Positions 1-64,000 of a DNA stretch of 64,000 bases are shown here, piece by piece. Below the pieces are notes generated by a model. That model did not search any database, was not told the origin of the DNA, and saw nothing but the letters and a program-made list of their open reading frames with translations. The DNA lies in contig JAAUZY010000059.1 in the NCBI GenBank assembly GCA_014804355.1, forward strand, positions 1 to 64,000, given 5' to 3'. The translations under genes and the position numbers were made by a program. The DNA is from Lachnospiraceae bacterium (GTDB lineage Bacteria; Bacillota; Clostridia; Lachnospirales; Lachnospiraceae). Positions within the stretch are counted from its first letter, which is position 1. Each line of letters starts with the position of its first letter.

Positions 1-203
1 ATCTCCAAAGCATTCCTAAGCGAGCCCGGAGCATATCAAAGAAATCCATAGCGGCATAGATAGACAAAAGTGCAAATGTATCTGCAAGTGAATTATCCTT
101 TTATTTTGCAAACTATAATAATCCAAGCGCTATTCTGGATGCGATTAATTTTGGGACGAATGTTTCCTGTGGATATAATCCTGAGTTTAAGGATTATGGC
201 GTT

Positions 204-836
204 ATGTGTTTTGATTATAACGGAAGCAGACAGATAGTGCCAAATTATGCAGTGCCGAAGATCAACACAAGCACTCTGTCAGGCATTCATGCTGTAAACA
301 ATTCCCTGGTTCTGAATAATAAAAGCTATTACGTATGGACAGCGTCTGACGGCAGACGGTATCCCTGGGCTGTTAATAACGGTTATGTAGGATGGGCAGT
401 GTCAGAATCTCTGTTAACAGAGAATACGAATCGGGGAGAAACAAGCTCCAGATGGGAAATGGGAAAGGCAGGGGATATTTTGACGCATCTGGCGCAGGGA
501 AGTAGTTTGTGGGATGAATTATACAGTAGGAAGGAAGTTTTATCGACCTGTGAGAAAGTTGGAATTAAGCCGGGCTTCTTTTCCATAGATGCAGGCGCCG
601 GGAAGCATACCTATATCCTGCAGGAATCCGGTAACGTGATAAATGTGGATAAGAACATTGAGCGATGGAATAACATAAATTGGATAGGGAGCGGTTATAA
701 AGAGGGGGACACATTTTCCATTTATGGCAATGAGTATGCCATTGACAGCAGCGGGCACATCCATGTTTCAACGGATGATACGTTTACATCAACTGACGTT
801 AAGTTTCCAAGTAAGTCATTAACAAAGATAGTTTAG
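204..836 (+). CDS. Unrecognised protein, 5' end uncertain
   Basis: I do not recognise this protein. The same frame is open from about base 60, just after a TAG at 57-59, so the first ATG at 204 is probably not the true start; the 5' part may be lost, frameshifted or begin at a non-ATG codon. The 210-residue product is rich in Gly, Ser, Asn and aromatic residues, as in extracellular beta-rich proteins, but no signal peptide or membrane segment is visible in the part present. It lies 7 bases upstream of a broken DnaC-like gene inside mobile-element debris, so it may be cargo or a fragment. The call that it is coding rests on frame length and composition only. Confidence 0.4.
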   Translation: MCFDYNGSRQIVPNYAVPKINTSTLSGIHAVNNSLVLNNKSYYVWTASDGRRYPWAVNNGYVGWAVSESLLTENTNRGETSSRWEMGKAGDILTHLAQGSSLWDELYSRKEVLSTCEKVGIKPGFFSIDAGAGKHTYILQESGNVINVDKNIERWNNINWIGSGYKEGDTFSIYGNEYAIDSSGHIHVSTDDTFTSTDVKFPSKSLTKIV

Positions 837-843
837 TAATAAA

Positions 844-1404
844 ATGAATTTAAAATTAAGGCGGGAAAGCGTTTATTGGAAGAAAACCAATGAGCGCTTT
901 TTTGCATTTAATGATACACTGTCGTTCCCCACCAATCCTGCCCTCGTTTCAGATGCAGTTAATGTGGGAACCGGAAAGACATTCCTTGCTGGCTGTATCG
1001 CTAATGCGCTCATGGAGAAGAATATCCCTGTGCTGATGACAAGTTTCCCGAAACTGTTAAATGCGCTTGGAGAGATATACAGCGGAGAGAAGAATGCGTA
1101 CCTGAAAAGCCTGAACCGCTACCAGCTCCTTATCATTGACGATTTAGGCGTGGAATGTGACACTCCTTATGTGCTGGAAACGGTCTACCTTGTCATTGAT
1201 GAGCGTTATAAAAGCGGTAAACCGTTCATTATCACAACAAACCTGTCATTGGAAGAATTACAGAATCCGGCAGATTTGGAACATGGGCGCATTTATGATC
1301 GGATCATGGAGAGATGCGTTCCAATTGTCTTTTCAGGGAAGAATTACCGGACAGGCAGGGGCAGGGCAAATATGGAGAATGCTTCAGGCATTTTAAAGGC
1401 ATGA
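844..1404 (+). pseudogene. DnaC/IstB-like AAA+ ATPase, 5' truncated and fused
   Basis: From about residue 40 the product matches the DnaC/IstB helicase-loader ATPase fold: VGTGKT of Walker A, LLIIDDLG of Walker B, sensor TTNLS, and a C-terminal RIYDRIMERC stretch typical of mobile-element DnaC proteins. The first glycine of the usual GNVGTGKT loop is missing: the sequence reads VNVGTGKT, and the preceding 40 residues do not resemble the normal N-terminal DnaC region. The simplest reading is a deletion that joined foreign sequence to the ATPase near base 960. Family members load replicative helicase on plasmids, phages and conjugative elements; this copy probably cannot. It supports an old integrated element here. 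Confidence 0.65.
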
Positions 1405-1486
1405 AACAGTGTGAAATGCTGTACGCTTCTTGAATTTGCAATGAAAAAATGGTATGATAAAACCACAAAAAAGAAAGGGTTAATAT

Positions 1487-2404
1487 ATGGCAAATATATA
1501 TGACGGGGCGTTCCGTACAATCTTAAATGACTGCCGGAAACTGATTATCCCCGTAATCAATGAGATTTTCGGGGAAACATATACAGGGGAAGAAGAAATA
1601 CAGTTTTTTCCCAATGAGCATTTTATAGACCAGCAGGACGAAGCAGATAAAGAACGCATTACGGATACAAATTTTACAGTTTTTGGAAAGACACCAAAGA
1701 AATATCATATTGAATGTGAAAGCAGCTTACCGGATGGGAGAATTACAATAAGGCTTTTTGAGTACGATGCACAGATAGCTCTTGACGAGGGCGAAGTTAC
1801 AGAGGAAACTCTGACAGTGACATTCCCCAATACGGCGGTTCTGTATCTTCGGACATACAAAAAGACACCGGACAAAATGAAATATGTTATCATCACGCCG
1901 GGTGGAATGGTGCAGTATGATGTGCCGATTATGAAAGTGCAGAAGTATTCGCTAGATGATATTTTTGAAAAACGTCTGCTGATGCTGATACCGTTTTACA
2001 TTTTTTCACATGAGAACAGTTTTCCAGAGTATAATAGTAATGAGCAGAAACTGGCGGAATTAAAGGCAGAATATCAGGAAATTTTAGAAAGGCTTGACGG
2101 ACTGGAGCAGCAGGGAGTGATTGGTGCGTTTGATAAGCGGACAATCATAGAGCTTTCCGGTGATGTGATTAAAGAGATTGCACAGAAATATGAGAATGTG
2201 CAGAAAGGTGTAGGTGATATTATGGGCGGAGCATTGATTGAAACAAGTGCAAGAAGATTAAAAAACGAAGCAGAAAATGAAACAAAAAGGCAGACAGCAT
2301 TGAAACTGTTGAAAAGAGGAAAACAGACGGTTGAGGAAATAGCAGAAGATACAGGGCTAAGTATTACAGAAGTAGAGCAGCTCGCAGGGCTTCAGACAGT
2401 GTAA
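1487..2404 (+). CDS. Rpn family PD-(D/E)XK nuclease (putative transposase-related)
   Basis: This 305-residue protein belongs to the Rpn/PDDEXK_2 family of recombination-promoting nucleases. It shows the expected N-terminal nuclease core: an acidic residue in TDTNF followed by YHIECESS, the (D/E)XK-like strand. A charged helical middle follows, and a C-terminal element LLKRGKQTVEEIAEDTGLS resembles a helix-turn-helix often found at the end of this family. E. coli RpnA homologues cut DNA and promote RecA-independent recombination; many Clostridia carry many copies. The start at 1487 is set by a GAAAGGG ribosome site a few bases upstream. It lies in the mobile segment and is followed by 178 bases without a gene. 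Function is inferred from family. Confidence 0.75.
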   Translation: MANIYDGAFRTILNDCRKLIIPVINEIFGETYTGEEEIQFFPNEHFIDQQDEADKERITDTNFTVFGKTPKKYHIECESSLPDGRITIRLFEYDAQIALDEGEVTEETLTVTFPNTAVLYLRTYKKTPDKMKYVIITPGGMVQYDVPIMKVQKYSLDDIFEKRLLMLIPFYIFSHENSFPEYNSNEQKLAELKAEYQEILERLDGLEQQGVIGAFDKRTIIELSGDVIKEIAQKYENVQKGVGDIMGGALIETSARRLKNEAENETKRQTALKLLKRGKQTVEEIAEDTGLSITEVEQLAGLQTV

Positions 2405-2582
2405 ACAGCAGATTAGAAAATCTTATATTATGGCTATGAGACAGGGAAATAACTGATGATTCAGATTTGTTTCTCTGTTTTTTTATGTCATTTTGACAGT
2501 AACTTGTGGATATGGCAGCGTCAATAAGTCCGTATCCTTGTACAGCGTCAGGGCAATTACAGAAAAAGAAAGGATTAAAAAT

Positions 2583-2858
2583 ATGGATAATGTGACAGGT
2601 AATTGCACCAGTACAAAAGCAAATATTACAGTAAAAGCGGTTTTTGACGGAAACCAAAGCGGACAGCAGGCGTTTATGAAACTGATACGGAGAAAATACC
2701 ATACCAGCGGAGCTGATGCGCCAAATAATGATATTGACAAAACAACATATAGTATTGACAAAACACAACATATAGATTATACTAAGAACAGTGGCGCAGA
2801 CGTTGGCGGTACAACTGTTGGTTTTGCGGAAAATGGAGGACAGCATGATGGATTCTAA
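2583..2858 (+). CDS. Small protein upstream of serine recombinase
   Basis: This is a 91-residue ORF starting at the ATG after AAAGGATTAAAA; the ORF track extends it upstream to 2493, but the ribosome site supports 2583. The product begins MDNVTGNCTSTKANITVKAV and contains FDGNQSGQQAFMKLIRRKY, a pattern I associate with short ORFs preceding serine recombinases in clostridial elements. It overlaps the recombinase start by 14 bases, suggesting translational coupling. No catalytic motif is visible. The role (accessory or regulatory protein of the recombinase) is only an inference from position. Confidence 0.5.
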   Translation: MDNVTGNCTSTKANITVKAVFDGNQSGQQAFMKLIRRKYHTSGADAPNNDIDKTTYSIDKTQHIDYTKNSGADVGGTTVGFAENGGQHDGF

Positions 2859-4500
2859 TTTCGCAGCATTACAACAGCTTCACAACAGCAGCTTACGGGT
2901 TGCCATATATTGCAGGCTTTCAAAGGACGATAACCTTGACGGGGAGAGCGCAAGCATACAGAACCAGCGGGATATGCTGGAAACATGGTGTCAGGAGCGC
3001 AGGCTTACGGTGGTCGGGGTGTACGCTGATGACGGGTATTCCGGCTTGTACATGGACAGACCTGATTTTCAGAGAATGTTATCTGACTGCAAACAGGGTA
3101 AAATTGACGTGGTAGTGACAAAGGATATGTCAAGGCTTACCCGTAACAGCACACATTCGGGGCAGTTAAGGGACGAATTTTTCCCAAAGCACCATATCCG
3201 CTACATAGGCGTGACGGACGGCGTTGATACGGGGAAAGATGATGACCTTATCGCATTCCGCAGCGTTTTCAACGAGATTTACGCAAAAGACATCGGAAAA
3301 AAGGTTCATTCTTCGTATGTCATCAAGGCGAAAAAGGGCAAGTTTACCGGATGCGTTGCACCGTTCGGGTACATGAAGTCACCGGAAGATAAAAATTTCC
3401 TGATACCGGACAAAGACACCGCTTGGATTGTGCAGAAGATATTCGGATGGGCAGCCGAAGGGCATGGCACGAACTGGATCAGGCGCAGGCTTGAGGATGA
3501 AAAAATCCCCGCACCATGCTGGTGGAACAGGAAGAAAGGCTTGCGCAACCATGTGACCAAATGGGAAAAGGAGTACGGGGAAAAGGGTATCTATATGTGG
3601 GACTTTTCCACAATCAAGCAGATATTAGCCAATCCCGTCTATATCGGCACAATAGCGTCACAGAAAGCAAACTACCGTTTCAAGGTCGGCTGGCTTGGCG
3701 ATAAGAAGCCGGAAGAATGGATACAGGTAGAGAACGTGCATGAGCCGCTTGTGGATATGGACACTTACAATCTTGTGCAGGAAAAGGTAAAGATGCGTAA
3801 AAGACCTGACGCATGGGGCAATTACGGGATATTTGCAGGACTTGTCAAATGCGGGGAATGTGGAAGTACCATGAACCAGCGTGTGGCAAATGCAAAAGCA
3901 AAGACAAGAATACTGACCTGTGCAAAGTATAACCGTTATGGAGTGGCGCATTGCAGCCAGCACAGATTAGAACTTGACACTCTGTATCAGATTGTATTGG
4001 AGCAGATACGCACCTGTGCGGCACTTGCCCTTGCAGACGAAGCAAAGGTCATGGAGGAACTCCGTAAAAGCTGCCAGTGTGACAGTGAGGAAGAACACAG
4101 GCGCATAAAAGAGAACCTTTCAGAGAGTGAGAGCAGGCTTTCAGAACTGGATGCGCTTGTTTCAAAACTCTATGAGGACTGGATAGCGGGCAGGATCAAC
4201 GAAACAAACTTTACCCGTATGATGGAAAAGGCACAGGGCGAACAGGAAGCCTTGCAGAAAAAGGCGGACATGATGCGTGAACGTCTTGACGGAGTGGCAA
4301 AAGAACAGGAGGACAATTCAAAATGGCTGTCACTGATAAGGCAGTATGCCGACATTAAGGAACTTGACAGGGAAATGCTTCATCTGCTCATTAAAGAGAT
4401 TGTCGTCCATGAGGATATGTCAGAGGGCAGACGGAACACAACGGTAGAGATACATTTTAATTTTATGAAACAGGGAAGCCAGCTAACAGTAAAAAGTTAG
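2845..4500 (+). CDS. Large serine recombinase
   Basis: This 551-residue site-specific recombinase integrates or excises a mobile element. Residues 15-165 form the resolvase/invertase catalytic domain: the nucleophilic serine lies in YCRLSKDD, followed by SIQNQRDML, DDGYSG and the arginine-rich VTKDMSRLTRN. A recombinase DNA-binding domain follows, then a zinc ribbon (CGECGS...CAKYNRYGVAHC) and a long C-terminal coiled coil. This is the TnpX/Tn4451-like layout. The track start at 2791 is less likely than ATG 2845, which has GGAGGA six bases upstream. It lies at the probable right edge of the element, next to ilvE, and all catalytic residues look intact. Confidence 0.92.
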   Translation: MMDSNFAALQQLHNSSLRVAIYCRLSKDDNLDGESASIQNQRDMLETWCQERRLTVVGVYADDGYSGLYMDRPDFQRMLSDCKQGKIDVVVTKDMSRLTRNSTHSGQLRDEFFPKHHIRYIGVTDGVDTGKDDDLIAFRSVFNEIYAKDIGKKVHSSYVIKAKKGKFTGCVAPFGYMKSPEDKNFLIPDKDTAWIVQKIFGWAAEGHGTNWIRRRLEDEKIPAPCWWNRKKGLRNHVTKWEKEYGEKGIYMWDFSTIKQILANPVYIGTIASQKANYRFKVGWLGDKKPEEWIQVENVHEPLVDMDTYNLVQEKVKMRKRPDAWGNYGIFAGLVKCGECGSTMNQRVANAKAKTRILTCAKYNRYGVAHCSQHRLELDTLYQIVLEQIRTCAALALADEAKVMEELRKSCQCDSEEEHRRIKENLSESESRLSELDALVSKLYEDWIAGRINETNFTRMMEKAQGEQEALQKKADMMRERLDGVAKEQEDNSKWLSLIRQYADIKELDREMLHLLIKEIVVHEDMSEGRRNTTVEIHFNFMKQGSQLTVKS

Positions 4501-4509
4501 GGTGACGCT

Positions 4510-4550
4510 TCTGAAAACCGCATACAGGGGAATGGTGTTTATCCCCTGTG
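4510..4550 (+). terminator. Stem-loop after the recombinase
   Basis: An ACAGGGGA / TCCCCTGT stem closes over a loop of about ten bases just after the recombinase stop. No clear U-tract follows, so it may be a weak terminator or part of the element end rather than an efficient terminator. Confidence 0.35.
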
Positions 4551-4643
4551 GCGGAGAAATATTTACAAAACACAATCAAATCTTGAAGCTTCACAATCAA
4601 TTCGATTATTTTTCAACTATTTAGGTATGACACAATTCGTGTC

Positions 4644-4669
4644 TTGACTTTTGGGGATAAAGGTATAAT
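4644..4669 (+). promoter_or_regulatory. Probable ilvE promoter
   Basis: A TTGACT box and a perfect TATAAT box precede ilvE, but their spacing is only 14 bp; shifting the -35 to GTCTTG gives 17 bp. Just upstream lies the short palindrome GACAC-AATTC-GTGTC (about 4629-4643), a possible operator or recombinase crossover site. I looked for a T-box (AGGGTGGNACCGCG) and did not find one. Confidence 0.4.
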
Positions 4670-4748
4670 ATAGTAAAGGAAAATATAGGTCATACGGCGT
4701 GAGAGAACGGATATCACAATGCACTGCGAGGCAGAAGGAGTAAGGAAA

Positions 4749-5774
4749 ATGGAAAAGAAGAATATTGACTGGGCAAACCTCGGATTCGGTTATCAGGAGA
4801 CGGACAAGAGATTTGTAGCTAATTATAAGAATGGCGCATGGGATGAGGGAGCACTTATCTCTGATGCTAATATTTCCATCAATGAGTGTGCGGGTGTACT
4901 ACAGTATGCACAGACATGCTTTGAGGGAATGAAGGCATATACGACGGAGGACGGCCGTATCGTGACTTTTCGTCCGGATCTGAATGCACAGCGTATGGAA
5001 GACAGTTGTAAGAGGTTGGAGATGCCGGTATTTCCTAAGGAGCGTTTCGTGCAGGCGGTGGTTGATACGGTAGCGGCCAACGAGGCATATGTTCCGCCCT
5101 ACGGTTCTGGCGCGACTCTTTATATCCGTCCGTATATGTTCGGCAGTTCTTCTGTGATCGGTGTAAAACCGGCGGAAGAATATCAGTTCAGAGTATTCAC
5201 GACACCGGTGGGACCTTACTTCAAAGGCGGTGTGAAACCGTTAACGATCAAAGTGAGTGACTTCGACCGCGCGGCGCCGCATGGCACGGGACATATCAAG
5301 GCAGGTTTAAATTATGCCATGAGTCTGCATGCTATCATGACGGCACATGCAGAGGGGTACGATGAGAATATGTATCTCGATGCGGCGACAAGAACCTATG
5401 TGGAGGAGACAGGCGGCGCTAACTTCCTGTTCGTGACGAAGGACAATAAGGTCGTAACGCCGAAATCTAACAGTATTCTGCCTTCCATTACGAGACGTTC
5501 GCTGATGGTGGTTGCAAAAGATTATCTCGGATTGGAAGTGGAGGAGAGAGCGGTTCCTTTTGAGGAAGTGAAGGAATTCGCGGAATGCGGTCTGTGCGGT
5601 ACTGCGGCAGTGATCTCTCCGGTAGGTAAGATCGTAGATCATGGCAAAGAGATCGCATTACCCAGCGGTATGAGCGAGATGGGACCGATTACGAAGAAGC
5701 TGTATGATACACTGACAGGCATACAGATGGGACGCATTGAGGCGCCTGAAGGATGGATTCGTGTGATCAAATAA
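4749..5774 (+). CDS. ilvE: Branched-chain amino acid aminotransferase
   Basis: This 341-residue fold-type IV PLP enzyme transfers the amino group between glutamate and the keto acids of Leu, Ile and Val, in the cytoplasm. Family markers are GVLQYAQTCFEGMKAY near the start, the arginine-bearing region LYIRPYMFGS, GHIKAGLNY around the PLP-binding lysine, and the EETGGANFLFV loop, followed by SILPSITRRS. The length fits the bacterial BCAT subgroup of about 340-360 residues. The track's ATG at 4719 is rejected in favour of ATG 4749, which follows GAAGGAGTAAGG. It stands alone with its own promoter and a strong terminator. Confidence 0.92.
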   Translation: MEKKNIDWANLGFGYQETDKRFVANYKNGAWDEGALISDANISINECAGVLQYAQTCFEGMKAYTTEDGRIVTFRPDLNAQRMEDSCKRLEMPVFPKERFVQAVVDTVAANEAYVPPYGSGATLYIRPYMFGSSSVIGVKPAEEYQFRVFTTPVGPYFKGGVKPLTIKVSDFDRAAPHGTGHIKAGLNYAMSLHAIMTAHAEGYDENMYLDAATRTYVEETGGANFLFVTKDNKVVTPKSNSILPSITRRSLMVVAKDYLGLEVEERAVPFEEVKEFAECGLCGTAAVISPVGKIVDHGKEIALPSGMSEMGPITKKLYDTLTGIQMGRIEAPEGWIRVIK

Positions 5775-5799
5775 TAGAAATAGAAGATACGAGGGGAGA

Positions 5800-5843
5800 G
5801 GGATTAGGTTGAGATGCTTTCGGCACGCAATTTAATCCCTTTT
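5800..5843 (+). terminator. Terminator after ilvE
   Basis: GGGATTA pairs with TAATCCC, with inner TTG/CAA and TGC/GCA pairs and a short TTTCG loop, then TTTTC. It separates ilvE from the PHP gene. Confidence 0.75.
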
Positions 5844-5887
5844 CAGCGGAATAGGTTTTGCGATAAAACAGAAGGCAGGACGGGAAA

Positions 5888-6643
5888 ATGAATACGGATA
5901 TACGACAAAGTTACCCCTATTTATATGAGACACATCTGCATACGTCGGAAGCCAGCGCCTGTGCAAGAAGTACGGGTGAAGAGATGGCAAGAGCCTGTAA
6001 GGAGTACGGTTATACCGGCATCTTCGTGACGGATCATAACTGGGGAGGCAATACTGCCATAAATAGAGGACTTCCGTGGGAAGAATGGGTGGAGGCTTTC
6101 GGGCGGGGGTATGAACACGCCAGAGCGGAGGGAGACCGGATCGGTCTGGATGTTTTCTTCGGCTATGAGGCGGGATACTGCGGTACTGAATTTCTCATAT
6201 ACGGTATAGATACGGCGTGGATGAAAGCGCATCCCCAGCTGCCGGAGGCGGGCGTGGAGGAACAGTACAGGCTTGTGCATGAGGCCGGAGGGCTCGTGGT
6301 GCATGCCCATCCTTACAGAGAGGCAGATTATATTCGCGAGGTTCGCCTGTATCCCGAGTGGGTGGACGGAGTGGAAGGAGTCAATGCGGCGCATTCTAAT
6401 TCCCATAGTAAGGGGCATGCCCATCCGGAGTATGATGCGAGGGCAATAGCCTATGCCTGTGCGAATAAGCTGCCCATGAGTGCGGGATCAGATATTCATA
6501 ACACACAGCTGTTCGGCGGCGGCGTTGCTTTCCGGAGAAGACTGGCATCGGCAGAAGATTATATTAAAGCGATCCTTACCGGGGAAGACTATGTACTGAC
6601 CGACGGAGAGAAGTGGTATGACCGGCAGGGCAATATTATATGA
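5888..6643 (+). CDS. PHP-domain phosphoesterase
   Basis: This 251-residue member of the polymerase and histidinol phosphatase superfamily is a metal-dependent phosphoesterase. Metal ligands are visible in order: YETHLHTSEAS (HxH), FVTDHNWGG, FFGYEAGY, VHAHPYREAD and SAGSDIHN. The substrate is unknown; related stand-alone proteins act on small phosphorylated compounds or short nucleotides. ATG 5888 follows GGACGGGAA. It has no membrane segment. It is a single gene between ilvE's terminator and a repeat element, so the context gives no pathway. Confidence 0.82.
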   Translation: MNTDIRQSYPYLYETHLHTSEASACARSTGEEMARACKEYGYTGIFVTDHNWGGNTAINRGLPWEEWVEAFGRGYEHARAEGDRIGLDVFFGYEAGYCGTEFLIYGIDTAWMKAHPQLPEAGVEEQYRLVHEAGGLVVHAHPYREADYIREVRLYPEWVDGVEGVNAAHSNSHSKGHAHPEYDARAIAYACANKLPMSAGSDIHNTQLFGGGVAFRRRLASAEDYIKAILTGEDYVLTDGEKWYDRQGNII

Positions 6644-6739
6644 TGAGCAGTGTGGTTCGGTTGTATGGAAGAAATAATACCCGGACGGATATGCAATGCG
6701 AGACGGATATGAAATATGTGACAATATAGAAAGAATAGA

Positions 6740-6871
6740 GTAACTATTCAGTACAACGCGAAGCATTTACTGCTGAGACCGTAAGAATATGATTCGACGG
6801 GCAAAATCCCATTGTCGAAGACAATTTAGGATGGATTTTGCATCGTAACTGTGAAGGTACTGAACAGTTAC
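6740..6871. repeat. Palindromic repeat element, about 132 bp
   Basis: The ends GTAACTATTCAGTAC and GTACTGAACAGTTAC are inverted repeats with one mismatch. Inside are two more hairpins: CAAAATCC/GGATTTTG enclosing ATTGTC-GAA-GACAAT, and at the right end GTAACTGT/ACAGTTAC. I have an impression that TAACTGTTCAGTAC-ended elements recur in Lachnospiraceae genomes, but cannot verify that here. It explains the spurious TTG start at 6838 of the next ORF. Confidence 0.65.
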
Positions 6872-6885
6872 AGAATAGGAAATGT

Positions 6886-7953
6886 ATGAGAGGAAGCAGA
6901 TTAAGAAGACCGGCAGGACTCCTGCTGGCAGCAGGTATATGTCTGAGCGCCTTAAGCGGGTGTGGTGACAGCGAAGGGGTCGGCACCAAGGTAGTTCTGA
7001 CTACCGGATTTAATAAGGATGAGATTTTCCGGATAGAGACGAGTGCCTGTACACTGCCGGAGATCATGGTATATCTCACGAATATCCAGAATCGCTACGA
7101 GAGTGTATATGGTACGGAAATCTGGAATACCAATGTGGATGGTGTGACGTTGGAGCAGAATGTGAAGGATATTGCACTGGCGCAGATCGCACAGATCAAA
7201 ACCATGAATCTGATGGCCGGGCGGTATGAGGTAGAGCTAAGTGATGAGGAAAAGGCGCAAGCGGAGAATGCGGCGAACGCTTATTACAGTTCCCTTAACA
7301 GTACCGAGATAGAGCTGATGGACGTGTCGGAGAAGACGATCAGCGAATTGTACAGAGAATTTGCGCTGGCGGAGAAGGTGTATCAATACACGATCAAGGA
7401 TATTAATCCGGAGATCAGTGATGATGAGGCGCGAACCATCACGGTACAGCATATTCTCATTAAGACTTATGCGCTGGACGGCACGGGGAAAAAGATAGAG
7501 TATACGGTGCAGGCGAAGCAAAATGCTTATCGCGAGGCGTGCGAAGTGCTGGAACTGGCAAAGGAAGGGGAAGACTTTGACGAGCTGATCCGCAAGTACA
7601 GCGAAGACGATAAGGGAACCTATTCCTTCGGCAAAGGAGAGATGGGAGAGACATTCGAGACGGCGGCTTTTAATCTGGGTAAGGATGAGATCAGCGATAT
7701 CGTGGAGACAGAGTTTGGCTATCATATCATCAAGTGTCTCAATACTTTTGATAAGGATGAGACGGATGCCAATAAGGTCAAGATCGTGGATCAGAGACGG
7801 GCGGAGGCGTTCGGTCAGGAGTATGATGCTTATGTGGAGACACTGACCAGAAATCTGAATGAAGAGTTGTGGGACAGTGTAGGGTTTATTCACGATGAGA
7901 ATGTTAAGACGATGGATTTTTTTGAGGTGTATTCGCAGTATTTCGGAAAATAG
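6886..7953 (+). CDS. Parvulin-type peptidylprolyl isomerase lipoprotein (PrsA-like)
   Basis: This is an exported foldase: cis-trans isomerisation of prolyl bonds in secreted proteins on the outer membrane face. From ATG 6886 it has a basic start, a hydrophobic helix and a lipobox LSALSGC, so it should be lipid-anchored. A SurA/PrsA-like N-terminal helical region is followed at about residues 180-290 by a parvulin domain: VQHILIKT, SEDDKGTYSFGKGEMGETFETAAF and TEFGYHIIKCL. The track start (TTG 6838) falls inside a palindromic repeat and would bury the signal peptide, so it is rejected. It has about 355 residues, somewhat larger than Bacillus PrsA. It is probably monocistronic, ending before the CIRCE region. 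Confidence 0.85.
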   Translation: MRGSRLRRPAGLLLAAGICLSALSGCGDSEGVGTKVVLTTGFNKDEIFRIETSACTLPEIMVYLTNIQNRYESVYGTEIWNTNVDGVTLEQNVKDIALAQIAQIKTMNLMAGRYEVELSDEEKAQAENAANAYYSSLNSTEIELMDVSEKTISELYREFALAEKVYQYTIKDINPEISDDEARTITVQHILIKTYALDGTGKKIEYTVQAKQNAYREACEVLELAKEGEDFDELIRKYSEDDKGTYSFGKGEMGETFETAAFNLGKDEISDIVETEFGYHIIKCLNTFDKDETDANKVKIVDQRRAEAFGQEYDAYVETLTRNLNEELWDSVGFIHDENVKTMDFFEVYSQYFGK

Positions 7954-8017
7954 TATAAGTTTAGAAAAAGTTTAGAATTACCGGAAACCGCATTATAGCT
8001 GAATAAAACGACAATTA

Positions 8018-8044
8018 TTAGCACTCGTTACGAATGAGTGCTAA
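8018..8044 (+). promoter_or_regulatory. CIRCE element (HrcA operator)
   Basis: TTAGCACTC-N9-GAGTGCTAA is an exact match to the CIRCE consensus bound by the heat-shock repressor HrcA. Six T residues follow, so on RNA it could also act as the terminator of the upstream prsA-like gene. It lies 144 bases before htpG and upstream of the best promoter match. Confidence 0.93.
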
Positions 8045-8051
8045 TTTTTTC

Positions 8052-8080
8052 TTGACTTCTGAATATGGTCGTATTAAACT
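8052..8080 (+). promoter_or_regulatory. Probable htpG promoter
   Basis: TTGACT and TAAACT are separated by 17 bp directly downstream of CIRCE. The operator being just upstream of the -35 box, rather than between -10 and start, is a little unusual but compatible with HrcA repression. Confidence 0.55.
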
Positions 8081-8188
8081 ATGCACTAGGTGATAAATTC
8101 CGAGTGAAGGGATTTGCGTAATTACAAGGCAGCATGAAAGCAGAGACTTGTTTTGGTTGTACGATTATGAAGAAAGGGATGTGATAAA

Positions 8189-10300
8189 ATGGCAGCAAAA
8201 CATGGTAATTTATCAATCAACAGCGACAATATTTTCCCGATTATCAAGAAATGGTTATATTCAGATCATGATATCTTTTTCCGTGAACTGATATCCAACG
8301 GATGTGATGCGATCACGAAGTTAAAGAAACTGGATATGATGGGCGAGTATGCGCTGGCAGACGACTATAAGGCAAAAATACAGGTGATCGTAAACCCTGA
8401 GGAAAAGACCCTGAAATTTATAGATAACGGTATCGGTATGACGGCGGCCGAGGTGGAGGAGTATATCAACCAGATCGCTTTTTCCGGTGCAACGGACTTT
8501 ATCGAGAAGTATAAGGACAAGGCAAATGAGGATCAGATTATCGGTCATTTCGGTTTGGGATTCTACTCAGCGTTCATGGTGGCGGACGAGGTACACATCG
8601 ACTCGCTGTCTTATCAGGAAGGCGCGCAGGCGGTTCATTGGGAGTGCGATGGCGGCACGGAGTTCGACATGGAGGAAGGAACGAGAACCGAGGTCGGCAC
8701 GGAGATTACGCTTCATATCAACGAGGATTGCTTAGAGTTCTGTAACGAGTATAAGGCGAAAGAAGTGATTAAGAAGTACTGTTCCTTCATGCCGACGGAG
8801 ATCTATCTGTCCAAGGCGAATACTACGGAGACACAGATCATCAAGGTAGACGAGAAACTGGATACGGATGAGGTCGTAGAGGAGATTGCAAAAGAAAAAG
8901 AAGAGGACGAGCAGAAGTTAAAGATTAAGAAGCGTCCCGAACTGCTCAATGAGACACAGCCCCTTTGGACGAAGCATCCGAACGAGTGCACCAGAGAGGA
9001 GTATCTGGAGTTTTATCGCAAGGTATTTCAGGATTACAAGGAGCCGCTGTTCTGGATTCATTTGAATATGGATTATCCTTTTAATATGAAGGGTATTCTC
9101 TATTTCCCGAAGATCAATATGGAGTACGAGTCCATAGAGGGAACGATCAAATTATATAACAATCAGGTGTTTATCGCAGATAATATTAAGGAGGTTATTC
9201 CTGAGTTCCTGCTTTTGTTGAAAGGTGTGATCGACTGTCCGGATCTGCCGCTTAACGTATCCAGAAGCGCACTGCAGAATGACGGTTTCGTAAAGAAGAT
9301 CAGCGAGTATATCACGAAGAAAGTGGCGGATAAGCTGTCCGGCATGTGCAAGACCGAGAAAGAGGAGTACGAGAAATATTGGGATGATATCAGTCCCTTC
9401 ATCAAGTTCGGATGCCTGAAAGACGATAAATTCTGTGAGAAGATGACAGATTATATTCTCTTCAAGAACCTGGACGGTGTCTATATGACGCTGCCGGAGT
9501 GTCTCGAGGTCAATAAGATCGATCCGGACGAAGTCGGAGAGGAAAGCGAGACGGCTGCGGACGGTGATAAGGCGGAGACAGAAAACAGCAATGCCGTGGA
9601 CGAAAACGGTGAAAAAGTGGAAGCCGAGGTGGTAGATGAGAGCGAAGAATCTGCCGCAGAGGATGAGGAAACCGAGGAAGAGAAGAAAGAGAAAGTCATT
9701 TACTATGTAACCGACGAGAAGCAGCAGAGCCAGTATATCAATATGTTTAAGGCTGCCAAGATGGATGCTGTGGTATTGACACACAATATCGACCAGCCCT
9801 TTGTGTCCCAGCTGGAGGCTAAGAATGAGGGCATCAAGTTCCAGAGAATTGATGCGGATCTGACGGATGTATTTAAGGCGAAGACTTCCAAGAAGGCTGA
9901 GAAAGAGATGGAAGAGCAGGCGGAAGAAATCGCTAAGCTGATGAAGAAGGTTCTGAAAAAGGATGCCATCAAGATCAAGATCGAGAAACTGAAAAACAAG
10001 AAGATTTCATCCATGATCACATTGTCTGAGGAAAGCCGCAGAATGCAGGATATGATGAAGATGTATTCCATGCAGGGGATGGACATGGGCATGTTCGGCA
10101 AGGAAGGCGAGACGCTGATCCTTAATGCGAATCATCCGTTGGTGCAGTATGTCTTAGAACATCAGGACGGCGAGAATGTGAAGATGATCTGCGAGCAGCT
10201 CTATGATCTGGCGCTGTTGCAGCAGGCACCGCTTGAACCCGAGGCAATGACAAAGTTCGTGGCAAGAAGTAATGATATTATGATGTTGTTGACAAAATAA
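8189..10300 (+). CDS. htpG: Hsp90-family chaperone HtpG
   Basis: This cytoplasmic ATP-driven Hsp90 chaperone has an N-terminal GHKL ATPase: FFRELISNGCDA carrying the catalytic Glu and Mg-binding Asn, DNGIGM, GHFGLGFYSAFMV. The middle domain includes LYFPKIN and DLPLNVSRSALQ, and the C-terminal dimerisation domain ends with the hydrophobic LNANHPLVQ region. At 703 residues it is about 80 longer than the E. coli protein; the excess is a strongly acidic Glu/Asp linker at about residues 448-500, between the middle and C-terminal domains. ATG follows AAAGGGATGTG. A CIRCE site upstream predicts HrcA control, unlike B. subtilis htpG, which is HrcA independent. Confidence 0.97.
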   Translation: MAAKHGNLSINSDNIFPIIKKWLYSDHDIFFRELISNGCDAITKLKKLDMMGEYALADDYKAKIQVIVNPEEKTLKFIDNGIGMTAAEVEEYINQIAFSGATDFIEKYKDKANEDQIIGHFGLGFYSAFMVADEVHIDSLSYQEGAQAVHWECDGGTEFDMEEGTRTEVGTEITLHINEDCLEFCNEYKAKEVIKKYCSFMPTEIYLSKANTTETQIIKVDEKLDTDEVVEEIAKEKEEDEQKLKIKKRPELLNETQPLWTKHPNECTREEYLEFYRKVFQDYKEPLFWIHLNMDYPFNMKGILYFPKINMEYESIEGTIKLYNNQVFIADNIKEVIPEFLLLLKGVIDCPDLPLNVSRSALQNDGFVKKISEYITKKVADKLSGMCKTEKEEYEKYWDDISPFIKFGCLKDDKFCEKMTDYILFKNLDGVYMTLPECLEVNKIDPDEVGEESETAADGDKAETENSNAVDENGEKVEAEVVDESEESAAEDEETEEEKKEKVIYYVTDEKQQSQYINMFKAAKMDAVVLTHNIDQPFVSQLEAKNEGIKFQRIDADLTDVFKAKTSKKAEKEMEEQAEEIAKLMKKVLKKDAIKIKIEKLKNKKISSMITLSEESRRMQDMMKMYSMQGMDMGMFGKEGETLILNANHPLVQYVLEHQDGENVKMICEQLYDLALLQQAPLEPEAMTKFVARSNDIMMLLTK

Positions 10301-10320
10301 GTTATGTAAACCATTGAAAT

Positions 10321-10360
10321 AAGGGGAAAAGGCAGTTTGACGGCTGTCTTTTCCCCTTAT
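10321..10360. terminator. Bidirectional terminator between htpG and minus-strand gene
   Basis: A long stem AAGGGGAAAAGGCAG / CTGTCTTTTCCCCTT lies between the convergent genes and has T-rich sequence on its 3' side; A-rich sequence on the other side lets it serve the opposite strand. Confidence 0.8.
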
Positions 10361-10381
10361 TAAGATGAAAGTCATAATACA

Positions 10382-11647
10382 TTAACCCGGCTCCGCGATC
10401 CTGCTCACGCCCACATAGATCTCCGAAATCTTATACCATGTGGGATAATCCACGATACCGGTCTGAGGCAGATTAAAGACCCGCTGGAAGGTGCGGACCG
10501 CATTGGCTGTATTAGTACCATAGATACCGTCCGCCGTGATACGCGGAATAGCGGGATAGTTCTGAGCAATACGATTGAGCTGTTGCTGGATCTGCAGTAC
10601 TTTGTCGCCGGAAGCGCCTACGTTCAAATTATATCCGGGCCATGAAGAAGGTACGCCTGAGACGGCCACAGCGGTGTTGATATACATGTCGCTTCCGTAG
10701 TAGTAGCGGATGATCTCGATGGGTGTGTAGCCTTCGTCTCCCAGATACTTAGAGCCCCACTGGCTCAAGCCGCTGCATGTCACATTTTTGCCGTCGCAGT
10801 AAGAGGTGAAAATGGGCTGGCGCACGCCGGGGCGGGAGAGATAATTGGCGAAGATGGAATCCACCAGTCTGTCAATGTTGGAGTATATATTCCTGCCATA
10901 AATCCATTTCTGATCGTAGGCAGTGGAGGATGTGATGGTGAAGTTGTAGCCTTTGTTACGATACCACTCCGTATAAACCCTGTTCAGTGTAAAGGACATG
11001 ATGGCAAGGGTGTTGGCATAGATCGCACTTTCGGGCCAGGTGGCATATATCTCGGATGAAACCACATTTTTAATATAATCCCGGTAACGTACATAATAGT
11101 TGGCCGCAGTGGAGTCGGAAGGAACGCCGTCATGAACGATAATATATTCGGGAATGACAACGCGGCTTAAGACGATCTCGCCAGATTCATCCATGGGCTT
11201 GATTTCGTCTTCGGGAATCTTAGGCGGGTAGTCCCCGTACAGTGTGTGGTCGGGTATGGTGATCGTCTCGGAGTCTTCCTGCGCAATTTCGGTGGGAGTC
11301 ATCTCGATATTCTGCACCGCTGTCACATCGGGAAGCACTTCCACGCCGGACACGGTTACCGGTTCATAGCCCGGAGCGGTAATGTTCAGCGTATATTCGG
11401 CGTAAGGCATAGGTGAATTGGGCGTCAGGCTGTATTCAAGCGGCGGTGCGTCTAACGATATGGTATCTGTCTGACCGGAGGAATCCGTAGTCAGTGTTTC
11501 CAGTGTACTGTTCGGCTCTCCGGTATAAGAAATGGTTATGTTGGCATTCCGGATCGGTATCAGTCCCACATCGGCAGTAACGTTGATTTGCAGACTGCCC
11601 CGTGCCGTACCTTCGGACTGCATGCTTTTTAAGATGGGCTCTTCCAT
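10382..11647 (-). CDS. SpoIID-like and peptidoglycan-binding domain protein, leaderless
   Basis: This 421-residue protein has no signal peptide at its start (MEEPILKSMQSEG). Residues 17-110 form a carboxypeptidase-regulatory-like beta domain. Residues about 185-320 (DYIKNVVSSEIYATWPESAI...AIMSFTLNRVY...CSGLSQWG) match the SpoIID/LytB pattern in which a transglycosylase-like fold acts on sporulation or septal peptidoglycan. A PG_binding_1 repeat follows (VLQIQQQLNRIAQNYPAIP, ADGIYGTNTANAVRTFQ). ATG 11647 is preceded by GAGG. A longer paralogue lies at 28954-30795. A wall-binding protein lacking an export signal suggests a mother-cell-made spore coat or cortex role, or a non-classical route; that is inference. 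Confidence 0.75.
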   Translation of the reverse strand: MEEPILKSMQSEGTARGSLQINVTADVGLIPIRNANITISYTGEPNSTLETLTTDSSGQTDTISLDAPPLEYSLTPNSPMPYAEYTLNITAPGYEPVTVSGVEVLPDVTAVQNIEMTPTEIAQEDSETITIPDHTLYGDYPPKIPEDEIKPMDESGEIVLSRVVIPEYIIVHDGVPSDSTAANYYVRYRDYIKNVVSSEIYATWPESAIYANTLAIMSFTLNRVYTEWYRNKGYNFTITSSTAYDQKWIYGRNIYSNIDRLVDSIFANYLSRPGVRQPIFTSYCDGKNVTCSGLSQWGSKYLGDEGYTPIEIIRYYYGSDMYINTAVAVSGVPSSWPGYNLNVGASGDKVLQIQQQLNRIAQNYPAIPRITADGIYGTNTANAVRTFQRVFNLPQTGIVDYPTWYKISEIYVGVSRIAEPG

Positions 11648-11739
11648 ATAAAACCTCGTAATAGTCTCTTCCTAATATGGTATGCGGCAGGAAATAAAAG
11701 GTACTGGTTGCGATGGCCGCAAATAAAATGCGCCCACCC

Positions 11740-11769
11740 TTGCGCTGACTGCTATATAAATGGTATAAT
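11740..11769 (+). promoter_or_regulatory. Promoter of the DUF5717 cluster
   Basis: TTGCGC and a perfect TATAAT separated by 18 bp lie 34 bases before the GTG start of the DUF5717 gene, in the divergent spacer with the minus-strand SpoIID-like gene. Confidence 0.55.
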
Positions 11770-11802
11770 TTTAATAACTATGTAGAAAGGCAGTGCGGAA
11801 GC

Positions 11803-14800
11803 GTGAGACAGGTAATAGAAGAGATACTAAACGGAAAATTCAATTTTGATAACGGTTCTCTGGACTTTTCCTGTCCTCGTATTGAGATATCACTGCATGC
11901 CGACGAAACGGCGGAAGGTTCCTTTACGGTGTACGGTCCGGTGGGGCGTATGACAGAAGGTTATGCGGTATCTTCTGATCTGCGCATGGAGTGTGTGACG
12001 CAGTCCTTCAGCGGCAGTCAGGATGAGATTCACTATCGGTTTGACGCTCACGGGATGGAAGAGGGAGAAGAAGTGAAGGGAGCCTTCAACATCATTTCTA
12101 ATCAGGGAGAATATTATCTGCCTTTTTCCGTGTCTGTTATGCCCAGAGTGGTTGTCTCCAGTATGGGCAATATCAGAAATCTGTTCCATTTTACCAATCT
12201 GGCGAAAAGCAATTGGGAAGAAGCGGTGAAACTGTTTTATTCCGAAGAATTTAAGGAAGTGTTCACGGGCAGTGACAGCCAGCATTATGCAGCATACATG
12301 GGCTTATCGGCAGTTCGTGGGAATGAGCATAATGTGGAGGAGTTCCTGCAGGAGATCAACAAAAAGAGAGCCGTGGAATATATTCCAGAGGAGACGGAGA
12401 TCAAGATAGAGGATCCGCTGGAGAATACCCGATATGCACTCGTAATCAACAGAAACGGTTGGGGCTATACTTATCTGCAGATCGGGACAGAGGGAGAATT
12501 CCTGCGGGTGGAAGAGAGCACCGTGACGGATTCCTCTTTTCTGGGCAACATATACAGGGTGTATTATTATATTGATTATGAGAAACTGCATGCAGGCAAT
12601 AACTATGGCTGCATTTTGTTAATACAGGAACACAGGACGATCAGAGTTCCGGTTACTGTGGTACTGCACCGGATCGGAAGGAAAGCACTGGGAATCCATC
12701 GGGAAAAGAGACGGCTTACCGTGGAGGTCATGGAATATTATCAGGCATTCCGATTAAAGAAGATCAGCACGAAAACATGGATGGCGGAGACGGGAAAGCT
12801 TCTTAGCCGTCTAACGGAGCTGGACGACAGGGATATTACGATCAAACTTTTTCAGGCGCAGATTCTGTTGACGGAGGAGCGTAGCAATGAAGCGAAGTGG
12901 ATGATCGAAAAGCAGGAGGATCAGGTGCTTGCAAGACGGGAAGAGTTTCCGGAGTTGTGGTGTTATTATCTGTATCTCACGACCCTGTACAGCAAGGATG
13001 ATCAGTATGTGGACGATGTGGCAGCGGAAGTGGCGGAGGTCTACGAGCGCAACAGGGGGAACTGGCGGATCGCATGGCTGCTTCTTTATTTGTCTGAGGA
13101 ATATGTGACGAGTGCATTCCGCAAATGGGAACTGTTGGAAGAATTGTTTCGGAACCGCTGTACTTCTCCGGTTATCTATATTGAAGCGTGGAATCTGCTG
13201 CGTGCGAATCCGTCCATGCTCCTGAAACTGGAGGAGTTTGAGCAGCAGGTATTGTACTATGCTGTCAGACATGATCTCATGAAGGACGAGATCGAGATGC
13301 AGATCATATATCTGGCGCAGAAACAGAAGACATATTCAGACGGTGTCTTTCGTATTCTTAAGGGATGTTATGAGAAGAAGCAGAACAATGACATTCTCCA
13401 TGCGATCTGTACACTCTTGATCAAGGGCAATCGCTACGGGGAAGCATATTTTGAGTGGTATCGTGCCGGGGTAGAGCAGAATCTCAGGATCACCAGATTG
13501 TATGAATATTATATGATGTCTATATCGCTTACATACGATGGTCCGCTGCCCAAGATCGTGCTGATGTATTTTGCGTATCAGAGCGATCTTCAATATGAGA
13601 TCACGGCGTATCTGTATGCCTATGTTCACCGGCACAGAGAGGAAATACCGGATATTTATGTGAATTATGCTGCCGCCATGGAGCGCTTCGTGACAGAGCA
13701 GCTGGGAAGAGGAAGAATTAATAAGGATCTTGCATATCTGTATCGCAATATGATCAGTCTGCCAATGATCGATGAAGAGAGTGCGGGGCAGCTTGCCACT
13801 TTACTTTTTATGAGGAATATCAAGATAGATTCGGATAAGATCAGGGAAGTGATTCTGGTGTATCCGTACGGAGTGAGCGAGGAGGTATATCCCGTGGTTT
13901 CGGGCACTGCACAGGTTCCGGTGTACGATTCCGACTGTAAGATCCTTCTGGGGGACGGGACAGGCAACAGGTACACGGTGAGTGTGGAATATCAGGCGGA
14001 CAGGCTGATCAGCCCGGCGAAACTGGCGCTTATGATCGCTCCGTTTGTGCGGGATCATTTGGGATATGCAGTCTATGCATGTTTCGAGTATCAGAATACG
14101 TTCACTGTACAGGAGGACAATGCAGATCTCTTTGCGCGGCTTGTCGATTCCGACCGGATCAAGGAGAGCATGAAGCGCGAGATCCGCAGGATGCTGGTGC
14201 AGTTCTATTATGATAAAGACCGCATGAGGGAATTGGACGAGTATCTGACGCTTCTTACACCGGAAGATGTCAACAGACATGACCGTAAGGAGATCATCCG
14301 CTATATGATCACGAGAGGGATGTATGAGGAAGCCTATCGATGGGTGCGGCGTTACGGACCGTACGGCGTGGAGGCCAAGACACTGGTAAAGCTGTGCAGC
14401 CGGCTGCTGGATGAGGAGCAGACGCAGGAAGATCCGGTGATGACCGGAGTGCTCCTGTATGTGGTGAAAAAGGGAAAATATGATGAGAATGTAATGAATT
14501 ATCTGCTGCGGTATTTCTCCGGAAGTATCAAGGATATGAGGGATGTGTGGAAGGCAGCGGTGGATTTCGGGCTGGACACTTATATGTTGTGCGAGCGGAT
14601 GCTTGTTCAGATGTTGTACACCGGGGCACATGTGGGAGAGAAGATGGAAATCTTCCGTACCTACAGTAAGGGTGGCGGCAATGAGGAACTGATGGCGGCA
14701 TTTCTGTCTCAATGCTGCTATGACTATGCCATCGGAGAACAGATTACGGAACCGTATATCTTCAGGAATGTGCTGCAGCTATATCAGGACGGCGTGCCTT

Positions 14801-15366
14801 TGCATCTGGTGTGCAAGATCGCCTGCCTGCGATATTATGCGGAGAATAAGGACGAGCAGGACGAGGTAGTGCGGCAGATATGCTGTGATTTCCTGCGGGA
14901 GCTTGTGGATGAGCATATTGTACTGCCGCTTTATAAAGAATATCAGGGGTATATCCCGCAGATGGATGCGTATCAGGATAAGACAATGGTGGAATATCGG
15001 GCCAAAGCCGGCAGCAGGGCTGTGATCCATTACGTGATCCAGAGTGAGAACAGCGCGGAGAATGAGTATCGCAAGGAAGAGATGAAAAATATGTTTGCAG
15101 GCATCTGCGTTAAGGAATTCATTCTTTTCTTTGGTGAGAGACTGCAGTTCTACATCACTGAGGAAATGGACGGTAACGAGCAGCTGACTAAGAGCGGCAC
15201 GATCAATAAGAGCGATATCGGACAGGATAATTTCGAGAGCCGGTTTACTGTACTCAATGACATTATGATCGGCAAGACACTGCATGATTACGATACGGTA
15301 GATGACCTGCTTAGGGAATACTACAGACAGGATTATATGACAGATGCAGTATTTTGCATACGCTGA
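11803..15366 (+). CDS. DUF5717 family giant protein
   Basis: This 1187-residue protein is recognised as the DUF5717 family, whose function is unknown. Residues 1-115 form a beta-sandwich-like domain (EGSFTVYGP, FNIISNQGEYYLPFSV), and a second, related-looking beta region covers about 205-290. From about 300 to 1000 it is almost wholly alpha helical with repeated helix pairs rich in Tyr, Leu and Arg, as in TPR-like solenoids. A C-terminal region from about 1050 mixes strands and helices (FILFFGERLQFYITEE). There is no signal peptide or membrane segment, so it should be cytoplasmic. It starts with GTG; the ribosome site (AAAGG) is distant, so the start is a little uncertain. It leads a four-gene cluster with an Hsp70-fold partner 55 bases downstream, suggesting a large scaffold. 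Confidence 0.8.
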   Translation: MRQVIEEILNGKFNFDNGSLDFSCPRIEISLHADETAEGSFTVYGPVGRMTEGYAVSSDLRMECVTQSFSGSQDEIHYRFDAHGMEEGEEVKGAFNIISNQGEYYLPFSVSVMPRVVVSSMGNIRNLFHFTNLAKSNWEEAVKLFYSEEFKEVFTGSDSQHYAAYMGLSAVRGNEHNVEEFLQEINKKRAVEYIPEETEIKIEDPLENTRYALVINRNGWGYTYLQIGTEGEFLRVEESTVTDSSFLGNIYRVYYYIDYEKLHAGNNYGCILLIQEHRTIRVPVTVVLHRIGRKALGIHREKRRLTVEVMEYYQAFRLKKISTKTWMAETGKLLSRLTELDDRDITIKLFQAQILLTEERSNEAKWMIEKQEDQVLARREEFPELWCYYLYLTTLYSKDDQYVDDVAAEVAEVYERNRGNWRIAWLLLYLSEEYVTSAFRKWELLEELFRNRCTSPVIYIEAWNLLRANPSMLLKLEEFEQQVLYYAVRHDLMKDEIEMQIIYLAQKQKTYSDGVFRILKGCYEKKQNNDILHAICTLLIKGNRYGEAYFEWYRAGVEQNLRITRLYEYYMMSISLTYDGPLPKIVLMYFAYQSDLQYEITAYLYAYVHRHREEIPDIYVNYAAAMERFVTEQLGRGRINKDLAYLYRNMISLPMIDEESAGQLATLLFMRNIKIDSDKIREVILVYPYGVSEEVYPVVSGTAQVPVYDSDCKILLGDGTGNRYTVSVEYQADRLISPAKLALMIAPFVRDHLGYAVYACFEYQNTFTVQEDNADLFARLVDSDRIKESMKREIRRMLVQFYYDKDRMRELDEYLTLLTPEDVNRHDRKEIIRYMITRGMYEEAYRWVRRYGPYGVEAKTLVKLCSRLLDEEQTQEDPVMTGVLLYVVKKGKYDENVMNYLLRYFSGSIKDMRDVWKAAVDFGLDTYMLCERMLVQMLYTGAHVGEKMEIFRTYSKGGGNEELMAAFLSQCCYDYAIGEQITEPYIFRNVLQLYQDGVPLHLVCKIACLRYYAENKDEQDEVVRQICCDFLRELVDEHIVLPLYKEYQGYIPQMDAYQDKTMVEYRAKAGSRAVIHYVIQSENSAENEYRKEEMKNMFAGICVKEFILFFGERLQFYITEEMDGNEQLTKSGTINKSDIGQDNFESRFTVLNDIMIGKTLHDYDTVDDLLREYYRQDYMTDAVFCIR

Positions 15367-15421
15367 TATCGTTTCGGTATACGGCCGCGGCAGAGCCGTT
15401 TGGATATAGGAGATATGCTTC

Positions 15422-16732
15422 ATGTTTTTAGAGCGGAAAGAGGAAGGCAAACTGCATAAGGGAAGTGTACTGGTGGGCTATGATCTGGGGGAGAAATATT
15501 CTCAGATCAGCTATTGCGTCTACGGTCAGGAGGAAGCCACCACGATCGCAACGGTTGTGGGAACGAAGCAGTATAATATACCGACGATGTTATGTAAACG
15601 AGAGGGAGTCAATCAGTGGTTCTATGGCAAGGATGCCGTGAAGAATATGGATGAGGAGGGAATGTTTCCGTTAGAAGGGCTTCTCGGTCTTGCCAGAAAA
15701 GGCGATGAAATTGAATTGGATGGAGAGACCTATGATCCGGTGGCGCTTCTCACACTATTCCTGAAGCGCAGCATGACGCTGATGAATTTTATTGCGACTG
15801 TGGAGAAGATTGATGCGATCATGTTTACTGTGGATGAGTTGGATGATAGAATGGTGGAGATCCTGTCTCAGGCATCAGTGAATCTGGGCTTGAGGACACC
15901 GCACATTTATTTCCAGAGCCACACGGAGAGCTTCTATGCTTTTATGCTGCATCAGCCGCCCGAATTATGGAATTATCAGGCGATGGCGTGTGAACATGAC
16001 GGTGTGCGTCTCAAGATCTACCGCATGGAATGCAATAAACGTACGACGCCGATTGTAGTTCTGATCGAGGAACAGATATATGAGACACTGGTCATTCCGG
16101 AGGAGACGGAAGAGGAAGCGGTCAGGGATGATGCCTATCGCATGGCGGATGAACGGTTTCTCGGTATCCTGGGTAAAATGTGCGAGGGAAGGATCATATC
16201 TTCCGTATATCTCCTCGGAGACGGGTTTCGGGCAGAGTGGGATAAACAATCCATACAATTTCTGTGCCATAATAGGAGAGTTTTTCGCGGAAATAACCTT
16301 TTTAGTAGAGGCGCATGCTATGGATTGCAGGAAAAACTGGAGCCGGGAGAGGTGGGAAGCAGGCATGTGTTCTTAGGAAAGGACAAACTAAAATCCAATA
16401 TCGGCATGAATGTTCTGCGACAGGGCAGAGAATCTTACTATGCGCTTCTGGATGCAGGGGAGAACTGGTATGAGGTGCAAAAAGAGTGTGAGTTTCTGCT
16501 GGAGGGAGAGAGAGAACTGGAACTTGTGGTTACTCCGCTGACCGGCAAGGATATAGAGACGAGGATAATACCGTTAAACGGAGGGAATAAAGGCGCTCCT
16601 TATACAAGATACCGTATGGAAATGGCAATGAGCGCTCCGGAGACGGTACAGATCAAGGTGACCGACATGGGGTTCGGAGAACTCTTCCCGACAAGCGGGC
16701 AAGTGTGGGAGGAATCTTTCAACGTAGTTTAG
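15422..16732 (+). CDS. DUF5716 family protein with degenerate Hsp70/actin fold
   Basis: This 436-residue protein is always, as far as I recall, the partner of DUF5717. It keeps the Hsp70 outline. The phosphate-1-like strand VLVGYDLGEKYSQIS comes first, then NIPTMLCKR like the conserved TPS loop. VDAIMFTVDELDD through QSHTESFYAFML is equivalent to the VPAYF...NEPTAAALAY segment, and SVYLLGDGF...RRVFRGNNLFSRGACYG is equivalent to the adenosine motif. The phosphate-2 DLGGGT motif is replaced by CEHDGVRLKIYRM, so ATP hydrolysis is doubtful. A beta-rich C-terminal region (from about 325) could be a substrate- or partner-binding domain. ATG 15422 has TAGGAG nine bases upstream. The Hsp70 relation is my reading of motif order. 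Confidence 0.78.
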   Translation: MFLERKEEGKLHKGSVLVGYDLGEKYSQISYCVYGQEEATTIATVVGTKQYNIPTMLCKREGVNQWFYGKDAVKNMDEEGMFPLEGLLGLARKGDEIELDGETYDPVALLTLFLKRSMTLMNFIATVEKIDAIMFTVDELDDRMVEILSQASVNLGLRTPHIYFQSHTESFYAFMLHQPPELWNYQAMACEHDGVRLKIYRMECNKRTTPIVVLIEEQIYETLVIPEETEEEAVRDDAYRMADERFLGILGKMCEGRIISSVYLLGDGFRAEWDKQSIQFLCHNRRVFRGNNLFSRGACYGLQEKLEPGEVGSRHVFLGKDKLKSNIGMNVLRQGRESYYALLDAGENWYEVQKECEFLLEGERELELVVTPLTGKDIETRIIPLNGGNKGAPYTRYRMEMAMSAPETVQIKVTDMGFGELFPTSGQVWEESFNVV

Positions 16733-16783
16733 TGTGAAGAAATTTCACGGCGTATACGGAAGAGATGTTGAAGTACGGAGGAT

Positions 16784-17641
16784 ATGGAATACGGTATGGG
16801 TCGGATAATTCTTGGGACGGGTGTATACAGCGACAGCCCCTACTTTATGGAAAAGTTTTATGTAAACCTATATTCGGTGGAGGAATTGTGTTATCTGTTT
16901 GTGGAGAAAGCGGAATTGCTGGATCGGGATGTGATGCGGCGGGATCTGATACAATGGCTGGATGAGCAGTGCGGATTAAGCCAGCTGGCACACACACTTT
17001 ACTCCCTGATGAATCAAAATGGTTCTGTCTCTGCTTTTGCGGGAACAATATTGGAGTATGTAGGTCTGTATCCGGCTGTGGTGATAGAGCAGACGGAGCA
17101 GACGATCAGGAGCAATGAGGGGTTAAATCCTTACGAGCGTGGGAAAGCTAAGGCAGATCACATGCTGCAGAGCAGAAAATTTTTTATGGCGCTCAGACAA
17201 TATCACAGTCTGCTCGCACAGATTCCGGAGACCGACAGAAAGTTGAGAGGCAGCATCTATCACAATATGGGAGTGGCATGTGCTAAGATGTTCATGTTCC
17301 GGCAGGCGGAGGAGTGGTTCCGGCAGGCATATGAAGCTGATCGGGATTCGGAAAGTCTGGAGTCATATCTTGCTGCCATCCGTATGCGATGTGAGGATAA
17401 GGAGTATATTACTTATATTGCGGAACATCCGGAATACCACGACGCATCCTTACGGGTAGAGAGGAAGATGGAGCGGGCTTCGGGGCAGTTTGAAGGAACA
17501 GATGAAAACCGAATGCTTTTTACCCTGCAGGTATTTAAAGAAGAAGGAAGCAGTACGGCAGGCAGCGAGGTGCAATATTATCAGGAGATCGAGAGGCTGA
17601 CGGCCGGGTTGAAAGAACAATACAGAGAATATGTGTTATAG
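16784..17641 (+). CDS. TPR-like helical protein of the DUF5717 cluster
   Basis: This 285-residue protein is predicted to be cytoplasmic and mostly helical. Residues about 120-200 contain TPR-like helix pairs (AKADHMLQSRKFFMALRQYHSLL, IYHNMGVACAKMFMFRQAEEWFRQAYEAD). The N-terminal 100 residues resemble no domain I can name. It starts 51 bases after the DUF5716 stop, with GGAG only three bases before ATG 16784; ATG 16796 is an alternative start. The gene ends 21 bases before the next start, so the cluster is almost certainly one transcript. An adaptor role bridging the DUF5717/DUF5716 pair and the membrane protein is inference. Confidence 0.72.
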   Translation: MEYGMGRIILGTGVYSDSPYFMEKFYVNLYSVEELCYLFVEKAELLDRDVMRRDLIQWLDEQCGLSQLAHTLYSLMNQNGSVSAFAGTILEYVGLYPAVVIEQTEQTIRSNEGLNPYERGKAKADHMLQSRKFFMALRQYHSLLAQIPETDRKLRGSIYHNMGVACAKMFMFRQAEEWFRQAYEADRDSESLESYLAAIRMRCEDKEYITYIAEHPEYHDASLRVERKMERASGQFEGTDENRMLFTLQVFKEEGSSTAGSEVQYYQEIERLTAGLKEQYREYVL

Positions 17642-17662
17642 CGCGCAGAAATGAGGATTAAA

Positions 17663-18847
17663 ATGGGTTGGCTTAAGAAACTGATTGCGGGATTTCGCAG
17701 AAGAGATGAAGAAGATTTATATGACGAGGAGTGGGACGATGAGGAAGTCGTCCATCAGGTGGATTATAACAATAGGGAACAGCGAAACGATTACGTCAGA
17801 AACTGTCTGGAACGTATGGCAGATGCCACGAGGGAACTGGAAAATCTGACTTTTGAGTACGATATGGTAACTTCCTATCTGAAAGATATGGAGGAGATCG
17901 AGGCGCTTCCGCCGGAGGAGAGCGAACAGCTTAAGGAGTGTGCGAAACGGGTATCACAGCTGCAGGACAGTAAGGCTGATTTCATGGAGCGGCCGCACAG
18001 GATCAGCGATGAGAAATATCAGCAGATCGAGCGGATGCTCGATGAGGTGGATGAAGGATATGCGAAGCTGACGGAAGCGGAGGAATATCAGGATCGGATC
18101 AAACAGGATCTGAACCGGCTGGATGGTGAGAAGCATGCTTATCTGTACCGTAAGAATGAGGTGATGCGGCTGATTGCTGATACCAGAGGCATGGCGATTA
18201 TATGCGTGGTTGCGCTTGGACTGTGCATCCTGCTCCTGCTTTTCCTGCAGTTTTTCTTAGATATGGACACGAAGGCAGGATATCTTGTGACGGCAGCCGC
18301 GGCGGCGTTTGCGATCACGGTGATCTATGTCAAGCATGTGGATGCCAGAAAAGAGTTGCATCGTGTGGAGACCGGAATCAATAAGATCATACTTTTGCAG
18401 AATAAGGTGAAGATCAGGTATGTCAACAACACCAATCTGTTGGATTATCTGTATTTGAAATACGGCGTTTCCAGTGCGAAGGAACTGATAGATCTATGGG
18501 AAAATTATAAGATTGAACGGGAAGAACGGGAGAAATTCCGTAAGGCGGAACTGGACTTAGACTATAACGAGCAGGAACTGTTACAAATGTTAAAGAGGTA
18601 TCAAATCAAAGATCCGGCCGTGTGGCTGCACCAGACAGAGGCCATATTGGATCACAAGGAAATGGTGGAGATCCGCCACAACCTGATCATCCGTAGACAG
18701 TCGCTGCGCCGGCGGATGGATTATAATAAAGAGGTGGTAGCGGGCGGTTCGCAGAAGGAGATCAAAGATCTGGTGGAGAAATATCCGCAGTATGCCAAGG
18801 AGATCATGGCTTCTGTGGAAGAATACGAGAAAAAGTTTGCAAAATAA
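17663..18847 (+). CDS. Coiled-coil protein with two membrane helices
   Basis: This 394-residue protein is the last gene of the DUF5717 cluster. A basic start (MGWLKKLIAGFRRR) is followed by a very acidic patch, then a coiled coil (about 40-170), two adjacent hydrophobic helices (AIICVVALGLCILLLLFLQFF and GYLVTAAAAAFAITVIYV, about 180-225) and a second long coiled coil. Both coiled coils should face the same side, probably the cytoplasm, forming a membrane-anchored hairpin. The track start at 17651 is replaced by ATG 17663 because GAGG lies inside the first codons with ideal spacing. I recognise no named family. It could be the membrane anchor of the cluster. Confidence 0.75.
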   Translation: MGWLKKLIAGFRRRDEEDLYDEEWDDEEVVHQVDYNNREQRNDYVRNCLERMADATRELENLTFEYDMVTSYLKDMEEIEALPPEESEQLKECAKRVSQLQDSKADFMERPHRISDEKYQQIERMLDEVDEGYAKLTEAEEYQDRIKQDLNRLDGEKHAYLYRKNEVMRLIADTRGMAIICVVALGLCILLLLFLQFFLDMDTKAGYLVTAAAAAFAITVIYVKHVDARKELHRVETGINKIILLQNKVKIRYVNNTNLLDYLYLKYGVSSAKELIDLWENYKIEREEREKFRKAELDLDYNEQELLQMLKRYQIKDPAVWLHQTEAILDHKEMVEIRHNLIIRRQSLRRRMDYNKEVVAGGSQKEIKDLVEKYPQYAKEIMASVEEYEKKFAK

Positions 18848-19033
18848 GGGAATCCGTATGTGGGGTATATGAAATGAACACAGAGATAGAACAAACCTGT
18901 GCGCTTGGCACCGTCGGGGCGGTATCCGTTGGAGACGCCGAAGGTGGATATACGTGGGGAGTATGAGAGATAGAGGCTGAGAGGGCAGACTTTATAAATT
19001 TTGTAAATTATAATATAGAAATGGAGAAGAATT

Positions 19034-20485
19034 ATGAGTACAGACAGATATGTAAGTCCTTTATCGGAGAGATATGCCAGCAAGGAGATGCAGTACATTT
19101 TTTCACCGGATATGAAGTTCAGGACGTGGAGAAAGCTGTGGATCGCACTTGCGGAGACGGAGATGGAGTTGGGGCTTAGTCAGAACGGACAGCCTGTTAT
19201 CACCAAAGAGCAGATCGATGAGATGAAAGCCCATGCTGAGGATATCAACTATGATGTAGCGAAGGCTCGTGAGAAGGAAGTGCGGCATGATGTGATGAGT
19301 CATGTCTATGCGTACGGGCAGCAGTGTCCTAAAGCGGCAGGAATCATTCATCTGGGCGCCACTTCCTGTTATGTGGGAGATAACACGGATATTATCGTGA
19401 TGACAGAGGCGCTTAAGCTGGTAAAAAAGAAGCTGGTGAATGTGATTGCCGAGCTGGCGAAGTTCGCGGAGCAGTATAAGAACCTGCCGACGCTTGCTTT
19501 TACCCATTTTCAGCCGGCGCAGCCTACGACCGTGGGTAAGAGAGCGACTTTATGGACACAGGAGTTCTGTCTGGATCTGGAGGATTTAGAGTACGTGCTG
19601 TCTACGATGAAGCTGTTGGGTTCTAAAGGAACGACGGGAACGCAGGCTTCTTTTCTGGAACTCTTCGACGGAGATCAGGAAACGATCGATAAGATTGATC
19701 CGATGATCGCTGCGAAGATGGGATTTGATAAGTGTTATCCGGTATCGGGACAGACTTATTCGCGCAAGGTAGATACGAGAGTGTGCAATGTGCTGGCGGG
19801 TATTGCGGCTTCCGCCCATAAGATGTCCAATGATATCAGGCTGTTACAGCATCTGAAAGAGGTGGAAGAGCCGTTTGAGAAGAGTCAGATCGGCTCCTCC
19901 GCCATGGCATATAAGCGTAATCCGATGAGAAGTGAGCGTATTGCGTCTCTGTCAAGGTATGTGATGATCGATGCACTCAATCCGGCAATCACCTCGGCTA
20001 CACAGTGGTTTGAAAGGACGCTGGATGATTCGGCGAATAAGAGGCTGTCCATCCCGGAGGCGTTCTTAGCCATCGACGGCATACTGGATCTGTGTCTGAA
20101 CGTGGTGGACGGTCTGGTAGTATATGACAAAGTGATTACCAAGCGTCTGATGAGCGAGCTTCCCTTCATGGCGACGGAGAATATCATGATGGATGCCGTG
20201 AAGATGGGCGGCAACAGACAGGAACTGCATGAGAAGATCAGGGAGCTGTCCATGGAGGCAGGCGCTAATGTGAAGCGTGAGGGTAAGGAGAACAATCTGC
20301 TACAGCTGATTGCCAATGATCCCGCCTTTAACATGTCGGAGGAAGATCTCTTAAAGACTATGGATCCGTCTAAGTATGTAGGACGTGCGCCTCTTCAGGT
20401 GGAGAATTTCCTGAAGGAGGTTGTGGAGCCGATCCTTGCGGAGAATAAGGAGCTGCTTGGGGTGAAGGCGGAGATTAATGTGTAA
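19034..20485 (+). CDS. purB: Adenylosuccinate lyase
   Basis: This 483-residue enzyme of the fumarase/aspartase superfamily cleaves SAICAR and adenylosuccinate in purine synthesis. Visible motifs are HDVMSHVYAYG, HLGATSCYVGDNTD, the TFQPAQPTTVGKR-like THFQPAQPTTVGKR, and the signature loop GSSAMAYKRNPMRSE bearing the catalytic serine region. The N-terminal SPLSERYASKEM is typical. Length fits the longer, eukaryote-like PurB type found in Clostridia. ATG 19034 follows ATGGAGAAGA. The partner enzyme PurA is encoded at 33420-34712, not adjacent. A weak TATAAT-like box lies about 25 bases upstream. Confidence 0.95.
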   Translation: MSTDRYVSPLSERYASKEMQYIFSPDMKFRTWRKLWIALAETEMELGLSQNGQPVITKEQIDEMKAHAEDINYDVAKAREKEVRHDVMSHVYAYGQQCPKAAGIIHLGATSCYVGDNTDIIVMTEALKLVKKKLVNVIAELAKFAEQYKNLPTLAFTHFQPAQPTTVGKRATLWTQEFCLDLEDLEYVLSTMKLLGSKGTTGTQASFLELFDGDQETIDKIDPMIAAKMGFDKCYPVSGQTYSRKVDTRVCNVLAGIAASAHKMSNDIRLLQHLKEVEEPFEKSQIGSSAMAYKRNPMRSERIASLSRYVMIDALNPAITSATQWFERTLDDSANKRLSIPEAFLAIDGILDLCLNVVDGLVVYDKVITKRLMSELPFMATENIMMDAVKMGGNRQELHEKIRELSMEAGANVKREGKENNLLQLIANDPAFNMSEEDLLKTMDPSKYVGRAPLQVENFLKEVVEPILAENKELLGVKAEINV

Positions 20486-20501
20486 AAGGTAGGGAATTAT
20501 C

Positions 20502-20711
20502 ATGAGTGAATGGGATTTTTTATGGGGACTTGAGGGCGATGAACTGATGGACGCTATGGCATCTGGTGGAACGGAAGCAGACTGGGAATATATAGAAGAG
20601 CAAGAAAAAAAGCGCCGTAAAAATCAGTGGGAAGAGTTAAAATCTTTGAGAGATACCAAGGCTATTACGAAGGAAGAATTTAAAAGACGAAAAGTAGAAA
20701 TATTTAGTTGA
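20502..20711 (+). CDS. Small SHOCT-domain protein
   Basis: This 69-residue ORF begins 16 bases after purB. The C-terminal stretch WEELKSLRDTKAITKEEFKRRKVEIF matches the SHOCT motif, a short helix pair found at the ends of many proteins and linked to oligomerisation. The N-terminal half is acidic with Trp residues (MSEWDFLWGLEGDEL). GTAGGGAATTATC precedes the ATG. Codon usage here is more A-rich than in the flanking genes. No specific role can be assigned. Confidence 0.72.
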   Translation: MSEWDFLWGLEGDELMDAMASGGTEADWEYIEEQEKKRRKNQWEELKSLRDTKAITKEEFKRRKVEIFS

Positions 20712-20767
20712 TTCAGATGATGGAAAATGCCGGATAGGCAGAAACGAAAGAAAAGTCGGGGTACAAA

Positions 20768-21877
20768 TTGCGTAAGATTAAAGTGTTGACAAAATTAATA
20801 AAGATTGGTATTGCAATGCTGCTGCTTTTTGAATCCTCGGTAGTTGTGTTGGCAAACGAAGAGTCTGCCGAGGCCGACCGTCAGCTTCTTGCGGATTATG
20901 AGGACTATCAGAAGCGGTTACAGGCAGTTGAGAGACGGCAGGAGATTGATGAGTATGGCTTCCGGGTGATTGAGGATCAGATCTTTCCGATTGAGACACA
21001 GTGCTTCGGCAATGTCTATCTGGTGCCTGCCATGGAGGCGAAATATCATCGTCTGGCTCTTTTCCTGACAGCGGAGGACGGCACCGTAGTATATAGAACG
21101 GATCAGCTCGCCGCCAACAGTTGGAATATCGGCAGTCTGCAACAGCCGATCCGCGCCATTTCCGCGGTCTCTTTTCAGGATCTGAACCGGGACGGCAGAA
21201 TAGATATCATACTGATTGCCGACTGCAGAAATAAAACAGGTACATATGCAGTCAAGGATTATAAAGTAGGAGATGTGTTATTCCAGAGTGACGAAGGATT
21301 CTATCGTGATTATCGCATTTCGGATAAAATCAACCGGTATGGAATGAACAAGAGCGCAGAGAGCATTATCGCCCATGTTCGGGATGGTTATTCGACAGAG
21401 TTTCTCTATACGGCATCGACCAAGGCGGAGCTTCTTAAGAACGGCTTCGTGATCACAGCCGAGCAGGATTATTCCAGACAGTTTGAGAAGCTTGGATATC
21501 TTGAAGTCATGCCGGGGAGTTACACGATGGCGGAATTTGCCACTTTTATGATCTATCTGGTGAACGAACAGGGGGAGATCGTGTGGAGCTTTCAGCCGAT
21601 GGGAGATTTCGATAACCTGTATGCACTCAAGGGGATCAGCTGCAGGGACATTGACGGGGACGGCATGAAAGACATTCTGGTGCTGGCGCGTTACAGTAAT
21701 GCAGGAAATCAGAATGAAGTGGTTGTCCGGCCCGACTATGCAATTTATTATCAGCGCACCGGCGGGTTTGAGACGGATACGGAAGTGAAAAAGAAGGTTC
21801 GCTGCAGCGATGAAGACACGGTGGCGGAGCTTGTGGAGAAGGCGAGAGCCTATTGGGGGTGGAGTCCGGAGACATGA
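20768..21877 (+). CDS. Exported FG-GAP/VCBS-like protein linked to a two-component system
   Basis: This 369-residue protein has an N-terminal basic stretch and hydrophobic helix (LIKIGIAMLLLFESSVVVLANE), a signal peptide or membrane anchor. Two Asp-rich loops, DLNRDGRIDIILIAD and DIDGDGMKDILVLARY, resemble calcium-binding FG-GAP/VCBS loops of beta-propeller proteins. It starts at TTG 20768 with GGGGT nearby; no better start exists upstream. Its last codons overlap the response-regulator start (ATGA), so it is translationally coupled to the two-component genes. An extracytoplasmic accessory or sensor of that system is a reasonable inference, not shown directly. Confidence 0.65.
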   Translation: MRKIKVLTKLIKIGIAMLLLFESSVVVLANEESAEADRQLLADYEDYQKRLQAVERRQEIDEYGFRVIEDQIFPIETQCFGNVYLVPAMEAKYHRLALFLTAEDGTVVYRTDQLAANSWNIGSLQQPIRAISAVSFQDLNRDGRIDIILIADCRNKTGTYAVKDYKVGDVLFQSDEGFYRDYRISDKINRYGMNKSAESIIAHVRDGYSTEFLYTASTKAELLKNGFVITAEQDYSRQFEKLGYLEVMPGSYTMAEFATFMIYLVNEQGEIVWSFQPMGDFDNLYALKGISCRDIDGDGMKDILVLARYSNAGNQNEVVVRPDYAIYYQRTGGFETDTEVKKKVRCSDEDTVAELVEKARAYWGWSPET

Positions 21878-22527
21878 TAAAGATACTTATTGTGGATGAT
21901 GAAAAACCGATTCGTGACCTGATCGACATGAATCTGTCGGCGGCAGGATATTACTGTGTCGCCGCAGAGGACGGGCTGGCGGCCATCGATGCGGTTGAGA
22001 AGGATACGTTTGACCTCGTGCTTTTAGACATTATGCTGCCCGGAGCGGACGGTTATGATGTGATGGAATATATCAGACCCTATAAGGTGCCGGTTATTTT
22101 TATTTCGGCAAAGCATGAGGTGAAAGACCGGGTTAAGGGGCTTAAGTTGGGAGCAGACGATTATCTGATCAAGCCCTTTGATGTGACGGAGCTTCTGGCC
22201 CGGGTGGAAGCGGTGCTGCGCCGATATAATAAGTCGGATAAGAAACTGACCATAGGCGGGATCGAGATCGATATTGAGGCGCGTCGGGTGACGCGGGACG
22301 GCAATCCGGTGCCGCTTACCAGCAAGGAATTCGATCTGCTGATGCTCTTTGCGGAGAACAGAAATGTGGCGTTGTTCCGTGAGAATCTCTATGAACGGGT
22401 CTGGCATGACGAGTACTACGCCAACAGCAGGACGCTGGACATCCATGTGCAGCGCCTGAGAAGGAAACTGGGATGGGAAAGAAATCTCGTGGCGGTTTAT
22501 AAGATTGGGTATCGTTTGGAGATATAG
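21874..22527 (+). CDS. OmpR/PhoB-family response regulator
   Basis: This 217-residue regulator has a receiver domain: acidic pocket DDE, phosphoacceptor Asp in LVLLDIMLPGADG, Thr/Ser switch FISAKH and conserved Lys in GADDYLIKPFD. A C-terminal winged helix of the OmpR type follows (LTSKEFDLLMLFAEN, YANSRTLDIHVQRLRRKLG). ATG 21874 overlaps the upstream stop and follows CCGGAG, so the track start at 21853 is too long. The histidine kinase follows 9 bases later. Phased GCAAAAA repeats before the downstream amidase (24771-24815) are a candidate target. Confidence 0.92.
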   Translation: MIKILIVDDEKPIRDLIDMNLSAAGYYCVAAEDGLAAIDAVEKDTFDLVLLDIMLPGADGYDVMEYIRPYKVPVIFISAKHEVKDRVKGLKLGADDYLIKPFDVTELLARVEAVLRRYNKSDKKLTIGGIEIDIEARRVTRDGNPVPLTSKEFDLLMLFAENRNVALFRENLYERVWHDEYYANSRTLDIHVQRLRRKLGWERNLVAVYKIGYRLEI

Positions 22528-22536
22528 GAGTATAAC

Positions 22537-23964
22537 ATGAAGTTTTCTCAGAAGCTTTTGTTGTGGACTACGATTATCATAGCCCTTACGCTTGGTTTCA
22601 GCGGTTTTTATTTTGTCAATTATGTGTTCGAGACGTCTCTGGAAAGGGAGGTCGGACTGGCGCTGGATGAAAATAATATATTGCGGTTCGCATTTGAGAC
22701 GGCAGCATTAAATGTGCCTGTCAAATACGATCTGCTGCAGGACAGCTCGGTGGAACAGATCGCTTCTAATCTGGAGACAAGCGGGCAGGGAACAGGGCGG
22801 CTTCTGCGGATCTGTGACGAGGAGAAGAATGTGCTCTATGCCGGTGACGGATTTGAAGCGGATGATGAGTTGCTGAACGCGGCGGCGGAGAACTATTATT
22901 CTTATCGTGTGGTTCCTTTGGGGGAACGGTATTATATCCAGACGCAGAGCGGCATTAATGCGCTTGGCAGATCGTTGTATTTAGAAACGCTGCGGGATGT
23001 GACGCAGGTGTTTGAAGAGCGGGAGATGGGATTTACGGTCTACAGAAGGCTGACGATCCTTATGCTGCTGTTCGGTATCGTGATTATGTATTTTATTGCC
23101 TCACGCCTGACGAAACCGATCAGGCTTCTGGTGCGCGCCACGAAGGAGATGGCAGCAGGCGATTACGGTTACCGTGCCAGAAAGGTCAGTAATGATGAAC
23201 TGGGCGAGCTGACGCAGGACTTCAATCACATGTCGGAGGTTTTAGAGGAGACGATCGGACAGTTGGAGGAGGAAGTACAGGCGAGGGAAGATTTCGTCGG
23301 CGCTTTTGCACATGAGCTTAAGACACCGCTTACGTCCATTATCGGTTATGCGGACATGCTTCGTTCCCGCAAGCTGGACGAGGAGAAGAGTCTGCTGTCG
23401 GCGAATTATATTTATACGGAAGGCAAAAGATTAGAGACGATGTCTCTCAGGCTGCTTGATATTATTGTGACGAAGAAAGAGGGCGCTAAGATCAGAGCGG
23501 TATCTGCGGAGCCCCTGTTTGAGTATCTGCGCAGCATGTTTCTTCCGAATAAAAGTATGGAGTTTGTTTTTTCTTATAAACCGGCTGTTGTGATGGCGGA
23601 TGTCAGTCTGATCCAGACCGTATTGGTGAATCTTCTGGATAATGCATGTAAAGCCTCGGAAGAAGGGGGACGGATCGAGATCAGCGGGCACAAAGAGCAG
23701 GACGGATACCGTTTTACCGTCAAAGATTATGGCATAGGCATTCCGGTGGACGAAGTGTCTAAGATCACGCAGGCGTTCTATATGGTGGATAAATCCAGAT
23801 CGCGCAGCAGGAATGGCGCGGGATTGGGGCTGGCGCTCAGCACGGAAATATTGACGCTGCACGACAGCCGGCTGGAGATTGACAGCAAGGTCGGAGAAGG
23901 AACCACCGTCGGCTTCCTTCTGCAAGCGGAGGAGGAGGCAGAGCATGAAGAAATACATTCTTAA
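22537..23964 (+). CDS. Sensor histidine kinase
   Basis: This 475-residue membrane kinase is the partner of the preceding regulator. TM1 covers about residues 9-30, then an extracytoplasmic domain of roughly 130 residues, TM2 (LTILMLLFGIVIMYFIAS), a HAMP linker (LTKPIRLLVRATKEMAAGDY...DELGELTQDFNHM), and a HisKA domain with phosphoacceptor His in FAHELKTPLTSIIGYAD. The catalytic domain has the N box LVNLLDNACKAS, G1 DYGIGIP and G2 GAGLGLAL. It overlaps the next gene by 20 bases. The signal is unknown; the gene set around it points to the cell envelope. Confidence 0.93.
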   Translation: MKFSQKLLLWTTIIIALTLGFSGFYFVNYVFETSLEREVGLALDENNILRFAFETAALNVPVKYDLLQDSSVEQIASNLETSGQGTGRLLRICDEEKNVLYAGDGFEADDELLNAAAENYYSYRVVPLGERYYIQTQSGINALGRSLYLETLRDVTQVFEEREMGFTVYRRLTILMLLFGIVIMYFIASRLTKPIRLLVRATKEMAAGDYGYRARKVSNDELGELTQDFNHMSEVLEETIGQLEEEVQAREDFVGAFAHELKTPLTSIIGYADMLRSRKLDEEKSLLSANYIYTEGKRLETMSLRLLDIIVTKKEGAKIRAVSAEPLFEYLRSMFLPNKSMEFVFSYKPAVVMADVSLIQTVLVNLLDNACKASEEGGRIEISGHKEQDGYRFTVKDYGIGIPVDEVSKITQAFYMVDKSRSRSRNGAGLGLALSTEILTLHDSRLEIDSKVGEGTTVGFLLQAEEEAEHEEIHS

Positions 23965-24769
23965 TCTGGCGCTCCTTGCGCTGACTTGCGCGGTTGTCGT
24001 TTTGTCCATATGGGGACCGGAAGCGATCGCGCAATATAAAGACAGAGGAATATTGAACCAGATCAGGACGCAGGAGGAAGAGACGGGAGGAGAGGGCTAT
24101 CGTTATCAGCTTAGCAGTAATGAGAAACTCTTTATTCTGTCACAGTGTCTCAATTCCCAGAGTGCGGCGGGAACGGAATTAAGTTCGCAGACGAGAGAGC
24201 CGGATGACGCTTATCAGGATCTGACTGGCACATACGCTTTTGTGGTCAATCACAACGGACCGTCAGGGCGTGAGATCACGGACGAGCAAATATATCAGAC
24301 AGCCAATGATGGGATCGCCGCGCTGAAGGAACTGGGTATCCTGCCGGATGATATCCGGGAGGTACAGCCCGCTTCCTATCAGGCAACGCTGTACTCCGCC
24401 ATCGATGTGCCGGAGCCGAGAAACAATGTGGCGGTCTGGAAGCTGAATCTTCTGGGCAGTTTACAAAATGCCAATAAAGAGAACCGTCTGCTCGATGCCT
24501 ATATCGATGCGGATGACGGCAGAATCTATGAATTTTATGTGCGGTCGCGGCTTAAGTGGGAGGAGATCGATCCGGATGCGCTGGTGGCGGCATGGGCTTC
24601 CTATATGGGGCTTACCGCGCCGGAAGTGTATGAGAGTGACAACCCGCTTTTAGAGACCACACCGTATTATAAGAAGTATGTTTTTTCAGGTGCGGGCGAT
24701 GACAGAACCGTCGTCACGGTAGGATTCTATGACGGTATCAACGAACTTTTCCTGAAAATATCCAAATGA
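23945..24769 (+). CDS. Membrane-anchored extracytoplasmic protein of the two-component operon
   Basis: This is a 275-residue protein of no family I recognise. ATG 23945 with GAGGCAGAG upstream gives a classic anchor MKKYILNLALLALTCAVVVLSIW; the longer track start would bury it. The rest is a soluble extracytoplasmic domain, with a segment (VWKLNLLGS...DAYIDADDGRIYEFYV) that resembles PepSY/YycI-like domains built from alpha-beta repeats and often found beside two-component kinases. The 20-base overlap with the kinase implies coupled translation. A modulator of the kinase, as YycH/YycI are for WalK, is an attractive inference. Confidence 0.65.
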   Translation: MKKYILNLALLALTCAVVVLSIWGPEAIAQYKDRGILNQIRTQEEETGGEGYRYQLSSNEKLFILSQCLNSQSAAGTELSSQTREPDDAYQDLTGTYAFVVNHNGPSGREITDEQIYQTANDGIAALKELGILPDDIREVQPASYQATLYSAIDVPEPRNNVAVWKLNLLGSLQNANKENRLLDAYIDADDGRIYEFYVRSRLKWEEIDPDALVAAWASYMGLTAPEVYESDNPLLETTPYYKKYVFSGAGDDRTVVTVGFYDGINELFLKISK

Positions 24770-24770
24770 T

Positions 24771-24815
24771 GCAAAAAGTTTGCAAAAATGATGTAACTAT
24801 GTTGCAAAAATGATG
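24771..24815 (+). promoter_or_regulatory. Helically phased direct repeats, probable response-regulator boxes
   Basis: GCAAAAA starts at 24771, 24782 and 24804, i.e. spacings of 11 and 22 bases; the last two sit in an exact 14-base repeat TTGCAAAAATGATG. Eleven-base direct repeats are the usual operator form of OmpR/PhoB regulators. A TTGATG (24821) and TGTATT (24843) pair 16 bases apart follows as a plausible promoter of the amidase gene. Confidence 0.55.
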
Positions 24816-24892
24816 AAATTTTGATGCACCTTTCCTGTAATCTGTATTCATAAGCCGATGGGCAGATCACACAGGAGAGGAGCATCATTTGT

Positions 24893-25732
24893 ATGTACGG
24901 AAGAACAAGGCGCTATTACAGGAGACAAAGGAGAAGAGAGGAGATCAGAGGGTATCTGCGGACGTTTGTGTGGGTGCTGACGGTGATCTGTATTCTGGTA
25001 GTTGCCGTGGCGATGGCAGTACAGACGAACACGTCGAAGGTAGTCGCAGCGGAGATACAGGAAGTTCCGATATCGACGGACGAGGCGAAGATGCTCGATG
25101 TAGCGAGTGTGATGACTAAAGGTTCCGGACGTGCGGCTCTTACGGCAGTAGAGAATGCCAAAGCAGAAGTGAACCGGGTGATCGTAATCGATCCCGGACA
25201 CGGCGGCATGGACGGGGGATGCGGCTTTGCCGGGGTATTGGAGAAGGATATTAACAGAGAAATTGCCGATAAGGTAGCGGATAAATTGCAGGCCAGAGGA
25301 TATCGGGTGGTACTGGCCAGAAAAGCGGATGAACTGACGGATAAGGCGGATCGGATCGAGGAGGCTAACAGACTGAATGCCAGACTCTATGTGAGCATAC
25401 ACCAGAACTCTTACAAAGATAACAGCGTGTCGGGGATCGAGACATGGTATGATGAAAGTGATGAGACAGGAGCCGCGAAAAGACTGGCGACGCTCATACA
25501 GCAGGAGGCTGTTAAGGCATCCGGGGCCGTGGACAGAGGGCTGGCATCCGATCCGGAAATGTGTGTGACAAGTAAAAGTGCGATGCCTTCCTGTCTGATC
25601 GAGACCGGGTTTCTCTCCAACGAAGCGGAGCGGAAGAAATTGGAGACGAACGAATATCAGGATCAGCTTGCCGAGGGAATTGCGAACGCTATTGATCTCT
25701 ATCTGCACCCTGTGACCATTTATCTGGCCTGA
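24893..25732 (+). CDS. N-acetylmuramoyl-L-alanine amidase (Amidase_3, CwlD-like)
   Basis: This is a 279-residue exported amidase that cuts the bond between MurNAc and the stem peptide. A basic cytoplasmic start (RRYYRRQRRREE) is followed by one membrane helix (VLTVICILVVAVAMAV). The zinc-dependent Amidase_3 domain has its ligands: first His in IDPGHGGMDGG, Glu in GVLEKDINRE, second His in YVSIHQNSY, and the catalytic Glu in SCLIETGFLSN. It lies directly after the two-component operon and behind phased repeats that its regulator may bind. Family relatives include sporulation CwlD; a vegetative autolysin is equally possible. Confidence 0.9.
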   Translation: MYGRTRRYYRRQRRREEIRGYLRTFVWVLTVICILVVAVAMAVQTNTSKVVAAEIQEVPISTDEAKMLDVASVMTKGSGRAALTAVENAKAEVNRVIVIDPGHGGMDGGCGFAGVLEKDINREIADKVADKLQARGYRVVLARKADELTDKADRIEEANRLNARLYVSIHQNSYKDNSVSGIETWYDESDETGAAKRLATLIQQEAVKASGAVDRGLASDPEMCVTSKSAMPSCLIETGFLSNEAERKKLETNEYQDQLAEGIANAIDLYLHPVTIYLA

Positions 25733-25761
25733 GTCCTAAGTACTAAGTTCGAACGATAGAT

Positions 25762-25791
25762 TTGCACTTGCAATCCGAACCTGCGTATGAT
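25762..25791 (+). promoter_or_regulatory. Possible promoter of the metal-riboswitch transcript
   Basis: TTGCAC and TATGAT are spaced by 18 bp upstream of the riboswitch. The following 60 bases contain a second, imperfect copy of the same sequence (TTTGCACTGCAA, GATGATACAGTAC), so this promoter region seems locally duplicated. Confidence 0.35.
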
Positions 25792-25857
25792 ACAGTAGGT
25801 ACAATACATTTTGCACTGCAAACTTGGAGAGTATTGACTCTCGGGATGATACAGTAC

Positions 25858-25938
25858 AAACTGAGCAGGCCGGAGCATTAGCTTGGGAGCCGGGTCGTTT
25901 CGGGCGACAGCGGATTATGACATCTGCGGGACAGTAGT
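25858..25938 (+). ncRNA. NiCo (czcD) riboswitch aptamer
   Basis: The sequence follows the NiCo motif in order: CTGAGCAGGC, a GAGC-containing arm, GGGAGCCGGG, a hairpin with UUUCGG, GACAGCGGATTATGACATCTG and the terminal GCGGGACAGT, with AACTG/CAGTAGTT closing the base. The motif binds Ni2+ and Co2+ cooperatively, and Fe2+ has been proposed as a physiological ligand. A cation diffusion facilitator follows immediately, the classic regulated gene. Identification is by motif recall, not by a covariance search. Confidence 0.85.
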
Positions 25939-25968
25939 TACGATTACTGTGTACGCAGGTGTTTTTTT
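25921..25968 (+). terminator. Riboswitch-controlled terminator
   Basis: CATCTGCG pairs with CGCAGGTG (one G-U) and an inner ACAGTA/TACTGT stem extends it; seven T follow. The 5' half of the stem is part of the aptamer, so metal binding and termination are mutually exclusive: an ON switch for metal export. Confidence 0.8.
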
Positions 25969-26004
25969 GTGAAACAGTAAGTGGCATAGGAGATTGGGAG
26001 TAGT

Positions 26005-26886
26005 ATGGATGATATAAGAGATTATGAGAAAGTGGCGATGAAAGTATCCAAGGTCAGTATCGCGGCAAACTTCGTGCTCACAGTATTAAAGCTACTGGCG
26101 GGGGTGATCGCTCATTCGAGCGCGATGATCTCCGATGCGATCCATTCGGCCTCAGATGTTTTCAGTACGGTCGTTGTCATTGTGGGAATCAGGATTTCCA
26201 GTAAGGCGTCGGATAAGGACCATCCTTACGGGCATGAGCGGATGGAGTGTGTTGCGGCGATTGTTCTTGCCACGATTCTGGCAGCTACCGGACTCGGAAT
26301 CGGATATTCCGCGGTAGGCAAGATTACAGGGGGAGACTACACAAAGCTGGCCGTACCGGGCGTGTTGGCGCTTACAGCAGCGCTTCTGTCCATCATTGTC
26401 AAGGAAGGCATGTATCACTATACAAGAATCTATGCGAAGCGGATCGATTCCGGCGCGCTTATGGCGGATGCATGGCACCATCGGTCTGACGCGTTGTCTT
26501 CGGTAGGCGCGCTGATCGGTATCGCGGGTGCCAGAATGGGATTCCCGATCTTAGATCCGGTGGCCAGTGTGGTGATCTGTTTCTTTATCGAGAAGGCGGC
26601 TTACGAGATCTTCATGGACGCGGTAGATAAGATGGTCGATAAGGCTTGTGACGACGAAGTAGAGACGGCGCTGAGAGAATGCGCACTCGCTCAGTCTGGC
26701 GTGTTGGGCGTGGATCTGTTGCAGACACGTGTTTTCGGCAATAAAATCTATGTCGATATCGAGATCAGAGTGAACGGAGAGATGAAACTTAGGGAGGCAC
26801 ATGGCATTGCGGAACGGGTTCACGATGCCATTGAGCAGAACTTTCCGAAGGTGAAGCATATTATGGTGCATGAGAATCCGGCATAA
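26005..26886 (+). CDS. Cation diffusion facilitator metal exporter
   Basis: This 293-residue inner-membrane antiporter exports divalent metals. Six membrane segments carry the transport-site motifs: SSAMISDAIHSASDVFSTVVV (metal-binding Asp in the second helix; HxxxD-like), DKDHPYGHERME, and DAWHHRSDALSSVG in the fifth helix. A C-terminal cytoplasmic domain (residues about 205-290) has the ferredoxin-like CDF fold ending KHIMVHENP. The gene lies behind a NiCo riboswitch, so Co, Ni or Fe is the likely substrate. ATG 26005 follows GGGAG. It is a single-gene unit. Confidence 0.92.
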   Translation: MDDIRDYEKVAMKVSKVSIAANFVLTVLKLLAGVIAHSSAMISDAIHSASDVFSTVVVIVGIRISSKASDKDHPYGHERMECVAAIVLATILAATGLGIGYSAVGKITGGDYTKLAVPGVLALTAALLSIIVKEGMYHYTRIYAKRIDSGALMADAWHHRSDALSSVGALIGIAGARMGFPILDPVASVVICFFIEKAAYEIFMDAVDKMVDKACDDEVETALRECALAQSGVLGVDLLQTRVFGNKIYVDIEIRVNGEMKLREAHGIAERVHDAIEQNFPKVKHIMVHENPA

Positions 26887-26914
26887 TTAGCTAAGACGAA
26901 TCATGCCTTAGCAC

Positions 26915-26943
26915 TTGTCAATCCATATTTTTACAGATATAAT
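26915..26943 (+). promoter_or_regulatory. Promoter of the DUF5722 gene
   Basis: TTGTCA and a perfect TATAAT are separated by 17 bp, about 115 bases before the DUF5722 ATG. Confidence 0.65.
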
Positions 26944-27056
26944 AAAGCACAGGAGAAAATTAAGTAAGAACTGATATAAGAGGCGGATACAGAAATGTCA
27001 GCGGGATTGGTGCGGCGCTGTGCTGTATGGACGCTTCGGAATGGTGGTAGGGAGAG

Positions 27057-28769
27057 ATGAGAGTAAACAAAAGAAACAAGAACTGTAAATGCAGTAGTAT
27101 GACAGCCGTGAGAGCGCGGGGAAGCGCTGGAAGCAGGAAAGCGACCGTGCTTACGGCGTTAATTGCCTTAGTATTGATAATAGGCAGTCTGTGCTTGGTG
27201 GAGGAGAACACTCTTTATGCGGAGGCTTCGGGGCGTCCCGTTGCGATTCAGTCCTGTACGATCGCGGGATCGGACGTGGTATGTCAGCTCAGTGCGGGAA
27301 GCGTTCCGTCCGGTGATGACGGTAAATACTATATCTATGCGGATGAGGTATATCAGGACGGTCCTACCGGTAAGGTGGTGGCGACGGTTGACGCGGGCGC
27401 TTCTGTTACAGCAGCCTTTCCGTTAAGTTATAATACGGGCGAGTCCAATCTGAGCCGCAAATTCCTGGTTGCGGTAAAGCGGGGCGGACAGATGGTGCAG
27501 GTCAGCGATGAGCACTATATCACGAATCCGGAAGCGATTGCGGCACATACTTCGCCGCGTAATGACAGGGGGATCAAGGGAATTCTCCCGGATCTTGCCA
27601 AATCTTCTAAAGAAGAATTACAGGATCTCGGTATTCAGCAGATCGTGTATAATATGTATGTGGATGATATCTGCGTGGATGCTTCCGTGCCGGGAGGGAT
27701 TCCTTTCGATTATAATGGACAGACGTGGTATTTCAATAATGGCATGGTGTCGCACTTTGACTCCATGATCAAGAGCTTTAACAGTTATGGTATACAGGTT
27801 ACCATGGTGCTTCTTAACGGCGGCAGAAGTCCTTACACGCAGGATCTTGTGCATCCTACGGCGGTAGGCGGCGATTGTCCGGGGTATGCGCTGAATGTGG
27901 CGGATAACGCAGGGGTCAGTCACTTAAAGGCGGTCAGTGCTTTTCTGGGACAACGTTATTCGGGACAGACAGGCTGCGGGCAGGTGGATAACTGGATTCT
28001 CGGCAATGAGGTGAATGCGCGTACATCATGGTGGTACAGCAGTTCCACGTCGTTGGATTTTAATGTCAATATCTATGCAAAGGCATTCCGTATCTTCTAT
28101 AACGAGTTAAAGAGCCAGAATGCCAATGTAAGAGTATATAACTCCATTGATCAGGAGTGGGGGCGGAAGTCCAATCCGGGCAGTTTCCTTGCAAAGGATT
28201 ATCTGGATCAGTTTAATTACTATATGAACCGGGAGGGGAATATTGACTGGAGCCTTTCCTATCATCCGTATAATTCACCGCTGTATGATCCTTATGCATG
28301 GAACGGACCGGCAGTATGGGTGAAGCAGAATCTTTCCACCCCATATATAACGATGCAGAATGTGGATATTTTGATCAACTATATGCATCAGCCGCAGTTC
28401 TTAAATCCGAGCGGTCAGGTCAGGAGCATTTCTCTGGCGGAGATTGGATTTACGTCAAGTTTCGGGAATGAGAAGCAGGAAGCATCGGTGGCTTACGGCT
28501 ACTTGAAAGCGGCCTCTCTTCCTGATGTGGATGCTTTCATGCTGTTCAGGCAGACTGATGACGCCCATGAGATGGAGAGTCATCTGGCGCTGGGCTTATA
28601 CGATTTGAACGGTAACAAGAAACCAGCCTACAATATATATAAGAATCTCGGAACTGCCAATGAGGGTGTGGCGAAGGCTAGGGCCTCGGAGATCATCGGT
28701 ATGGATATCGATCAGATGATCAGCCAGAACATCGTGTGGACGAGAGGCGGTAACGGGGTCGTTCAGTAG
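27057..28769 (+). CDS. Secreted DUF5722 family glycosidase-like protein
   Basis: This 570-residue exported protein has a signal or anchor helix (ATVLTALIALVLIIGSLCLVEE, about residues 33-55). A small beta domain follows (about 65-155). The rest is a TIM-barrel-like domain of the DUF5722 family, related to clan GH-A glycoside hydrolases: the presumed acid/base Glu lies in WILGNEVN, and a second Glu in SLAEIGFTSS is the expected nucleophile position. Substrate is unknown, possibly cell-wall or host glycan. ATG 27057 follows GGGAGAG. A strong stem-loop follows the gene. The next gene encodes a SpoIID-like wall-binding protein, which hints at wall remodelling. Confidence 0.75.
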   Translation: MRVNKRNKNCKCSSMTAVRARGSAGSRKATVLTALIALVLIIGSLCLVEENTLYAEASGRPVAIQSCTIAGSDVVCQLSAGSVPSGDDGKYYIYADEVYQDGPTGKVVATVDAGASVTAAFPLSYNTGESNLSRKFLVAVKRGGQMVQVSDEHYITNPEAIAAHTSPRNDRGIKGILPDLAKSSKEELQDLGIQQIVYNMYVDDICVDASVPGGIPFDYNGQTWYFNNGMVSHFDSMIKSFNSYGIQVTMVLLNGGRSPYTQDLVHPTAVGGDCPGYALNVADNAGVSHLKAVSAFLGQRYSGQTGCGQVDNWILGNEVNARTSWWYSSSTSLDFNVNIYAKAFRIFYNELKSQNANVRVYNSIDQEWGRKSNPGSFLAKDYLDQFNYYMNREGNIDWSLSYHPYNSPLYDPYAWNGPAVWVKQNLSTPYITMQNVDILINYMHQPQFLNPSGQVRSISLAEIGFTSSFGNEKQEASVAYGYLKAASLPDVDAFMLFRQTDDAHEMESHLALGLYDLNGNKKPAYNIYKNLGTANEGVAKARASEIIGMDIDQMISQNIVWTRGGNGVVQ

Positions 28770-28799
28770 GAAGAGATAAAATAATATTTTGGTTTAGCG

Positions 28800-28838
28800 G
28801 TGCCGCTAAGATTGCGAAGTGTGTGATCTTAGCGGCAC
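28800..28838. terminator. Stem-loop after the DUF5722 gene
   Basis: GTGCCGCTAAGAT / ATCTTAGCGGCAC is a perfect 13-bp stem with a 13-base loop. The downstream sequence TATATTATGT is only weakly U-rich. Confidence 0.65.
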
Positions 28839-28953
28839 TATATTATGTCTGGGAGAATATCGGAAATAAAAAAGTGTAACTGATAGCCGGATTTCTCATA
28901 TTTTATAACATATTGGTTTATCGAATAATATAGGTATGAAGGAGAATGAAATT

Positions 28954-30795
28954 ATGGCGATCGGTTATCTGACCATGCAGGCACGGACTGCGCACGAAGC
29001 GTTGCCCTTAAGCAGCGTACAGGTCACGGTTCTGGACGATGAGCAGAATCGTGTCTATGAACTGACGACAGATGAGAACGGCGAGACGAGAAAAGTGCCA
29101 TTGGAAACAGTGGACAAGAGTTACTCGCAGAATGAGAATTTTACGGGGACACCCTATGTAACATATAATGTACTCGCACAGGCGGAAGGATTTGACTCAG
29201 TGTTTGTCTCCGACATTCCTATTTTTGACGGAGAGCTGGCTACCCTTCCGCTTGTGCTTGTTCCGATGCAGGGGAGGCAGCGGACACAGACGGAGATTCC
29301 GGTGGGTGCACCGGCGGTTTCCATGGAAGGGGAACGGAATCAGGAGGGAAGCGTCGGGGGTAATGCAGTACCCTATGTATTACGGCAGGTCGCCATTCCG
29401 AATCCGATCACGGTGCATCTGGGAACACCGGCTTCCTCAGCCTCGAATGTGCAGGTATCTTTTCCTGATTATGTGAAAAATGTTGCCAGCAGCGAGATCT
29501 ATCCTACATGGCCGGAGGCGTCGCTGCGTGCGAATATCTACGCCATTATTACGTTTGCACTGAACAGAGTCTATACGGAGTGGTATCGCAGCAAAGGATA
29601 TTCCTTTGATATCACTAACAGCACAGCCTATGACCAGTATTTTGTGTACGGGCGGCCGATCTATGATTCTGTCAGCAGGATCGTGGATGAGATATTCAAT
29701 GAATATGTCCGCAGGCAGGGGCAGGAAGCGCCTTACTTCACATCCTTCTGCAACGGAACCACCGCTACCTGCAGTGGGCTGTCTCAGTGGGGGACAGTTA
29801 CGTTGGCGAATCAGGGATATACACCGATCCGAATCCTGCGTTATTATTATCCTGACGATGTGGAGATCGCACAGACGAATATTGTAACGAATGTGCTGAC
29901 TTCTTATCCGGGGACACCACTCAGGATAGGAAGTACGGGGCTGAATGTGCAGATCATTCAGAATTATTTAAACAGGATCAGACGGAATTACCCTGCGATA
30001 CCGGTCATTTCTGATGCGGAGGGAACGTTTGGAGACAGCACTCGGGCGGCAGTGATGAAGTTTCAGAGTATCTTCGGATTGGCAGCTGACGGAATCGTCG
30101 GTAAATCTACATGGTATAAGCTTTCCAGCCTGTATACGGCAGTCACCAGACTGGCGGAATTAGATAGTGAGGGAACAAATATCGGAATCGGCACCGTGCC
30201 GCCGAACATAGTGCTCCGGGAGGGAGCGAGAGGGCAGGATGTTATCACACTGCAGTATCTGCTCAGTATCATCTCGGAATACTATCCCGATGTTCCCGCC
30301 GTAGTACAGGACGGTATTTTCGGCAGTGGCACGCGGCAGGCAGTGAGCGCTTTTCAGAGAAGAATGGGACTGGTAGCAGACGGTGTTGTGGGACCGGCTA
30401 CATGGAGTGCGCTGTATCGGACTTATCAGGGGATCGGGCAGAATGTACCTTCCCCCAATCCTACACCCGGTACGTCACCCGGAACAGGCACAAGTTTCTT
30501 TGATTATACGGTGCGCTCCGGAGATACACTGTGGCTGCTGGCGAATCGGTTCGGCACGACGGTAGATGCGATCAAACAGTTGAACGGGTTGACCGGTGAC
30601 AGTCTGCGAATCGGTCAGGTTCTTAAGATTCCGTCAGGGCAGACCCAACAGTATTTCAATTATACGGTGCGCTCCGGGGATACACTATGGCTGCTGGCAA
30701 ATCGGTTCGGCACGACGGTGGATGCCATCAGACAGTTGAACGGATTGACCGGTAGTGCTCTGCAGATCGGGCAGGTACTGCGGATTCCTACATGA
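28954..30795 (+). CDS. SpoIID-like protein with two PG-binding and two LysM repeats
   Basis: This 613-residue paralogue of the minus-strand gene at 10382-11647 again lacks a signal peptide (MAIGYLTMQARTAHEALP). In order: a carboxypeptidase-regulatory-like beta domain (1-110), a linker, a SpoIID/LytB-like region (about 175-310; VKNVASSEIYPTWPEAS...TATCSGLSQWGT), two PG_binding_1 repeats (about 325-395 and 420-490) and two C-terminal LysM repeats (DYTVRSGDTLWLLANRFGTT, nearly identical). LysM and PG_binding_1 bind peptidoglycan glycans and stems. ATG 28954 has AAGGAG nine bases upstream, better than the track's 28936. Spore coat or cortex assembly is the best guess. Confidence 0.8.
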   Translation: MAIGYLTMQARTAHEALPLSSVQVTVLDDEQNRVYELTTDENGETRKVPLETVDKSYSQNENFTGTPYVTYNVLAQAEGFDSVFVSDIPIFDGELATLPLVLVPMQGRQRTQTEIPVGAPAVSMEGERNQEGSVGGNAVPYVLRQVAIPNPITVHLGTPASSASNVQVSFPDYVKNVASSEIYPTWPEASLRANIYAIITFALNRVYTEWYRSKGYSFDITNSTAYDQYFVYGRPIYDSVSRIVDEIFNEYVRRQGQEAPYFTSFCNGTTATCSGLSQWGTVTLANQGYTPIRILRYYYPDDVEIAQTNIVTNVLTSYPGTPLRIGSTGLNVQIIQNYLNRIRRNYPAIPVISDAEGTFGDSTRAAVMKFQSIFGLAADGIVGKSTWYKLSSLYTAVTRLAELDSEGTNIGIGTVPPNIVLREGARGQDVITLQYLLSIISEYYPDVPAVVQDGIFGSGTRQAVSAFQRRMGLVADGVVGPATWSALYRTYQGIGQNVPSPNPTPGTSPGTGTSFFDYTVRSGDTLWLLANRFGTTVDAIKQLNGLTGDSLRIGQVLKIPSGQTQQYFNYTVRSGDTLWLLANRFGTTVDAIRQLNGLTGSALQIGQVLRIPT

Positions 30796-30853
30796 TTTTA
30801 TGCTCGGCGGTATGATCGCGGTAACAAGCGGTGGTTCCGCCGGGCTCTTTTTC

Positions 30854-30886
30854 ATTCTATAGGAAATTGCTCGTTTATGTACGAGT
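30854..30886 (+). repeat. 33-bp dispersed repeat, copy 1
   Basis: An exact 33-base sequence beginning ATTCTATAGGAAATTG and ending with the hairpin CTCGT-TTATGT-ACGAG recurs at 39972-40004. Both copies lie a few bases 3' of a gene's stem-loop. Confidence 0.75.
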
Positions 30887-30917
30887 TTGTTCAATTTAAA
30901 AAATATTGTAAGGATAC

Positions 30918-30957
30918 TTGACAAATAAACAGATATATGTTCAAATGTTCATATGAA
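30918..30957 (+). promoter_or_regulatory. Promoter -35 and ArsR-like operator before the metal ATPase
   Basis: A perfect TTGACA (30918) is followed by two TGTTCA repeats and the perfect palindrome TTCATATGAA (30948-30957). AT-rich TGAAC/GTTCA palindromes overlapping promoters are typical of ArsR/SmtB metal sensors. The -10 box is unclear and no arsR gene is in the window. Confidence 0.4.
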
Positions 30958-31047
30958 ATAAAAATATGAGCAGATGGCAGTCGAGAAATCAGAGCAGGGC
31001 AAGAAAAATCTGTTGTCTGTTAAGAATAACAGGAGAAGGTGGATATT

Positions 31048-32916
31048 ATGACAAAGAAACAAAAGAAAGTGTTAATACGGATAATCATATCTGCGGTACT
31101 GGTAGTGGGATTTAATTTTATTCCGGTGGAGAATCCTTATATAAAGCTGGCACTTTTCATGATTCCGTATCTCATTATCGGATATGATATCCTGAAGAAA
31201 GCGGTTATGGGAATTATTCACGGTCAAGTGTTTGACGAGAATTTTCTGATGGCGGTAGCGACGGTAGGTGCGATCGCGCTGGGAGAGTACCTTGAGGGAA
31301 CGGCGGTTATGCTGTTTTATCAGATCGGAGAACTATTTCAGAGCTATGCAGTGGGTAAGAGCCGCAGGAATATCACTGCACTGATGGATATCCGTCCGGA
31401 TTATGCCAATGTGGAGCTGGACGGAGAACTTAAGCAGGTAGACCCCGATGAAGTGGCGGTGGGATCTGTCATCACGGTGCAGCCGGGGGAAAAGGTGCCC
31501 ATCGACGGCGTAATCGTGAGCGGCTCATCTACGCTGAATACCAGTGCATTAACGGGGGAGAGCCTGCCCAGAGAGGCGGCGGAAGGTGATGAAGTGATCA
31601 GCGGATGTGTCAATATGTCCGGTGTGCTTCGAATCAGGACAACGAAGGAGTTTGGCGAGTCAACCGTATCTAAGATTCTTGATCTGGTGGAGAATTCCAG
31701 CATGAAAAAGTCCAGATCCGAGAACTTTATTACAAGATTTGCAAAGTATTATACACCCGCAGTCTGTATAGGCGCGCTGGCGCTGGCGCTCGTTCCTCCT
31801 GTGGTTAATCTGCTGTTGGGAAATCCCGCGGGATGGTCAGACTGGCTGATCAGAGCATTAACGACGCTGGTTATCAGCTGTCCTTGTGCATTGGTAATCT
31901 CTATTCCGTTAAGCTTCTTCGGGGGAATCGGCGGCGCTTCCGCGAAGGGAATTTTGGTAAAGGGCTCCAACTATCTGGAAGCACTTTCGCAGACGGCGTA
32001 TGTGGTCTGTGATAAAACCGGGACTTTGACTAAGGGTGTTTTCGAAGTGACATATATGGAAGCGGCGGACGGCGTTTCAAAGGAAGAGCTATTGGAAACG
32101 GCGGCTTATGCTGAGAATTATTCCAATCATCCCATCAGTAAGAGCTTAAAAGAAGCCTATAGTAAGCCCATTGATCCTGCAAGAGTCACGGACGTGGAAG
32201 AGATCGGAGGTCATGGCGTGACGGCTGTGGTGAACGGAAGACGGGCAGCGGTCGGTAATGTGAAACTGATGAAAAAGTTAAATATTCCTTATCTGGTACC
32301 GGAGAAGACGGGAACAGAAGTACATGTGGCGATTGATGGCAAATATGCCGGATATATTCTGATTTCGGATGTGATCAAGGACAATGCTAAAGCGGCGGTT
32401 TCCGGCTTGAAATCGGCCGGAGTTAAGCAAGTAGTTATGTTAACCGGAGATGCGAAAAAGGTGGCGGATGCAGTGGCGGCGGAACTCGGGGTAGATGTAG
32501 TCAAGAGTGAGCTTTTGCCGGCTGACAAGGTTGGCGAGGTGGAGAAGCTTCTGGCATCGAAGGATAAAAAAGAAAAACTGGCATTCGTAGGAGACGGCGT
32601 AAATGATGCCCCCGTATTATCCCGTGCTGATCTGGGAATCGCCATGGGGGCGCTGGGAGCGGATGCGGCAATCGAAGCGGCAGATATTGTGCTGATGGAC
32701 GATGATCCGGAGAAGATCGCGACCGCGATCAATATTTCGAGAAAGACCCTGCGCATTGTGCACCAGAATATAGCCTTTGCACTGGCAGTCAAGTTTATCT
32801 GTTTAGGATTAGGTGCGGTGGGAACGCTCAATATGTGGTGGGCGATCTTCGCGGATGTGGGTGTTATGATCCTGGCGGTATTAAATGCGACCAGGGCGCT
32901 CAAGTATCGTCAGTAA
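31048..32916 (+). CDS. Heavy-metal P1B-type ATPase (Zn/Cd/Pb class)
   Basis: This 622-residue membrane ATPase exports soft divalent metals. It shows the P-type landmarks: actuator TGES (about 168), metal-site CPCALVIS in the membrane (about 277), phosphorylated Asp in DKTGTLT (about 321), SNHPIS, and hinge GDGVNDAP (about 514). CPC with a downstream lysine and the NMWWAIFADVGVM helix fits the ZntA/CadA class. It lacks the N-terminal HMA metal-binding domain common in CadA. ATG 31048 with AAGGTGG is preferred over GTG 31039. An ArsR-like palindrome in its promoter suggests metal-responsive repression. Confidence 0.92.
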   Translation: MTKKQKKVLIRIIISAVLVVGFNFIPVENPYIKLALFMIPYLIIGYDILKKAVMGIIHGQVFDENFLMAVATVGAIALGEYLEGTAVMLFYQIGELFQSYAVGKSRRNITALMDIRPDYANVELDGELKQVDPDEVAVGSVITVQPGEKVPIDGVIVSGSSTLNTSALTGESLPREAAEGDEVISGCVNMSGVLRIRTTKEFGESTVSKILDLVENSSMKKSRSENFITRFAKYYTPAVCIGALALALVPPVVNLLLGNPAGWSDWLIRALTTLVISCPCALVISIPLSFFGGIGGASAKGILVKGSNYLEALSQTAYVVCDKTGTLTKGVFEVTYMEAADGVSKEELLETAAYAENYSNHPISKSLKEAYSKPIDPARVTDVEEIGGHGVTAVVNGRRAAVGNVKLMKKLNIPYLVPEKTGTEVHVAIDGKYAGYILISDVIKDNAKAAVSGLKSAGVKQVVMLTGDAKKVADAVAAELGVDVVKSELLPADKVGEVEKLLASKDKKEKLAFVGDGVNDAPVLSRADLGIAMGALGADAAIEAADIVLMDDDPEKIATAINISRKTLRIVHQNIAFALAVKFICLGLGAVGTLNMWWAIFADVGVMILAVLNATRALKYRQ

Positions 32917-32977
32917 AATAAGGCGCTGAAAAGCTGAAGCCAGGCAATAAAAAATATGTTAACATATATACAAAATA

Positions 32978-33214
32978 GTGATAGTAAAAATGCGGTTGAT
33001 GAGGCAACGAGGAAGCTGGATCTTATGTGATGAAGTAAGGGAGGAAGTCACAAAGGAAGTGCAGGAACAGGACATAAGAACCGTTGTAGAAATGTTTCAG
33101 GAATATCATGAAACAAAAGAGAATGCTGTTACCAAAATTCGCAGCAAATTTCCCGAGTGTGCAGATAGAGCTGAGGAATTGCTGGAGAAATACTGGCAGG
33201 ACTGTATCTGTTAG
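32978..33214 (+). pseudogene. Fragment of Rpn-type nuclease, frameshifted
   Basis: The C-terminal part (DIRTVVEMFQEYHETKENAVTKIRSKFPECADRAEELLEKYW) resembles the tail of Rpn/PDDEXK_2 proteins that end in a helix-turn-helix-like element. Just upstream another frame reads NAVDEATRKLDLM before a stop, and would fuse naturally to DEVREEVTKEVQEQD if one frame change near 33025 is allowed. So this looks like a decayed 3' remnant rather than a 78-residue gene. No catalytic residues remain. Confidence 0.5.
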
Positions 33215-33302
33215 TAAAAGAAGATATAAATACAAGTTATGTTATACATAACAAATATTGATTTTACTTATAATGATTCATGCGATATAATCAAATAGTA
33301 AG

Positions 33303-33326
33303 AAACGGACGCAATACGTCCGTTTT
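33303..33326 (+). terminator. Terminator upstream of purA
   Basis: AAACGGACG-CAATA-CGTCCGTTT, a perfect nine-base stem with four T at its 3' end. It may close the upstream remnant transcript or be a purA leader attenuator. Confidence 0.75.
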
Positions 33327-33419
33327 AACTATGAAGGAAATATGCAGATGAGACATCATATTGGGTAAACTTAAGAATATGCGAGATAAATCTGCGGGCA
33401 TGAAAAAGGAGGAATCACA

Positions 33420-34712
33420 ATGGTTAAAGCGGTGGTGGGCGCCAATTGGGGAGACGAAGGCAAAGGAAAGATCACTGATATGCTGGCGGAGAAAGCGGAT
33501 ATTATCGTACGCTTTCAGGGAGGGGCCAATGCGGGGCATACGATTGTCAATAATTATGGTAAGTTTGCACTGCACACGTTACCGTCGGGCGTTTTCTACG
33601 GTCACACGACGAGTGTGATCGGCAACGGCGTTGCTCTGAATATTCCGATTCTGATGAATGAGATCAAGTCGATCACAGACCGGGATGTCCCCATGCCGAA
33701 AATTCTCGTGTCAGACAGATGTCAGATGGTTATGCCATATCATATTCTGTTTGATCAGTATGAGGAGGAAAGACTTGGCGGTAAGTCTTTTGGTTCTACC
33801 AAATCGGGAATCGCACCTTTTTATTCGGATAAGTATGCGAAGATCGGTTTTCAGGTGAGTGAACTCTTCGATGAGGAACGTTTGAGTGAAAAAGTAGAGC
33901 GTGTCTGTGAGACTAAGAATGTAATTCTTGAGCATTTATATCATAAGCCGTTGATCGATCCGACAGAACTGCTTAATACATTGAAGGGATATCGTGAGAT
34001 GATAGAGCCATATGTATGCGACGTGTCCGCATATCTGGATCAGGCATTAAAAGACGGTAAGACTGTGCTTCTGGAAGGGCAGCTGGGTACATTAAAAGAT
34101 CCTGACCACGGCATTTATCCTATGGTAACATCTTCTTCCACACTGGCGGCCTTCGGTGCCATCGGTGCGGGATTGCCGCCTCATGAGATCAAGGAGATCA
34201 TTACCGTGTGCAAGGCGTATTCTTCGGCCGTAGGGGCAGGCGCTTTTGTATCGGAAATATTCGGAGATGAGGCGGATGAACTTCGACGCAGAGGCGGTGA
34301 CGGCGGTGAGTTCGGCGCTACGACAGGACGACCCCGACGTATGGGATGGTTCGACTGTGTGGCTTCCAAGTACGGGTGCAGACTGCAGGGTACCACAGAC
34401 GTGGCATTTACGGTGTTAGATGTGCTGGGATATCTGGATGAGATACCGGTGTGTGTAGGCTATGAAGTGGACGGAGAGGTGACGACGGACTTCCCTGTCA
34501 CGTGTAAATTAGAAAAAGCTAAGCCGGTGTTAAAGAAGCTTCCGGGCTGGAAATGCGAAATCAGGGGTATCAAGAGTTATGAGGAGCTTCCGGAAAACTG
34601 CCGCAAGTATGTGGAATTTATCGAGGAGCAGATCGGATACCCGATCACGATGGTTTCCAACGGACCGGGCAGAGAGGATATTATCTATCGGAAGAGCCCT
34701 CTTAGCCGGTAG
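33420..34712 (+). CDS. purA: Adenylosuccinate synthetase
   Basis: This 430-residue GTP-dependent enzyme joins aspartate to IMP, first step to AMP. The P-loop-like GANWGDEGKGKITDML carries the catalytic Asp, GGANAGHTIV the catalytic His, with LEGQLGTLKDPDHG, TTGRPRRMGWFD and the C-terminal SNGPGREDI typical of PurA. The GDEGKG motif is intact. ATG follows AAAGGAGG at ideal distance. Its partner purB is encoded 13 kb upstream. It is monocistronic between two terminators. Confidence 0.97.
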   Translation: MVKAVVGANWGDEGKGKITDMLAEKADIIVRFQGGANAGHTIVNNYGKFALHTLPSGVFYGHTTSVIGNGVALNIPILMNEIKSITDRDVPMPKILVSDRCQMVMPYHILFDQYEEERLGGKSFGSTKSGIAPFYSDKYAKIGFQVSELFDEERLSEKVERVCETKNVILEHLYHKPLIDPTELLNTLKGYREMIEPYVCDVSAYLDQALKDGKTVLLEGQLGTLKDPDHGIYPMVTSSSTLAAFGAIGAGLPPHEIKEIITVCKAYSSAVGAGAFVSEIFGDEADELRRRGGDGGEFGATTGRPRRMGWFDCVASKYGCRLQGTTDVAFTVLDVLGYLDEIPVCVGYEVDGEVTTDFPVTCKLEKAKPVLKKLPGWKCEIRGIKSYEELPENCRKYVEFIEEQIGYPITMVSNGPGREDIIYRKSPLSR

Positions 34713-35038
34713 GGGTATAGCAGCGGTTAGGAACAGAATGCATATGCTGTATGTACAATAAGATAATTTAACGACGAAATAAAAGGCAGCGATTTAAATT
34801 CGTTGCCCTTTATATTTTTATAGGAATTTGGAAACCGTCCGCGAGGACTGCTGAAATAGTCGTCGTATTCTATGCACTTTTTGCCGTTTTGCATCGGATA
34901 ATCTGCAAGACTTAGCAAGAAACGTGTAAAACGAAAGAAGAAGGTATGCGTATATAAAAATAAGACAGATTGTGATATACTATATGCAGTAAAAGTGAGA
35001 AGTGTCTGAATACAGACGCAAGAAAAGGAGGGAAATCT
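34713..35038. other. Spacer between purA and the SDR gene
   Basis: After purA there is a terminator (34781-34819), then TATAGGAATTTGG and a CCGTCCGCGAGGACTG stretch whose head resembles the 33-bp dispersed repeat. Farther on a TATACT -10-like box (34976) and AAAGGAGGG serve the next gene. No additional ORF is convincing. Confidence 0.5.
34781..34819 (+). terminator. Terminator after purA
   Basis: AAAGGCAGCGA pairs with TCGTTGCCCTTT (one bulge), followed by TATATTTTTAT. Confidence 0.75.
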
Positions 35039-35785
35039 ATGTTGCTGGAAAACAAGGTTGCGATTATTACAGGCGGGAGCAGAGGGATCGGTTATGCGAC
35101 TGTCGAGGCTTTTGTACAGGAGGGCGCCAAGGTAGTGCTATGTGCCAGCAGGCAGGAAACGGCAGATCAGGCTGTGGCGAAGTTAAAGGAAACATATGCG
35201 GATGCGGTAGTGGAGGGCATCTTCCCGAATCTGTCTGAATATTCGGCCGTGAAGGCAGCTTTTGACGAGGTGGCTGGGAAGTACGGAAAGATCGATATTC
35301 TGGTTAATAATGCGGGAATGTCGGAGAGCACTCCTTTTACGGAATATACGGAAGATCTGTTTAGTAAGGTCATGGATTTAAACCTTAAGGCTGTATACAA
35401 CTGCACCAAAGCGGCAAGCGAGCATATGGTGGCAGCGGGCAGCGGTGTCATTCTGAACACCTCCTCCATGGTGAGTGTATACGGGCAGCCGGCGGGAGTT
35501 GCCTATCCTACATCTAAATGGGCAGTCAATGGATTTACTTTATCTCTCGCCAGAGAAATGGGACCGAAGGGAATCCGGGTCAATGCGGTGGCACCCGGCA
35601 TCACATATACCGATATGATGCGTGCAGTTCCGAAAGAAGTGATCGATCCGATGATTGCACAGATTCCGCTGCGGCGCATGGGACAACCGGAGGATATCGC
35701 CAATGCTTTTGTATTCCTCGCATCGGATAGGGCCTCTTATATCAGCGGTGAGATTCTGCATGTGGATGGGCTGGCGAGAAGCTGA
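35039..35785 (+). CDS. Short-chain dehydrogenase/reductase (FabG-like)
   Basis: This 248-residue NAD(P)-dependent oxidoreductase has a Rossmann motif TGGSRGIG, NNAG (VNNAGMSE), catalytic Ser in LNTSSMVS, YPTSK with catalytic Tyr and Lys, and a PG...T loop (VAPGITYTDM). Such proteins reduce 3-oxoacyl-ACP or oxidise sugars and steroids; sequence alone does not decide. There is no fatty-acid gene nearby, so I do not call it fabG. AAAGGAGGG precedes ATG 35039. The downstream LysR gene may or may not regulate it. Confidence 0.85.
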   Translation: MLLENKVAIITGGSRGIGYATVEAFVQEGAKVVLCASRQETADQAVAKLKETYADAVVEGIFPNLSEYSAVKAAFDEVAGKYGKIDILVNNAGMSESTPFTEYTEDLFSKVMDLNLKAVYNCTKAASEHMVAAGSGVILNTSSMVSVYGQPAGVAYPTSKWAVNGFTLSLAREMGPKGIRVNAVAPGITYTDMMRAVPKEVIDPMIAQIPLRRMGQPEDIANAFVFLASDRASYISGEILHVDGLARS

Positions 35786-35855
35786 GTATGGCCGCGGACA
35801 ATAAGAAAAGGCGGCAGAAAGCGTACGGGCAATATATGCGGTGATAGATTTGGAG

Positions 35856-35865
35856 TTATGTAAAC
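35856..35865 (+). repeat. TTATGTAAAC motif at a gene start
   Basis: The recurrent 10-mer lies between GGAG and the ATG of the LysR gene: GGAG-TTATGTAAACT-ATG. It contains a start-stop ATGTAA in frame with the true start. The same arrangement occurs before pdxT. See the finding on the motif. Confidence 0.7.
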
Positions 35866-35866
35866 T

Positions 35867-36742
35867 ATGAACAACTTAGAGTATTATAAAGTATTCTATC
35901 ATGTGGCAACGACCGGAAGTCTGACGATGGCTGCGAAAGAACTGAATATTTCGCAGCCGGCAGTCAGCCAGTCCGTCAGGCAGCTGGAGACAGCGTTGGG
36001 GACGAAGCTTTTTACGAGGGCATCGAAAGGGGTACGGCTGACGGGAGAAGGCAGCCTGCTCTATGGCTATGTGGCGAAGGGATATGAACAGATCAGGCTG
36101 GGAGAGCAGAAGCTGGAACAGATGCTGAATCTGGAACTGGGTGAGATTCACATCGGAGCCAGTGACATGACACTGCAATTCTATCTGCTGCCTTATTTGG
36201 AGCAATTTCATGAGAAATATCCCCATATTAAGGTAATGGTCAGTAATGCGCCTACTCCGGAGACGTTGCGTAATCTGAATGAGAATAAAATTGATTTCGG
36301 TGTGGTGAGCACACCTTTTGACAATCCGGGCGGTCTGCAGGTGGCGAATGTGCGGGAGATTGAAGATGTATTCGTGGCGGGACGGAAGTTTATCAGCTAT
36401 AAGAACCGCATGTTAGACTTGCAGGAATTAGAAAAAATGCCTATTATTTATCTGGAGGGTGCGACCAGCACGAGAAGCTATATGGATTCTTTTTTGCAGA
36501 AAAACAACGTGTACGTCCGGCCCGAGTTTGAACTGGCGACCAGCGATATGATCGTGCAGTTTGCCTTGCGCAATCTGGGTGTGGGATGTGTCGTTCGGGA
36601 CTTTGCAAGGGAGTATCTGGAGGATGGAAGACTGTTTGAACTGAGGTTTAACATGATCATACCGAAGCGGCATTTCTGTGTGGTGACGAATCCCAGGAAT
36701 CCACTGTCGGCGGCGGCGCGGAGTATGCTGGAGCTGCTGTGA
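35867..36742 (+). CDS. LysR-type transcriptional regulator
   Basis: This 291-residue regulator has an N-terminal winged HTH (residues 1-60: YYKVFYHVATTGSLTMAAKELNISQPAVSQSVRQLE, LFTRASKGVRLTGEG) and a C-terminal periplasmic-binding-like effector domain beginning GEIHIGASDMTLQFYLLPYL. These proteins bind DNA as tetramers and respond to a small metabolite. It lies 81 bases after the SDR gene on the same strand rather than divergent, so its target is not clear. Translation starts after the unusual GGAG-TTATGTAAACT-ATG spacer. Confidence 0.92.
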   Translation: MNNLEYYKVFYHVATTGSLTMAAKELNISQPAVSQSVRQLETALGTKLFTRASKGVRLTGEGSLLYGYVAKGYEQIRLGEQKLEQMLNLELGEIHIGASDMTLQFYLLPYLEQFHEKYPHIKVMVSNAPTPETLRNLNENKIDFGVVSTPFDNPGGLQVANVREIEDVFVAGRKFISYKNRMLDLQELEKMPIIYLEGATSTRSYMDSFLQKNNVYVRPEFELATSDMIVQFALRNLGVGCVVRDFAREYLEDGRLFELRFNMIIPKRHFCVVTNPRNPLSAAARSMLELL

Positions 36743-36831
36743 CGAATCGACTGTAGGACGCTTCAGGAGAAAGGCTGTAATGAAAGAGCTTTACCTGAGA
36801 AGAAAAGCGATGAAACGGAGAGAAAATCAAC

Positions 36832-37437
36832 ATGATTACGACAATTATATTTGACATCGGCAATGTGCTTGCGGATTTTACGTGGAAGGAACACTTTGAG
36901 AGATTCGGGTATGATGCGCAGATGGTGGAGCGTATTGCCGAGGCGACGGTCAAGAATCCGGCGTGGAGTGAAATTGACAGAGGTGCTATGAAAGAAGAGG
37001 ATATCATACGGGAGTTCATAGCGGCGGATCCGGACATTGAAGAAGATATCCGTAAGGTACTGAAGAATGTTGAAACAATAGTAGCGCGAAATGACTATGC
37101 GATTCCGTGGATTCAGGAGTTAAAGAGTAAGGGCTACCGGACATTGTATCTGTCTAATTTCTCAGAAAAAGCAGAACGAGAGTGTGCGCGTGCACTGGAT
37201 TTTATCCCATATATGGACGGCGGTATTTTGTCATATCAGGAAAAGGTGATCAAGCCCATGCCGGAGATTTATCAGTTGTTGATCGACCGATATGATCTTG
37301 TGCCGGAAGAATGCGTCTTTATGGATGACACACAGGCGAATCTGGTTGGAGCGGAGAAATTTGGCATACATACGATCCATTTTCTGAATCAGGCACAGGC
37401 GATTGCGGAACTGCAGAAGCTGGGAGTCGATGCATAA
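36832..37437 (+). CDS. HAD-superfamily phosphatase
   Basis: This 201-residue haloacid-dehalogenase-like hydrolase of subfamily IA has motif I FDIGNVL (nucleophile Asp; the second Asp is replaced by Asn in FDIGN, as in many YihX-like proteins), motif II LYLSNFS, motif III Lys in YQEKVIKPMPEIY, and motif IV FMDDTQANLVGA. A helical cap lies between motifs I and II. The YihX-like pattern suggests a sugar-phosphate or FMN-type phosphatase, but substrate is not determined. It is convergent with the flavoprotein gene, sharing a bidirectional terminator. Confidence 0.88.
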   Translation: MITTIIFDIGNVLADFTWKEHFERFGYDAQMVERIAEATVKNPAWSEIDRGAMKEEDIIREFIAADPDIEEDIRKVLKNVETIVARNDYAIPWIQELKSKGYRTLYLSNFSEKAERECARALDFIPYMDGGILSYQEKVIKPMPEIYQLLIDRYDLVPEECVFMDDTQANLVGAEKFGIHTIHFLNQAQAIAELQKLGVDA

Positions 37438-37445
37438 GAGAAAAT

Positions 37446-37527
37446 AAAAGCTATCCTTCCGATAGCCGTATCTGCACGCGAATAAGCAGCAGATACGGAC
37501 GTATCATGTGAAGAGGGATAGCTTTTT
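37446..37527. terminator. Long bidirectional terminator
   Basis: AAAAGCTATCC at the left pairs with GGGATAGCTTTTT at the right, enclosing a second perfect stem CCGTATCTGC/GCAGATACGG. Both strands end in T-rich runs, matching the convergent genes. Confidence 0.88.
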
Positions 37528-37532
37528 ACTAC

Positions 37533-38687
37533 TTATTTGAGCAATTCTTCGGCCAGCGCTTCAATCTGTGCCCTACTCTCGTCATTTAGCGCAGATTTGA
37601 TCTGAACCGTATTTTCCGCAAATGTAATGTTCTTGCAGTTTTCCAGTTTAGCGCGCATAACCTTCGCCGCCATCGGTGCCCATGATCCGTTTTCGATGAG
37701 GGCAACGGTGCGGTTCTGATAATTATGTGAGATCAGCTCGTCGATAAATTCCCGCATATACGGAAAGATTTCCGTGTTGTAGGTGGTGGTGGCAAGTACC
37801 AGTTTGCCGTAACGGAAAGCGTCTTCCATACATTCCGCCATATCCTCACGTGCAAGATCGGCCGTAACGACTTTCGGGCAGCCTTTTTCCGTGAGCTTTG
37901 CGGCAAGGAGTTCCGCTGCAGCTTTCGTGTTGCCGTAAACGGAGGTGTAGGCGATCATAATGCCTTCTGACTCCACGCCGTAGGAAGACCAGATCTGATA
38001 TAGGTTTACATAATATTCCAAATTCTCTTTTAAGACCGGACCATGTAAAGGACAGATTGTCTGGATATCAAGGGCAGCAGCTTTTTTCAACAGGTTCTGT
38101 ACCTGCATGCCATACTTGCCTACAATACCGAAATAGTAGCGGCGTGCTTCGCAGGCCCAGTCTTCGTCCGCATCCAAGGCGCCGAATTTACCGAATCCGT
38201 CGGCGGAGAAGAGTACTTTATCCAGGCTGTCATAGGTGACCATGACTTCGGGCCAGTGAACCATCGGAGCGGCGATAAACTGTAAGGTGTGCGAGCCGAG
38301 TTCGAGCGTATCGCCTTCTTTGATAATCTGCCGCCTGTCGGCATAGTCCGTACCGAAGAACTGGCGCATCATGTTAAATGCGGGCGCGGATGCCACGATA
38401 ACGGCATCTGGATAGGCCTTGACAAATGTGTCGATGTTAGCGGAGTGATCCGGCTCCATGTGCTGTATGATCAGGTAGTCCGGGGTACGTGTTCCGAGAA
38501 CTTCCTTCAGATTTTGCAGCCATTCTTCGCCAAAGTGAGCATCTACTGTGTCGAGGACGGCAATCTTGTCGTCGATGATCACATAGGAATTGTATGCCAT
38601 TCCGTTTTCTACGATATACTGCCCCTCGAAGAGGTCGATATCGTGGTCGTTTACGCCTATGTATTGAATGTCTTTCGTGATCTGCAT
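37533..38687 (-). CDS. A-type flavoprotein (diiron-flavodoxin, FprA/FDP)
   Basis: This 384-residue cytoplasmic enzyme reduces O2 to water, and sometimes NO, protecting anaerobes. The N-terminal metallo-beta-lactamase-like domain holds the diiron ligands: HMEPDHS (HxExD), a His in MVHWPE, the Asp in FSADGFGKFG and the His in CPLHGPV. The C-terminal flavodoxin domain binds FMN (YTSVYGNTKAAAE). No rubredoxin domain is attached. The track start at 38744 is too far; ATG 38687 has AAAGGAG. Electron partners are not in the window. The element at 38855-38991 lies upstream of it. Confidence 0.93.
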   Translation of the reverse strand: MQITKDIQYIGVNDHDIDLFEGQYIVENGMAYNSYVIIDDKIAVLDTVDAHFGEEWLQNLKEVLGTRTPDYLIIQHMEPDHSANIDTFVKAYPDAVIVASAPAFNMMRQFFGTDYADRRQIIKEGDTLELGSHTLQFIAAPMVHWPEVMVTYDSLDKVLFSADGFGKFGALDADEDWACEARRYYFGIVGKYGMQVQNLLKKAAALDIQTICPLHGPVLKENLEYYVNLYQIWSSYGVESEGIMIAYTSVYGNTKAAAELLAAKLTEKGCPKVVTADLAREDMAECMEDAFRYGKLVLATTTYNTEIFPYMREFIDELISHNYQNRTVALIENGSWAPMAAKVMRAKLENCKNITFAENTVQIKSALNDESRAQIEALAEELLK

Positions 38688-39126
38688 AGTGAGTCTCCTT
38701 TTTATGATATATTTGGGGTTTGAAAAAATACATCGATTTTTCATTGCGATGCTATATTAGTATAACCCCTTTTAAAAAGCTTGACAAGATTTTGTGTCGG
38801 TTCAGTCTGGCAGGCCGGCAGGAAAGTTGTTTTTTATATGCGGCAAAACCGGTCGCGCAGAGGAAAGTTAATATCTGCGTCACCGCGCTCTCGCTCCGCA
38901 AAAAGCGTAGCGGACACTAGACTCGTGAAATACCTCGTCAAGTGCCGACGCTTTTTGAGGGGTTCCTTCAGATATTAACTTCCCTCTGCGCTTAGGCTGT
39001 GGAGTGGGTGAGAAAAGTAACTGTGGAAATGTATATACCACAAATGATGGGGACTGATGGGTTTGGCGGAAAGTCTCGTTGCCTGCGGTTGTGGAATGAG
39101 GTACAATAAGGACAGTTAACGCAAAA
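38688..39126. other. Spacer holding the palindromic element, otherwise featureless
   Basis: The divergent spacer between the flavoprotein and tcdA contains the palindromic element (38855-38991) and the leader repeat (from 39127). TTGACA-like CTTGACAAG (38779) could drive rightward or leftward transcription. ORF-track entries here fall inside the palindrome and are not supported. Confidence 0.5.
38855..38991. repeat. Structured palindromic element, copy 1
   Basis: A 137-base element has 23-base arms (left begins GCGCAGAGGAAAGTTAA) pairing with one A-C mismatch that becomes G-U on the minus strand. Inside, CAAAAAGCGT pairs with ACGCTTTTTG and CACT with AGTG. A related 152-base copy lies at 47324-47475; the stems differ by paired substitutions. 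It may be a mobile palindromic repeat or structured RNA. Confidence 0.8.
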
Positions 39127-39172
39127 TTGTGTCTGTGGCTCAAATTCACAGGCTACGGAAAGGCATGGTTAT
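39127..39172 (+). promoter_or_regulatory. Repeated structured leader, copy 1 (before tcdA)
   Basis: TTGTGTCTG, a CTGTG/CACAG hairpin and the constant tail GGCTACGGAAAGGCATGG recur before tldE (62366-62410), where the hairpin is CTGC/GCAG. The tail includes the only ribosome-site-like GGAAAGG, and an ATG within it. Confidence 0.55.
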
Positions 39173-39923
39173 TACTATGACGGAACAGTTTTCCAGAACG
39201 GAAATGCTGATCGGCGGCGATGCAATGGACAGACTGGCGCATGCACGTGTGGCGGTGTTCGGTGTTGGCGGCGTTGGCGGTTATGTATGCGAAGCACTCT
39301 CGCGCAGCGGCGTTGGCGCGTTTGATCTGATAGACAACGATACGGTCTGTCTTTCCAATCTGAACCGCCAAATCATTGCCACCCATAAGACAGTAGGCAG
39401 ATACAAGACAGAGGTGATGAAAGAGCGGATTCTGGATATTAACCCGAATGCACGCGTGCGGATTCATCAGTGCTTCTTCCTGCCGGAAAATGCGGATCAG
39501 TTTCCTTTTGAGGAATACGACTATGTGGTGGATGCGGTGGACACCGTGACTGCTAAGATCGAACTGGTATTGCGGGCACAGGAGAAGAACATTCCAATCA
39601 TCAGCAGCATGGGAGCCGGGAACAAGCTTGATGCGGGCGCTTTTCGTGTAGCGGATATATATGAGACGAAAGTGTGTCCCCTTGCCAAGGTGATGCGCAG
39701 GGAATTGAAAAAAAGGAATGTGGAACATCTGAAAGTGGTGTATTCGGAGGAAGAGCCTATGAAACCGATCGGGCAGGAGAAAGGGGCAGCGAAAGAAACA
39801 GGTGCGGAAAACGGACAGATTATGGCAGGCAGGAGAAGTACACCGGGCAGTATCGCATTCGTGCCGTCCGTGGCGGGACTGATCATTGCGGGGGAAGTGG
39901 TGAAAGATCTGGCGGGGGATTAA
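39165..39923 (+). CDS. tcdA: tRNA threonylcarbamoyladenosine dehydratase (ThiF/E1-like)
   Basis: This 253-residue E1-like enzyme makes cyclic t6A in tRNAs decoding ANN codons, using ATP. The Rossmann-like AMP site is VFGVGGVGGYVCEALSRSGVG, followed by LIDNDTVCLSNLNRQ and the TcdA signature FSRTEMLIG near the start. SSMGAGNKLD and the terminal PSVAGLIIAGEVV are also typical. ATG 39165 follows GGAAAGG directly; ATG 39177 (MTEQFSRTEM) is the more conserved start but has no close ribosome site. It is preceded by a leader that recurs before tldE and followed by a long stem. Confidence 0.9.
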   Translation: MVITMTEQFSRTEMLIGGDAMDRLAHARVAVFGVGGVGGYVCEALSRSGVGAFDLIDNDTVCLSNLNRQIIATHKTVGRYKTEVMKERILDINPNARVRIHQCFFLPENADQFPFEEYDYVVDAVDTVTAKIELVLRAQEKNIPIISSMGAGNKLDAGAFRVADIYETKVCPLAKVMRRELKKRNVEHLKVVYSEEEPMKPIGQEKGAAKETGAENGQIMAGRRSTPGSIAFVPSVAGLIIAGEVVKDLAGD

Positions 39924-39926
39924 AAG

Positions 39927-39976
39927 AGAATTCAAGAAGTTGGGGTTGTTTTTGGCACTCCAACTTCTTGAATTCT
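39927..39976. terminator. Long stem-loop after tcdA
   Basis: AGAATTCAAGAAGTTGG / CCAACTTCTTGAATTCT is a perfect 17-bp stem with a 16-base loop. No U-tract follows immediately; the 33-bp dispersed repeat overlaps its 3' arm and ends in CTCACTTTTTT farther on. Confidence 0.65.
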
Positions 39977-40004
39977 ATAGGAAATTGCTCGTTTATGTAC
40001 GAGT
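39972..40004 (+). repeat. 33-bp dispersed repeat, copy 2
   Basis: Exact second copy of the sequence at 30854-30886, again right after a stem-loop 3' of a gene and containing the CTCGT/ACGAG hairpin. Confidence 0.75.
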
Positions 40005-40180
40005 GCGCTAAGAGAATCTCACTTTTTTACCAAAACTGGCATGCACAAAAATATAAAAACTGGATATTTAATAAAAGCCAATATGCTGATATATTTCTGA
40101 TAATCGGTGTAACGATTTCGAGGCACTGATAAAGAGGATTAATGGAATATAGTATTTTGGAGTAAAGACAAGGAGGCTTT

Positions 40181-41065
40181 GTGAACCAGATGAGTGAAGA
40201 GAGATATGCGTTGAACAAGCAGTTGGCACAGATGTTAAAGGGCGGCGTGATCATGGATGTGACGACGCCGGAACAGGCGAAGATCGCGGAAGCAGCAGGC
40301 GCTTGTGCTGTTATGGCATTAGAGAGAATTCCGGCAGATATTCGGGCGGCAGGCGGCGTCTCTAGAATGAGTGACCCGAAGATGATCAAAGGCATTCAGG
40401 AGGCAGTTTCCATTCCTGTAATGGCGAAATGCCGGATTGGTCATTTCGTGGAGGCACAGATTCTGGAGGCGATCGAGATCGACTACATAGACGAGAGTGA
40501 GGTGCTTTCTCCGGCGGACGATGTCTATCACATTGACAAGCGACAATTTAAGGTGCCCTTTGTGTGCGGCGCGAAGGATCTGGGTGAGGCGCTTCGCAGG
40601 ATCAACGAGGGTGCTTCCATGATCAGGACAAAAGGCGAGCCGGGTACGGGGGATGTGGTGCAGGCGGTGCGCCACATGAGGAAGATGAGCAGTGAGATTG
40701 CGAAGATCACAGCAATGCGGCAGGATGAATTGTTCGAGGAAGCCAAGCAGCTTGCGGTTCCCTATGAGTTGGTGGCTTATGTGCATGAGAACGGCAGGCT
40801 TCCGGTGGTGAATTTCGCGGCGGGTGGTGTAGCGACTCCGGCGGACGCGGCATTGATGGTGCAGCTTGGTGCAGAGGGCGTATTCGTCGGGTCGGGAATC
40901 TTTAAGTCCGGCAATCCGGCTAAGAGAGCGGCATCTATCGTGAAAGCGGTGACCAATTATAAGGACAGCAAACTAATTGCAGAACTGTCTGAGGATCTGG
41001 GTGAAGCGATGGTCGGAATCAACGAGCAGGAGATTGAGCTTTTGATGGCGGAGAGAGGAAAATGA
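40181..41065 (+). CDS. pdxS: Pyridoxal 5'-phosphate synthase, lyase subunit
   Basis: This 294-residue subunit of the deoxyxylulose-5-phosphate-independent vitamin B6 pathway builds PLP from ribose 5-phosphate, glyceraldehyde 3-phosphate and ammonia. A TIM barrel shows [28 protein letters not shown], the catalytic lysines in MAKCRIGH and [13 protein letters not shown], and [13 protein letters not shown]. It begins at GTG 40181 with AAGGAGG five bases upstream; the ATG nine bases later is too far. pdxT follows after 121 bases, giving the usual glutaminase pair. Confidence 0.97.
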
Positions 41066-41119
41066 TGAGGAATGTCGGATTTGTCAGACCGGCGTGTATT
41101 GTTGCAGCAGACATGATAG

Positions 41120-41170
41120 TCGATAAATGTGAGAACCGCAATAGTAGTAATATTAGTAATAGTAGTAAAA
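41120..41170 (+). repeat. TAGTAA-rich simple repeat between pdxS and pdxT
   Basis: A run of AGTA/ATA triplets (TAGTAGTAATATTAGTAATAGTAGTAA) directly upstream of the pdxT ribosome site. It could change length by slippage; effect on pdxT expression is speculation. Confidence 0.5.
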
Positions 41171-41175
41171 AGGAG

Positions 41176-41185
41176 TTATGTAAAC
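41176..41185 (+). repeat. TTATGTAAAC motif at the pdxT start
   Basis: Same arrangement as before the LysR gene: AGGAG, the 10-mer plus T, then ATG, with ATGTAA three codons upstream in frame. Confidence 0.7.
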
Positions 41186-41186
41186 T

Positions 41187-41762
41187 ATGAATATAGCAGT
41201 GCTGGCGATACAAGGTGCTTTTGCGGAGCATATTGACAAGTTGAAGAAGTTAGGTGTGGATTGCATAGAATTAAGACAGGCAGCAGATTTGGAACAGGAT
41301 TTCGATGGACTCATTCTGCCTGGTGGGGAGAGTACTGTACAGAGGAAGCTATTGCGGGAACATGACATGGTTGAACCTCTTCGGAAAAAGATTGGGCAGG
41401 GGATCCCCGTTCTAGGAACCTGCGCGGGCTTGATTCTTCTGGCACAGGAGATCAGCAATGACGGCGATGTATGTTTCGGAACGTTGCCGGTGCGTGTGCA
41501 GCGCAATGCTTACGGAAGACAGCTTGGCAGTTTTCACACGGAAGAGGAGTTTGCGGGGATAGGCAGGGTGCCTATGAGTTTTATCCGAGCGCCTTATATT
41601 GAATCGGTGGTAAACAGGAATCAGACAGAAATACTTGCCACGGTGGAAGACAGGATCGTAGCGGCGCGGTCCGGCAATCAGATCGGGATAGCTTTTCACC
41701 CGGAGCTGGATGAGGATGATCGAATTCATGAGATGTTTCTTGAGATGTGCAGAGGAGTATAA
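41187..41762 (+). CDS. pdxT: Pyridoxal 5'-phosphate synthase, glutaminase subunit
   Basis: This 191-residue class I glutamine amidotransferase supplies ammonia to PdxS. The motifs are complete: PGGESTVQ, nucleophile Cys in GTCAGLIL, VQRNAYGRQLGSF, FIRAPYI, and the catalytic His/Glu pair in AFHPELDED. It starts at ATG 41187 behind AGGAG-TTATGTAAACT-ATG, which includes an in-frame ATGTAA. Its stop is 47 bases from the 3' end of the oppositely oriented small RNA. Confidence 0.97.
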   Translation: MNIAVLAIQGAFAEHIDKLKKLGVDCIELRQAADLEQDFDGLILPGGESTVQRKLLREHDMVEPLRKKIGQGIPVLGTCAGLILLAQEISNDGDVCFGTLPVRVQRNAYGRQLGSFHTEEEFAGIGRVPMSFIRAPYIESVVNRNQTEILATVEDRIVAARSGNQIGIAFHPELDEDDRIHEMFLEMCRGV

Positions 41763-41808
41763 AGTTTGACCAGACAAAAATGAGAATTATGTAGTACTAT
41801 TACGGAAT

Positions 41809-41897
41809 TAAAAAAGCTAACCCCAGGGGCAAAGGAATTCTTGGTTTGCACCTACTCTCATTCGAGAACCCAGCCTTTATCCTTCACGAGTTAACTT
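41809..41897 (-). ncRNA. Candidate small structured RNA downstream of pdxT
   Basis: On the minus strand an RNA of about 89 nt would start at the base of a ten-pair closing stem AAGUUAACUC/GGGGUUAGCUU (with G-U pairs only on this strand) and end in six U. Inside are AAAGG/CCUUU, GGUU/AACC and a UUCUC-GAAU-GAGAG hairpin. A near-consensus promoter lies exactly upstream. I cannot match it to 6S, SRP, tmRNA or a known riboswitch. No long ORF is present. Confidence 0.65.
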
Positions 41898-41903
41898 ATC
41901 TAT

Positions 41904-41931
41904 ACTATAGCATATGGGATGAAAATGTCAA
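41904..41931 (-). promoter_or_regulatory. Promoter of the minus-strand small RNA
   Basis: TTGACA and TATAGT, 16 bp apart on the minus strand; transcription would start near 41897, where the closing stem begins. Confidence 0.7.
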
Positions 41932-42384
41932 ATATACATGCGAGGACAATTTCACTGTGACAGAAGCTTTTTATTTAGATTATGTTGTTTAACTTGAAAT
42001 ACTGCCTCTATTATGTTCTTTATATTTCAATAAATCAGCTTAAATTGAAATAAAATTGTCGCTTTTGGTATACATAACTTCCTAAGTATCACGCACCACC
42101 CCCTCCGGCACCTAAAATGGTACCGCCTCCTCGATACATTTCACAGTCCCGTCTTGAAACTTCTCATAATGCTAATTATTTATATTACTTTTATGCATTT
42201 CTCCGGCTAATACTCCCTATTGCCGTACAACCCTCTGCCATAGTATACTAAACTTATACAGCCCGTACAGAAGATTCATACAGGCGAAACAGTTACCGAT
42301 GATAATGTCCTGAAGATATCATACAACATAGAAGCAACTGTATATAATAGATCTGAAGGGATAGACAACAAAGGGGAGAAAAGA
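41932..42384. other. AT-rich spacer before plsC-like gene
   Basis: No long ORF. A TTTCAATAAATC...TTGAAAT inverted repeat lies near 42030, and a TATAAT box at 42343-42348 without a clear -35 may start the acyltransferase transcript. On the minus strand 42089-42139 could encode a 16-residue glycine-rich peptide (MYRGGGTILGAGGGGA) but with only a weak ribosome site. Confidence 0.4.
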
Positions 42385-43740
42385 TTGAAGATTAAAACTG
42401 CTAAGATGAGCTATGAGGAAGTGCTTGCGCTTCCGGTTACGATGCATCAGAAACCAATCAAGCAGCGGCTGCTCTTTCGGGTAGTGCTGCTTTTGTTGTC
42501 CATATGGGATCTGTGGATGACTCGGTTTACATATCGGATGATTGGCATGGAGAAACTGGAAAAGGGTGAACCGTGTCTCGTGTTGATGAATCACTCCAGC
42601 TTTATTGACTTAAAGATTGCAGCGCGGCTTATGTGCACCAGACCGTTTCATATCATATGCACTGCCGACGGTTTTGTGGGAAAAAGGTGGCTGATGCGGC
42701 AGATCGGCTGTATTCCGACGAGAAAATTCATGACGGATGTGACGCTGGTGCGGGATATGGTCTATGCGACCAGAGAATTGAAAAGTTCCATTCTTATGTT
42801 TCCGGAAGCGAGCTACAGCTTCGACGGAACCCAGACACCTCTGCCGGACAGCCTCGGAAAGTGCCTTAAGATATTGAAGGTTCCGGTTGTCATGATCAGA
42901 ACCCACGGTGCGTTTGCGAGAGATCCGCTGTACAATAATCTGCAGCTTCGCAAGGTCAGGGTATCCGCCGATGTGGAATATCTGCTTTCACCAAAAGAAA
43001 TTGCAGAGAAATCCCAGCAGGAACTGAACGATATCTTACAGGAGAAGTTTACCTTCGATTATTTCCGCTGGCAGCAGGAGAATGAGATCAGGATCAAAGA
43101 GCCGTTTCGCGCGGACGGACTTAATCGAATGCTGTATAAGTGTCCTCGTTGTAAGGCGGAAGGTCAGATGCTGGGGCAGGGGACAAAGATATTATGTAAA
43201 CTATGTGGAAAAGCGTATGAGTTGACAGAATACGGATATCTGAAAGATCTGGAGACAGACATGCAGGAATGTGGAGAAGATGAGGCCAAAGAGAGCGAAA
43301 GCTTCACGGTCGATTATCCGGAAGCAGGCGAAACACGTTTCACCCATATTCCCGACTGGTACCATTGGGAGCGGGAGTGTGTCAGACAGGAGATTCTTTC
43401 GGGAAATTATCGGATGGATGTGCCTGTTACCATCTATATGATGGTTAATACGGATAGAATCTATCAGGTAGGGGAAGGGGTACTCAGCCATTCGGCAGAA
43501 GGCTTCCGGCTGACGGGCTGCGACGGCAGATTAGACTATCGGCAGGAGCCGCTTGCCTCCTACAGTCTGTACTCCGATTTCTACTGGTATGAGATCGGCG
43601 ATGTGATCAGCATCGGAGACGCGCGGGTGCAGTATTACTGTTTCCCGAAAGAAAGCGGAGACATTGTGGCGAAAGCGAGACTTGCCGCAGAAGAATTATA
43701 TAAATTGGTGAAGCAGGGAACACTTGCAGAATATCAGTGA
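42385..43740 (+). CDS. PlsC-like 1-acyl-glycerol-3-phosphate acyltransferase with zinc ribbon
   Basis: This 451-residue protein has a membrane-associated acyltransferase domain (about residues 30-240): motif I NHSSFID (HX4D), a G-rich acceptor region, and motif III FPEASYS in place of FPEGT. Family members acylate lysophosphatidate. Beyond it comes an unusual C-terminal half: a CPRC...CKLC zinc ribbon at about 252-275 and a beta-rich domain with many Tyr and Gly. Start TTG 42385 has GGGGAG six bases upstream; ATG 42406 is the alternative. The extra half is absent from simple PlsC enzymes, so the substrate may differ. Confidence 0.8.
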   Translation: MKIKTAKMSYEEVLALPVTMHQKPIKQRLLFRVVLLLLSIWDLWMTRFTYRMIGMEKLEKGEPCLVLMNHSSFIDLKIAARLMCTRPFHIICTADGFVGKRWLMRQIGCIPTRKFMTDVTLVRDMVYATRELKSSILMFPEASYSFDGTQTPLPDSLGKCLKILKVPVVMIRTHGAFARDPLYNNLQLRKVRVSADVEYLLSPKEIAEKSQQELNDILQEKFTFDYFRWQQENEIRIKEPFRADGLNRMLYKCPRCKAEGQMLGQGTKILCKLCGKAYELTEYGYLKDLETDMQECGEDEAKESESFTVDYPEAGETRFTHIPDWYHWERECVRQEILSGNYRMDVPVTIYMMVNTDRIYQVGEGVLSHSAEGFRLTGCDGRLDYRQEPLASYSLYSDFYWYEIGDVISIGDARVQYYCFPKESGDIVAKARLAAEELYKLVKQGTLAEYQ

Positions 43741-44044
43741 TTTATCTCTTTTATAGTTAACGAAGTTAACGACATTAAAAAATTCTAATCGTATCTATTA
43801 AAGTCTTTTCATGTCACTGTCACGGCATGTTATGTCCGGAATCGGGCAGAACAGGTATCGGGATATTGTGCTGGAAGCAGGGGTGTGGTATGTTTCCAGT
43901 ATAAGATCCTGATCCGTACAGTGACGCTCATATATGGGAATCGTACTGCATAGCATGTTTTCCCATGTCAGAATATATCAAGAGGAATATGGGGCATCAT
44001 ACGGATGCAGACTTGCAGGTTGAGAGAAGGGCATAGTTAGAAAA
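43741..44044. other. Spacer upstream of the LytTR regulator
   Basis: No ORF is convincing. It contains the tandem GTTAACGAAGTTAACGA (about 43757) and CATGTCACTGTCACGGCATGTTATG, short repeats of the kind LytTR regulators bind, so autoregulation is possible. No clear sigma-A promoter was found. Confidence 0.35.
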
Positions 44045-44488
44045 ATGAAAATAGAGATTAATGTGGATGAGCAGATCGATGAGACTTGCATCAGGATATC
44101 CTGTAGGGAACTGACACCGGAACTCTCCAGAATCCTTGCCATGCTAAGGCTGCCGGAAAGACAGCTTGCTGTTACGCGGGAAGAGGAGACGTATCTGCTT
44201 GATGTTACAGAGGTCATTTATATAGAATCCTTGGAACGAAAAACTTTTGTCTACACGAAAGACGGTGTATATGAGTCGGGGCTTAAGCTGTATGAGCTGG
44301 AGGAGCAGTTGGAAGCGTGGGGATTCTTGCGGGTGAGTAAATCATGTCTGGTTCGGTTAAGCGCCGTCAGGTCTCTGCGGAGTGACATTAACCGCAGGAT
44401 TCGTGTGACACTGGATAACGGAGAAGTGATCATCGCCTCAAGGCAGTATGCGGACGGGATCAAGAAACGGCTTGGGATTGCGAAGTGA
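44045..44488 (+). CDS. LytTR-family DNA-binding regulator
   Basis: This 147-residue protein has a LytTR domain (about residues 42-145): EETYLLDVTEVIYIESLERKTFVYT, LEAWGFLRVSKSCLVRLSAV, VTLDNGEVIIASRQYADGIKKRLG. There is no receiver domain; the N-terminal 40 residues are a short beta-alpha segment. Such stand-alone LytTR proteins pair with DUF3021 membrane proteins and ABC exporters, as here. The DUF3021 gene starts 37 bases later. Confidence 0.9.
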   Translation: MKIEINVDEQIDETCIRISCRELTPELSRILAMLRLPERQLAVTREEETYLLDVTEVIYIESLERKTFVYTKDGVYESGLKLYELEEQLEAWGFLRVSKSCLVRLSAVRSLRSDINRRIRVTLDNGEVIIASRQYADGIKKRLGIAK

Positions 44489-44525
44489 GAGGAACAGAAT
44501 CGCGGAATGACGGAGGCAGGATATT

Positions 44526-45014
44526 ATGGAAGAGAAAAGAACGGTATTTGATTATTGCGGTCATGTATTTATTACATTCGGCTTCAGTATTTTAGTGCTG
44601 AGCATCTTTTGCAGTATTGTGGGAGAGGAGGCAAGGGAGGTTTCGAGCCTGTATTCTCTGGGCAAAGAGGGATTGTCCGTAGCGACGATACTGCAGTTTT
44701 TAGGTGTATCGGTCTGCATTACTGCATTTCGTACGATTTTCTTCACGGATGGCGTGATCAAGCGGATGTCCGTCACGCTGCGCACAGTATGTATGCTGCT
44801 GTGTGTGATCGTGATGATCATAGTATGTGCGGCGGTGTTTGGCTGGTTTCCGGTAGACATGTGGCAGGCATGGGCGGGATTTGCTGTCAGCTTTGGCGTG
44901 TGCTTTGTGGGAAGCCTTATACTCACACTGTTGAAGGAGCGGACGCAGAACCGCAGGATGGAGGAAGCGCTGTCGAGGCTGAAGGAGCAGGAGAAAGGGA
45001 ATGGGGATTCTTAA
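44526..45014 (+). CDS. DUF3021 family membrane protein
   Basis: This 162-residue protein has four membrane helices (about 13-30, 56-74, 84-105 and 112-138) and a charged C-terminal coiled tail (LLKERTQNRRMEEALSRLKEQ). The fold and position fit DUF3021, which nearly always accompanies a stand-alone LytTR regulator and is thought to hold or inhibit it at the membrane. GGAGGC precedes ATG 44526. An ABC transporter follows about 100 bases downstream. Confidence 0.82.
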   Translation: MEEKRTVFDYCGHVFITFGFSILVLSIFCSIVGEEAREVSSLYSLGKEGLSVATILQFLGVSVCITAFRTIFFTDGVIKRMSVTLRTVCMLLCVIVMIIVCAAVFGWFPVDMWQAWAGFAVSFGVCFVGSLILTLLKERTQNRRMEEALSRLKEQEKGNGDS

Positions 45015-45118
45015 TGTCAGAGATGAGCTTTCTGTGCAAATATCATGAGCCGCCGAGGTGATAGGACGGAAAGCGGAGGAGAGTAAAGGAAAAAGTAGAG
45101 AAAAGAGGGATTTTGAAG

Positions 45119-46039
45119 ATGGAAAACCAGTTCCAGACAAAAGAGTTTCAAATAAAAGAGTTTCAAACAGAAGACAATACACGGCTTGATCAAAACGCGA
45201 TTGCGATCGCGAATGTATCGCACCGATTCGGAGACAAAGAAGTGTTGAAAAACATTTCTTTGGCGGTAAAGAAGGGAGAAATCATAGGACTCTTAGGACC
45301 GTCAGGTGCGGGCAAGACAACGCTTATTAAGATCATCACGGGGCAGCTCGTACCCACGTCCGGCAGCGTGGAACTTGCCGGGTGCGATATGCGAAATCCC
45401 GGTCCGGCAATCTATCGGAGGATCGGTATGATGATGGACGACTGTGGGCTTTATGAGCGACTGTCCTGTTATGACAATCTGAGGCTGTATGCCGATCTGT
45501 ATCGAATCGGTCACGACAGGATAGGTGAAGTGTTAAAGTGGGTTGGATTGTATGAAGACAGGAAATGTCCGGCGCAGAAGCTGTCTAAAGGCATGAGAGG
45601 CAGACTTATGCTGGCGAGAGCCGTACTGCACAGACCGGAATTTCTGTTTCTGGATGAACCCACAAGCGGACTGGACCCTGCCACGACCGGACATATTCAT
45701 GAGCTGATCTTCGGAATGTGTAAGGAGGGGACAACAGTCTTTTTGACAACACATAATATGACCGAGGCTGAGAAGTTATGTAAACATGTTGCGCTCCTGC
45801 ATGAAGGGAAGATCGTTGAGTACGGAGAACCTCAGGAGATCAACAGGAAGTATAATCATATAAACCGGCTGAGGATACGCCTGTATAGCGGCAAGGATCT
45901 GGATCTGCCGAATACGGAGGAAGCGGCAGCGCAGGTATATGAGTATTTGCAAAGCAGGCAGATTGAGACGATACATTCCACAGAGCCGAATCTGGAATCC
46001 GTGTTTCTGGAACTGACGGGGCAGCGTTTACAGGAATGA
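45119..46039 (+). CDS. ABC transporter ATP-binding protein
   Basis: This 306-residue ATPase has Walker A GPSGAGKTT, a Q-loop region (MMMDDCGLYERLSCYDNL), signature LSKGMRGRL (LSKGM in place of LSGGQ, common in drug- and bacteriocin-exporters), Walker B FLFLDEPTSGLD and the H-loop TTHNM. The N-terminus has a short repeated stretch, QFQTKEFQIKEFQTED. ATG 45119 follows GAGGG. With the permease downstream it should form an exporter, perhaps for a peptide or antibiotic, under LytTR/DUF3021 control. A TTATGTAAAC copy lies inside the gene and another just after its stop. Confidence 0.92.
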   Translation: MENQFQTKEFQIKEFQTEDNTRLDQNAIAIANVSHRFGDKEVLKNISLAVKKGEIIGLLGPSGAGKTTLIKIITGQLVPTSGSVELAGCDMRNPGPAIYRRIGMMMDDCGLYERLSCYDNLRLYADLYRIGHDRIGEVLKWVGLYEDRKCPAQKLSKGMRGRLMLARAVLHRPEFLFLDEPTSGLDPATTGHIHELIFGMCKEGTTVFLTTHNMTEAEKLCKHVALLHEGKIVEYGEPQEINRKYNHINRLRIRLYSGKDLDLPNTEEAAAQVYEYLQSRQIETIHSTEPNLESVFLELTGQRLQE

Positions 46040-46152
46040 GTTATGTAAACTGATTTGGCTTAATTGCTGGTGGCACTCGAGCGGATTTTGTAGGACAGTA
46101 CAATCAGATGAGAAAGCGTAGCATAAAAGTATATGAAAGGTAGGAGAGAAGA

Positions 46153-46848
46153 GTGAAAAATTCGATCATTATATTCAGAAAACAAGTGAAAGACACCGGC
46201 AGAAATCTTGCTCTGGGCATCCAGTTTATTATGTTTCCCCTGATGTCGATTATTATGGAAAACGCTATACAGGTCGAGGATATGCCGCCGCACTTTTTCG
46301 TTGGTATGTTTGCGGTCATGCATATCGGCATGGCGCCGCTCAATGTCATGGCGGCGGTCATTTCGGAGGAAAAAGAGAAAAACACGCTTCGCATGCTCTT
46401 CTTCGGCAGTGTGAAGCCAGTCGAGTATCTTCTGGGAATCGGCGGTTTTGTCTTTAGCGCCTGCATGGCGGGAACTGTTGTATTCGCTGTAGTGGGCGGT
46501 TATGGCGGAGTTGAGTTTCTGCGGTTCCTTCTGATTATGGCAGCGGGGATCTGCGTTTCTATGCTGTTAGGCGCGGTGATCGGAATCCTGACGAAGAGTC
46601 AGATCAGCGCCACAACGATCGCAACGCCGACCATGATGGTTTTCGCTTTCCTGCCCATGCTTGCCATGTTCAATGAAACCATCGCCAAGGTGGCGGATTA
46701 CGCTTACTCACAACAGGTTCAACTGATGTTGAACGACCTTGCGTCAGGGACGGGAACTGAGCCGAAGAGTCTGCTCGTCATTGCGGTCAGCGCCGTAATC
46801 GCCGCAGGAATGTTTATCTATGCCTATCGCAGGGGCGGTCTGCTATGA
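46153..46848 (+). CDS. ABC transporter permease (ABC-2 type)
   Basis: This 231-residue permease is predicted to have six membrane helices, including one near 15-35 and strongly hydrophobic ones at about 50-75, 95-120, 125-150, 155-180 and 205-225. The segment NVMAAVISEEKEKNTLRMLFFGS matches the ABC-2 family's conserved EKE...TL(R)xL motif. It starts at GTG 46153 with TAGGAGAG. Its last six bases overlap the end of a convergent small gene. Together with the preceding ATPase it makes a complete exporter. Confidence 0.88.
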   Translation: MKNSIIIFRKQVKDTGRNLALGIQFIMFPLMSIIMENAIQVEDMPPHFFVGMFAVMHIGMAPLNVMAAVISEEKEKNTLRMLFFGSVKPVEYLLGIGGFVFSACMAGTVVFAVVGGYGGVEFLRFLLIMAAGICVSMLLGAVIGILTKSQISATTIATPTMMVFAFLPMLAMFNETIAKVADYAYSQQVQLMLNDLASGTGTEPKSLLVIAVSAVIAAGMFIYAYRRGGLL

Positions 46849-47049
46849 TTGGTCTTGCGAATTATTACAAAAATGAATGATAATCCAGCATAAAATCGGC
46901 AGGGCTACCGTGAGCGCAAGGCATCCCGCGAAGAGCCGCCCGGTAGCCGTAGAATCCAGACATGCCGCAATCAGAGTAATCACATACATGGCAACGAGCA
47001 GAACGACGCATGTAAGAGCGACGATCTGTTTCGGGGTCTTTTTTTTCAT
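46843..47049 (-). CDS. Small two-helix membrane protein
   Basis: This 68-residue protein has a basic start (MKKKTPKQ), a first hydrophobic helix (IVALTCVVLLVAMYVITLIAA) and a second (LFAGCLALTVALPILCWIIIHF). AAGGAG lies eight bases before ATG 47049, so it is a real gene although short. It resembles conserved small membrane proteins I associate with Lachnospiraceae. It is convergent with the ABC permease, overlapping by six bases. Function unknown. Confidence 0.75.
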   Translation of the reverse strand: MKKKTPKQIVALTCVVLLVAMYVITLIAACLDSTATGRLFAGCLALTVALPILCWIIIHFCNNSQDQS

Positions 47050-47541
47050 AAAGAGGTCTCCTTCTTAACATCTGCATATTTGATGGCAGTCTACGTGTCA
47101 GAGCAGTTTACTGCAGTCTATATCCCATACTTGCACCTCATGTATTCTCAGATACTATTCTTTTCATACTTTAGCACGATTTCGGTCTGGAAGCAACGGA
47201 TGATCTGTGCCTGTTTCGGAGGACACGGATGTACAGAAATAATTAAGATGACAAACGGGGGGAATTCCGCTATGATGTAATAAGTGTAAAAATGTTACTG
47301 TTCATAGGTTATCTAGGACGTACGCGCAGATGAACGTGAATATCTACGAAGTCGCGCTTTCGCTCCGCAAAAAGCGTAGCAGACGCTAAACTCGTGAGTT
47401 GCTTTGCAACTCATAACCTCGTTAAGCGCTGACGCTTTTTGAGGGACTTCTTAAGATATTCACGTTCATCTGCGCTGGGTATCGGTTATGTTAAAACAGT
47501 AAAAGCAAATATATTTAGTACGGAGAACGGAGACAGATTAT
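47050..47541. other. Spacer with a palindromic element before the beta-mannosidase
   Basis: The spacer holds the second palindromic element (47324-47475). A 66-residue ORF at 47080-47280 lacks a ribosome site and is not supported. No obvious promoter box was found for the beta-mannosidase. Confidence 0.45.
47324..47475. repeat. Structured palindromic element, copy 2
   Basis: A 152-base relative of 38855-38991 with perfect 22-base arms (left begins GCGCAGATGAACGTGAA). The core CTCCGCAAAAAGCGTAGC and GACGCTTTTTGAGG is shared. An extra apical hairpin GAGTTGC-TTT-GCAACTC is inserted where copy 1 has a short loop. Confidence 0.82.
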
Positions 47542-50130
47542 ATGGATAAAATGATACTCGACAAGAATTGGCGGATGAAGATCGTGGGGGAGAATGTCTA
47601 TGACATACCGGAAGACTGGATTGATATGCGGATTCCGGGTTCTGTCTACGGTACTTTGCTGGAAAAGGGGCTTATGCCTGATCCTTATGACAGGATGAAT
47701 GAGCTGGAGGCGCTGCAGCTGATGGAAAATGATTTTTGTTTTCAGACCACTTTTTCTATTGGCAAAGAGCAGTGGCTGGGCGATTTCCTGCTGTTACGTT
47801 TCGACGGAATTGATACGCTTGCAGAAGTCTACCTCAATGGCAGACTTTTGGGACAAACCGACAATATGCACCGCGTATGGGAGTTTGATATCGAAGAAAT
47901 TGCCAAGGTTGGCGAGAATACGCTACGCGTGGAGTTCGCGTCTCCGACGAAATACATTGCAAAAGAGAATGAGAAAGTATACACCGGCGGTTCCGGAGAG
48001 TGTATGAAAGGGTTCCCTCATCTGCGCAAGGCACACTGCATGTTTGGATGGGACTGGGGTCCGAGACTGCCTGATGTGGGGATTTTCAGGGAGGTCTCCG
48101 TTTTATCCGGCAGGATGGCTAGATTGGAACAAGTTTACATAACGCAGGACTGGCTCCATGGGAATGCAGTGGATGTCACACCAAAAGGAGTGGATATTCA
48201 CACGGGATCGGTTGACATAAAGTATAATGTCACCATTGAAAATTTTGTGCCGGAAATATCCGATGACAGTTTTGAAATCAGGACGGCGCTCTACGACGAT
48301 AAGGGTATGCTGATTGCGGAAAAGTCCTCAGGACAGTGTACGCGCACAAGTGTGTCAGAGGCATATGCGGAGGCGGCTACGGCAGATAAGGACGACGAAA
48401 CAAGGGACAGCTGGGATACGATCACTGTGCATGACCCGAAGCGTTGGTGGCCTAACGGTTACGGCAAGCAGCCGCTTTATCGGGCGGAAGTGACGCTGTT
48501 AGACGATCAGGGGACGGTGCTGGATGTGTGGAGCCGCAGGATCGGTCTGCGCACCATGACAGTCAACACACAGCAGGACGAGTGGGGAGAGTGCTTTGCT
48601 CATGAGGTGAACGGTGTTAAGATCTTTGCCATGGGGGCAGACTATATTCCGGAGGATAATATTTTGTCCCGAGTGACGCCGGAGCGCACGAAGAAACTGC
48701 TGCAGGATGCGGCGCAGGCGCATTACAACTGTATCCGGGTATGGGGCGGCGGATATTATCCGGATGACTGGTTTTATGATCTGTGCGACGAACTGGGATT
48801 GGTCGTATGGCAGGATTTCATGTTTGCCTGCGCAGCTTATGAGTTGGATGACGCTTTTGCGCGCAATGTCAGCATGGAGATCCGTGATAATATAAGAAGA
48901 ATCAGACATCATGCCTGTCTGGGACTGTGGTGCGGCAATAACGAGATAGAGACCCAGACGCTGGATAAGGCGTGGAGGCCGTCAGAGAAACAGAAATGTG
49001 ACTATATTAAGCTGTTTGAGTATATCATTCCGAAGATTCTGGAAGAGGAAGATCCGGGGACATTTTATTGGCCTTCCTCCCCGTCTTCGGGAGGGAATTT
49101 TGACAATCCGTGGGATGAAAACAGAGGAGACACACATTATTGGGATGTATGGCATGGAAATAAACCTTTTACGGAGTACCGCAAATTCAGATTCCGTTAT
49201 GTGTCTGAGTTCGGGTTCCAGTCTTTCCCGTGCTTAAAGACTGTGGAGACTTTCACCGAACCCGAGGACCGCAATATCTTTTCCAGAGTCATGGAGATGC
49301 ATCAGCGGAATGTGGCGGCGAACGGTAAGATCTTGACATATTTGTCTGCGACGTACCTCTATCCGACGGATTTCGATACACTGTTGTATGCCTCCCAGCT
49401 TCTGCAGGCGGATGCGATCCGCTACGGAATTGAACATTTCCGCAGACACCGGGGCAGATGCATGGGCACGATCGTATGGCAGCTCAATGATATCTGGCCG
49501 GTGGCATCATGGGCGAGTATTGATTATTACGGCCGCTGGAAAGCGTTGCATTATGCCGAAAAGCGGGCTTTTGCACCGATTATGATCTCCTGTGAGGAAA
49601 CAGGGGAACTGAGCGAGAGACCCTTCTGTGTATCACAGCCGGCACCTATTGTGAAGTCGGCGAGACTGCATGTGGCAAATGAGACGTTTGAGCCGGTGAG
49701 CGGTTTGGTGACGTGGCAGCTCCGTACGGCCATGGGTGAGATTCTGCTGGTGGGAGAAGAGCGGGTCAGAGTGGAACCGCTTAGCGGCACGTGGATTGAA
49801 CGACATGATTTCTCCTCATTTAACGAACTGGAAGTTTACATAAGTTATGCACTGGAAGTAGAAGGAAAGGTGGTATCGGAAGGTACCAGTCTGTTTACGG
49901 CGCCGAAGCATTTTGCATTTGAAGATCCGAAGTTGTCCTATACGAGAGAGGGGAACAGCCTGTTAATCAATGCGCAGGCATATGCGAAGAGTGTGGAAAT
50001 CCAGGGGGTGGGCGGCGATGTGAAGCTGTCCGATAACTTTTTTGATATGAATCCGGGCACAAAGCGGGTGGAGATCCTGGAAGGAGAGGCATCGGAGTTC
50101 GTGCTGCGGTCAGTGTATCAGATCAGGTAA
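47542..50130 (+). CDS. Beta-mannosidase, glycoside hydrolase family 2
   Basis: This 862-residue enzyme, predicted cytoplasmic (no signal peptide), releases terminal beta-mannose. The order is: N-terminal sugar-binding jelly roll (IPGSVYGTLLEKGLMPDPY, DFCFQTTF), Ig-like domain, TIM barrel and C-terminal Ig-like domains. GH2 mannosidase markers include CIRVWGGGYYPDDWFYDLCDELGLVVWQDFMFAC, the acid/base Glu in WCGNNEIE (about 463) and the nucleophile Glu in SEFGFQSFP (about 554). GAGAACGGAGA precedes the ATG. It contains two TTATGTAAAC copies on the minus strand. No transporter or regulator for mannosides is adjacent. Confidence 0.93.
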   Translation: MDKMILDKNWRMKIVGENVYDIPEDWIDMRIPGSVYGTLLEKGLMPDPYDRMNELEALQLMENDFCFQTTFSIGKEQWLGDFLLLRFDGIDTLAEVYLNGRLLGQTDNMHRVWEFDIEEIAKVGENTLRVEFASPTKYIAKENEKVYTGGSGECMKGFPHLRKAHCMFGWDWGPRLPDVGIFREVSVLSGRMARLEQVYITQDWLHGNAVDVTPKGVDIHTGSVDIKYNVTIENFVPEISDDSFEIRTALYDDKGMLIAEKSSGQCTRTSVSEAYAEAATADKDDETRDSWDTITVHDPKRWWPNGYGKQPLYRAEVTLLDDQGTVLDVWSRRIGLRTMTVNTQQDEWGECFAHEVNGVKIFAMGADYIPEDNILSRVTPERTKKLLQDAAQAHYNCIRVWGGGYYPDDWFYDLCDELGLVVWQDFMFACAAYELDDAFARNVSMEIRDNIRRIRHHACLGLWCGNNEIETQTLDKAWRPSEKQKCDYIKLFEYIIPKILEEEDPGTFYWPSSPSSGGNFDNPWDENRGDTHYWDVWHGNKPFTEYRKFRFRYVSEFGFQSFPCLKTVETFTEPEDRNIFSRVMEMHQRNVAANGKILTYLSATYLYPTDFDTLLYASQLLQADAIRYGIEHFRRHRGRCMGTIVWQLNDIWPVASWASIDYYGRWKALHYAEKRAFAPIMISCEETGELSERPFCVSQPAPIVKSARLHVANETFEPVSGLVTWQLRTAMGEILLVGEERVRVEPLSGTWIERHDFSSFNELEVYISYALEVEGKVVSEGTSLFTAPKHFAFEDPKLSYTREGNSLLINAQAYAKSVEIQGVGGDVKLSDNFFDMNPGTKRVEILEGEASEFVLRSVYQIR

Positions 50131-50213
50131 TCCCGATGAATGGATCGCGATGATCGGTAAGAGCGCCTCCCGGCACAAATTTCGTAGTCTGAGAAAGGGG
50201 CATGGCTATATAA

Positions 50214-51146
50214 ATGGATAAATTAAGTATAAATCCCTGCAATCTGTGTCCCAGAGAGTGTAATGTCCGTCGGGAAGAAGGGCAGACGGGATACTGCCGC
50301 TCGGATGACCGGATCTTTATCGCGAGGGCGGCGCTGCATATGTGGGAGGAGCCGTGCATCTCCGGGGAAAAAGGTTCCGGAACGGTGTTTTTCTCCGGAT
50401 GTAATTTGCGCTGTGTCTACTGCCAGAATTACGAAATTGCGGCGGGAGGAAGAGGAAAAGCGGTTTCCGTAGAGCGGCTTGCGCAGATATTCCTTAGACT
50501 GCAGGAGCAGGGAGCCGCCAATATCAATCTGGTCACGCCCGACCATTATGTACCCGGTGTGGCGCAGGCCGTCCTTATGGCAAAAGAACAGGGACTTGCG
50601 CTTCCCATTGTATATAACTGCAGCGGCTATGCCAAGCGGGAGGTTATAAAGAGTCTGACGGGGATCGTAGATATTTTCCTGACGGACTTCAAGTATATGG
50701 ACTCGATCCTTGCAGCGAAGTATTCCGCCGCGCCGGATTATCCAGATGCGGCGAAAGAAGCACTTGGTGAAATGGTTAACATAATATATAAAGGGAGCAA
50801 TGAGAATATGCCTATCTTTGATGAAAACGGTATGATGCAAAGAGGTGTCATCGTCAGGCACCTTCTTCTGCCGGGGCATAAGAAGAATGCTAAAGATGTG
50901 CTGTGCTATGTCTATGAGACATACGGTGACAGCGTATATATCAGCCTGATGAACCAGTACACGCCTTTTGACAGACTGCGGGATCATCCGGAGTATGGAG
51001 AGCTAGGCAGGAAAGTGACGAAAAGAGAGTATGAGTCCGTAGTGGATTATGCCATAGATCTGGGCATTACAAATGCATACATTCAGGAGGGAGATACGGC
51101 GAAGGAGAGTTTTATACCGCAGTTTGATGTTTCCGTGAATTGTTAG
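50214..51146 (+). CDS. Radical SAM protein, PflA-like (COG1313)
   Basis: This 310-residue protein has the radical SAM motif in FFSGCNLRCVYCQNYEIA (CxxxCxxC) and an extra N-terminal cysteine cluster CNLCPRECNV...GYC, as in the PflX/COG1313 group of unknown function. NLVTPDHY and a glycyl-radical-activase-like fold support a role as an activating enzyme, although no glycyl-radical enzyme is nearby. The upstream sequence GAGAAAGGGGCATGGCTAT resembles the leader tail found before tcdA and tldE. ATG 50214 follows that sequence by 14 bases. Confidence 0.88.
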   Translation: MDKLSINPCNLCPRECNVRREEGQTGYCRSDDRIFIARAALHMWEEPCISGEKGSGTVFFSGCNLRCVYCQNYEIAAGGRGKAVSVERLAQIFLRLQEQGAANINLVTPDHYVPGVAQAVLMAKEQGLALPIVYNCSGYAKREVIKSLTGIVDIFLTDFKYMDSILAAKYSAAPDYPDAAKEALGEMVNIIYKGSNENMPIFDENGMMQRGVIVRHLLLPGHKKNAKDVLCYVYETYGDSVYISLMNQYTPFDRLRDHPEYGELGRKVTKREYESVVDYAIDLGITNAYIQEGDTAKESFIPQFDVSVNC

Positions 51147-51180
51147 TTACATATTGTTTCAAAGGTAAAAGTTTTATCCA

Positions 51181-51209
51181 TTGACATTTAATGCGGCATA
51201 CAGTACAAT
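51181..51209 (+). promoter_or_regulatory. Promoter of the oligopeptide ABC operon
   Basis: Perfect TTGACA and TACAAT with 17 bp spacing, giving a leader of about 160 bases before the binding-protein ATG. Confidence 0.8.
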
Positions 51210-51377
51210 ATATGGTGCTGTAATATAATTGCATATTACACTTTGTTGTTTTATTGTATACATGCACACAAGGGACGAGTAGATCTGTTATTTCTATTCT
51301 ATCCTTTTTTGTTGATTGTAACAGTTTAAAGCAATAAAGTGCAAAAGTATGTACAAATCTAATGAGAGGAGAAAAAA

Positions 51378-53669
51378 ATGAAAAAGAACAAAGTTCAGAA
51401 ATTGCTGGCGGTTCTTCTGTCAGCGTCTATGGTATTTGGACTGTCTGCCTGTGGTAATGGCGGCGGAACAACCAATGATGCTCCGGCTACCGACAGCAGT
51501 ACAAATGAAGCCGATGAATCTACCGACGGCAGCGAAAGTGAAGGAGAGACAGACACAGACACAGCTGAATCAGATGGTTATGTGGGACCGGATTGGGAGG
51601 CTATTGACGCAATGGACTATGATGAAAAGTCCGATGCGCTGTATGACTACAATCTGGGTGAATTCAATGAGTACTATCAGACAGCAAAAGAAGAGGTAAC
51701 AGATCTGGACAAGCGTATGGCGCTCATGGCTGTTGCTGAAGCGAAACTGTTAGAGTCCGGTGTATTCCAGCCTGTTCAGAGTAATGGGGGGGGATATGCA
51801 ATGACCCGTATCGTACCTCGTACCGGCACCACAACTACATGGGGTCTGGATGAGTACAAGTGGTATACTTATCTGGTTACTAACGAACTGCTTCATTCGG
51901 AGGACAGAACAGAACTGGTTTCCATATGGAGTGAGAGTAAGACTGAGGACGAATGGTTCACTAATGCAAAGGCTTTTCTGGAGGAGAAGGGTTACACTCT
52001 GAACGATACATACAACTATGAGATCAGCTACCAGCTGGTAACATGGGATGTTATCGCTACCAGTATGACAAGTGATTCTTACTTCATTTCATGTACTTAT
52101 TCAGGATTGCTGGAATATGATACTTTGAACCAGCAGCAGCCTGCTCTGGCTGAAAGTTACGAGGTTTCCGATGACGCTCTGACCTATACTTTCCATATCC
52201 GTCCGGGTGTGAAATGGGTAGACCAGCAGGGGCGTGAAGTCGGCGAAGTAACAGCAGACGACTGGGTTGCTTCCATGCAGCATGTGGCTGATAATGACGG
52301 TGAACTCGGATATCTTATGACCACCACAGACGGTTGTGGAATCAAGAATTATGACGCATGGGTAAACGGCGAAATCTCAGACTTCTCAGAAGTAGGTGTT
52401 GAAGCTGTAGATGATTATACTCTTGTATACACACTGGAAGCTCCGTTCCCTGCTTTCCTGTCTATGATGGGATATGGCTGTTTCGCACCGCTTAACCGTT
52501 CCTTCTATAAGTCACAGGGAGGTACATTCTCAGCGGAAGGCGATGAATATACACCCGGTAATTACGGTACTGACCCCAGCCACATTGCATACTGCGGTCC
52601 TTATCTGGTTACCAACTACACGGAGAATAATGTTACCAGCTACAAAGCAAACCCTGCATACTGGAATGCGGACGCAGTTAATACTCCGAATATAAATATT
52701 TATTATAACGACGGTTCGGATCCGCTCCGTATGTATAACGATACGAAGGATAATAATTGTTCTGCATGTGGATTTAACTCTTCCTCACTGGTACAGGCAC
52801 AGCAGGATACTCCGGATGGAGAGACTGAGACATATTTCGATCTGTATAATTATGTATCCGCTACTGACGGTACAACCTTCTGCGGCTGGGTAAACGTTAA
52901 CCGTGCATCATGGACGAATTACAATGACGATACGGTAGGTATTTCCCCTCAGACAGACGAAGATAAAGCTAAGACAAGAGAAGCCGTAAGCAACCAGAAC
53001 TTCCGTCTTGCTTTGGCAATGGCATTTGACAGAGGCGCCTTTAACGCAACGAGCGTTGGTGAGGATCTGAAGTATGCAAGCCTCAGAAATTCCTATGTAC
53101 CCGGTACATTCCAGAGCCTTGCTAATGATACAGCAATCGATATCAATGGTGAGAGCGTTACTTTCAAAGCAGGCACCTACTATGGTGAGGTTATGCAGGC
53201 ACAGTTGGATGCAGATGAAATACCGCTTAAGGTATGGGATCCGTCAGCAGATGACGGCGTAGGTTCCGGCGACGGTTTTGACGGCTGGTACAATGAAAGC
53301 AACGCAGCAGCATTCCTGGATAAAGCAATCGCTGAACTGGCAGAAGTTGGTGTAGAGGTTTCCGCAGAGAATCCGGTTTATATTGATATTCCTTGCGGTT
53401 CTTTCGCAGAATATTATTCTAACAGGGCTAATGCATACAAGCAGTCAGTTGAGAAGTCACTTGGCGGAAAGGTAATTGTAAATCTGGTTGAATTCGATGA
53501 CCAGACCAACTATACCTATTCATATTACCGTATCAGCAACGGTAATGAAGCAAACTTTGATGCTGCTCCCGGTACCAGCGGCTGGGGTCCTGACTATGGT
53601 GATGCGCAGACCTACCTTGATACGATCCAGCCTTATGGTTATATGTGCAAGAACATCGGATTGTATTAA
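51378..53669 (+). CDS. Oligopeptide-type ABC transporter substrate-binding lipoprotein
   Basis: This 763-residue lipoprotein has a lipobox FGLSAC after a hydrophobic helix, then a Ser/Thr/Glu/Asp-rich spacer. The SBP_bac_5 fold is visible in YDTLNQQQPALAESYEVSDDALTYTFHIRPGVKWVDQQGREVGEVTADDWVASM and later LALAMAFDRGAFNA. It is about 200 residues longer than usual OppA; the extra part precedes the binding fold (about residues 60-230). AGAGGAG precedes the ATG. It is the first gene of the operon, separated from the permease genes by a stem-loop, as expected for a protein needed in excess. Confidence 0.92.
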   Translation: MKKNKVQKLLAVLLSASMVFGLSACGNGGGTTNDAPATDSSTNEADESTDGSESEGETDTDTAESDGYVGPDWEAIDAMDYDEKSDALYDYNLGEFNEYYQTAKEEVTDLDKRMALMAVAEAKLLESGVFQPVQSNGGGYAMTRIVPRTGTTTTWGLDEYKWYTYLVTNELLHSEDRTELVSIWSESKTEDEWFTNAKAFLEEKGYTLNDTYNYEISYQLVTWDVIATSMTSDSYFISCTYSGLLEYDTLNQQQPALAESYEVSDDALTYTFHIRPGVKWVDQQGREVGEVTADDWVASMQHVADNDGELGYLMTTTDGCGIKNYDAWVNGEISDFSEVGVEAVDDYTLVYTLEAPFPAFLSMMGYGCFAPLNRSFYKSQGGTFSAEGDEYTPGNYGTDPSHIAYCGPYLVTNYTENNVTSYKANPAYWNADAVNTPNINIYYNDGSDPLRMYNDTKDNNCSACGFNSSSLVQAQQDTPDGETETYFDLYNYVSATDGTTFCGWVNVNRASWTNYNDDTVGISPQTDEDKAKTREAVSNQNFRLALAMAFDRGAFNATSVGEDLKYASLRNSYVPGTFQSLANDTAIDINGESVTFKAGTYYGEVMQAQLDADEIPLKVWDPSADDGVGSGDGFDGWYNESNAAAFLDKAIAELAEVGVEVSAENPVYIDIPCGSFAEYYSNRANAYKQSVEKSLGGKVIVNLVEFDDQTNYTYSYYRISNGNEANFDAAPGTSGWGPDYGDAQTYLDTIQPYGYMCKNIGLY

Positions 53670-53702
53670 GAAGATACAGCAGTGAAAATTTAAAGCACTG
53701 AT

Positions 53703-53737
53703 GGAGGTGCGGGGGAGTCTTACTTCTCCGCACTTCC
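53703..53737 (+). terminator. Intercistronic stem-loop after the binding-protein gene
   Basis: GGAGGTGCGG pairs with CCGCACTTCC (one G-U) plus inner GGAG/CTCC pairs. With no long U-tract it likely stabilises the upstream mRNA or partly terminates, lowering permease gene expression. Confidence 0.7.
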
Positions 53738-53779
53738 TTGTATAGAATAGGGAAGGGCATTTCATGGAGGGATAGGAAA

Positions 53780-55360
53780 GTGGCAAAATATATAGTGCAG
53801 CGAATTATAAAGGGAACACTCTCTGCAATCTGTGTGGTAATTCTTATCATGATACTTGTCTACTCTTTGATGGACAGAGGCAATATCTTTGCCGGTGACA
53901 GCAATTACACCAAGACGCAGAGTAATGCAAGAATTACATATGAACAAACCCGTTATCAGGCGTTTGGCTATGTAGACTATGTGAATTATTCGGACTATAT
54001 TACCATGTTGGTAAAAAGAGGAGAGCTTGACGAAGAAAACAGAAGCGATGCGGCGCTGATCGGACAGACGCCGGAAAAGGATAAAGAGATCGCGGCCGAA
54101 TATATTCAGAAATTTACGGAAGAATATGAAAGCCAGGGGTATACCATTGTACGTCTGGATGCGGATAAAAAGACAAATGGCCGGGTGAAGGACGGTGGGC
54201 AGGCAGCTTTATTTGCTACCAGAGATAAACCTTTGTATACCCGTGTTGTTTCTTATTTTACGGGAATGTTTTTCCTTGATAACATTCATTATGTGGATGA
54301 ATATACGGATATTGGAGAACGTAAACTGACATTTACGCTCTATGACCCGCTTTATGGTGGGGATAAATTTTCACCTGCTATTATTGGAAACGGTACGAAA
54401 CATAAATACTTAATGTATTTCGACAAAAAATTCCCTTATTTCCATCAGAATTTCCTGACGCTGAATCTGGGAGAATCTTACACTGTTAACCGTGGCGTTG
54501 ATGTATTTGAAACAATGACTGCATCCCAGGGCAGCTATGTGCTGGGTACTGTGAGTTATCCCACAGGGCATGTTGAGCAAAGCGCCGATGATCTGCATAC
54601 CGCAACATATGCGGAAGGATCTCTGGAGATGAGCGATATGTATGCAGCACGGTTTACGGATGATTACACAAATACGATTACACATAAAAGAAGCATGTCA
54701 AAACTGGGATATTCCTTTGTGATCGGTATTATATCGACTATAATTGCCTATGTTCTCGGCCTTCCGATTGGAATATTAATGGCACGGTTCAAGAATGGCA
54801 TTTTGGATAAAATCGGCACCTTATATATTATATTCATTATAGCAGTGCCTCCACTGGCATATATTTTCCTGTTTAAAGCGATTGGCGGAAGCGTATTCAA
54901 ACTACCTACATTGTTTGATATGGATTCATCCAGTAAGCTTATGTTCATCATGCCCATTATATCTCTGACACTGCCCAGCGTCGGTAGTCTGATGAAATGG
55001 ATGCGGCGTTACATGATTGACCAGATGAACAGCGATTATGTGAAGTTTGCCAGATCAGGAGGATTAAGCGAGACAGAAATCTTTACGAAGCATATCTGGA
55101 AGAATGCTGCGATCCCTCTTGTCCATGGTATTCCGGGAAGTATCCTGACTGCTATGGTAGGAGCAATTATCACCGAGCGTGTGTACGCTGTTCCCGGTGC
55201 AGGTAATCTGCTGACTCAGGCTATCAACAAGTACGATAACGGCGTCATTGTGGGCGTTGCCTTGTTCTATGCGCTGTTGACGGTAACTTCCATTATTCTG
55301 GGAGATATTTTGATAGCCAGTGTAGACCCTCGGATTTCATTTACATCGAAAGGCAGGTGA
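53780..55360 (+). CDS. oppB: Oligopeptide ABC transporter permease B with large extracytoplasmic insert
   Basis: This 526-residue permease keeps the OppB/DppB membrane core in its C-terminal 260 residues (YSFVIGIISTIIAYVLGLPIGILMARF, and the EAA loop around YVKFARSGGLSETEIFTKHIWKNA). Usual OppB proteins have about 310 residues; the extra ~210 lie between the first helix (TLSAICVVILIMILVYSLM) and the second, so they should be outside. Start GTG 53780 with GGAGG is preferred over the track's TTG 53738. It overlaps or abuts the next gene. The insert may touch the enlarged binding protein. Confidence 0.88.
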   Translation: MAKYIVQRIIKGTLSAICVVILIMILVYSLMDRGNIFAGDSNYTKTQSNARITYEQTRYQAFGYVDYVNYSDYITMLVKRGELDEENRSDAALIGQTPEKDKEIAAEYIQKFTEEYESQGYTIVRLDADKKTNGRVKDGGQAALFATRDKPLYTRVVSYFTGMFFLDNIHYVDEYTDIGERKLTFTLYDPLYGGDKFSPAIIGNGTKHKYLMYFDKKFPYFHQNFLTLNLGESYTVNRGVDVFETMTASQGSYVLGTVSYPTGHVEQSADDLHTATYAEGSLEMSDMYAARFTDDYTNTITHKRSMSKLGYSFVIGIISTIIAYVLGLPIGILMARFKNGILDKIGTLYIIFIIAVPPLAYIFLFKAIGGSVFKLPTLFDMDSSSKLMFIMPIISLTLPSVGSLMKWMRRYMIDQMNSDYVKFARSGGLSETEIFTKHIWKNAAIPLVHGIPGSILTAMVGAIITERVYAVPGAGNLLTQAINKYDNGVIVGVALFYALLTVTSIILGDILIASVDPRISFTSKGR

Positions 55361-55365
55361 TAGGA

Positions 55366-56337
55366 ATGTATGAAGAATTGAAAAGTAAGACCGGCTTAAG
55401 TAAAGAAGAGTTGTTCAGCCGTGTGACACATAGTGATACGGAGTCGGAAAAAATAGCAGCGCCGAGGTATTCCTACTGGAAGTCGGTGTTCCGTGTGTTT
55501 TTCCGGAACAAAGTGAATATTGTTATTTTGAGTCTTCTGTTGTTTGTAATTGCATTTGCATACATATATCCTACGGTGACGGATTATGATCCTTATGCCA
55601 ACCTGCTGGATACCGGAGCTAAGCATCTCTCCCCCAGCGGCGCGTTCGAACATTTTGGCTTCGGTTTGAAATGGATTCTCGGTTCGGGAGCGTCCGGAGA
55701 GCCGACCTTTGAAGCAGTCTGGAACGGGGCGAAGATTTCAATTTCTTTGGCATTTTTGTGCGCAGCCATTAATATGACCATCGGCGTATTGTTGGGAGCG
55801 GTATGGGGATTTTCCAAGAAAGTGGATATCATCATGACAGAGGTTTACAATATTATCGGAAATGTACCATTGATTCTGATCATATCTGTGCTTTCCATGC
55901 TGTTTTCGCCTACTTTCTGGACGATGGTGTTTGCACTTACGATCGTCGGATGGCTGAGCATAGCGTATTTTATCCGTACACAGGTACTGATCATCCGTGA
56001 CAGGGAATATAATCTGGCGTCCAGATGTCTGGGTACTTCCACGATAAAGATTGCCATAAAAAATATTCTGCCTTTTATGACATCGGTGATCGTAACTTTG
56101 CTTGCAACGGAGCTTCCGTCCTATATCTCCTATGAAGTGTTCTTAGCTTACATCGGAATGGGCATGAGTGAGATGTCTCTTGGACGTCTGATTTATGCGG
56201 CTGAGGCGGCCATGGTGACACCGGGCTGGGAGTTGGAATTCTGGGGTCCTGTAGCAGTTGTTTCTATCATCACGATTGTACTGTATGTGGTGGGACAGAA
56301 TCTGGGTGATGCATCCGATCCTCGGACGCATATGTAG
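55366..56337 (+). CDS. oppC: Oligopeptide ABC transporter permease C
   Basis: This 323-residue DppC/OppC-type permease has an N-terminal cytoplasmic stretch, a first helix (VNIVILSLLLFVIAFAYIYP), an OppC N-terminal region (DPYANLLD, HFGFGLKWILGSG), and a core with the EAA loop around NLASRCLGTSTIKIAIKNILP. The start ATG 55366 has AGGTGATAGGA; the track's GTG 55357 overlaps the OppB stop and is possible. It ends 10 bases before oppD. It pairs with OppB in the channel. Confidence 0.9.
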   Translation: MYEELKSKTGLSKEELFSRVTHSDTESEKIAAPRYSYWKSVFRVFFRNKVNIVILSLLLFVIAFAYIYPTVTDYDPYANLLDTGAKHLSPSGAFEHFGFGLKWILGSGASGEPTFEAVWNGAKISISLAFLCAAINMTIGVLLGAVWGFSKKVDIIMTEVYNIIGNVPLILIISVLSMLFSPTFWTMVFALTIVGWLSIAYFIRTQVLIIRDREYNLASRCLGTSTIKIAIKNILPFMTSVIVTLLATELPSYISYEVFLAYIGMGMSEMSLGRLIYAAEAAMVTPGWELEFWGPVAVVSIITIVLYVVGQNLGDASDPRTHM

Positions 56338-56347
56338 GAGGTAGAGC

Positions 56348-58105
56348 ATGGAAAATAAAAAGGTACTGTTGTCTGTCCGGGATCTGGAAGTAAAATTCCG
56401 TGTCCGCGGGCGGATTTTGAAGGCGATTCGCGGGATATCCCTTGATATATATGAGAATGAGTCGATTGCTATTGTAGGAGAGTCCGGTTCGGGCAAATCC
56501 GTTTTTACTAAAACTTTTGCCGGAATGCTGGATTCCAACGGGTTTGTCAGCAACGGACATATTGTATTCCATGATGAGGAGCTTGCAGATACACGCGTAC
56601 AGTTAAATGATAAAACACGCCGCAATATCGCTTCCATTAAGGAAAAACTGGATACTTTTTCAAAGCTGGAGCCGGGCGCTTCCGTATATCGCGAGATTCT
56701 TGCCCTTGAAGCGGAGAAAAGAGATCGTTACGAACTCAGTGAAGAAGAGAGAGCGGCGCAGGAAAAAGAGTTGAAAGATCTGACGTTCCAGCGGACAGAG
56801 GTTTATAACCGTAAGACTGCGATGGACCGTTCCAGGGACAAAGAAGAGATCAAGGCTGCACAGGAGGAGATTTCCCGGCTGGATACGCAGATCAAAGAGC
56901 TGGAAGCCCGTAATAAAGAGAAAATCCTCAAGCAGAAAGAAGCTGCAGAGCATGATACGGAGTATAATGCGCAGTATGCCAGACGTGAAGCGGAACTTAA
57001 GGAGAAATATGATAAGCTGATCCATAAAGAACTCTCTAAGGATGTTTTGGACAGAAATGAGAAACTGGCAAAAGAAATATATCTGTCTGTTGCCAGAGGC
57101 GATTTAATACGCCGAAGAAAGGTTATGAATCAATTGATGGAATCCTTCAAAGACGCGATGAAACTCGGAATCGACTGGAAGGATGAGGCACAGCATAACG
57201 GTATTTACGACGGCATTGTACCAAGGGTAAAATTTGTAAGCGAAACGAATAGCGAACTGATCGGTTATTGTATTTTGGATTTAGCTTATATGCAGTTCCC
57301 CAAGGACTGGGCACAGGTTCGCGGAAAGAAGATTGCTACTGTTTTTCAGGATCCCATGACATCCCTAAATCCTATTATTACAATCGGAAAACAGATTTCT
57401 TCCATTATTATAAAGCATCAGAACTGCTCTGAAGCGCAGGCAAGGATGCAGGCTTTGGATTTGATGCAGAAAGTAGGCATTCCGAATCCGGCTGCCCGTT
57501 ACGATGATTATCCTTTCCAGTATTCCGGCGGTATGCGCCAGCGTATTGTTATCGCGATTGCGCTTTCCTGCCAGCCGAAGATTCTGATTTGTGATGAGCC
57601 GACTACTGCGCTGGATGTGACCATACAGGCACAGATTTTACAGCTGATCAAGGATTTGCAGAAAGAATTTAATTATACGATCGTCTTTATCACGCATGAC
57701 CTGGGAGTTGTGGCAAATATTGCCGACCGGGTGGCAGTGGTTTATGGAGGACAGATTGTAGAACTGGGAACGGTAGAGGATGTGTTCTATGATCCGCGCC
57801 ATCCTTATACATGGGCATTATTGTCCTCGCTGCCTCAGTTGGCGGAGCCTGATACCGAACTATATTCCATTACCGGTACACCGCCTTCACTTTATAATGA
57901 AATTACGGGAGATGCGTTTGCGCCCCGAAATCCATATTGCATGAAAATCGATACACTGCTGGAGCCACCGATGTTTTCGGTCAGCGATACGCATTTTGCC
58001 AAGACATGGCTTTTGGATCCGGATGCTCCGAAAATTGAGAAGCCGGAGATCATCTGTAATCTTCATGAGCGGCTCATGCATGCATACAATATTCAGGGGG
58101 TGTGA
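56348..58105 (+). CDS. oppD: Oligopeptide ABC ATPase D with long coiled-coil insertion
   Basis: This 585-residue ATPase has Walker A GESGSGKS at 44-51, Q-loop/QDPMTSLNP near 334, signature YSGGMRQR near 391 and Walker [13 protein letters not shown] near 411, ending with the OppD C-terminal domain. Normal OppD has about 330-350 residues; here roughly 240 residues are inserted between Walker A and the Q-loop. They are highly charged with heptad-like helices ([29 protein letters not shown]). The reading frame is intact throughout, so this is a true insertion rather than an assembly artefact. It probably projects from the nucleotide-binding domain. Confidence 0.9.
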
Positions 58106-58107
58106 TT

Positions 58108-59412
58108 GTGTCAAATTTAAATTCAAACTCAAAATCAAGTACCGCCACCGTTTTTCCCGAACATGGACCGCTTAATGAAGACGGAAAGGAAATCCTGCTG
58201 TCGGTTAAGAACGTTGATATCACTTTTGGAAAAAAGGAAAATGCGGTCAAAGCCGTACAGAATGCTTCCTTTGATATTTACAAAGGAGAAACTTTCTCAT
58301 TAGTTGGAGAATCCGGTTCGGGAAAGACTACTGTTGGACGGGCTGTCATTCGCGTTAATCCGCTTGCAGGCGGTGAAATATTGTATAAAGGTGTCCGTAT
58401 TTCAGGGAAAATTCCCCGCGCACTGGACCGTAAGGTGATTCGTAACATTCAGATGGTGTTCCAGGATCCTGCCGCTTCTTTAAATGACAGAGCGACAGTG
58501 GATTATATTATTTCCGAAGGACTGTACAATTTCCATCTCTATACGAGCAAGGCTGACCGTCAGCAAAAGGTGGAAAATATGATCAAAGAGGTAGGGCTTC
58601 TGCCTGAACATCTGACCAGATACCCGCATGAGTTTTCCGGCGGACAGCGTCAGCGTATCGGTATCGCCCGCGCTATGGTTATGGAACCGGAGCTGGTAGT
58701 GGCGGATGAGCCTATTTCTGCGCTGGATGTGTCTATTCGTGCGCAGGTGCTGAACCTGATGAAGAAATTCCAGCGTGAAAAAGAGATTACATATCTCTTT
58801 ATTGCACACGATCTGTCTGTGGTAAGGTTTATTTCGGACCGTATCGGTGTTATTTATAAAGGTAAAATTGTGGAGATTGCAGAGGCGGAGGAGCTTTTCA
58901 ACTTTCCACTGCATCCTTACACCCACTCTCTGATTTCGGCGATTCCCATTCCGGATCCGAAACTTGAGAAGAACAAAGTGCTCTATACATACGATCCTTC
59001 CATCCATGATTACAGCGAGGAAGAGCCGGAGTTAGTCAACATCGGCCATAACCACTATGTATACGGAAGCAAAAAGGAGATTGAGGAGTATAAAGCCATC
59101 AGGGACAAGAATGAGCCTGTTAAAGCTATTACCATTAATTTTTCCGGTACTGAGATTACGGATCATGTGCAGGAGGTGACAGCCTCAGAGGATGAGATAA
59201 AGCTTCCGCCTGTTCATGATACGGGATCATTCATATATAAGCTTCTTTCATTCTTCCTGCCAATACTCGGACTGATTGCGGCATTTATCTTCAGGCGGAT
59301 CAATCATATTCGAAATTACAGGGCATGTAAGAGAGGGGCTATTGCCGGGCTGATCACTCTGGCTGTGATCGTGCTTATCTTCCTGCTGTTGATATTGTTG
59401 GCGGTAATATAA
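58108..59412 (+). CDS. oppF: Oligopeptide ABC ATPase F with C-terminal membrane helices
   Basis: This 434-residue ATPase has Walker [10 protein letters not shown] (about 66-74), [10 protein letters not shown], signature FSGGQRQR (about 176), Walker [13 protein letters not shown] and H-loop IAHDLSV. After the usual oligopeptide C-terminal part, two hydrophobic segments follow ([20 protein letters not shown] and [22 protein letters not shown]), which OppF proteins do not normally have. The start is GTG 58108 after GGGGG; GTG 58102 overlaps the oppD stop. The helices would tether this ATPase to the membrane. A repeat element follows the stop. Confidence 0.9.
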
Positions 59413-59517
59413 AAAATCGAGCAAGCTCGATTGTGAGCTTTGCGGGGTTACGAGGCAAGCTCGATTGCGAGATATCGCCCATGAGATGCTGTGCATCTCG
59501 GCGAACTCGAATTAAAC
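59413..59517. repeat. Hairpin-rich repeat element after oppF
   Basis: A TCGAGC-AA-GCTCGA palindrome, a 17-base direct repeat GCAAGCTCGATTG(T/C)GAG at 59421 and 59455, and the hairpin GAGATGC-TGT-GCATCTC. The last resembles GAGTTGC-TTT-GCAACTC in the element at 47324. It may also terminate the opp transcript. Confidence 0.6.
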
Positions 59518-59590
59518 TTAAGAATTTCTTATATAAATGTATGGCGCACGGGAGCATTTCATTCCGTGCGCCGTGTTGAATGAAACAGGA

Positions 59591-60877
59591 ATGAGGAGAA
59601 GAAATTTGAGGGAAAGCAGAACCGGCGGCGGGGGAAGAGACCTGCCGCATCCGAAACCAGTGAATAAGATTGAACTTCCGGCAGAGCACAGGCGGCTGAG
59701 ATTGGTTCTGGCCGTCGTTTTTTTGATCGTGGGAGCATTTTTTTTAGCTATTAGTGTGGCAAATCTTTCATCAAAGGATTCCGGATGGAGTGAAATAGAA
59801 GCCGATTCTTCAGAACTAAATTGTAGCGATGATTTTGTGTTTTTGTATTGCCTGGGACAGGGCGAGGCTTCAGCCACAGCGGAGAATAAGGAGATCACCG
59901 CATGTTATTCCGCTGCCACAGAATATGCGTTTCGGATGTTTACAAATGATGTGGAATACGAAAATGTTCACAATATGTACTACATCAATCGCCATCCAAA
60001 CGAGGAGATGAAGGTAGACGATGTTCTGTACCGGGCATTTTCTTTGATTCAGGAATCCGAGGACAGAAGCCTCTATCTTGCGCCTGTTTATGAGCAATAT
60101 GATGGTTTATTCTACTGCACGGAGGAATATCAGACGGTGGAATATGATCCTTATCTGAATCAGGATGTGGCGGATTACTACGCCGCAGTAGCAGGGTTCG
60201 CCAATGATACGCGGATGATAGATCTGGAACTTCTGGGAGAAAACAGGATTTGTCTGAGGGTAGCAGAGGAGTATCTGGATTTTGCTTCGGAAAATGAGAT
60301 CGGAAGTTTTATTGATTTTTATTGGATGAAGAATGCTTTTATTGTGGACTATCTGGCACAGGAGATGATTTCGGCAGGTTATTTTAGGGGCTGCATTTCC
60401 AGCCTTGACGGATTTACCAGAAATCTGGACCGGAGTGGAGAGGTCTATGATTATATTTTTTACAACAGACAGGATACCACGATTTATCCTGCGGCAAGCA
60501 TACAATACAACGGTCCGTCATGTATAGTCTGTCTCCGTGATTATGCATTGGGCAGTGAGCAGCATTTATTTTACTTATATTCAGGCGGAGAGAGACGCAC
60601 CCCATATCTGGATACGAAGGACGGCTTCTGCAGGAGTGCCGGCAGTGATCTGGTATGCTATAGCAGCGAATCGAGCTGTAGTGAAATTCTGCTTCGGATG
60701 ATTCCCGTCTATATCGCGGACACGCTTCAGTACGACGCGCTGGCCGGATTGACAAAAGAGAGAATTTACTCCATTTACAGTGAAAACAGCAGAATTTGTT
60801 ACAATGATGCTGACCTGACGTTTGCCAACATGTATTGTGATGAGGATGTGCAATACGAGGCGTTTTGGGTGAAATAA
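59591..60877 (+). CDS. Membrane protein with possible degenerate ApbE-like domain
   Basis: This 428-residue protein has a cytoplasmic basic N-terminus and one membrane helix (LVLAVVFLIVGAFFLAISVANL, about 36-57); the rest is extracytoplasmic. A region around 235-290 (SFIDFYWMKNAFIVDYLAQEMISAGYFRGCISSLDGFTRNL) follows the spacing of the ApbE flavin transferase motif DLGxxAKGYAxD...G, but key residues differ, so this is at best a degenerate relative. ATG 59591 follows ACAGGA; the track start at 59537 lacks a ribosome site. It contains several Cys. No partner gene is evident. Function unknown. Confidence 0.6.
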   Translation: MRRRNLRESRTGGGGRDLPHPKPVNKIELPAEHRRLRLVLAVVFLIVGAFFLAISVANLSSKDSGWSEIEADSSELNCSDDFVFLYCLGQGEASATAENKEITACYSAATEYAFRMFTNDVEYENVHNMYYINRHPNEEMKVDDVLYRAFSLIQESEDRSLYLAPVYEQYDGLFYCTEEYQTVEYDPYLNQDVADYYAAVAGFANDTRMIDLELLGENRICLRVAEEYLDFASENEIGSFIDFYWMKNAFIVDYLAQEMISAGYFRGCISSLDGFTRNLDRSGEVYDYIFYNRQDTTIYPAASIQYNGPSCIVCLRDYALGSEQHLFYLYSGGERRTPYLDTKDGFCRSAGSDLVCYSSESSCSEILLRMIPVYIADTLQYDALAGLTKERIYSIYSENSRICYNDADLTFANMYCDEDVQYEAFWVK

Positions 60878-60974
60878 TTGTGGATATGCGCAGGATGTGC
60901 TATACTGAATTTGTTTGTGGGCAAAGAAGTGGAAATGTTTCTTTGCCTGCCATGAAAATAAGGAGGAAACAATA

Positions 60975-62360
60975 ATGCTTGATGATTTTATTTCAGGTAA
61001 AAAGGCACTGTTTAAAGATGGTGTACATATGGAACTGAGAGCGCAGGAGAACCGTAACAGGCATATCGCGTTGGTACAGGGCAGCCTGACATCCAACAGC
61101 CGTTCCGAGGTCTCAGGAGTTTGCACAAGAGTATATAAGAACGGAGTGTACGGTTTCTCATCTATGGCGGAATGCTCTTCCTTGGCCGCGGAAACTGTAT
61201 TGAAGGCGGCTACGGAGAATGCTATGTTTATGGACAGACATATCCAAAAGAATAAAGGCGCCTTCCCCGTCATACCGGCAGGGCAGATACCGGTTGGTAA
61301 AGTGATTTCCGACACAGAGCAGAAACGATATCTTGAGTTTTGTAAGGAGCTGGACGCTTACATTGCCGGAACTTATCCTGATCTGTCCAGCCGCTCCGTC
61401 ATAATGAGAGCGGACTCCATGGAAAAAATATTATGCACGTCCGATGGTTACAATGGGCATACCACATCACCGCGCGTCCACATTATTTTTAGCTTTAACA
61501 CGGAATCGGTTTCGGGTGATCCTGTTGAATTATATACACCGGTGGGCGGTTTTGGCAATTTTGAGGATAATTTTTCAGATCCGGCGCTCCTTTACCCGGA
61601 AATAGATAAATTATATGAGACATTGATGCACAAACGCGAAGGCGTCCATGCCGACGCAGGTTATAAAACGGTGGTTCTGGGAGGATTTTTGTCCGGAATG
61701 ATCGCACATGAGGCGGTGGGGCACACGGTTGAAGCAGACCTTGTGCAGAGCGGTTCCGTGGCGGGACCGAATCTGGGCAGGCGTGTGGCTTCTGAGCTTG
61801 TGAACCTTGTGGATTTTGCGCATACCGCTTTTGGTAAGCCTGCTCCGCTTCCCGTATTTCTGGACGACGAGGGAACGCCGGCGGAAGATGCAGTTCTGAT
61901 AAAGGACGGCATTTTGACAGGATATCTGAACAGCCGCGAAAGCGCACAGCACTTTAACATGAATCCTCTGGGTAACGCCCGTGCGTGGTCATTTTCGGAT
62001 GAACCGCTTATCCGCATGAGAAATACGGCTGTGCTGCCCGGAAAAGATAAGCTGGAAGATATTATCGCATCGGTGGATGACGGTTATTATCTGATTAACA
62101 CAAATAATGGACAGGCAGACCTTACGGGCGAATTTATGTTCGGTGTCACCATGGGATATGAGATCAAAAAAGGGAAACTTGCACGTCCTATTCTTGATAC
62201 CACGGTCTCAGGAGTTGCCTTTGATATGTTAAAGACGGTGGATATGGTATCGGATGAGGTCATCTGGACCTGCAGCGGTACGTGTGGCAAAAAGCAGCCG
62301 ATGTCGGTGGGCATGGGAGGTCCGGCTCTCCGCTGCAAGATTATGATAGGTGGACGTTAA
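60975..62360 (+). CDS. tldD: Metalloprotease TldD
   Basis: This 461-residue catalytic subunit of the TldD/TldE protease processes modified peptides (microcin B17 type) and unfolded peptides. The zinc motif HEAVGH lies in GMIAHEAVGHTVEADL (HExxxH), with a second metal-site Cys region near the C-terminus (CGKKQPMSVGMGGPALRC). ATG 60975 has AAGGAGG at ideal spacing; the track start adds an unrelated extension. The partner tldE follows 53 bases later, so the pair should form the heterodimer. No peptide precursor is evident nearby. Confidence 0.93.
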   Translation: MLDDFISGKKALFKDGVHMELRAQENRNRHIALVQGSLTSNSRSEVSGVCTRVYKNGVYGFSSMAECSSLAAETVLKAATENAMFMDRHIQKNKGAFPVIPAGQIPVGKVISDTEQKRYLEFCKELDAYIAGTYPDLSSRSVIMRADSMEKILCTSDGYNGHTTSPRVHIIFSFNTESVSGDPVELYTPVGGFGNFEDNFSDPALLYPEIDKLYETLMHKREGVHADAGYKTVVLGGFLSGMIAHEAVGHTVEADLVQSGSVAGPNLGRRVASELVNLVDFAHTAFGKPAPLPVFLDDEGTPAEDAVLIKDGILTGYLNSRESAQHFNMNPLGNARAWSFSDEPLIRMRNTAVLPGKDKLEDIIASVDDGYYLINTNNGQADLTGEFMFGVTMGYEIKKGKLARPILDTTVSGVAFDMLKTVDMVSDEVIWTCSGTCGKKQPMSVGMGGPALRCKIMIGGR

Positions 62361-62365
62361 AACGA

Positions 62366-62410
62366 TTGTGTCTGCGGCGTAGGCGGCAGGCTACGGAAAG
62401 GCATGGTTAT
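62366..62410 (+). promoter_or_regulatory. Repeated structured leader, copy 2 (before tldE)
   Basis: The TTGTGTCTG start, a CTGC/GCAG hairpin and the same tail GGCTACGGAAAGGCATGG as before tcdA. Here the ATG in the tail opens a five-codon ORF (MVIIW) that overlaps the tldE start out of frame. Confidence 0.55.
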
Positions 62411-62413
62411 AAT

Positions 62414-63712
62414 ATGGTAGATATTAAAAGCGCAGGCGGCAGGGTAAATGACGCCTTAAAAAGACATAGTGTGGACAAGGCAGGATTCTGGGTGACGGAA
62501 ACGGAAACACAGGAATTTAATGTAGAGGGCGGGGAGTTTACCCTGTTCCGCACCTTATTTGACAATGGTTTAAATCTTACGGTATATCATCAAAACAAAA
62601 AAGGCTCCATCACCACGAATAAGTTGGACGATGTTTCCATCGACTCGGCTGTGGAGGGAGCCCTTGCCTCTGCAGAATCGGGAATTGCGGATGAGGCATA
62701 TGATATTGCACCCGTACAGGAGAAACAGTGCTTTCATGACAACGGCTATGAGCCGGATATGGAACGACTCTTTGAACGAACCAGGGAACTGATGGCTGAT
62801 ATCGAAAAGCGATATCCCAAGGTCCTTGTGGATCAACTGAGCGTTTCCCATCAGAAGATCCATACCCTTTACCTGAATACCAACGGTACGGAATGTGAAG
62901 TATTTAAGGGAAAGTATTCGGTTTCTCTGTCGTTTGCAGGGCATGAAGGAGATGTGACCACTTCAATCTGTGGAACAGGTGTAATGACAGATAATCTGGA
63001 TAAACCCTTTATAGAACTGGGAACCATTGAAACACAGTTAAAGGAGGCGGAGGCTCAGCTTGTGACGACTCCCCTTGAAGGCAAGTTTGAGGGTGTCATC
63101 GTCCTGACTCCCGACAGCCTTGGCTCTTTCCTTTACGGTATTCTCAGCAATTTCGCATGTGATTCTGCCATTTTGGAGAAGACAAGTATATGGCTTAATA
63201 AGCTGAATGAAAAGGTTGCAGACGAACGGCTTACCCTTTCCATAAAACCATCCGATCCCCGCGTTGTAGACAGGGATCACATTACGTCGGACGGTTTTCT
63301 GGAAGAAGACTATGATATTATAAAGGACGGTATACTTAAATCCTTTATGATCTCTCTGTATGTGGCAAATAAGTCCGGATTTGAGCGTGAGAAGAGCTCT
63401 TCCTTCTCTGTCATCATCGAAGGCGGTGCTACTCCCTATGAGGAAATTCTGAAAGGAATCAAAAAAGGGCTTATCGTAGGACGCTTCTCAGGAGGAAGAC
63501 CGGGTAGCAGCGGAGATTTTTCCGGGGTGGCCAAAAACAGCTTTTTAATTGAGAATGGAGAAATCACCGGTGCGGTAAGCGAGACGATGATCAGCGGCAA
63601 CCTTGCCAGGATGCTGATGAATGTGGTAGACATCTCCAAAGAGACGGTAGAAAACGGCAGTGACGTATTGCCTTACATTGCCTTTGACAAGATTGTGATT
63701 TCGGGGAAATAA
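62414..63712 (+). CDS. tldE: TldE/PmbA protease partner
   Basis: This 432-residue non-catalytic partner of TldD belongs to the PmbA/TldE family: FWVTETETQEFNVEGGEF at the start, SFAGHEGDVTTS, LTPDSLGSFLYG, and RPGSSGDFSGVAKNSFLIENGEI near the end. It lacks the HExxxH motif, as expected of TldE. ATG 62414 (MVDIKSAGG) is chosen over the track start at 62282, which overlaps tldD. GGAAAGG lies about ten bases upstream in the repeated leader. The operon order tldD-tldE is common in bacteria. Confidence 0.92.
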   Translation: MVDIKSAGGRVNDALKRHSVDKAGFWVTETETQEFNVEGGEFTLFRTLFDNGLNLTVYHQNKKGSITTNKLDDVSIDSAVEGALASAESGIADEAYDIAPVQEKQCFHDNGYEPDMERLFERTRELMADIEKRYPKVLVDQLSVSHQKIHTLYLNTNGTECEVFKGKYSVSLSFAGHEGDVTTSICGTGVMTDNLDKPFIELGTIETQLKEAEAQLVTTPLEGKFEGVIVLTPDSLGSFLYGILSNFACDSAILEKTSIWLNKLNEKVADERLTLSIKPSDPRVVDRDHITSDGFLEEDYDIIKDGILKSFMISLYVANKSGFEREKSSSFSVIIEGGATPYEEILKGIKKGLIVGRFSGGRPGSSGDFSGVAKNSFLIENGEITGAVSETMISGNLARMLMNVVDISKETVENGSDVLPYIAFDKIVISGK

Positions 63713-63785
63713 TAATAGAATGAAATTACAAAGAAAGTATACCGCTGACCAATATGCGGTATATAAGTGGTTGGGTCGAAAGTAT

Positions 63786-63815
63786 AGTCCTTCGCCGTAA
63801 GGTGGAGGACTTTTT
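63786..63815 (+). terminator. Terminator after tldE
   Basis: AGTCCT/AGGACT with inner pairing and TTTTT. Just upstream is another stem ATACCGC...GCGGTAT (about 63738-63762). Confidence 0.75.
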
Positions 63816-63834
63816 CCAAAATGAGGACTAGCAA

Positions 63835-63996
63835 ATGAAAATCAGAATCAAATTCGCCCAATATGGCACAATGAAATTGGTTAATGCAAGCAGCAGCGGC
63901 AATATAAAACCTACGATGATATTTGATAAGTTCTGTCAGTATGTGGGAATAGACATTCCCCCTGGCTTATCTATAAAGGCAAGGTTGATATTATGA
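63835..63996 (+). CDS. Short ORF of 53 residues, possible fragment
   Basis: This short ORF begins MKIRIKFAQYGTMKLV, which resembles the start of the radical-SAM-linked DUF2344 family (KIRIKF..YG.M.F), but the rest does not continue that family. ATGAGGACTAGCAA upstream gives a weak ribosome site. It is shorter than the ORF-track limit and close to the window end, so it may be a truncated gene or chance ORF. No function is proposed. Confidence 0.35.
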   Translation: MKIRIKFAQYGTMKLVNASSSGNIKPTMIFDKFCQYVGIDIPPGLSIKARLIL

Positions 63997-64000
63997 ACAT

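Follow-up and report, generated by a model that had tools for sequence, protein, structure and literature searches.

A catalytically dismantled Hsp70, DUF5716, in Lachnospiraceae and its origin in a four-Hsp70 operon

What is an Hsp70 good for without ATP? The question is raised by a gene of the DUF5716 family in a stretch of 64,000 nucleotides from a Lachnospiraceae bacterium (the window; Table 1), and DUF5716 together with a four-Hsp70 operon of sister families makes it testable. The window protein matches Pfam DUF5716_C (PF18980) over residues 132-434 (E 1e-99; 333.6 bits versus a cut-off of 34.7). Neither Pfam nor NCBIfam provided a functional name for it, NCBIfam had no match for either DUF5716 or its neighbour DUF5717, and a literature search retrieved no relevant paper on DUF5716 (one irrelevant hit) and none on DUF5717. 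The original prediction, made from the sequence, described the protein as Hsp70-like in motif order with the phosphate-2 motif lost, and proposed a pseudo-ATPase or nucleotide-sensing scaffold.

Table 1. Positions of the DUF5716 gene, its sequence features and its neighbours in the window
Feature	Positions	Strand	Description and evidence
Likely mobile-element remains at the window start	844-4500		IstB/DnaC-like ATPase fragment, Rpn/PD-(D/E)XK-like nuclease, large serine recombinase
htpG (Hsp90)	8189-10300		Just upstream of the DUF5717-DUF5716 operon
SpoIID-like protein	10382-11647	-	Peptidoglycan-binding domain; similar to the protein at 28936-30795
DUF5717, operon partner	11803-15366	+	1187 aa; tandem Ig-like domains and long TPR-like solenoid; PF18984/PF18983, AlphaFold, Foldseek
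DUF5716, catalytically dismantled Hsp70	15422-16732	+	436 aa, ATG start; nucleotide-domain remnant and beta substrate-domain remnant; ORF list, PF18980, AlphaFold/Foldseek, hhalign to HspC, tree
Phosphate-1 remnant GYDLGEKYSQIS, residues 19-30	15476-15511	+	D21 kept in 91/95; the two Hsp70 threonines replaced
SHTESFYAFML, residues 166-176	15917-15949	+	In place of EPTAAALAY; E171 equivalent is H in 78/95, Y in 9, R in 8
CEHDGVRLKIYRM, residues 190-202	15989-16027	+	In place of phosphate 2, DLGGGTFD; Thr position is Thr in only 7/95
Short linker, residues 222-242	16085-16147	+	Where Hsp70 has subdomain IIB
Adenosine-loop remnant VYLLGDGFRAEW, residues 262-273	16205-16240	+	G266 in 95/95, G268 in 93/95, W273 in 93/95
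NNLFSRGACYG, residues 291-301	16292-16324	+	GA motif of the Hsp70 nucleotide domain; G297 and A298 in 95/95
C-terminal all-beta domain, residues 325-434	16394-16723	+	Aligns with Hsp70 beta substrate-binding domain; no alpha lid after it; AlphaFold secondary structure, hhalign to HspC
TPR protein, operon partner	16784-17641	+	285 aa; counterpart follows HspD in the four-Hsp70 operon
Coiled-coil protein with two-helix membrane hairpin (~residues 171-230)	17651-18847	+	398 aa; hydropathy
SpoIID-like protein	28936-30795	+	Peptidoglycan-binding domain; similar to the protein at 10382-11647

Fold and homology

The AlphaFold model of the protein, built from 62 relatives whose sequences all come from one family, reached a pLDDT of 87.5 and a pTM of 0.82. 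A Foldseek search of this model against the PDB gave 578 matches at E<=0.001; the best 50 of these were Hsp70s or chains from Hsp70-containing complexes rather than any unrelated fold, and the best solved structural match was DnaK (E 4.7e-20). According to model and matches, an actin-fold nucleotide domain of the Hsp70 type is present with subdomain IIB missing. The predicted actin/Hsp70 fold thus stood and could be narrowed down to Hsp70 specifically, with a nucleotide domain and a beta substrate domain, rather than a generic actin fold of the FtsA/MreB kind.

Profile comparisons pointed in the same direction. In hhalign, DUF5716 matched HspC, an intact Hsp70 paralogue encoded in the four-Hsp70 operon described below, with 98.4% probability over 418 columns (E 5e-15), the alignment of the beta domain reaching residue 428, and it matched DnaK-type Hsp70s with 91.9% over the first half (E 7e-7). 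An unrelated control profile gave 0.2% probability, and the correspondence of motifs is therefore not due to chance. In Pfam, the bridging protein HspB of the same operon matched both DUF5716_C (E 2e-33) and HSP70 (E 2e-14), and HspC matched DUF5716_C at E 1e-12. DUF5716 shares descent and fold with Hsp70 (PF00012), and a domain of unknown function is now a defined structural class. Searches of PDB sequences with the single DUF5716 sequence and with its profile gave no significant match, which would explain why the family stayed unnamed.

Motifs lost and motifs kept

Alignment with the intact paralogues placed the stretches quoted in the original prediction on Hsp70 motifs in the predicted order. 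DLGEKYSQIS aligned on phosphate 1, IDAIMFTVDELDD on the strand-helix VITVPAYFND, SHTESFYAFML on the E171 motif, CEHDGVRLKIYRM on phosphate 2, LLGDGF on the adenosine loop and NNLFSRGACYG on the GA motif. The protein contains every quoted motif, with one misquotation: the stretch given as VDAIMFTVDELDD actually reads IDAIMFTVDELDD. The loss of phosphate 2 was likewise borne out, and the damage proved to be wider than described.

In a site table of 95 DUF5716 proteins, the K70 equivalent was mostly L, V, I, Y or F and the D201 equivalent mostly Lys. At the phosphate-2 Asp position E was found in 49 and D in 43 of the 95, and the glycines of this motif were lost. Between the landmarks flanking IIB there were 26-45 residues in Lachnospiraceae DUF5716 compared to 108-146 in intact Hsp70s, and the protein ends after the beta domain, with no alpha lid. 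The phosphate-1 signature D-x-G-T-T, K70, E171, the phosphate-2 signature D-x-G-G-G-T, and IIB with the lid were all missing as features of a functional Hsp70 ATPase, and the nucleotide site is incomplete. The K70 residue of DnaK makes contact with the gamma-phosphate, and tilting of IIB by GrpE opens the cleft (PMC8215388). Judging from these replacements, DUF5716 would no longer be able to run the ATP cycle and would have no ATPase activity. Because K70, E171, the phosphate-1 threonines, IIB and the lid are also gone, the nucleotide-sensing part of the original prediction became less likely than the scaffold part, which we retain.

Other positions are under tight constraint. Near-invariant residues include G19, D21, P54, W66, G69, A72, E169, Q178, D243, G266, G268, W273, C282, F288, G297, A298, W349, D415, G417 and G419, and R285 is counted with W66, Q178, D243 and C282 among those that are new in DUF5716. 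W66, W273, E169, F269 and W349 are common to HspC or HspB and not to DnaK. Of the nucleotide site, D21 and the adenosine-loop glycines are all that has been kept, and their near-invariance may mean that a nucleotide or another ligand is still bound.

Operon context

DUF5716 sits in a tight same-strand run of four genes encoding DUF5717, DUF5716, a TPR protein and a coiled-coil membrane protein. With 98% identity to its nearest named relatives, the window falls in a Lachnospiraceae genome. We counted the conservation of this arrangement across 80 named relatives, taking as denominators the loci with enough sequence. DUF5717 adjoined DUF5716 in 71/71 loci with enough upstream sequence, and the TPR protein and the coiled-coil protein accompanied it in 77/79 and 76/77 loci, respectively, with median intergenic gaps of 15-25 bases. 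Within one bacterial family such a kept neighbourhood is partly inherited synteny.

In the AlphaFold model of DUF5717 (pLDDT 86, pTM 0.58), Ig-like domains are followed by a long helical solenoid, which a beta insert separates from a second solenoid, and then by a C-terminal beta domain. Foldseek matched it to Ig-like modules and to TPR solenoids, among them Ski3, Ctr9 and Naa15 (E ~1e-5 to 1e-4), a profile that identifies DUF5717 as a predicted scaffold. The coiled-coil protein, with its two predicted membrane helices, is probably the membrane anchor of a DUF5716 complex.

The Hsp90 gene htpG, which precedes the operon in the window, was found just upstream in 34/62 loci of the named relatives with enough sequence, and was missing nearby in the more distant loci L045-L047. 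Its nearness therefore looks like local synteny; a functional link to DUF5716 was considered and left as weak. A SpoIID-like protein of the type encoded at the near side of DUF5717 in the window (minus strand) adjoins the operon in 61/80 relatives, in either orientation.

Distribution and selection

In a survey of 199 genera with one genome per genus, PF18980 was detected in 195/200 Lachnospiraceae genomes (162/165 of the good ones), almost always in single copy, so that nearly every genome of this dominant gut-bacterial family carries the gene. No PF18980 protein was found outside the order in ~390 genomes sampled from the phylum. The dN/dS versus close relatives was 0.05-0.06, of which only the order of magnitude counts since dS was saturated, and reading frames were open throughout. 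DUF5716 is thus under strong purifying selection, and its nearly universal, vertical occurrence speaks for a core role and not for a defence role.

A four-Hsp70 operon in sister families

Searching PF18980 in 295 genomes of the same order, we found the short DUF5716 form in Lachnospiraceae and hits of 500-590 aa, often two per genome, in the other families. These hits led to an operon with the order DUF5717-like protein, HspA, GrpE-ended protein, HspB, HspC, HspD, TPR protein and sometimes the coiled-coil protein. HspA and HspC are intact Hsp70s, as is HspD, which carries a vWA domain behind its Hsp70 part; HspB is degenerate. Pfam identified HSP70 on A, C and D, GrpE (7e-11), vWA on D, and DUF5717 on the first gene. 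Many of the full-operon genomes are fragmentary or metagenome assemblies. In those at loci L031 and L038-L050, the GrpE domain ends a protein of 565-645 aa whose N-terminal part matched no assigned domain, and the C-terminal vWA domain of HspD stands in the place of the lid. At L051-L057 (family f22) the PF18980 hits were HspC and HspD with no clear HspB, which is either absent or too diverged; flanks were short there.

One genome (G003, locus L032) is intermediate, with the whole four-Hsp70 operon and an HspB that is already of the DUF5716 type (151 bits to the window protein) and keeps a IIB stretch of 106 residues. DUF5717 and HspD are each split into two ORFs at this locus, either genuinely or through assembly errors. 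In a maximum-likelihood tree of 66 proteins each class formed one clade, DUF5716 and HspB were separated from HspC, HspA, HspD and DnaK at 100/100, and the L032 protein was the first branch of the DUF5716 clade. Relationships inside this clade are unsure, since some of its branches are long. HspB itself is already without K70 (hydrophobic in 16/16), the phosphate-2 Thr (lost in 16/16) and D201 (Arg in 16/16), and E171 is mostly lost, whereas 99-119 residues, a IIB-length stretch, remain between the landmarks. Catalysis was therefore lost before IIB.

HspC was not found in 100 Lachnospiraceae genomes at E<=1e-60, and the same query recovered it in 6/6 full-operon genomes at E<=1e-198. A class-wide search found no HspC outside the order, with at most 3 candidates scored per genome. 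A second GrpE, with a long N-terminal part fused to it, occurred in 4/4 full-operon genomes and in none of 6 sampled Lachnospiraceae members. Taken from these gene inventories, DUF5716 is the surviving inactive member of an ancestral four-Hsp70 operon, and Lachnospiraceae have lost the active Hsp70s and the extra GrpE and kept DUF5717, DUF5716, the TPR protein and the two-helix membrane protein. The loss of IIB in a family that also lacks the GrpE-like gene fits the action of GrpE on IIB; as both losses represent a single event on the tree, this proves nothing about cause.

The literature contained only DnaK duplication and general reviews, and no described multi-Hsp70 operon or bacterial pseudo-Hsp70; the operon is new, as far as these sources go. 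Possibly, although we would sooner bet against it than for it, the ancestral operon encoded an obligate hetero-Hsp70 machine on a TPR scaffold, reduced in Lachnospiraceae to an ATP-free complex with a family-wide core function. As read, this machine would have comprised three active Hsp70s (one vWA-ended), an inactive Hsp70 as an integral part and a GrpE-like subunit of its own. If so, only the inactive Hsp70 remains, with a core function performed without any chaperone ATPase.

Proposed role and alternative explanations

We consider it fairly probable that DUF5716, a dead Hsp70 that stems from the four-Hsp70 operon, serves as a non-catalytic subunit of a membrane-linked complex. A structural role is suggested by the combination of a dead Hsp70, strong constraint, and constant neighbours that comprise the DUF5717 solenoid, the TPR protein and the hairpin protein of the membrane. 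The ancestral operon encoded the DUF5717 solenoid scaffold, three active Hsp70s, a GrpE-like exchange factor, the inactive HspB and the TPR protein. In Lachnospiraceae the active Hsp70s and the GrpE-like partner were lost and IIB was cut out of DUF5716, with the other genes staying together. DUF5716 would act as a rigid subunit that its nucleotide-domain remnant keeps associated with DUF5717 and the TPR protein, and the two-helix coiled-coil protein would tether this complex to the membrane. The lid-less beta domain might provide a constitutive low-affinity face for peptide binding or docking. The beta domain of yeast Ssz1 binds a motif of Zuo1 (PMC7083937), and that of DUF5716 may likewise accommodate a peptide or a segment of a partner. 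Complex formation, tethering and peptide binding are what we infer. For the division assemblies with which the protein had been compared, nothing was found that links DUF5716 to cell division. The proposed history is a clear series in which an Hsp70 loses catalysis (HspB), then the subdomain on which GrpE acts, then its active partners, and selection stays strong.

Alternatively, DUF5716 might be a co-chaperone or regulator of the housekeeping DnaK or HtpG that replaced the lost active partners, for example by presenting substrates to DnaK. Lachnospiraceae keep DnaK, inactive HspB adjoins three active Hsp70s in the ancestral operon, htpG is often a neighbour, and Ssz1 hands substrates to the active Hsp70 Ssb (PMC7083937). 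The synteny argument given above for htpG weighs against such a role, as does the negative search for a J-domain protein in the ancestral operon, and we regard it as unlikely. A rather doubtful proposal is that DUF5716 binds nucleotide without hydrolysis, as Ssz1 binds ATP without hydrolysing it (PMC7083937), and that binding acts as a conformational switch for the complex, which would be the nucleotide-sensing scaffold of the original prediction. The retention of D21, G266, G268, G297 and A298 (Table 1) would agree with this. Against it, the retained glycines may be structural only, substitutions affect K70, E171, the two threonines of phosphate 1 and that of phosphate 2, and the nucleotide cleft lacks IIB as one of its walls.

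Two further explanations were rejected and deserve next to no credence. A decaying, functionless relic of the lost operon might be expected from the disappearance of catalytic machinery and partners, but it is refuted by constraint and retention, that is by the survey counts, dN/dS and open frames reported above and by the new near-invariant residues W66, Q178, D243, R285 and C282. Membership in another actin-fold family (FtsA, MreB or PilM type), with likeness to Hsp70 in motifs only, has in its favour that these families share the order of phosphate-1, phosphate-2 and adenosine motifs. None of them was the closest fold or profile match, however; the best structural matches are from Hsp70s and their complexes, the C-terminal domain aligns with the HspC substrate domain, HspB ties DUF5716 to PF00012 by sequence, and the tree sets it beside HspB.

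Comparison with known systems

The closest relative of DUF5716 is HspB of the sister families (PF18980 and PF00012), for which no published name was found. Both have the same operon place and are sister groups in the tree, both have E169, GF at 268-269, W273, W349 and FGE at 418-420, and HspB is likewise without K70 and the phosphate-2 threonine. In contrast to DUF5716, HspB keeps IIB and occurs together with intact Hsp70s and a GrpE-like protein. DnaK (PF00012) shares common descent and the fold of nucleotide domain and beta domain with DUF5716, which is without its ATPase residues, IIB and lid.

Among characterized proteins, Ssz1 of the yeast ribosome-associated complex, whose structures 6sr6 and 5mb9 were among the Foldseek matches, is also a non-canonical Hsp70 with nucleotide and beta domain, no lid and no catalytic site. 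It does not hydrolyse ATP and is part of a complex (PMC7083937). Unlike DUF5716, which is without IIB, Ssz1 retains ATP binding, is partnered by a J-protein and is located on the ribosome; Pfam detected no J domain in the operon proteins of L031 or of the window.

GAP1-N2 GTPase systems combine HSP70, GrpE and FN3/TPR proteins (Kaur et al. 2020, PMC7159879) and thus resemble the ancestral operon in their Hsp70, Hsp70-vWA (as HspD), GrpE and Ig-like/TPR proteins. Because of the resemblance of HspD to their Hsp70-vWA proteins, membership of the DUF5716 operon in a conflict system was considered. Pfam scanning of the operon proteins of the window and of L031 revealed no GAP1 or DO-GTPase genes, and these conflict systems are patchy whereas the DUF5716 operon is near-universal and vertically kept in Lachnospiraceae. 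The only Hsp70s of the window's own genome are DnaK and two of a separate GAP1-N2 system, and in the tree the latter fall with DnaK, away from HspA and HspD. Given no GTPase, the near-universal presence and the separate grouping of genuine GAP1-N2 Hsp70s, membership was rejected. The separate system of this genome (locus L147, C1:4000-23500, at ~1323-14250) is a complete GAP1-N2 GTPase system as in Kaur et al. 2020, encoding GAP1-N2/GAP1-M, two DO-GTPase2-like proteins, Hsp70-vWA, Hsp70, GrpE and an FN3-like protein.
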